From Chrysophaeum taylorii (taxonomy: Eukaryota; Sar; Pelagophyceae; Pelagomonadales; Pelagomonadaceae), in NCBI GenBank assembly GCA_029834535.1, contig JAQMWT010000540.1, forward strand, positions 1 through 24,856: a stretch of DNA of 24,856 bases, written 5' to 3'. Both the position numbers and the translations under genes were made by a program. The notes below the pieces were generated by a model. The model was not told where the DNA came from. It ran no database searches and was given only the letters and a program-made list of their open reading frames with translations. Positions 1-24,856 of this stretch are shown here, in pieces (position 1 is the first letter of the stretch; each line of letters begins with the position of its first letter).

Positions 1-784
1 AAACCCTTTACTCTAAAAACCCCAGTATGTTCACCTGGTCCCGCCCAGTTTCACCTGGTCACTCAGTTCACCTAGTCCCAATCTCAAACCCCAGTAAAAT
101 CACGTGGTCCCAGCAAGTTCACCTATAGTGCGCGTGTAGACGCCGGGAGGGGGCTTATCGGTATTGCGCAGCACGTGTGGGGTACGGTGGAGTCGTCGAC
201 CCAGATGAGTATATCCTCGGGGATGCCGATCGACAGAGAGCCACGTAGAGCTGGACGTGGCAGAAGACGGGCTTGGGAAAGAGGACGCCGACCTCGCGGG
301 GCGTCTGGCCCTGGCTCTTGTTGATCGTTTGGCGTAGGCGGGCCTTAAGCGATACAGGTTGGAGGAGCCTCGGTGACAACGACACGATCGATCATGTATC
401 TGGTACCGTTGCAGTGGCCGTGCGACGGGTCGAGGTTTCGAAGACCTTAAGCTCGCGCTCAAAGTCAGCATCCCGTTGGTTGTCAGGGAGTTGAAAACTC
501 TACTGTAAAGAGCGAGGCGTCGTCTTCCGACCCAGCCTAGTCAGCCGAAAAGAACTCCGACGCAACGTCTTTGGGAAAAAAAGGCCGCGGTCATGCGCGC
601 GTTGTCAGTATCGACAACATCGTTTCGACGGGGCGTGAGAATGGCGCGCTGAAAGAGCCGCCGCGGGTCGTGGAAATAGTCTGCGAGGTCGCCGTAGACG
701 GCTTGGAGGATCACTGTCTGGCTCTCGCGCCTACCTGATCCTTACTCTCGCGCCTACCTGATCCTTACCCTAAATCGAGGGACA
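1..784 (-). mobile_element. Helitron-helicase-derived repeat, copy A (cut by window edge)
   Basis: Repeat of about 1 kb whose minus strand encodes the C-terminal part of a Helitron-type Pif1 helicase. Visible blocks are a KSQGQTPREVG segment, PKPVFCHVQLYVAL (the Helitron version of helicase motif VI) and, in another frame, GIPEDILIWVDDS. The reading is split over three frames and interrupted by stops, so it is not a working gene. The low-coordinate end is a minisatellite of AGTTCACCTGGTCCC-like units. The high-coordinate end is a doubled 23-bp unit (about 722-767) followed by CCCTAAATCGAGGGACA, then E2 sequence. It belongs to the same subfamily as copies B and F. Confidence 0.75.
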
Positions 785-789
785 GACAA

Positions 790-1225
790 ACAAGCGGCTG
801 CGCCAACTTCACAGAGGCAAAGGCGGCCCAAACTCGCCGCATCTACCGTGAGTGGGGGATCGCCAACGCATTAGGCCGGGCTCGCTGTGCCCTCACCGCC
901 CTCACCCATGTCGCCGCCTCGGGGAACCCCGCCCAGGCCGCCCGATCCCAGCAGGACGTCACCCTTCGTCGCACATACGTCCGGCGGCAGCATGCGTACG
1001 ACCTACGGGCGGGGCCCGTCCTCTCTTCGCCTGCCCCACGCCTCGGCGATGACCCCGACTAGGTCCCGCGTACTTATCTCCGCCCGTCAGGCACATCCCT
1101 CATACCCCACAAACCCACCCACATCCTTCATGCTCCCCACACACACCCCCCCGTCTTAGCAGTCGACATTTAAAGACAGACAAACAACAAACAAACAAAC
1201 AAACAAACATCTGTCGATTAGTAGT
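790..1225 (+). mobile_element. E2 element 3' end, 5'-truncated copy with (CAAA)n tail
   Basis: Same sequence as the end of the long E2 copy at 2200-3404. The C-terminal reading frame is open to a TAG at 1060-1062 and ends in LGDDPD. A 3' UTR follows, with CTTAGCAGTCGACATTTAAAG and a CAAACAAAC tail, then ATCTGTCGATTAGTAGTTAGGA. This copy keeps the four-G run near 917 that is three Gs in the long copy, so its C-terminal frame is not shifted. It joins the GACAGACAAAC at the end of Helitron copy A, so the 5' break lies in a tail-like sequence. Confidence 0.7.
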
Positions 1226-1230
1226 TAGGA

Positions 1231-2200
1231 CAAGTGCAGGCCAGTAAGTTCACCTAGTCCCCGTTAAGTTCACCTAGTCCCAATCTCTAACCCCAGTAAA
1301 TTCGGCGTAAACCCACTCGTGCTCACATCCACTCTCCTTTGAACTCGTCGCCGTCACCCCCGCCAATCTAAGCTGCTTTGATCCGCACACGCCGCTAACC
1401 TTTGAGTTTACTCTAAAAACCCCAGTAAGTTCACTTGGTCTCAGTAAGTTCGCCTGGTCACTAATTTCACCTAGTCCCAATCTCTAACCTCCGTAAGTTC
1501 ACCTGGTTCCAGTAAGTTCACCTGGTCCCAGTAAGTTCACCTACAGTGCGCGTGTAGACGCCGGGAGGGGGCTTATCGGTATTGCGCAGCACGTGTGGGG
1601 TAGGGTGGAGTCGTCGACTCAGAAGAGCATATCCTCGGGGTTGCCGATCGACAGAGAGCCACGTAGAGCTGGACGTGGCAGAAGACGGGCTTGGGCAAGA
1701 GGACGCCGACCTCGCGGGGCGTCTGGCCCTGGCTCTTGGTGATCGTTTGGCGTCGGCGGGCCTTAAGGGATACAGGTTGGAGGAGCCTCGGTGACAACGA
1801 CACGATCGATCATGTATCTGGTACCGTTGCAGTGGCCGTGCGACGGGTCGAGGTTGCGAAGACTTTAAGCTCGCGATCAAAGTCAGCATGCCGTTGGTTG
1901 TCAGGGAGTTGAAAACTCGACTGTAAAGAGCGAGGCGTCGTCTTCCGACCCAACCTAGTCTGCCGAAAAGAACTCCGACGCCTCGTCTCCGGGAAAAAAG
2001 GCCGCGGTCATGCGCGCGTTGTCAGCATCGACAACATCGTTTCGACGGGGCGTGAGAATGGCGCGCTGAAAGAGCCGCCGCGGGTCGTGGAAATAGTCTG
2101 CGAGGTCGCCGTAGACGGCTTGGAGGATCACTGTCTGGCTCTCGCGCCTACCTGATCCTTACTCTCGCGCCTACCTGATCCTTACCCTAAATCGAGGGAC
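1231..2200 (-). mobile_element. Helitron-helicase-derived repeat, copy B
   Basis: Complete copy of the ~1 kb repeat, from CAAGTGCAGGCC to CCCTAAATCGAGGGACA. Minus-strand order: LFQRAILTPRRNDVV (helicase segment ahead of the nucleotide-binding C-terminal blocks), PGDEASEFFSAD, then in a second frame LRNLDPSHGHCNGTRYMI (Helitron LRNLD..GLCNGTR block), then in a third frame KSQGQT (coding complement of 1719-1740) and VQLYVALCR. Stops and frame changes recur at the same places in the other copies, so it was already non-coding when it spread. The ends lack a recognisable Helitron CTRR terminus, so the mode of movement is uncertain. Confidence 0.8.
1520..2155 (-). pseudogene. Helitron Pif1-like helicase, C-terminal remnant (copy B)
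   Basis: Best-preserved of the six helicase remnants. In intact Helitrons the Rep-helicase protein drives rolling-circle transposition, with this part unwinding DNA. Conserved blocks appear in the expected order: the AILTPRRNDVVDADN segment, EFFSAD, VEFSTP, LRNLDPSHGHCNGTR, TITKSQGQT, PKPVFCHVQLYVALCR, then a PEDML segment ending CCAIPIS. At least two frame changes and several stops separate them. No Rep (HUH) domain or Walker A/B part is present in any copy here, so all copies are C-terminal pieces with the same truncation. Identification rests on motif recognition, not on a database search. Confidence 0.75.
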
Positions 2201-3280
2201 AACTGCACTCCAACGCCTTGCGGCCACCCTTCCCATCACCGAAGCACTTCGAGTAGCGGCGTCCTCATGGGATCGCTTCTCGACCACGTTCATCAGCTCG
2301 TGGCCCAGCTCTGGCCTTCAAATCCCCAACCGCTGCTGGGCTGAGATGTGTGCCCAGTACTTTGGCTACCCCTCTCCAGCTTGTTTGGGCCTCGTGGGCA
2401 CTCGCATTCTGGGCACTGACGTCGTTCTCGACGCTCACGGCAAGGTGCTTCTCACGCAGGCCAACCTTGTCAACCGCGGAGGAGCGCGGACCACCTGGCA
2501 TGACGGCCAGCTCGACTGCGTCCACGGCAGCGTCAAAGAGGCCGGCATCCCAGCCCTGTCCGAGGTTTTCGGCATCTTTGCTGACGTCGTCGCCCCTACC
2601 ATTCGCACGCGCCTCTACGGCCGGTACCGAGGCAATCTCGCCCGACGTCAAGTCGTCCCAGACATCCTCACCACGCTCGACAACAAGGAGCAACTCTACG
2701 ACATCAAAACCCTCGCTTGGGGTTCGTTGTACACCGCCCACGCCCTCCATCCCTCCCACCCGTCGCCTGTCGATCGGCGCGCAGCGCAAGTCCACTCCGA
2801 ATACCTCGCTCACGCCCGCGGCATCGACGCCATCATCCCCCAGCCGGGTACAGCACCACCGCCTGGCTTCTTGGGCCCTGTCGAACAGCGGCTACGTAGC
2901 TACGGCACCGTCGCCGGCCTCGTCTTTGGTGCCTTCGGTGAGGCCAGCGCGGCGTGCCACGCTCTCGCCCAAACATGCGCAGAGCGCATCGCTGCGCGAA
3001 CCTGGGTGACAAGCGGCTGCGCCAACTTCACAGAGGCAAAGGCGGCCCAAACTCGCCGCATCTACCGTGAGTGGGGGATCGCCAACGCATTAGGCCGGGC
3101 TCGCTGTGCCCTCACCGCCCTCACCCATGTCGCCGCCTCGGGAACCCCGCCCAGGCCGCCCGATCCCAGCAGGACGTCACCCTTCGTCGCACATACGTCC
3201 GGCGGCAGCATGCGTACGACCTACGGGCGGGGCCCGTCCTCTCTTCGCCTGCCCCACGCCTCGGCGATGACCCCGACTAG
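2200..3280 (+). pseudogene. PD-(D/E)XK nuclease-like C-terminal protein of element E2 (5'-truncated, one frameshift)
   Basis: The frame is open from about 2199 with no start codon at its head, so this is a C-terminal piece; the first ATG in frame is at 2346. Counting from that ATG, residues 52-53 are His-Asp, residues 105-106 are Pro-Asp in VVPDILTT, and residues 119-121 are Asp-Ile-Lys in LYDIKTLAWG. The PD...DxK spacing fits the restriction-like nuclease fold, which some non-LTR retrotransposons use to nick their target. A conserved LRSYGTVAGLVFGAFGEAS block follows. A loss of one G near 3143 (three Gs instead of the four in other copies) shifts the frame; without it the protein would end in LGDDPD at the TAG at 3278-3280. 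The nuclease assignment comes from the motif only. Confidence 0.55.
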
Positions 3281-3404
3281 GTCCCGCGCGTACTTATCTC
3301 CGCCCGTCAGGCACATCCCTCATACCCCACAAACCCACCCACATCCTTCATGCTCCCCACCCACACCCCCCCCTCTTAGCAGTCGACATTTAAAGACAGA
3401 CAAA
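2200..3404 (+). mobile_element. E2 element, longest copy (5'-truncated)
   Basis: Unnamed mobile element, called E2 here. The open frame runs straight out of the Helitron B junction, so the 5' part is missing. It contains a nuclease-like ORF, a 3' UTR rich in CACCC/CCCC, the CTTAGCAGTCGAC motif and a GACAGACAAACAAAC tail. The simple-sequence tail, frequent 5' truncation and many 3'-end copies suggest a non-LTR retrotransposon, but no reverse transcriptase is present in this fragment. The relationship to a known LINE clade is therefore an inference. Confidence 0.65.
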
Positions 3405-3761
3405 CAAACTCGCCGCATCTACCGTGAGTGGGGGATCGCCAACGCATTAGGCCGGGCTCGCTGTGCCCTCACCGCCCTCACCCATGTCGCCGCCTCGGGG
3501 AACCCCGCCCAGGCCGCCCGATCCCAGCAGGACGTCACCCTTCGTCGCACATACGTCCGGCGGCAGCATGCGTACGACCTACGGGCGGGGCCCGTCCTCT
3601 CTTCGCCTGCCCCACGCCTCGGCGATGACCCCGACTAGGTCCCGCGTACTTATCTCCGCCCGTCAGGCACATCCCTCATACCCCACAAACCCACCCACAT
3701 CCTTCATGCTCCCCACCCACACCCCCCCCTCTTAGCAGTCGACATTTAAAGACAGACAAAC
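3405..3761 (+). repeat. E2 3'-end tandem unit 2
   Basis: Second head-to-tail unit of about 357 bp. It begins at ACTCGCCGCATCTACCGTGAG, immediately after the CAAAC tail of the preceding copy, and ends in its own GACAGACAAAC tail. It carries the four-G version of the reading frame and the same TAG stop. It is almost identical to units 1 and 3, which points to recent duplication. Confidence 0.85.
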
Positions 3762-4118
3762 AAACTCGCCGCATCTACCGTGAGTGGGGGATCGCCAACG
3801 CATTAGGCCGGGCTCGCTGTGCCCTCACCGCCCTCACCCATGTCGCCGCCTCGGGGAACCCCGCCCAGGCCGCCCGATCCAAGCAGGACGTCACCCTTCG
3901 TCGCACATACGTCCGGCGGCAGCATGCGTACGACCTACGGGCGGGGCCCGTCCTCTCTTCGCCTGCCCCACGCCTCGGCGATGACCCCGACTAGGTCCCG
4001 CGTACTTATCTCCGCCCGTCAGGCACATCCCTCATACCCCACAAACCCACCCACATCCTTCATGCTCCCCACACACACCCCCCCCTCTTAGCAGTCGACA
4101 TTTAAAGACAGACAAACA
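3762..4118 (+). repeat. E2 3'-end tandem unit 3
   Basis: Third unit of the array (period 356), with the same 5' break at ACTCGCCGC and a GACAGACAAACAAACAAAC tail. It has an A for C change in the CGATCCAAGCAG segment relative to the other units. Confidence 0.85.
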
Positions 4119-4124
4119 AACAAA

Positions 4125-4200
4125 CCCCCCCCCCCCCCCCCCCCCTCTTAGCAGTCGACATTTAAAGACAGACAAACAAACAGACAAACAGACAAACATC
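4125..4200 (+). repeat. 21-bp poly-C tract plus short E2 3' end
   Basis: A run of 21 C at 4125-4145 leads into TCTTAGCAGTCGAC and a tail of CAAACAGACAAACAGAC, then ATCTGTCGATTAGTACTAATAG. This is a fourth, very short E2 3' end. The poly-C probably expanded from the native CACCCCCCC run just before TCTTAGCAG. Confidence 0.7.
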
Positions 4201-4243
4201 TGTCGATTAGTACTAATAGTAGTTAGGATTAATGATTGAATTA

Positions 4244-4834
4244 TTAGGGCCCCGCCGCTGTCGAAGTCGACGAGCCCTCGAGTTTCGACAAGCGCGCGTC
4301 CATGGCGCTCATGGAGGCGTTGATGTGTTCGAGGAGGGCCACGATGTTCTGGGGGTTGACGTCAGAGGCAACTGGCAAGGTCTCCGGGGGTGTCCCAGTG
4401 GGGTCGGAGGAGGGAGTGCGCTGCCCATTACTGGTGGCCGATGGAATCGGTGGAACTGAAGAGCCCGAGGACGCGGCTGTGTAGTCGGCAGCTCCAAACA
4501 CAGTCGGGCTCGCGCCCAACTGGACGAGCCCGAGCTTCATCATGTTGATTTCGTTCTCGACCTTGTCGAGACGGTTGTCGATCTTGTCGAGACGGTTGTC
4601 GACCTTGTCGAGACCTTGCTTGAGATCGTTCTTGAGCTCCTTGTAAGCGGCGAAACCAGCACCTATGGTGCTAATCACAGTTGTTGCGCCTAGTGTAGCG
4701 ACATCCAAGTCGACAGCCGCGCGTTTTGGGGCCGATCGAGCCACTGGCGCGGACGTCGACGGCAGCTTGAAGTCCTGCTTCACAAAGCCTCGAACAACGA
4801 CGAGCGTTGTGGTCGCGCTGAGGAGGGAGCGCAT
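4244..4834 (-). CDS. Putative coiled-coil protein, possibly membrane-associated, unknown function
   Basis: ORF of 196 codons from the first ATG at 4834 (MRSLLSATTTLVVV); the frame stays open upstream into the end of Helitron copy C. An alanine/glycine-rich hydrophobic stretch (VATLGATTVISTIGAGFAAY) is followed by a regular heptad region with LDKVDNRLDKIDNRLDKVEN, a strong coiled coil. A Pro/Ser/Thr-rich linker and a second short coil (LLEHINASMSAMDARLSKLEG) precede the stop. The TTTTTAGGTTCGGTA stretch just upstream of the ATG is also found next to Helitron copy E at about 16650-16675, so part of this locus is duplicated. It could be a host gene or an accessory ORF of an element. No family recognised. 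Confidence 0.5.
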   Translation of the reverse strand: MRSLLSATTTLVVVRGFVKQDFKLPSTSAPVARSAPKRAAVDLDVATLGATTVISTIGAGFAAYKELKNDLKQGLDKVDNRLDKIDNRLDKVENEINMMKLGLVQLGASPTVFGAADYTAASSGSSVPPIPSATSNGQRTPSSDPTGTPPETLPVASDVNPQNIVALLEHINASMSAMDARLSKLEGSSTSTAAGP

Positions 4835-4874
4835 CTCGTCTACCGAACCTAAAAAGCCGGTCTTTAAAGGTCGA

Positions 4875-5894
4875 CAAGTGCAGGCCAGTAAGTTCACCTA
4901 GTCCCAATCTCTAACCCCAGTAAGTTCACCTAATCCTAGTAAGTTTCATATAAGTTCACACTGGTCAGTAAGTTCACCTAGTCCAAATCTCTAACCCCAG
5001 TAAGTTCACCTGGTCCAGTAAGTTTCATATAAGTTCACCTGGTCAGTAAGTTCACCTAGCTCACACCCACTCCTTTGAGCTCGTCGCTCTCGCCTTCGCC
5101 AATCTAAGCTGCTTTGATCCGCACGCGCCGCCAACCTTTGAGTTTACTCTAAAACCCCCAGTAAGTTCACCTGGTCCCAGAAAGTTCACCTGGTCACTCA
5201 GTTCACCTAGTCCCAATCTCAAACCCCAGTAAGTTCACCTGGCCCAGCAAGTTAACCTATATTGCGCGTGTAGACGCCGGGAGGGGGCTTATAGGTATTG
5301 CGCAGCACGTGTGGGGTAGGGTGGAGTCGTCGACTCAGAAGAGCATATCCTCCGGGTTGCCAATCGACAGAGACCCACGTAGAGCTGGACGTGGCAGAAG
5401 ACGGGCTTGGGCAAGAGGACGCCGACATTGCGGGGCGTCTGCCTCTGGCTCTTGTTGATCGTTTGGCGTCGGTGGGGCTTGAGGGATACAGGTTGGAGGA
5501 GCCTCGGTGACACGACACGATCGATCATGTATCTGGTACCGTTGCAGTGGCCGTGCGACGGGTCGAGGTTGCGAAGACGTTAAGCTCGCGATCAAAGTCA
5601 GCATGCCGTTGGTTGTCAGGGAGTCGAAAACTCGACTGTAAAGAGCGAGGCGTCGTCATCCGACCCAACCTAGTCTGCCGAAAAGAACTCCGACGCCTCG
5701 TCTCCGGGAAAAAAAGGCCGCGGTCATGCGCGGGTTGTCAGCATCGACAACATCGTTTCGACGGGGCGTGAGAATGTCGCGCTGAAAGAGCCGCCGCGGG
5801 TCGTGGAAATAGTCTGCGAGGTCGCCGTAGACGGCTTCGAGGATCAATGCCTGCCTCGCGGGCCTACCTGATACTTACCGTAAATCGGGGGACA
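4875..5894 (-). mobile_element. Helitron-helicase-derived repeat, copy C
   Basis: Full-length copy of the ~1 kb repeat. Its low-coordinate minisatellite has an extra block (CCTAGTAAGTTTCATATAAG) found only in copies C and E. The helicase remnant on the minus strand shows QRQTPRNVGVLLPKPVF and VQLYVGLCR, with the same frame breaks as the other copies. It ends in TAAATCGGGGGACA and is followed by ACAGACGCGAGC. Copies C, D and E share a CTCGCGGGCCTACC end instead of the doubled 23-bp unit of A and B. Confidence 0.75.
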
Positions 5895-5949
5895 AACAGA
5901 CGCGAGCACGTCGACACGGGTTGTCATAGCTGACGCAAGTCCCGCCACC

Positions 5950-6177
5950 ATGGCTTCGGGCAGTCGGGGACTGGCTTTCTCGTGCTTCCGGCGTCTCCTG
6001 CTCCTTTCCACCATCTTCGCTATTTTTCTCATTGTCAGCTCGCCATCAGCCCCCGCGAGTCATCCATTCCGTGTTTGGCCTTCGCTCTCGGTCCAGGTCT
6101 CCCGCGGCGTCACGCGGCTCGATGTCTCCCCACCGACGTCGATTACTTTTGGTCCCAGCGTCGCATGTTCTAACTAA
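5950..6177 (+). CDS. Small secretory/signal-anchor ORF truncated by LINE insertion
   Basis: The start lies in GCCACCATGG, a perfect eukaryotic Kozak context. The first ~40 residues look like a signal peptide or signal anchor: MASGSRGLAFSCFRR, then LLLLSTIFAIFLIV, then small residues (SSPSAPAS). The remaining ~35 residues resemble nothing recognised. The stop codon TAA comes from the CTAACTAAC tail of the LINE fragment that begins at about 6171, so the native 3' part of the gene is missing or displaced. It sits alone between Helitron copy C and the LINE. The start context makes chance unlikely, but a 75-codon ORF is short evidence. Confidence 0.4.
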   Translation: MASGSRGLAFSCFRRLLLLSTIFAIFLIVSSPSAPASHPFRVWPSLSVQVSRGVTRLDVSPPTSITFGPSVACSN

Positions 6178-6948
6178 CTTCGGACCTCTCCCGGGCATGG
6201 GAGCCAGGCTGGGCCGGCAGTAGCCGGTCCAGGATCACAGAGCAAAAATCACACAGTTGGGGTAGAGGCGAGAGATGAAAGTGCGTGGATGGCGGACCGC
6301 CACTGCGCGCGGTCTTGTGCGAGGTCGTGCCACGAGTTGAAGGTGATGTCGCATTTCCGGAGTGCCTTGGCGAGCGACCTCCCGTACGTCATCTGCGGAG
6401 CCCCCGGTGGGCGCTTGGAGCGGACCCAAGACGAGAGCATCTTGCGAGGGAGTCGGGAGAAGGGCATGCGGGCGACGTGACCGGCCCAGCGGAGCTGGCG
6501 GCGCGTGACGTAGACGTCGATGGACTCGAGGCCGAGGCGCCGCCGCAGGATCTCCGTTGAGATGTGGTGGGACCAGGTGTGTTTCCGGGTCACACGACAC
6601 ATGACGCGGGCGCACTGCGCGTGGAAACACCGCAGCCGGCGGAACAGGACCTCGGTGAGGCACCACGATTCCGCACCGTGAAGGAGGATGGCCAGGACGA
6701 GTGAGACATAGACGAGGCGCTTGGCGCGAGCAGAGACGGACTTCGAGGCGAAGATGCAGTCCCGCAAGGCACCGAAGGCCTGAGACGCCTTCTTGATCCG
6801 CGCGTCGACGTCTGAGTCGTCGCGGCAGTCGCGCGAGAGGACCGAGCCGAGGTACTTAAACTGGTCGACGACCGGTATGAAGCGGCCGCGCCCGAGCTCG
6901 ATGTCCGAGAGGTTCGTGTCGTCGAACGACTTTGGGTCGCCGTACAGC
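6171..6948 (-). mobile_element. Non-LTR retrotransposon (LINE) 3' fragment L1
   Basis: A 5'-truncated LINE on the minus strand. The coding 3' half of the protein is followed by a short 3' UTR with the hairpin-capable CTCCCATGCCCGGGAG and a GTTA-repeat tail (seen as CTAACTAAC on the plus strand). It is cut at its 5' side where Helitron copy D begins. The last ~60 bp match the ends of L2, L3 and L4, so all four belong to related families using the same 3' recognition sequence. Confidence 0.85.
6249..6947 (-). pseudogene. LINE reverse transcriptase protein, C-terminal part
   Basis: Open frame of about 232 residues without a start. It contains the block downstream of the RT catalytic core in RTE/CR1-like LINE proteins: FKYLGSVLSRDC, DVDARIKKASQAFGALR, then LLHGAESWCLT, LRCFHAQCARVM, RRQLRWAGHVARM, a GAPQMTYGRSLAKALRKC block and an AQDRAQWR end. 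This region follows the thumb and includes the conserved LRW.GHV..RM motif. The catalytic (F/Y)xDD region would lie further 5' and is absent, so this copy is dead on arrival. The frame is intact over the whole fragment, suggesting fairly recent insertion. Confidence 0.85.
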
Positions 6949-8377
6949 GTTCACCTAGTCCCAATCTCTAACCCCAGTAAGTTCGGCAGCCCACTCGTGA
7001 GGGTCCGAGAATGGATGACGTCATTCACAGTATCCCCTAACACTCCCCCCAACCCTCCGCCTAAATCTAACAATATATGCCGCGTTTGACTAAATTGACG
7101 TTCAGCCTACAATGCTGTAAAATCCCAAATGTAGGTTTCTCGGACAATTATTAGGGTCGGATAAGAAAACGAGACTACCCCGCGCCGCAACGACGGGTCC
7201 TACAACGCGTGGGCTTTTTCCTTTTTTTGCGTGAGGGGACGAAAGGATGCCGCCTTCAATTATTTGGACAATTATTAGGGTCGGATAAGAAAACGAGACT
7301 AGCCCGCGCCGCAACGACGGGTCCTACAACGCGTGGGCTTTTCCCTTTTTTTGCGTGAGGGGACGAAAGGATGCCGCCTTCACTATGGGGACTAGTTCCA
7401 TCGCGACGATCTCGCGGCGTGGCGGCACATACTGCTTGAGTACAAATGAACGTAGCTCAGCGATCCGTTGAGTATGTCTTAGTACAAACTGAAACATAGT
7501 TAACGGCTCGTACGAACTTTCTTATCCGACCCTACTCGTGCTCACACCCACTCACCCCACTCTCCTTCGAGCTCGTCGCTCTCACCTCCGCCAATCTAAG
7601 CTGCTTTGATCCGTACACGCCGCTAGCCTTTGCTTTCACTCTTAAAACTCCAGTAGGCTCACCTGGTCCCAGTAAGTTCACCTGGTCACTCAGTTCACCT
7701 AGTCCCAACGTCTAGACCCAGTAAGTTCACCTGGTCCCAGTAAGTTCAGCTACAGTGCGCGTGTTGACGCCGGGAGGGGGCTTATCGGTATTGCGCAGCA
7801 CGTGTGGGGTAGGGTGGAGTCGTCGACTCAGAAGAGCATATCCTCGGGGTTGCCGATCGACAGAGAGCCACGTAGAGCTGGACGTGACAGAAGACGGGCT
7901 TGGGCGAGAGGACGCCGACCTCGCGGGGCGTCTGGCCCTGGATCTTGGTGATCGTTTGGTGTCGGCGGGCCTTAAGGGATACAGGTTGGAGGAGCCTCGG
8001 TGACAACGACACGATCGATCATGTATCTGCTACCGTTGCAGTGGCCGTGCGACGGGTCGAGGTTGCGAAGACTTTAAGCTCGCGATCAAAGTCAGCATGC
8101 CGTTGGTTGTCAGGGAGTTGAAAACTCGACTGTTAAGAGCGAGGCGTCGTCTTCCGACCCAACCTAGTCGGCCGAAAAGAACTCCGACGCCTCGTCTCCG
8201 GGAAAAAAGGCCGCGGTCATGCGCGGGTTGTCAGCATCGACAACATCGTTTCGACGGGGCGTGAGAATGTCGCGCTGAAAGAGCCGCCGCGGGTCGTGGA
8301 AATAGTCTGCGAGGTCGCCGTAGACGGCTTCGAGGATCAATGGCCGGCTCGCGGGCCTACCTGATCCTTACCCTAAA
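6949..8377 (-). mobile_element. Helitron-helicase-derived repeat, copy D (split by hAT-like insertion)
   Basis: The copy occupies 6949-6999 and 7541-8377 and is interrupted by a 534-bp insertion at 7000-7533. Joining the two parts reproduces the uninterrupted CCCACTCGTGCTCACACC seen in copy F. The first ~70 bp are missing because the LINE fragment L1 abuts it. The helicase remnant includes KIQGQTPREVG and VQLYVALCR. The high-coordinate end stops at CCTTACCCTAAA, where LINE fragment L2 has inserted. Confidence 0.75.
7000..7533. mobile_element. hAT-like inverted-repeat element inside Helitron copy D
   Basis: Flanked by a 7-bp direct repeat ACTCGTG (6993-6999 and 7534-7540). The right end reads TTTCTTATCCGACCCT and the left end AGGGTCCGAGAATGG, an imperfect inverted repeat. 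The right half (7277-7533) is a reverse-complement copy of the MITE at 18778-19028. A direct duplication of period 124 repeats GGACAATTATTAGGGTCGG and the following ~100 bp (7142-7258 and 7266-7382). No transposase ORF is visible, so it is non-autonomous. Confidence 0.7.
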
Positions 8378-8648
8378 CTAACTAACTAACTTCAGACCTC
8401 TCCCGAGCATGGGAGCCAGGCCGGACCGACAGGAGCCAGTCCGGAATCACGGGCCTGTAGACGAGGAGCGCCGAAAAAAAAGGTCGGTCGGCGGAGAGTG
8501 ACCATCAATCTTGTCGCCATGCGACGAGGAGACCGCGATGTGACTGACAACCAACTCGTCGATAACTTTCCGTCTTCGCCCCCCGGCCATACCCCGTCCC
8601 ACTGCGAACGTTCCGGCTGCCAACCGGCCCGCCCGGGAGGCGAATAGG
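8377..8648 (-). mobile_element. LINE 3' end L2
   Basis: A 5'-truncated, non-coding LINE 3' region. The plus-strand CTAACTAACTAACTTCAG is the tail; then come the shared 3' hairpin, GCCAGTCCGGAATCACGGG, and about 200 bp ending in GGAGGCGAATAGGTGC. It is nearly identical to L3 and L4. It sits directly on the truncated right end of Helitron copy D. No target-site duplication is evident. Confidence 0.75.
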
Positions 8649-9745
8649 TGCGAGGATATATAAAATACATATTCACGAAGCGCCGGCTTCCCGGCTTGGG
8701 GCCGTTGAAGAAGGTGGCGCGGCGCTGATTCGAACCGTCACCGTAGGAAACGAAGATCCAGCCCCTGTAGCAGCCCGCGACCGTCCTCGGATACCGCCTC
8801 GATGGTGATCCAGTAGCAACCGGGACAACTCCCCCGAGAGAACCGAACCTCGACGCTTGACCCAAAACCAAAGAACCGGTGCCGATTCTCGGGTCCTTGA
8901 CCCGGGGGGTACCAGCGAACGACGAGGCTCTCGATGTTCGCCTCGAGGAGGACGTTCTACAGAGTCGCTCGGGAGCTGCTGCGTCCGGGTCCAACCTTCC
9001 GAAGAGAGCACGCTCGTCGACGACGACAGCTTTGACTTTCATGGCCTCCAGGGCTTTCACCTGGCGCTCAGAAGAGGGCCTTCTCGACGACGGACGCGGC
9101 GATGGTGCTCCATTATCGCCGCCTCCCGGTCCGCGTGGTTCTGCCGACTACGACAAACCGCCTTTGTCAATCCTCGTACGTCGTCGCTGAGCGCGGCGAG
9201 GCGTCCTCCATCAACTCGTCCTTCGACCTGGCGCTCGAGCGCAAAGGCGCGGTCAAAGTCCCGTTCTTACGAGAGAGACGACGGTCATCTTGAACAAGGC
9301 CGGTCTCTGGATCATTGGCGTCGGTCGGTCCGAACGGCCCGCGATCGCGGATCGTCGACGGACAGCTTCGCCGATCCAGACCTCGAGGAACAGGGGTGGC
9401 GAAGGACCAGTCGCGGACTATAGATTCCGAAGGATGCGCTCGAGGACCGTCGCAACGATTCTGACGAATTTGACGAACGAAAGACCTGGAGCAATCTCTG
9501 ACTCGGGTCGCCGAACAGGCTGGCGATCGCCTTGGCCTCGCCGGCCGCGCTCTGGTCGGAGACTCCGTCTCGTCGCCGCCGCGTTCGACGACGCGATGAA
9601 TCTTTGCCGTCGAGCGAGCGAGCACCATAACCCAGAGGTCGTTCGATCGAAACGAACACCAGCTACCATGTGACAACTGGAATGGGGCGTTACTAAGAGA
9701 ATGACGTAGGGATACTACTGGATACGTGGTGCAGGGGTAAGTGTC
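8649..9745. other. GC-rich segment, no confident gene
   Basis: Open frames exist on both strands because of high GC, but none has recognisable motifs over its length. On the minus strand around 9060-9260 a charged, helix-prone stretch (ERDFDRAFALERQVEGR, then RLAALSDDVRGL) looks like part of a coiled-coil protein; it is bounded by stops. A TATA-like GGATATATAAAATAC lies near 8652. It may be a decayed host gene. Confidence 0.3.
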
Positions 9746-9751
9746 ATAGCT

Positions 9752-9856
9752 TCCTCACACAGGTGCTGGAAAAGAAAGAAAAGGAAAAAGGGGGAAGTGA
9801 GGTCCTCACACAGGTGCTGGAAAAGAAAGAAAAGGAGAAAAAAGGGGTAAGTGAGA
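9752..9856. repeat. 51-bp purine-rich tandem repeat (2 units)
   Basis: Two units begin with TCCTCACACAGGTGCTGG (9752 and 9803, period 51) and continue as AAAAGAAAGAAAAGG followed by a G run and AAGTGAG. Each unit has strongly asymmetric purine content. No gene is visible in it. Confidence 0.75.
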
Positions 9857-9879
9857 CGCTCACACCTACGTCGTCGCCG

Positions 9880-10540
9880 TAGCCCAGCGCGAGGGCGATC
9901 TCGCCAAGGACGCCCATCTCGGAGCGCAGGTCGCGAACGGAGCGGTAGGACAGGATTTCCATCGCTCGCCCGCTCCGGCGACCGAGGCCAGGACCTCGGG
10001 AATTTGCGCAACCCTCGAGGCGAGCAGCTTCATAATCAGCTTCGACGTGCGACCAGGGGTGACGTCCTGCTGGGCGCGGCTGCCCGAGGCTGAAGAGAGG
10101 GCACACCGCGCCCGGCCCAATGTGTTGGCGATCCCCCACTCGCGGTGGCGAACTTGGAGGAGAGCCTACGCCTTGAAATTTTTGGCCAAGACGCCGGTTT
10201 TTGGGGAGTTCGTAGCACGGCGCGCTGGGGGCGTCACCGAAGGCACCAAAGGCACGACGAGGCCAGAAACGGCGCCGCAGCTACCTAGCCGCTGCAGCTC
10301 GACGACCTGAGGGCTTGATGGTGGCAACGCGGTCGAGGTATTCGTCGTGGACTCGCGCGCCAATCAACAGATATTCCAAGGGCGGTACAGAACAAGCCCC
10401 AGGCGAGCATATCAAAGTCAGTTTTGAGAGCGCAGCGAGAAGTGTCGCGCGCGACGCTACGTCGGGCGAGGTTGCCTTGAAATCTGGACAGCAGGAGCGA
10501 CGACGAAGAATCCGGCGTTACGCGGCGGCCGAGCGAATCG
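9880..10540 (-). pseudogene. Diverged E2-type nuclease-like C-terminus, inverted
   Basis: Minus-strand fragments align in order with the E2 protein but in changing frames: GNLARRSVARD (E2 has GNLARRQVVPD; 10459-10490), DMLAWGLFCTA (E2 DIKTLAWGSLYTA), a VHDEYLDRVA stretch, FGAFGDAPSA (E2 FGAFGEASAA), then GIANTLGRARCAL (E2 GIANALGRARCAL; about 10099-10140) and QQDVTPGRTS. The putative PD and DxK residues are not kept. This is an older, independently decayed relative on the opposite strand from all other E2 copies. Its final part diverges completely from E2. Confidence 0.6.
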
Positions 10541-11040
10541 CCGTGCCGGGTTAGTCCGCGCGCGAGGCGGATCTGACAGCGGGCGTAGTCGAAAACGGCG
10601 CAGGAGGGCCGCAGCGGCTGGGGTCGTTGCGGGTCGGCGCCGCCGAGTGCCGCGGCGACAAAGTTGAGGACGGCGCAAGCGCGCTCGAGGCAACAGTAGT
10701 AGTCAATTCCAACGGAGCGATCGCGGGCCAACGAGTAGTAGATACACAACGAGGCCTTCGGCGCCGCCGTTCCTGCGCAGCAGCACGGTGATCGAGGAGA
10801 CCCGTGCGCCGGACAGAACGCCACGCGCGCATCGAGGCCGAGCTCCTCTCGGGATATCGCGAGCATACTGCAGAAGTGTGAGATGACGCCGTGCGAGGCG
10901 TCGCGCGTCGCCAAGCAACAATACGGTGGCGGGTTTACGAGTTGCATCGCCTCGCTGAGAGACGGTGGGGACGAGAGCCGGTCGGGCTTGGCACCCACGT
11001 ATAAGGTTGCTTGACCACGAAGCAGGAAAAGGCTCGCAGC
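10541..11040 (-). CDS. Unrecognised Cys-rich ORF segment, weak BRO1-like look
   Basis: Open minus-strand frame that continues into the E2-like remnant at its C-terminal end. The unique part includes LSEAMQLVNPPPYCC, DASHGVISHFCSMLAISREELGLD and YYCCLERACAVLNFVAAALGG. The last two faintly recall the helical BRO1 domain (an Ala/Leu-rich helix with E.A.VLFN, preceded by a Y...L..L segment). That domain is found in ESCRT-associated proteins. This is a guess from pattern, not an identification. Upstream patches in other frames (GVDLLDMVDALSALLRLG near 11090; GRRFCRVLGDFRSDEAS near 11270) suggest a larger frameshifted gene. Confidence 0.3.
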
Positions 11041-11404
11041 TGAGTACGGACAAGTTTGTCCACGACGGTCCGAGGCGCAGCAGCGCGCTTAGCGCGTCAA
11101 CCATATCGAGGAGGTCAACGCCCAGCGGCGGAAGCCGCGAAGCGGTCCGAAGGTTGAACGAGCGTCGTCATCATCGGAAGTGGCTTCTTCGTGCCACGAA
11201 AAAGACGCGTCGGCCGTAAGGCGATAGATAGGTGAAGGAGACGCCTCGTCGGAGCGGAAATCGCCGAGGACACGACAAAAGCGACGGCCCGCGACCGCGA
11301 GGGTGTCGCGTCATCGTCGACTGTGGCTAAAAAAAGGGAATGCGCGTAGAGGAGGAGTGTCTGGCGAGGATACGCGAGCGAAGTACCTGAGATTATTAAA
11401 ATCA
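11041..11404 (-). other. Coding-like patches in shifting frames below the AAA+ gene
   Basis: An open stretch on the minus strand at 11089-11310 reads RDTLAVAGRRFCRVLGDFRS and continues with an acidic EEATSDDDDARS segment to RGFRRW; another frame holds DLLDMVDALSALLRL. The composition looks coding, but stops and frame changes break it. It could be the decayed 5' part of the ORF at 10541-11040, or exons separated by short introns; I cannot decide from one genome. Confidence 0.3.
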
Positions 11405-12379
11405 TCATGGAGGCGGCGGCACACGAAAGCTAAGCCTCGTGCCGAGCCTACCCGGCCTCAGGAGGGCTTCGTCGAGGGCTCCGAGGCGCGGTACGGCCGC
11501 GACGACAACAAAGTCGCCGTCGCACATTTCCACCAACAGAGTTCCGACAGCGCGGTCCAAGGAACCCTCGACCGTCGTGTCGTTGCCTCGCGGCGCCCCG
11601 ATCACCTCGAGATTGTCCATCAGAACCACGCAGCGCGTCTGCCTCGCCGTCCGAAACGCGGCCGCGATCGCTTTCTCGGTCGCTCCTAATTTCGGTCTCA
11701 ACAGCTCAAAAACGTTCAGCTCCAAAACCTCCAAGCCCGCCGCGTGCGCTTCGCGCGCCACCCATCTCAGAGCCAGCGTCTTGCCACTGCCCGTAGGGCC
11801 GTAGCAGACGCAGTGCTCGCCGCGGACGACGACCGCTTCACGAAGCGCGTAAAGCGTTTCTGGATTGCCTACTCTACCGACCTCCGGAAAATCCCGGAGC
11901 CAGGTGCCCTCCAATGCTGTCCGCACGGGGACGCGGCCCGCCGCCAGACATTCGCACTCGGCGAGCGTATAGCCGCGCGACGCGCTCAGGAGATTTGGCG
12001 GAAGAATCGCCGATCTCGCGGTTTCGTCGAGGGCAGAAATTTCCAACCGCAACCCAAACCGCGACGACAACCGCACATCTTCGCGCGACAAAACGAGCGT
12101 GAAAGCGCGCGTCCGGTCGACCTCCCGTAGCCAGATCGCGCGCTCGCGGCCGTTTAATAACTCCACATCAACAATCACGAGAGGCGACCTGTATTTGAGG
12201 GACTGCGTTGACAGCCACTGCGTCGGCCACGCGAGCTCCGCTGACAACCAAACCCCGAGCCGCGTCTTCCCAGTCCCCGCGCGCCCGACGATAACAGCTC
12301 CCTTCACAACCCCCGCCCGCGCGGCCCGCAACACCAGCTCCCCAATCGCTTCGAGGCGTGGCGGCGGTGGAGAGACCAT
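11405..12379 (-). CDS. Tandem AAA+ ATPase (CDC48/AFG2/PEX1-like), compact D1, short D2
   Basis: Single uninterrupted ORF of 324 codons from the ATG at 12379. There are two P-loops: GRAGTGKT at residues 32-39 and GPTGSGKT at 194-201. D2 shows the type II AAA pattern: pore-region FELLRPKLGATEKAI (224-238), Walker B VVLMDN (251-256), a sensor-1-like VVVAAVPRL, and the arginine-finger region DEALLRPGRLGTRLSF (303-318). In AAA proteins these couple ATP hydrolysis to protein remodelling or unfolding. Oddities: the Walker B glutamate is Asn256, D1 is shrunk with VIVDVELL in the Walker B place, and the protein ends right after the SRH without the D2 helical lid. It may be a divergent or decaying SPATA5/PEX1-type paralogue. 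The family is confident; the exact orthologue is not. Confidence 0.75.
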   Translation of the reverse strand: MVSPPPPRLEAIGELVLRAARAGVVKGAVIVGRAGTGKTRLGVWLSAELAWPTQWLSTQSLKYRSPLVIVDVELLNGRERAIWLREVDRTRAFTLVLSREDVRLSSRFGLRLEISALDETARSAILPPNLLSASRGYTLAECECLAAGRVPVRTALEGTWLRDFPEVGRVGNPETLYALREAVVVRGEHCVCYGPTGSGKTLALRWVAREAHAAGLEVLELNVFELLRPKLGATEKAIAAAFRTARQTRCVVLMDNLEVIGAPRGNDTTVEGSLDRAVGTLLVEMCDGDFVVVAAVPRLGALDEALLRPGRLGTRLSFRVPPPP

Positions 12380-13140
12380 AATTATTATGCTTACCCTAAT
12401 GTATTATGCTTCTGAATTTCGGGCTATCCGGTGTCCGTCCGTTGTTATCTCTCATGCTTACCAATGATGGCCAAGGTCGTCTTGCGACTCTCGATTCTCG
12501 ACTCTCGACTCTCGATGCGATGCGATGCGATGCCGCCGTGGAGTTTTTTTCTTCTTCTTCTTTTTCCGGTTTTGAGCAACCAGGGCTTGGGGCGACGACC
12601 AAAGCCGTCATCTTCTTCGCGAGTAGAAGGAAGACCAGCTCTCAAGCTTTTACGATCTGCAGGCAGTTTGATCCGAGCACGTCGTCGTGTGGCGACATGC
12701 TCATATGCTGCTGCACGTTCTCATGATATCATTGCTGCAAATTGTTGAGCATCGGAGACGAGCCAGCTCCCAAACAGACTCCGCGGGCGTCTGCATCCGC
12801 TGGCTATCCGCCCCCCCCTTGGATCCGCGTCGGGATGTCGCAGATTCGTACTCGCGATCTTCTTCGGTCTTGCGTATGACTCCCCTGATCGTCGAGGGAC
12901 GCTCGATTGCGCTCGACAGATGATCCGTCTCCGCTCTTCTTTCTTGGCTTGGAGACATATTAGAGCGAATACAAAAAAAAAATTATTTTCGTCACGAAAA
13001 TCAAACCGCTTTCGCGACATTGCGCGATGCTAGCCGTCCGTTGCCAACGGATATTTCACAGATGATGAGAACGCTTCAGATCAGAACCTGCGGACGGACG
13101 GACGGACGGACGGACGGCTGTCTGTGGAAGAACCTGACTT
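12380..13140. other. Non-coding stretch with simple repeats
   Basis: No convincing gene. Simple repeats include (TCGACTC)n-like sequence at 12486-12514, (GATGC)n at 12514-12532 and (CGGA)n at 13091-13117. The AAA+ gene starts at its low-coordinate edge, so any promoter of that gene would lie in the first few hundred bases; no clear element was recognised. Confidence 0.5.
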
Positions 13141-13147
13141 TAACTCA

Positions 13148-13200
13148 GACAATCCTTCATGCTCACCACACACACCCCCCTCTTAGCAGTCGACATTTAA
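13148..13200 (+). mobile_element. Short E2 3' end split by LINE L3
   Basis: ATCCTTCATGCTCACCACAC through CTCTTAGCAGTCGACATTTAA is the E2 3' UTR. It is interrupted after GCAGTCGACATTTAA (13186-13200) by LINE L3; the same 15 bases recur at 13564-13578 and the E2 tail AGACAGACAA resumes there. Confidence 0.75.
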
Positions 13201-13563
13201 CTAACTAACTAACTTCAGACCTCTCCCGAGCATGGGAGCCAGGCCGGAACGACAGGTGCCAGTCCGGAATCACGGGCCTGTAGACGAGGAGCGCCGAAAG
13301 GTCGGTCGGCGGAGAGTGACCATCAAGCTTGTCGCCATGCGACGAGGAGACCGCGATGTGACTGACAACCAACTCGTCGATAACCTTCCGTCTGCGCCCC
13401 CCGGCCATACCCCGTCCCACTGCGAACGTTCCGGCTGCCAACCGGCCCGCCCGGGAGGCGAATAGGTGCCAACCTACGCCGGGAGGGCGGATGCCCTCGC
13501 AAGGCTCAGGTGCCAACCTACGCCGGGAGGGCGGATGCCCTCGCAAGGCTCAGGATTCATGAG
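13201..13563 (-). mobile_element. LINE 3' end L3 with 15-bp target-site duplication
   Basis: Nearly identical to L2 and L4 over the shared region, then extends 5' (higher coordinates) into a 44-bp unit present twice (13464-13507, 13508-13551; AGGTGCCAACCTACGCC start). The perfect direct repeat GCAGTCGACATTTAA flanks it (13186-13200 and 13564-13578), the expected footprint of target-primed reverse transcription. The GTTA tail (seen as CTAACTAACTAAC) adjoins the left copy. Confidence 0.85.
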
Positions 13564-13578
13564 GCAGTCGACATTTAA

Positions 13579-14090
13579 AGACAGACAACCCGAAACATTC
13601 ACCTCGAAAAAAAAAGACAAAAAGGCCGGCGTCGTCTCCGCCGACAAGAGGGATACGCGCGGCGATGAGGCTGCGATTGCGGCGAAGATCGCTGAAGGCT
13701 GCGGCAACATCGCGAGCGAACGTCTTGCGGTCGCGACTGTCGCGTCTCGACGCGACAGTTCGCGTTCTATTTTTTTTACCGCGGCGCACTCCTATTACCT
13801 CCGCGTCCATCATTATGTTTTTCCCTCTCAACGCAATCCTGCAATGCGATGGGATGGACGCTGGCCGTCAGGCAACCACAGGCACCAGGCGACCGTCTTT
13901 GACGCGGCGATCCTCGCAGCGTTGCGCGCGTCAAGAAACCCTCGAAAATCTCGGACCTTTAAAAATCCCGCGAAATTTCGGCGAAAATCGAAAATGAATC
14001 TGCTGACATAGTATCGTTGATGTCTACAGAATCGTCGCGCAACAAATAATCGGGCAGTACATGAAAAAAAAAAAAAAGTCTTCACCATCC
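13579..14090. other. Unassigned segment
   Basis: ORFs of 90-180 codons occur on both strands but show no recognisable domain. The plus-strand reading RDTRGDEAAIAAKIAEG and the minus-strand FDFRRNFAGFLKVRDFRGF are the most coding-like patches. A 14-base poly-A tract lies near 14062. No gene called. Confidence 0.3.
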
Positions 14091-14094
14091 ACAA

Positions 14095-14312
14095 TCCACA
14101 ATAATTAATTGGGAATGTCAGTCACGCCAGATCAACGGAACTCTACTTTCTGTTCGAAGCCCTATGTATGCTCGAAACGGGCCGACAAAATCTGCGTTTT
14201 CTAACTTTCTGTTCGAACGAGCATGTATGCTCATTTTGTAAAACCCACCTAATACTTTCTGTTCGAAGCCCTATGTATGCTCGAAACGGCCCGACAAAAT
14301 CTGCGTTTTGTA
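14095..14312. repeat. ACTTTCTGTTCGAA repeat cluster with palindromes
   Basis: Three units start at about 14145, 14203 and 14254, each beginning ACTTTCTGTTCGAA and continuing through an ATGTATGCTC segment; units 1 and 3 also carry CGAAACGG and CTGCGTTTT. The middle unit has GAGCATGTATGCTC (14219-14232), inverted arms of six bases around GT. The cluster starts in AATAATTAATTGGGA. The same sequence recurs at 16460-16640 in a different arrangement, so this is a dispersed repeat, possibly a small non-autonomous element. Confidence 0.65.
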
Positions 14313-14405
14313 AAGTCAAAACTTTGTAAAGTCAAATCAAAACTTTGCTATTTGCTACACAAACCCTCGGCCGATCTTTTTGAAGGTTGAAGGTCGACGA
14401 CGGCG

Positions 14406-14771
14406 ATGGAGCCTTCGCCCGCCAAACGGGACGACGCGCTCGAGCCAGGGACGCGAGCCTCGACGCCGGCATGGCATGCCGGCTGGCTCCCTCTTATCTT
14501 TCGGGGTTCTTTCGGGGTTCTGGCGCGCGCAAAAATGCGACGCGATTTCGCCTTTTTTGCGCGCGAACTCTTCGGTACGCGCGCGATGCGTGCCGCCGTC
14601 TTCGTCGCCGCGGAGACCGGCCACCGAAATCGACAACGGCTTGCCGCGCTCGCGTCTGCGGTCAAAGCCCGCTTCCACGGCTACGACTCGCTCTTCCGAC
14701 GGGCCGTCCTCGAGAACGCGCGCGACCGAACGAGACGCGACCGTCGACTCGGTGGATCGACAACCGTTTAA
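14406..14771 (+). CDS. Hypothetical Arg/Ala-rich ORF
   Basis: ORF of 121 codons. Its second half is helix-prone and coding-like: MRRDFAFFARELFGTRAM, AVFVAAETGHRNRQRLAALA and FHGYDSLFRRAVLENARD. The DNA is strongly GC-rich and the overlapping frames are also open, so ORF length alone is weak support. The MRAAVFVAA start segment (14586) recurs in the tandem repeats downstream. No domain recognised. Confidence 0.3.
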   Translation: MEPSPAKRDDALEPGTRASTPAWHAGWLPLIFRGSFGVLARAKMRRDFAFFARELFGTRAMRAAVFVAAETGHRNRQRLAALASAVKARFHGYDSLFRRAVLENARDRTRRDRRLGGSTTV

Positions 14772-14772
14772 C

Positions 14773-15165
14773 CTTCGTTACGATGCGTGCCGGCGGCTTC
14801 GTCGCCGCGAGCGGCCACCGCCGTCGCGACCGCGGACTCGGACTCGCCCGCGGGTTGACGTCCAGTCGACCAACCCGAAAATAAACTCCGCGGCTCGCTC
14901 GACGGGCGGCGCACCGCGCCGCCGGGCAGCGCTTCGATACGATGCGTGTCGGCGTCTTCGTCGCCGCCGTCGCGACCGCGGGTTGACGTCCAGTCGACCA
15001 ACCCAAAATAAAAACTCGACGGCGCGTCGAGCTCGACGCGTGCGCCAGCGCTTCGATACGATGCGTGCCGGCGTCTTCGTCGCCGCTGCGAGCGGCCACC
15101 GCCGTCCCGACCGCGGCCTCGGACTCTCCCCCGCGGGCGACAACGGCTCGCCGTAAAGTCGCGGC
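14773..15165. repeat. GC-rich tandem repeat, three variable units
   Basis: Units begin with CTTCG(A/T)TACGATGCGTG at 14773, 14932 and 15051. Each has GGCGTCTTCGTCGCCGC near its start, and two carry TTGACGTCCAGTCGACCAACCC. Spacing is 159 and 119 bp, so the units differ by internal deletion. A related GATGCGTGCCG start lies at 14585. On the plus strand each unit can be read as M-R-(A/V)-G-(G/V)-F-V-A-A, which suggests duplication of a coding segment. Confidence 0.6.
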
Positions 15166-15941
15166 CGGCGTCGACGAAGGCCGCGACGACGTCGCCGGCG
15201 CGACGAGTCTTCGAGCTCGACGCGTCTGCTACCGCGATTTCGGCTTGGTCGACGGTGGTCGCGCGACGTCCTGGGACTCGCCGCCTCCGCTTTGCCTTCT
15301 ACGACAGACGCCCCGTCGTCGCCGCGACCGGTGCGCCTACGCGCCGACGAGCCGCCCGCGCGCGTCCACGACGACCGCCCGTGGCCGCGGTCTGGCCATC
15401 GCCGAGGGAACGGAGCCCGCATCCACCGCCACGCCTCGCTCTTCGCGCGGGTCGTCCTCGACCCGAACCCCGCTCGACCGTCGACCGCGACGGGACGTCC
15501 GCTATCTACGTCTAGACCATCGGCCACCGTCGGCCACACGGATAAATCTCCGTCGTGCTCCTTCGAAACCCACGCCCTGTCAACTCCAACGGTGCGCGCT
15601 CCATTCTCCACCGCCTCATCCCTGTCTACCTCCTCCAACTCGCACCATGGATTTGAATAAAAGACTACTACACCCTTTATTCCCAAGGCCGAAAACTCCC
15701 CAATGGGGAGTCCGCCTCCTCCACCCCGAGCCTGTTGTCTCCTCCCACAGGATCCCACGGTAAAGAAAGAGAATAAAACGGGCGTGTGGTCGGCGGCCAC
15801 GTCCACCGCGTCGCGGCACGCAAAGCCGAAAATAACACACGCATAAGCCTTACCGCAGAAGCCACACGCTCTACCATAAACCCTTATAACGGATCTCAAC
15901 ATGTTCAAGAACCGAAAATGACCAAAAAAAACCGTTGCCAC
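15166..15941 (-). other. GC-rich region open on both strands, no confident gene
   Basis: The minus strand is open from 15941 across the tandem repeats (387 codons), and plus-strand frames of 86-232 codons overlap it. The N-terminal part of the minus reading (MATVFFGHFRFLNMLRS, FCGKAYACVIFGFACRD) is not GC-driven and might be real. The rest is Arg/Pro/Ala-rich low complexity. No family recognised. Confidence 0.25.
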
Positions 15942-15984
15942 GGCGTGCGACGGCGTTTTTGGTCGGCACCCGCGTCCGTGCGCG

Positions 15985-16103
15985 GCAGCAGAGGCCCGGG
16001 GGGCCTTGGGGGCGTGGGGGGTCCGGGGGTGTCCCCCGGCGGGGGGTTTGGGGGGCAGAGCCCCCCAATTCTCGGGGGGTTCGGGGGGCTTGCCCCCCGA
16101 GAA
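15985..16103. repeat. G-run block with nested palindromes
   Basis: Many runs of four to seven G, with self-complementary pieces: GGGGGGCAGAGCCCCCC, GGGGGTGTCCCCC, and TCGGGGGGCTTGCCCCCCGA. These can form hairpins or G-quadruplexes. The block ends exactly where LINE L4's tail begins. No coding potential seen. Confidence 0.7.
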
Positions 16104-16105
16104 AA

Positions 16106-16400
16106 ACTAACTAACTAACTAACTTCAGACCTCTCCCGAGCATGGGAGCCAGGCCGGAACGACAGGTGCCAGTCCGGAATCACGGGCCTGTAGACGAGGA
16201 GCGCCGAAAAAAAAGGTCGGTCGGCGGAGAGTGACCATCAAGCTTGTCGCCATGCGACGAGGAGACCGCGATGTGACTGACAACCAACTCGTCGATAACC
16301 TTCCGTCTTCGCCCCCCGGCCATACCCGGTCCCACTGCGAACGTTCCGGCTGCCAACCGGCCCGCCCGGGAGGCGAATAGGTGCCAACCTACGCCGGGAA
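16106..16400 (-). mobile_element. LINE 3' end L4
   Basis: Starts with the CTAACTAACTAACTAAC tail and shares the L2/L3 sequence up to GGCGAATAGGTGCC, then 20 bp more (AACCTACGCCGGGA). Non-coding. It is followed by two copies of AAAAAAACCCGACTTGG (about 16404 and 16440). No clear target-site duplication is visible. Confidence 0.75.
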
Positions 16401-16459
16401 AAAGGCCGAAAAAAACCCGACTTGGCCTTACTAGTCCACAAAAAAACCCGACTTGGCAC

Positions 16460-16640
16460 ACAATAATTAATTGGGAGATGTCAGTCCGTCAGTCACGACA
16501 CATGAACGGAACTCTACTTTCTGTTCTTTTGAGCATGTATGCTCGAAACGGGCCGACAAAATCTGCGTTTTGTGAAGCCGATTTATTTCAAAACGCTTCA
16601 CCTCCAGCCTACTTTCTGTTCTTTGCTAAATGTATGAGCC
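16460..16640. repeat. Second copy of the ACTTTCTGTTC repeat
   Basis: Begins ACAATAATTAATTGGGAGATG and contains ACTTTCTGTTC at 16515 and 16611, GAGCATGTATGCTC at 16531-16544 and ACAAAATCTGCGTTTTG. It matches the cluster at 14095-14312 with insertions and deletions. Confidence 0.6.
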
Positions 16641-16676
16641 AAACGTTACCGAACCTAAAAAGCCGGTCTTTAAAGG

Positions 16677-17696
16677 AAGTGCAGGCCAGTAAGTTCACCT
16701 AGTCCCAATCTCTAACCCCAGTAAGTTCACCTAATCCTAGTAAGTTTCATATAAGTTCAGCTGGTCAGTAAGTTCACCTAGTCCAAATCTCTAACCCCAG
16801 TAAGTTCACCTGGTCCAGTAAGTTTCATATAAGTTCACCTGGTCAGTAAGTTCACCTAGCTCACACCCACTCCTTCGAGCTCGTCGCTCTCGCCTCCGCC
16901 AATCTAAGGCGCTTTGATCCGCACACGCCGCTAACCTTTGAGTTTACTCTAAAACCCCCAGTAAGTTCACCTGGTCCCAGTAAGTTCACCTTGTCACTCA
17001 ATTCACCTAGTCCCAATCTCAAACCCCAGTAAGTTCACGTGGTCCCAGTAAGTTCACCTATAGTGCGCGTGTAGACGCCGGGAGGGGGCTTATCGGTATT
17101 GCGCAGCACGTGTGGGGTAGGATGGAGTCGTCGACCCAGATGAGTATATCCTCGGGGATGCCGATCGACAGAGAGCCACGTAGAGCTGGACGTGACAGAA
17201 GACGGGCTTGGTAAAGAGGACGCCGACCTCGCGGGGCGTCTGGCCCTGGCTCTTGTTGATCGTTTGGCGTAGGTGGGCCTTAAGGGATACAGGTTGGAGG
17301 AGCCTCGGTGACAACGACACGATCGATCATGTATCTGGTACTGTTGCAGTGGCCGTGCGACGGGTCGAGGTTGCGAAGACTTTAAGCTCGCGATCAAAGC
17401 CAGCATGCCGCTGGTTGTCAGCGAGTTGAAAACTCTACTGTAAAGAGCGAGGCGTCGTCTTCCGACCTAACCTAGTCGGCCGAAAAGAACTCCGACGCCT
17501 CGTCTCCGGGAAAAAAAGGCCGCGGTCATGCGCGCGTTGTCAGCATCGACAACATCGTTTCGACGGGGCGTGAGAATGGCGCGCTGAAAGAGCCGCCGCG
17601 GGTCGTGGAAATAGTCTGAGAGGTCGCCGTAGACGGCTTGGAGGATCAATGGCTGGCTCGCGGGCCTACCTAATCCTTACCCTAAATCGAGGGACA
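16677..17696 (-). mobile_element. Helitron-helicase-derived repeat, copy E
   Basis: Full copy of the ~1 kb repeat, with the TTTCATATAAG minisatellite variant shared only with copy C. Its left flank (ACCGAACCTAAAAAGCCGG, about 16648-16676) also matches the flank of copy C, which there is the upstream edge of the coiled-coil ORF. Helicase remnants: KSQGQTPREVGVLFTKPVF and VQLYVALCR. The right end TAAATCGAGGGACAAAC runs into E2 3' ends. Confidence 0.75.
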
Positions 17697-17700
17697 AACG

Positions 17701-18194
17701 GACGTCACCCACATCCTTCAATGCTTCATGCTCCCCACACACACCCCCCTCTTAGCAGTCGACATTTAAAGACAAACGGACGTCACCCTTCGTCGCACAT
17801 ACGTCCGGCGGCAGCATGCGTACGACCTACGGGCGGGGCCCGTCCTCTCTTCGCCTGCCCCTCGCCTCGGCGATGACCCCGACTAGGTCCCGCGTACTTA
17901 TCTCCGCCCGTCAGGCACATCCCTCATACCCCACAAACCCACCCACATCCTTCATGCTCCCCCCACACACCCCCCTCTTAGCAGTCGACATTTAAAGACA
18001 AACAGACAGACAAACAAACAGACAAACATCTGTCGATTAGTAGTAAGGACAAACAACGCACCCACATCCTTCATGCTCCCCACACACACCACCCTCTTAG
18101 CAGTCGACATTTAAAGACAGACAGACCCACCCATTTCCTTCATGCTCCCCACACACACCCCCCTCTTAGCAGTCGACATTTAAGGACAAACAGA
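17701..18194 (+). repeat. Array of four E2 3' ends
   Basis: Four successive E2 3' ends, each with CTTAGCAGTCGACATTTAA (one with AAGGA) and a GACA(A/G)AC tail. They occupy about 17701-17775, 17776-18058, 18059-18123 and 18124-18194. The 5' truncation points differ: the second begins at GGACGTCACCCTTCG, the third and fourth at CACCCACATCC-type sequence. The second copy also carries ATCTGTCGATTAGTAGTAAGGA after its tail, as at 1210 and 4199. Confidence 0.75.
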
Positions 18195-18436
18195 CTGCGC
18201 ATTAGGCCGGGCTCGCTGTGCCCTCACCGCCCTCACCCATGTCGCCGCCTCGGGGAACCCCACCCAGGCCGCCCGATCCCAGCAGGACGTCACCCTTCGT
18301 CGCACATACGTCCGGCGGCAGCATGCGTACGACCTACGGGCGGGGCCCGTCCTCTCTTCGCCTGCCCCACGACTCGGCGATGACCCCGACTAGGTCCCGC
18401 GTACTTATGTCCGCCCGTCAGGCACATCCCTCCTAC
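18195..18436 (+). mobile_element. E2 3' end interrupted by LTRs
   Basis: Truncated at GCATTAGGCCGG, it continues through the E2 C-terminal frame to CACATCCCTCCTAC. There an LTR begins instead of the expected CCCACAAACCC. CTAC is found both before this LTR and after it (18768), a 4-bp target-site duplication. Confidence 0.7.
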
Positions 18437-18767
18437 TGCAGTGGTTTTCTCAGACACCCGCCCCTCCTGGCCGGACCGGGGGCCTCAACAACCCTTTCTC
18501 CCTACCCGAACCGCGAGTGAAACCACCACACGCCCGATCTCAGCGTAATACCTCACGCCATCACGAAATTGGACAATCAAAGGAGGGTAATATCAAGAAG
18601 ACAGCAAGAAAGCAATACAAATGCCCGGTACATTAGGTCCAGTGGAAGCGCAGGTGAAGGTGTCGAGATGACACCCCCCCCGTGAATGCAAGGTCAATAC
18701 CAGGGCAACGACCAGGGTAAGTCAAGTGGCAGGCAGGCAAGTGGGGGAAATGGGCGTTACTGCCACA
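18437..18767 (-). mobile_element. LTR 1 (apparent solo LTR of the gypsy family)
   Basis: 331 bp starting TGCAGTGG and ending GCCACA on the plus strand, bounded by CTAC on both sides. It is homologous over its full length to LTR 2. It has the TG...CA ends of LTRs. Together with its own duplication this suggests a solo LTR from an older insertion into the E2 copy. Confidence 0.8.
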
Positions 18768-18777
18768 CTACCCCTGT

Positions 18778-19028
18778 CAGGGTCGGATAAGAAAGTTCGT
18801 ACGAGCCGTTAACTATGTTTCAGTTTGTACTAAGACATACTCAACGGAGCTATGTTCATTTGTACTCAAGCAGTATGTGCCGCCACGCCGCGAGATCGTC
18901 GCGATGGAACTAGTCCCCATAGTGAAGTCGGCATCCTTTCGTCCCCTCACGCAAAAAAAGGAAAAAGCCCACGCGTTGTAGGACCCGTCGTTGCGGCGCG
19001 GGCTAGTCTCGTTTTCTTATCCGACCCT
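18778..19028. mobile_element. hAT-like MITE inside LTR 2
   Basis: 251 bp with terminal inverted repeats CAGGGTCGGATAAGAAA and, at the other end, TTTTCTTATCCGACCCT. It is flanked by a perfect 8-bp direct repeat ACCCCTGT (18770-18777 and 19029-19036). The 8-bp duplication and the (C)AGGG start fit the hAT superfamily. No ORF. The 7277-7533 copy is its reverse complement. Confidence 0.85.
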
Positions 19029-19036
19029 ACCCCTGT

Positions 19037-19362
19037 AGTGGTTTTCTCAGATACCCGCCCCTCCTGGCCGGACCGGGGGCCTCAACAACCCTTTCTCCCT
19101 ACCCGAACCACGGGTGAAACCACCACACGCCCGATCTCAGCGTAATACCTCACGCCATCACGAAATCGAACAATCAAAAGAGGGTAATATCAAGAAGACA
19201 GCAAGAAAGCAATACAAATGCCCGGTACATTGGGTCCAGTGGGAGCGCAGGTGAAGGTGTCAAGATGACACCCCCCCATAAATGCAAGGTCAATACCAGG
19301 GCAACAATCAGGGTAAGTCAGGTGGCAGGCAGGCAAGTGGGGGAATGGGCGTTACTGCCACA
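19037..19362 (-). mobile_element. LTR 2 (3' LTR of the retrotransposon), main part
   Basis: Together with the three bases TGT at 18775-18777 it makes a 329-bp LTR, TGTAGTGG...GCCACA. It is joined directly to the PPT-like sequence of the minus-strand element, which defines it as the 3' LTR. By eye it differs from LTR 1 at about fifteen sites, all transitions, plus two single-base homopolymer indels. Confidence 0.85.
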
Positions 19363-19397
19363 GGAGCCCCCTACTTGAGATGAAGTCGTCCTCGACT

Positions 19398-20592
19398 TCA
19401 AGGGTGACGAAGGTCACGCTCACGAATGGTACGATAAGCTCGTTCAGCTACATCAGCAGGAACTTTGTTGCTGTGGAGACCGAAGTTAGTGACGAGGACA
19501 TCGATTTCATCCGGGCGAAAATCAGTCACACAGGGTTCACAGCCCTCCATGTTGGGTCGTAGGCATGTGAAGCTACCTCCGTCAGGATCTTTGTCTTCTG
19601 GTCTTAAGCGTCGTTCTTCAGCAGAAGCGGTCGCAGAACAAACGTCAGTCTCCTCTAGTTTCCATGGTGCGGTTTCTCTCGGATATCAACGGCTATCTCG
19701 AACACCAAAACTTCTCGTCGAGCAGCAAAATTTGCCGGCTACTGTTCGACTCGCGCGGTTGACCGGTGCGACGGACTTACACGGCACAAGCCTTTTGCCT
19801 CGCCAGAGACTATGGTTGGTCTCAGAGACTATGGTTGGTCTCTCCGGCCTTCTTTCTGCCTCTTTTCGGAGACTGTGGGTGGTCTCCTGGGCTCGCTTTT
19901 TGTCTTGAGACGCACAAAAATCCGCTCGACGTCCGAGTAGTAATCCGTCAGCTTGTTCTTTCGCTATCTCATCGAGAGTGATCTCATCCTCCGCTTGATC
20001 CGCAAAAGGGAGACGTTCGACGGAGTCAACTGGCTCAGACTCGTACGAGAATTGAGGCGGTTGTACGTTCTGTCGCGTACTAACTGCTACCATAGCTGCG
20101 GTGGGTCCGCTGTCCGTCAGCATAGGCATCGTCACCGAAGAGAAGGTGAAGCAAGCGGTGCCAGGGACATCGGTGGGGATTTCTTGGAAAATCAAAAAAG
20201 CTTCATTGATCGGTTCCCCGTCTTCATCTTTCTCGATCAATTTGTCGATAGGGTTGCGCGACAGACAATCCGGAATACGCATGCCAGGGGAGCTTCCAGG
20301 TTTGTATCCGAGCTCCCGGTCGAACGCAGCAAGCCGCATAGCCCATCGTGCTAACTGTCCAGACGTATGATTCGAATCCCGCAGAAACGTTAAATTACGA
20401 TGATCCGTCTCTAACTTCGTCTGATGACCTTCGATATAAAATCGGAAATTTTCGAGAGCAGAGAGTACTGCGAGGAGTTCCAAGCGCCGAGGATCATACT
20501 TCCTCATCGACTTAGGCACGGTTCGACTCCAGTACTCGATAACTCTCTCTTCGATTCTTTCTCTTCCATCGTCGTCAACGACTGGTACTTTT
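19398..20592 (-). pseudogene. Retrotransposon Pol, RNase H C-terminal half and tail (frameshifted, one in-frame stop)
   Basis: Continues the Pol ORF after a one-base shift in the A run (T run at 20589-20592 on plus). RNase H hallmarks: VIEYWSRTVPKSMRKYDPRR, ELLAVLSALENFRFYIEGH, LETDHRNLTFL and the closing YKPGSSPGMRIPDCLSRNP. An acidic linker and ITLDEIAKEQAD follow, as in other gypsy elements ahead of integrase. A duplicated AGACTATGGTTGGTCTC lies at about 19806-19840. A TGA at 19686-19688 is followed in the same frame by ~95 further codons (WKLEETDVC, CLRPNMEGCEPCV, VADVAERAY-like end) to the stop at 19398-19400. No integrase is recognisable. Confidence 0.7.
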
Positions 20593-23500
20593 GAAATAGG
20601 TAAGCACCCAACCCATGCGCGGAAGCATCAGTTCGAATGTAAAAAGGCAACGAGTAATCAGGATGGTAGACGCCCTTCGACGTGACAATAGCCTCGATGA
20701 TGGCATCCCAAGCTTCCTGACACTCTTTCGTCCACTTGAATTTCACGTCCGGCAACGTCAGTTGTCTTAATGGCTCTGCAACTTTCGCAAAATTCCTTAC
20801 ATAACGCCGGCAAAAGCTCCCCATTCCAAGGAAAGATCGCACTTGCTTCTTAGGGTCAGCATCCGACAAAGTGCCAGGAATTGGCATGTGTCTGATGGCT
20901 TCTAAAGATCTTGGTGATGGAAGAAGTCCGTTCGGGGTAGATAAATGACCCAAAAACTCAATGACTTCTTGCATAAAATGAATCTTCTTGATCTTGGCGC
21001 TGTACCCCTTCAAGGCGAGATGGGGAATAACTTGCACAAGGCACTGCAAGTGATTCTTTGTATCTGCGTGACCGGCGAGAATATCGTCGATATATGCCAC
21101 GAGATCACGATATAGCCATTGCGACAAGTCAGTGTTCAACTGCTTGCAAAACAAACTTCCGGCTGGTTTGACTCCCAAAGGTAGACGCATGTAGCTGTAC
21201 GCTCCCAGAGGACTAGTGAAGGTGACCACATCTTGTGCATCCAGCGACAATCGTAAATTGTGATAGCCCCAACGAATATCCAAACTGGAACGACAAAACT
21301 TGTCAATGAGAAACATCAACGCGTCAGCCATGCTCACACTCGGCCAGCTATCATCCTTGAGCAATGCATTGAGGCGCCGTAGGTCGACAGCTGCTCTGTA
21401 AGCATTGGAAGTGCCAGGCTCAGCACCTTTCTTAGGCAACATCAAAATAGGGAAACCCCATGGAGAATTCGCGGGACGAATAACTCCGTCTCGGGTCCAT
21501 GCTTCAATCTGCATCCGCAAACATTCAATCTTTTCTTTCGACAACCGATATGGCGAGAGTTTGACGGGAGTCGGGTTCTCTTCTTTGAACCGGAGCGTCA
21601 CTTCAGGTGAATCAACAGGTCTCATCACATCATCGAAAAATGCCCACGAATACGAGATTAAATGCTTCATCATCAGCTTCTCGTCATCATCTAAGGCAGG
21701 ATGCTCTGTAATACCCAATTCAGTCATCACCTCTTCGACCTGCGCGACGGTCGGAGGGATGACCTGCATGCTCTCCTGATCCGCTAAATGAGGAGGCATC
21801 ACCGGTGAAGGTTGACCATGTTCGTCGTGAGGCGCGTCCGCCCACGGAACGTCGTACGTATTGAAATACGCTGGTCGCTCTTTCGCGGTGCCTTCTTCTT
21901 CAGCAGTTGCGGAGGGCTGGTTATCAACTTGGTTGCTCTGCATAACAGCAGTGGCGACGGTGCCCCCTGCAAAAGATGAAGCCGTCCCAGGCGATGTAAC
22001 TGAAGGCGGTGGCGGGGTGGTGGTGGCAGCAGCGGATGGTGCAGGACTCGCAGGAGAATAGAGTTCATCGGGCGCAATCCATGATACACTTCGAGTGGCA
22101 GGGTCGAGCGTTGGAATGCGCGACTCTACAACAAAAGGTGAAAACCGTAGAATATGGTGATCAGGTTGGGCTAGCGTAGTCGTCGCAATATTCCGCAACT
22201 TACCCAAATTTCGAAGTGAAGGTTCAAACGAATTGTGCACTGCTAGCGCAATCCGCGTCATAGTCGCGGGTGGCACCATACTGCCAAGCATCTTCATAGC
22301 TACTGTCTCGGAAACTGTCGCACCCCATTGCCACGTAGCAGGAACGGTCATAATTTCCTGGTGCATCTGCAACGTGAGTGGACGGGTGTTCGAGAAATGA
22401 GGTCCTAAGCGGAGCTTATTGCGCGTCACCGTGAAGGCAGGGCCGATAGCCGGGCGCGTAGATGAGAAACTGTTCACTATAATGAGCGGGTGACCACCTG
22501 TAAATCCCAACGCTGGGCCAAAACGGTCCCGTAAATTCGGTGGTACACGCGATAATAACGGCAGTTCCAAGCGAACATTGCAAGCAAGTAGGCGCGTGCG
22601 CGAGCACAGCAGCTCTGGCGTGATACTATAGAAATCAACAATACGCGGCACATAAAATTGGTGATGCACAAAAGGGATCACTGATGGTTCCTGCTCGAGT
22701 GTCCATCGTCCAATCACATAAGGTGCGTTGCGGAAATGACGCAGGACCCAAGAAGTAATAGTAGCGCCCTTGCGTGCGTCCCTGTAGTGCAAATTGGCAG
22801 TCGATCCATAGATACACGGCGGACTGGCGTGAAAATAAGAGTGCTTCCAAAAATCTGAGTGTAAATACGACAACACCAAGTCGTATGTACGACGATGAGA
22901 TTTCCCCAACTCATGCAAAACATAGGGAATCTTCGGAAAATTGAGTTCAAAGGTGGCTCGGGCTTGAGGACAAGCATCCAAAGCCAGGACAATGCGAAAT
23001 GAACTGCCATATAGCTCATTGCATCGCCGGATACCCAACGTTGATCCTCCAGCGCCAGCAAAATAGACGACGACAAAAGTGTAGGTGATGGGTATCCAAA
23101 CCAAGGAAGCGTGCTTAGATAGCAGCTCCTTAACAGTCGCCCCCATCTCCATTTCTGGTGTTTTTTTCACCTCTTCATCTGGAGGTGGCTGAGGAGGAGG
23201 TCTGTCACTCAAGACATCCTCCTCGACTTCGTCGTCGTCAACAGCAGCCGCAAGAGTGGCATGACACACGTCATCAGTGGCTTCTAGCTGCATGTTGACA
23301 CATCCTTCATGCGGTATGATCTCGCCTTCGGCCACCGGGACTTCGGGGTCGATACCAATGGGTTCGTCACCAATGTGCTCCACAGCCACATGAACTTCGT
23401 TGGGCTCATCGGCACAATACGATGAATAGGAACCAGGTACAAGGCGGAGATCTTTGAGGAGTGACCGATAAGGTCGGAATACGTGACTCTTTTCCAGCGG

Positions 23501-23923
23501 CACATCGCACTCCATCTCCAAGAAGTACGGTTGGTTTGGAAGAAGAAATCGAGTACTCGTCACGTACGCGAAATGAGGGATGATATCTTCCTCGTCTGCA
23601 GGGCATTCAAGTTGGTTTTCAGCTTTTCCAGCAGTCTGATCACCGGAAGGAATGTGATGGCGATTCGCTCTGATACGAATAGAACGCAATAGACTGTCAT
23701 AACTCCACGGTTTACCAACTGGCGTCCAAGTTTGGATATTTCCGTATTGCACAGCAAGCTCAGCTGTCGGGAACATTTGCACTACCTGCGGAGTCGCATC
23801 GAATGCATCATTGTAAAGGACAATTCCATGCTGGTCTTGTGGCGAGGCGGAAGTCCGATTCTTGAGAACTCCAATGGTCACTTCAGAACGCCGAAAAATA
23901 GCTCTCTCTGTCGCATAATCCAA
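20504..23923 (-). CDS. Retrotransposon Pol-like polyprotein: post-protease segment, C5-cytosine methyltransferase, RT, RNase H (N-terminal half)
   Basis: Uninterrupted frame of 1139 codons. The first codon used (23923) is TTG and the frame enters Helitron copy F, so the true start is lost. Residues 1-200 resemble the stretch after the retropepsin. Residues 283-565 form a C5 methyltransferase: motif I FAGAGGSTLG (288-297), motif IV ASPPC with the catalytic Cys370 (nt 22814-22816), motif VI WTLEQ with Glu410, motif VIII SRTRLLA (441-447), motif IX RPLTLQMHQE (514-523), motif X GATVSETVA (534-542). A Pro/Ala/Thr linker (about 620-660) leads to the RT (about 786-995): VDLRRLN, SLDIRWGYHNL, LPLGVKPAGSLF, YIDD at 944-947. 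RNase H begins with YIRTDASAHGLGAYLF (1095-1110). It would methylate DNA cytosines and reverse-transcribe the element; activity is not shown. Confidence 0.85.
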   Translation of the reverse strand: MDYATERAIFRRSEVTIGVLKNRTSASPQDQHGIVLYNDAFDATPQVVQMFPTAELAVQYGNIQTWTPVGKPWSYDSLLRSIRIRANRHHIPSGDQTAGKAENQLECPADEEDIIPHFAYVTSTRFLLPNQPYFLEMECDVPLEKSHVFRPYRSLLKDLRLVPGSYSSYCADEPNEVHVAVEHIGDEPIGIDPEVPVAEGEIIPHEGCVNMQLEATDDVCHATLAAAVDDDEVEEDVLSDRPPPQPPPDEEVKKTPEMEMGATVKELLSKHASLVWIPITYTFVVVYFAGAGGSTLGIRRCNELYGSSFRIVLALDACPQARATFELNFPKIPYVLHELGKSHRRTYDLVLSYLHSDFWKHSYFHASPPCIYGSTANLHYRDARKGATITSWVLRHFRNAPYVIGRWTLEQEPSVIPFVHHQFYVPRIVDFYSITPELLCSRTRLLACNVRLELPLLSRVPPNLRDRFGPALGFTGGHPLIIVNSFSSTRPAIGPAFTVTRNKLRLGPHFSNTRPLTLQMHQEIMTVPATWQWGATVSETVAMKMLGSMVPPATMTRIALAVHNSFEPSLRNLGKLRNIATTTLAQPDHHILRFSPFVVESRIPTLDPATRSVSWIAPDELYSPASPAPSAAATTTPPPPSVTSPGTASSFAGGTVATAVMQSNQVDNQPSATAEEEGTAKERPAYFNTYDVPWADAPHDEHGQPSPVMPPHLADQESMQVIPPTVAQVEEVMTELGITEHPALDDDEKLMMKHLISYSWAFFDDVMRPVDSPEVTLRFKEENPTPVKLSPYRLSKEKIECLRMQIEAWTRDGVIRPANSPWGFPILMLPKKGAEPGTSNAYRAAVDLRRLNALLKDDSWPSVSMADALMFLIDKFCRSSLDIRWGYHNLRLSLDAQDVVTFTSPLGAYSYMRLPLGVKPAGSLFCKQLNTDLSQWLYRDLVAYIDDILAGHADTKNHLQCLVQVIPHLALKGYSAKIKKIHFMQEVIEFLGHLSTPNGLLPSPRSLEAIRHMPIPGTLSDADPKKQVRSFLGMGSFCRRYVRNFAKVAEPLRQLTLPDVKFKWTKECQEAWDAIIEAIVTSKGVYHPDYSLPFYIRTDASAHGLGAYLFQKYQSLTTMEEKESKRELSSTGVEPCLSR
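22229..23077 (-). other. Cytosine-C5 DNA methyltransferase domain
   Basis: Residues 283-565 of the polyprotein. Motif order I-IV-VI-VIII-IX-X matches the C5 methyltransferase fold. The cofactor-binding FAGAGG, the nucleophile Cys in PPC, the Glu of motif VI and the RxR of motif VIII are all present. Motif VI reads LEQ where ENV is usual, and the region between motifs VIII and IX that would recognise the target is short (about 65 residues). The domain is flanked by acidic/Pro-rich linkers, the arrangement expected of an independently folding insert. Confidence 0.85.
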
Positions 23924-23925
23924 AA

Positions 23926-24856
23926 CAAGTGCAGGCCAGTAAGTTCACCTACTCCAAATCTCTAACCCTAGTGAGTTCACGTGGTCCCAGTAAGTTCACC
24001 TAGTCCCAATCTCTAACCCCAGTAAGTTTGGTGTAAGCCCACTCGTGCTCACACCCACTCACCCCACTCTCCTTCGAGCTCGTCGCTCTCACCTCCGCCA
24101 ATCTAAGCTGCTTTGATCCGTACACGCCGCTAGCCTTTGCGTTCACTCTAAAACCCCAGTAAGCTCACTTGGTCCCAGTAAGTTCACCTGGGCACTAAGT
24201 TCACCTAGTCCCAATCTCAAACCCCAGTAAGTTCACCTGGTCCCAGTAAGTTCACCTACAGTGCGCGTGTAGACGCCGGGAGGGGGCTTATCGGTATTGC
24301 GCAGCACGTGTGGGGTAGGGTGGAGTCGTCGACTCAGAAGAGGATATCCTCGGGGTTGCCGATCGACAGAGAGCCACGTAGAGCTGGAGGCAGAAGACGG
24401 GCTTGGGAAAGAGGACGCCGACCTCGCGGGGCGTCTGGCCCTGGCTCTTGTTGATCGTTTGGCGTAGGCGGGCCTTAAGCGATGCAGGTTGGAGGAGCCT
24501 CGGTGACAACGACACGATCGATCATGTATCTGGTACCGTTGCAGTGGCCGTGCGACGGGTCGAGGTTGCGAAGACATTAAGCTCGCGATCAAAGTCAGCA
24601 TGCCGTTGGTTGTCAGCGAGTTGAAAACTCTACTGTAAAGAGCGAGGCGTCGTCTTCCGACCCAGCCTAGTCAGCCGAAAAGAACTCCGACGCCTCGTCT
24701 CCGGGAAAAGGCCGCGGTCATGCGCGCGTTGTCAGCATCGACAACATCGTTTCGACAGGGCGTGAGAGTGGCGCTGAAAGAGCCGCCGCGGGTCGTGGAA
24801 ATAGTCTGCGAGGTCGCTGTAGACGGCTTGGAGGATCACTGTCTGGCTCTCGCGCC
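23926..24856 (-). mobile_element. Helitron-helicase-derived repeat, copy F (cut by window edge)
   Basis: Begins CAAGTGCAGGCC at the retrotransposon junction and runs to the window end inside the 23-bp CTCTCGCGCC unit typical of copies A and B. Helicase remnants on the minus strand: KSQGQTPREVGVLFPKPVF and QLYVALCR, with a 3-bp deletion in GAGCTGGAGGCAG. The same three-frame split as the other copies. Confidence 0.75.

Follow-up and report, generated by a model that had tools for sequence, protein, structure and literature searches.

A cytosine methyltransferase domain inside the Pol frame of a Ty3/gypsy retrotransposon family of Chrysophaeum taylorii, with element cDNA as its putative substrate

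Retrotransposons carrying a DNA cytosine methyltransferase (DNMT) have been described by de Mendoza et al. 2018. According to the passages of that paper used here (PMC5890265), KnitGypsy-Dnmt3 of Klebsormidium nitens is an LTR gypsy element, intronless, with the DNMT inside its Pol polyprotein; the enzyme belongs to the Dnmt3 group and is under purifying selection (Ka/Ks <0.2), and the repeats of the element are arranged as in DIRS. The same passages present SymbioDIRS-Dnmt3 and SymbioLINE-Dnmt as high-copy, DNMT-carrying retrotransposons of Symbiodinium. The SymbioDIRS enzymes methylated CG de novo when tested, and the authors argued for cDNA methylation by them. In addition, a passage of PMC12344493 that refers back to the 2018 paper names 'LTR Copia and DIRS' elements with DNMT3, and this published mention of DNMT3 in LTR elements lowers the novelty of the principle; the passages of PMC9998398 and PMC3145265 name no DNMT-carrying element of such kind. 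A gypsy element with a DNMT in Pol is already published, so that the principle is known. An earlier interpretation made from the letters of the locus (the sequence-only reading) had named retrotransposons of dinoflagellates and charophytes as showing the principle, and the precedent of KnitGypsy-Dnmt3 is closer than was noted there (PMC5890265). No published record was found of the gypsy-DNMT lineage of this genome, or of two LTR superfamilies each with a DNMT in one genome, in literature that covered few subscription papers and no preprints.

The locus lies in the window, by which we mean the whole stretch of 24,856 nucleotides analysed (contig C540 of a genome of 70.8 Mb in 697 contigs). Its features are the following.

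20504..23944, minus strand: open frame of the Pol fragment, 1146 aa from stop to stop, with a post-protease segment, the DNMT, a linker, reverse transcriptase (RT) and the first part of RNase H
23078..23925, minus strand: post-protease segment, by comparison with the C345 copy
22229..23077, minus strand: C5 cytosine methyltransferase (DNMT) domain (PF00145, 6e-8; 15-row alignment; Foldseek and VIA-align of a low-confidence model)
from 23062 down, minus strand: DNMT motif I, FAGAGG
22814-22816, minus strand: codon of the PPC cysteine
22268-22285, minus strand: motif X-like GSMVPP
21437..22228, minus strand: linker from DNMT to RT
20945..21436, minus strand: Ty3/gypsy-type reverse transcriptase with YIDD (RVT_1 4e-13, residues 830-993)
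20322..20734, minus strand: RNase H, in two frames (RT_RNaseH_2 1.9e-12 and RT_RNaseH 2.1e-14)
19943..20321, minus strand: remaining homologous internal sequence (blastn to the C345 copy); integrase is absent beyond 19943
19025..19369, minus strand: 3' LTR of the same family; the match to the C345 copy spans 19032-19444
18428..18774, minus strand: second LTR, 95% identical across the main 253-nt block

The copy in the window is an internal fragment of an LTR retrotransposon, truncated and with a broken frame. It lacks gag, protease and integrase and keeps only the 3' LTR, in front of which a purine-rich tract was read by eye, and the 5' cut coincides with the 5' end of the post-protease segment, at about residue 725 of the 1812-aa frame of the C345 copy. 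Between 19943 and 23925 it is 98% identical (blastn) to that copy (L039 3783-7759). The frame had been thought to run uninterrupted through RNase H; it is open through RT and breaks inside RNase H, the remainder of which lies in a second frame (19686-20627). The second LTR looks solo, with GTAG flanking both sides as read by eye.

Around the fragment, direct repeats of about 0.9-1 kb (16672-17666 and 23922-24856) are spaced by about 7.19-7.20 kb, are 92-97% identical in their larger blocks and start with a CAGTAAGTTCACCTGGTCC-like minisatellite. Elsewhere in the window, a 324-aa open frame at 11405-12379 (minus strand) with an AAA ATPase domain (PF00004, 9.3e-21) is probably a host gene. A 172-aa frame at 6249-6767 (minus strand) looks like a LINE ORF2 3' end when read by eye (RRQLRWAGHVARM) and gave no Pfam match at E<=0.01.

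The complete element can be read from other copies. In the C345 copy a single 1812-aa frame (L039) joins a gag-like part (PF03732 at E 0.039, below cut-off), a protease-like stretch, the DNMT and RT. The protease-like stretch ('LDGMADSPYI ... LLLGARELRLLG') appears by eye to be a variant retropepsin, and no Pfam protease matched the gypsy element frames at E<=0.1. The LTRs of this copy are a direct repeat (L039 219-502 and L055 633-913) 91% identical over 291 columns; the 3' end of its 5' repeat departs from the three other LTR copies compared, so that this end is unsure, and by arithmetic from the repeat positions the element is about 9.2 kb long. The frame of the C225 copy (82% identity over the DNMT) is 2129 aa long, and the frame of the C5 copy (reported as 3063 aa, of which 2672 aa were examined) contains DNMT, RT, RNase H, H2C2, rve and an integrase C-terminal domain; a long open frame in the C169 copy also shows the domains and their order. 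Two features of Ty3/gypsy elements were found: a gypsy-type RT, RNase H and DDE integrase ordered RT-RH-INT (in L073, RVT_1 1606-1770, RT_RNaseH 1865-1977, H2C2 2161-2219 and rve 2237-2330), and LTRs in one copy (C345). There is very little doubt about the anatomy, a Ty3/gypsy LTR retrotransposon with a C5 DNMT between protease and RT in Gag-Pol.

The fusion proposed by the sequence-only reading, a C5 methyltransferase within a gypsy Pol, is borne out. PF00145 and RVT_1 lie in one frame and the arrangement recurs across the genome; the HMM search returned PF00145 on the segment in two stretches (6e-8, 32.9 bits, cut-off 22), and sister elements carry DNMT and then RT. The DNMT segment matches at least 128 stretches of the genome, with 119 of 922 candidates scored, and each of the 30 loci examined (the 30 best of those 128, the window's own among them) has RT downstream of the DNMT on one strand. 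An assembly join or a chance motif match is ruled out by these 30 co-stranded loci, the number of stretches and the PF00145 score above the cut-off, and we give it practically no weight. Five of the 30 loci, again including the window's own, show neither stop nor frame change from DNMT to RT, and the other 25 have a stop or a frame break between the two domains or inside them. As RT follows in 30/30 loci and 25/30 are frame-broken, the gypsy-DNMT family is real and largely decayed.

All the methyltransferase motifs named earlier are present, as FAGAGGSTLG, SPPC, LEQE, RTR, RPLT..E..P and GSMVPP; their numbers (I, IV, VI, VIII, IX and X) are our assignment. We aligned 15 rows with open frames (8 from lineage A1, that of the window, 6 from A2 and 1 from A3), in which P97, E139, Q140, E141, R171 and R173 are invariant among lineages that are 37-50% identical, and P98 and C99 are kept in at least 90%. 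PPC is lost in two aligned copies (PSC in L038, PPR in L053), and apart from these the catalytic PC (IV), E (VI) and R (VIII) are retained in all three lineages. Motif VI of C5 methyltransferases is usually ENV and motif X usually GNS. In the gypsy DNMTs these are EQE and GSM/ASV/AAV, a departure from the usual form. The LEQ form, read earlier as a possible mark of a separate capture, is not peculiar to the window copy: E-Q-E is invariant in the 15 rows. PF00145 scores in A1 are 32.9 bits (window), 30.7 (L039) and 30.8 (L040), the A2 copy C5 falls to 18.6 bits, below the cut-off of 22, and A3 gives no PF00145 match. An AlphaFold model of the domain is weak (mean pLDDT 41.8). The domain looks able to methylate DNA.

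Three gypsy lineages carry the domain. Besides A1, A2 (C5) has at least 127 matching stretches (127 of 1018 candidates scored) and A3 (C169) at least 23 of 134 rows at >=85% identity, followed by A2 rows at <=50%. These figures are lower bounds on stretches and not copy numbers, since single copies are in part split into several rows and duplicate haplotypes may be present among the contigs. With one representative each, identity is 42% in the DNMT and 63% in RT between A1 and A2, 39% and 65% between A1 and A3, and 47% and 84% between A2 and A3; the A3 DNMT reaches 50% identity to A2 copies of another subfamily. Overall, the three lineages span 37-50% in the DNMT and 63-84% in RT. A tree of 18 DNMTs unites A1-A3 (100/100) and pairs A2 with A3 (98/94), in agreement with RT; its deep forks are open, long branches including the A clade are flagged, and it includes no Dnmt3 sequence. 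Since RT and DNMT agree on the A2 and A3 sister lineages, one old capture is the simplest account, and the DNMT was probably acquired once, before the three lineages split. Among gypsy relatives from other sources, P0005 (44% RT identity) shares the RT-proximal part of the linker and has no PF00145 match in the approximately 400 aa upstream of it, a single case, and P0003 (61% RT identity) begins downstream of the expected DNMT position. Upstream of the linker, residues ~290-365 of P0005 (GGVHVGGDLDL...HATTSYEGNRWSITFF) look by eye similar to 2OG-Fe(II) oxygenases and have no Pfam match at E<=1.

The decay of individual copies raises the question of whether the DNMT is a passenger, a captured piece of a gene with no present role. 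The 25 broken loci and the eroded Pfam score in A2 and A3 agree with this. The comparison of the window with C225 points the other way, with omega (Nei-Gojobori) of 0.059 for the DNMT, 0.025 for RT, 0.22 for the post-protease segment and 0.42 for the linker, at dS >1.5 for DNMT, RT and post-protease segment; dS is saturated in the widest comparisons. Out of 15 A2 DNMT pairs, 13 have omega <=0.101, and the other two have 0.25 and 0.55 (the latter at dS 0.018). Two very close A1b pairs show 0.63 and 0.87 (dS 0.009 and 0.019), and values of 0.55-0.87 in three close pairs (dS <=0.02) are expected of decaying copies. Hence the substitution patterns indicate strong purifying selection on the DNMT between subfamilies and decay of very recent copies. 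With omega at 0.05-0.10 in most between-subfamily comparisons and the catalytic residues conserved in three lineages, a passenger is very improbable. Purifying selection of this kind argues that the DNMT is used; it does not tell for what purpose.

The source of the domain was sought with a profile of the gypsy DNMTs. Against PDB it gave six matches at E<=1, namely 8yf3 (0.0072), 3g7u, three DNMT2 chains and one unrelated chain, and no DNMT3, DNMT1 or MET1 chain at that threshold. In a common search it scored P0001 at 34.1 and P0002 at 32.8 bits, both of which had been found with this same profile, the enzyme of Aphanizomenon phage CL131 at 26.8, Wphi at 15.3, the host DNMT2 at 8.8, other phage enzymes at <=4.4 and family B (see below) negatively, and no score was reported for the host DNMT5. 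CL131, P0001, P0002 and 8yf3 are prokaryote/phage-type C5 methyltransferases with the same motif style (FxGAGGSTLG, SPPC, VPP). Unlike the gypsy domain they are free-standing, and they share 29-33% identity over about a quarter of it; they are the best matches, though weak, and the position of the gypsy domain in the tree is not firm. Against proteins the profile found 2 weak matches (E 0.004 and 0.009) among 7999 scored, and the DNMT part of the Pol fragment had no relative at E<=1e-3 among 1744 candidates, all long proteins. A phage search gave one match at E 5e-3, and viral contigs gave none for the gypsy profile, the copia profile, P0002 or the host DNMT2. The RT-RNase H part has 320 protein relatives (lengths 0.55-1.75x the query protein), and PF00145 was found in 0 of the 120 among the matches listed.

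In the genome, PF00145 hit at least 57 places when the best 123 of 474 candidates were scored, 55 overlapping family B and 2 in host genes; A1 copies were not among the places listed. The two host genes are DNMT2-like (C634) and DNMT5-like (C621; L041:3468-8498, plus strand, with a DNMT and an SNF2 domain), and no DNMT1- or DNMT3-like host gene appeared among those 123 candidates. Opposite the DNMT2 of C634 a light-harvesting protein is encoded, which we take to be FCP-like and which points to an alga whose plastid is of the red type. Of these two host enzymes, neither was accepted as donor, since the C634 gene scores 8.8 bits with the gypsy profile and no score was reported for the C621 gene. 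The evidence leans towards a prokaryote- or phage-type source. The separate capture suggested by the sequence-only reading is favoured over descent from the published Dnmt3 captures, as the profile recovers no DNMT3 chain of PDB at E<=1 and does best on prokaryote/phage-type enzymes.

In the reading that we prefer, the DNMT would be packaged together with RT as a part of Pol and would methylate cytosines of the new double-stranded cDNA before or during integration. The new copy would then carry a methylation state of the element's choosing, and might resemble host DNA to surveillance or be shielded from cytosine-directed editing or cleavage. Methylation of cDNA is our best guess because the DNMT lies in Pol beside RT and is kept in elements that make cDNA, and we give about even odds to element cDNA as the main substrate. 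The whole explanation, a Pol-borne DNMT that was captured once, is kept by selection and methylates cDNA, has in our estimate a probability of about 0.6. Against it speak the unusual motifs VI and X, the Pfam results for A2 and A3, the weak AlphaFold model, the absence of clear CpG decay (see below), the high omega of the closest pairs, the saturated dS, the single A3 row and the two aligned copies that lack PPC.

Alternatively, the enzyme could act mainly on host chromatin, altering or copying the host pattern in trans, or silencing the element after integration and so lowering its cost to the host. The DNMT5-like gene suggests a methylome that is probably able to maintain marks, and host effects are discussed in passages of PMC5890265. 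The position in Pol next to RT favours cDNA instead, and the copies show no clear CpG decay. CpG observed/expected is 1.05-1.07 in A1 stretches, 1.31 in A2, 1.18 in A3 and 1.02-1.03 in family B, as against 1.24 in window 1-16600 and 1.26-1.45 at two loci of host genes, which makes the values of A1 and B mildly lower; their TG and CA are mildly raised. In 30 A1 DNMT segments, transitions occur in 52 of 214 columns with CpG in any copy and in 93 of 791 others, and transversions in 31/214 and 71/791, respectively, so that both kinds of change are commoner in CpG columns. Where C or G is the commonest base, C>T or G>A is seen at 32 of 183 CpG and 61 of 326 other sites. The footprint neither supports nor excludes CpG methylation of copies and holds no clear sign of decay. 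Action mainly on chromatin is, in our view, unlikely.

Less likely still, the domain would methylate or bind RNA, either that of the element or the tRNA primer, and not DNA. Foldseek places DNMT2, which is a tRNA enzyme, among the best matches to the weak model, and a tested SymbioLINE DNMT gave no DNA methylation in yeast, for which the passages of PMC5890265 suggest an RNA role. The profile scores run against it, with 8.8 bits for the host DNMT2 and 27-34 for three prokaryote/phage-type enzymes, two of them found with the profile.

Methylation of own cDNA may also bear on a second family of the same genome, family B, of which two elements were delimited.

L043:204-5807, minus strand: family B element with its own C5-MTase domain in Pol
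L042:3097-8001, plus strand: family B element with its own C5-MTase domain in Pol

The DNMT occupies residues 355-492 of L043 and RVT_2 residues 1686-1848, PF00145 marks the family at the 55 places given above, and rve lies at L042 1016-1110 (17.6 bits, below its cut-off). By RVT_2 and the order of integrase before RT, family B is assigned to the Ty1/copia type. Both families have a Pol of the LTR-retrotransposon type with a DNMT in it, and they differ in RVT_2, domain order and motifs, those of family B being LPCQ and ENV. No similarity was found between the two DNMTs with profiles that are both shallow. The family B DNMT matches 145 stretches of the genome; its omega is 0.10-0.21 when compared with L004, a more distant copy, and 0.12-0.83 in closer pairs. 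Downstream of it, residues ~556-740 of the L043 Pol have a conserved HxD...H pattern recalling by eye 2OG-Fe(II) oxygenases, with no Pfam match at E<=10. Tentatively, and with slightly less than even confidence, we propose two independent captures, an old one in gypsy (prokaryote/phage-type, not host Dnmt3) kept in three lineages and hundreds of copies, and a second in Ty1/copia. If so, host surveillance or editing that attacks unmethylated cDNA would make self-methylation pay for any element with free cDNA.

Cytosine methylation is usually a host weapon against transposons. DNMT-carrying elements turn this silencing mark round and may use it for themselves, and few such lineages are recorded in the literature covered. 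Within a compact genome of 71 Mb, a conserved DNMT is found in each of three gypsy lineages and in a separate copia family, which amounts to replicated evolution, in which one can ask whether the DNMT marks the element's own cDNA and which host pressure rewards the marking.

Among the described systems, as the passages of PMC5890265 present them, KnitGypsy-Dnmt3 is the nearest precedent. It has in common with the elements reported here the LTR gypsy type, a DNMT within the Pol frame, the lack of introns and purifying selection on the DNMT. In contrast to it, the domain reported here shows no affinity to DNMT3 by profile at E<=1, the terminal repeats are direct in the one copy examined (C345), and three deep lineages carry the domain. 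The DNMT of SymbioDIRS-Dnmt3 shares an ORF with RT, as here, but that element has a tyrosine recombinase, whereas ours has a DDE integrase (rve, H2C2) and a gypsy RT. SymbioLINE-Dnmt has a LINE endonuclease and its DNMT in a separate upstream ORF, while the element of this genome combines LTRs and an integrase with DNMT and RT in one frame.
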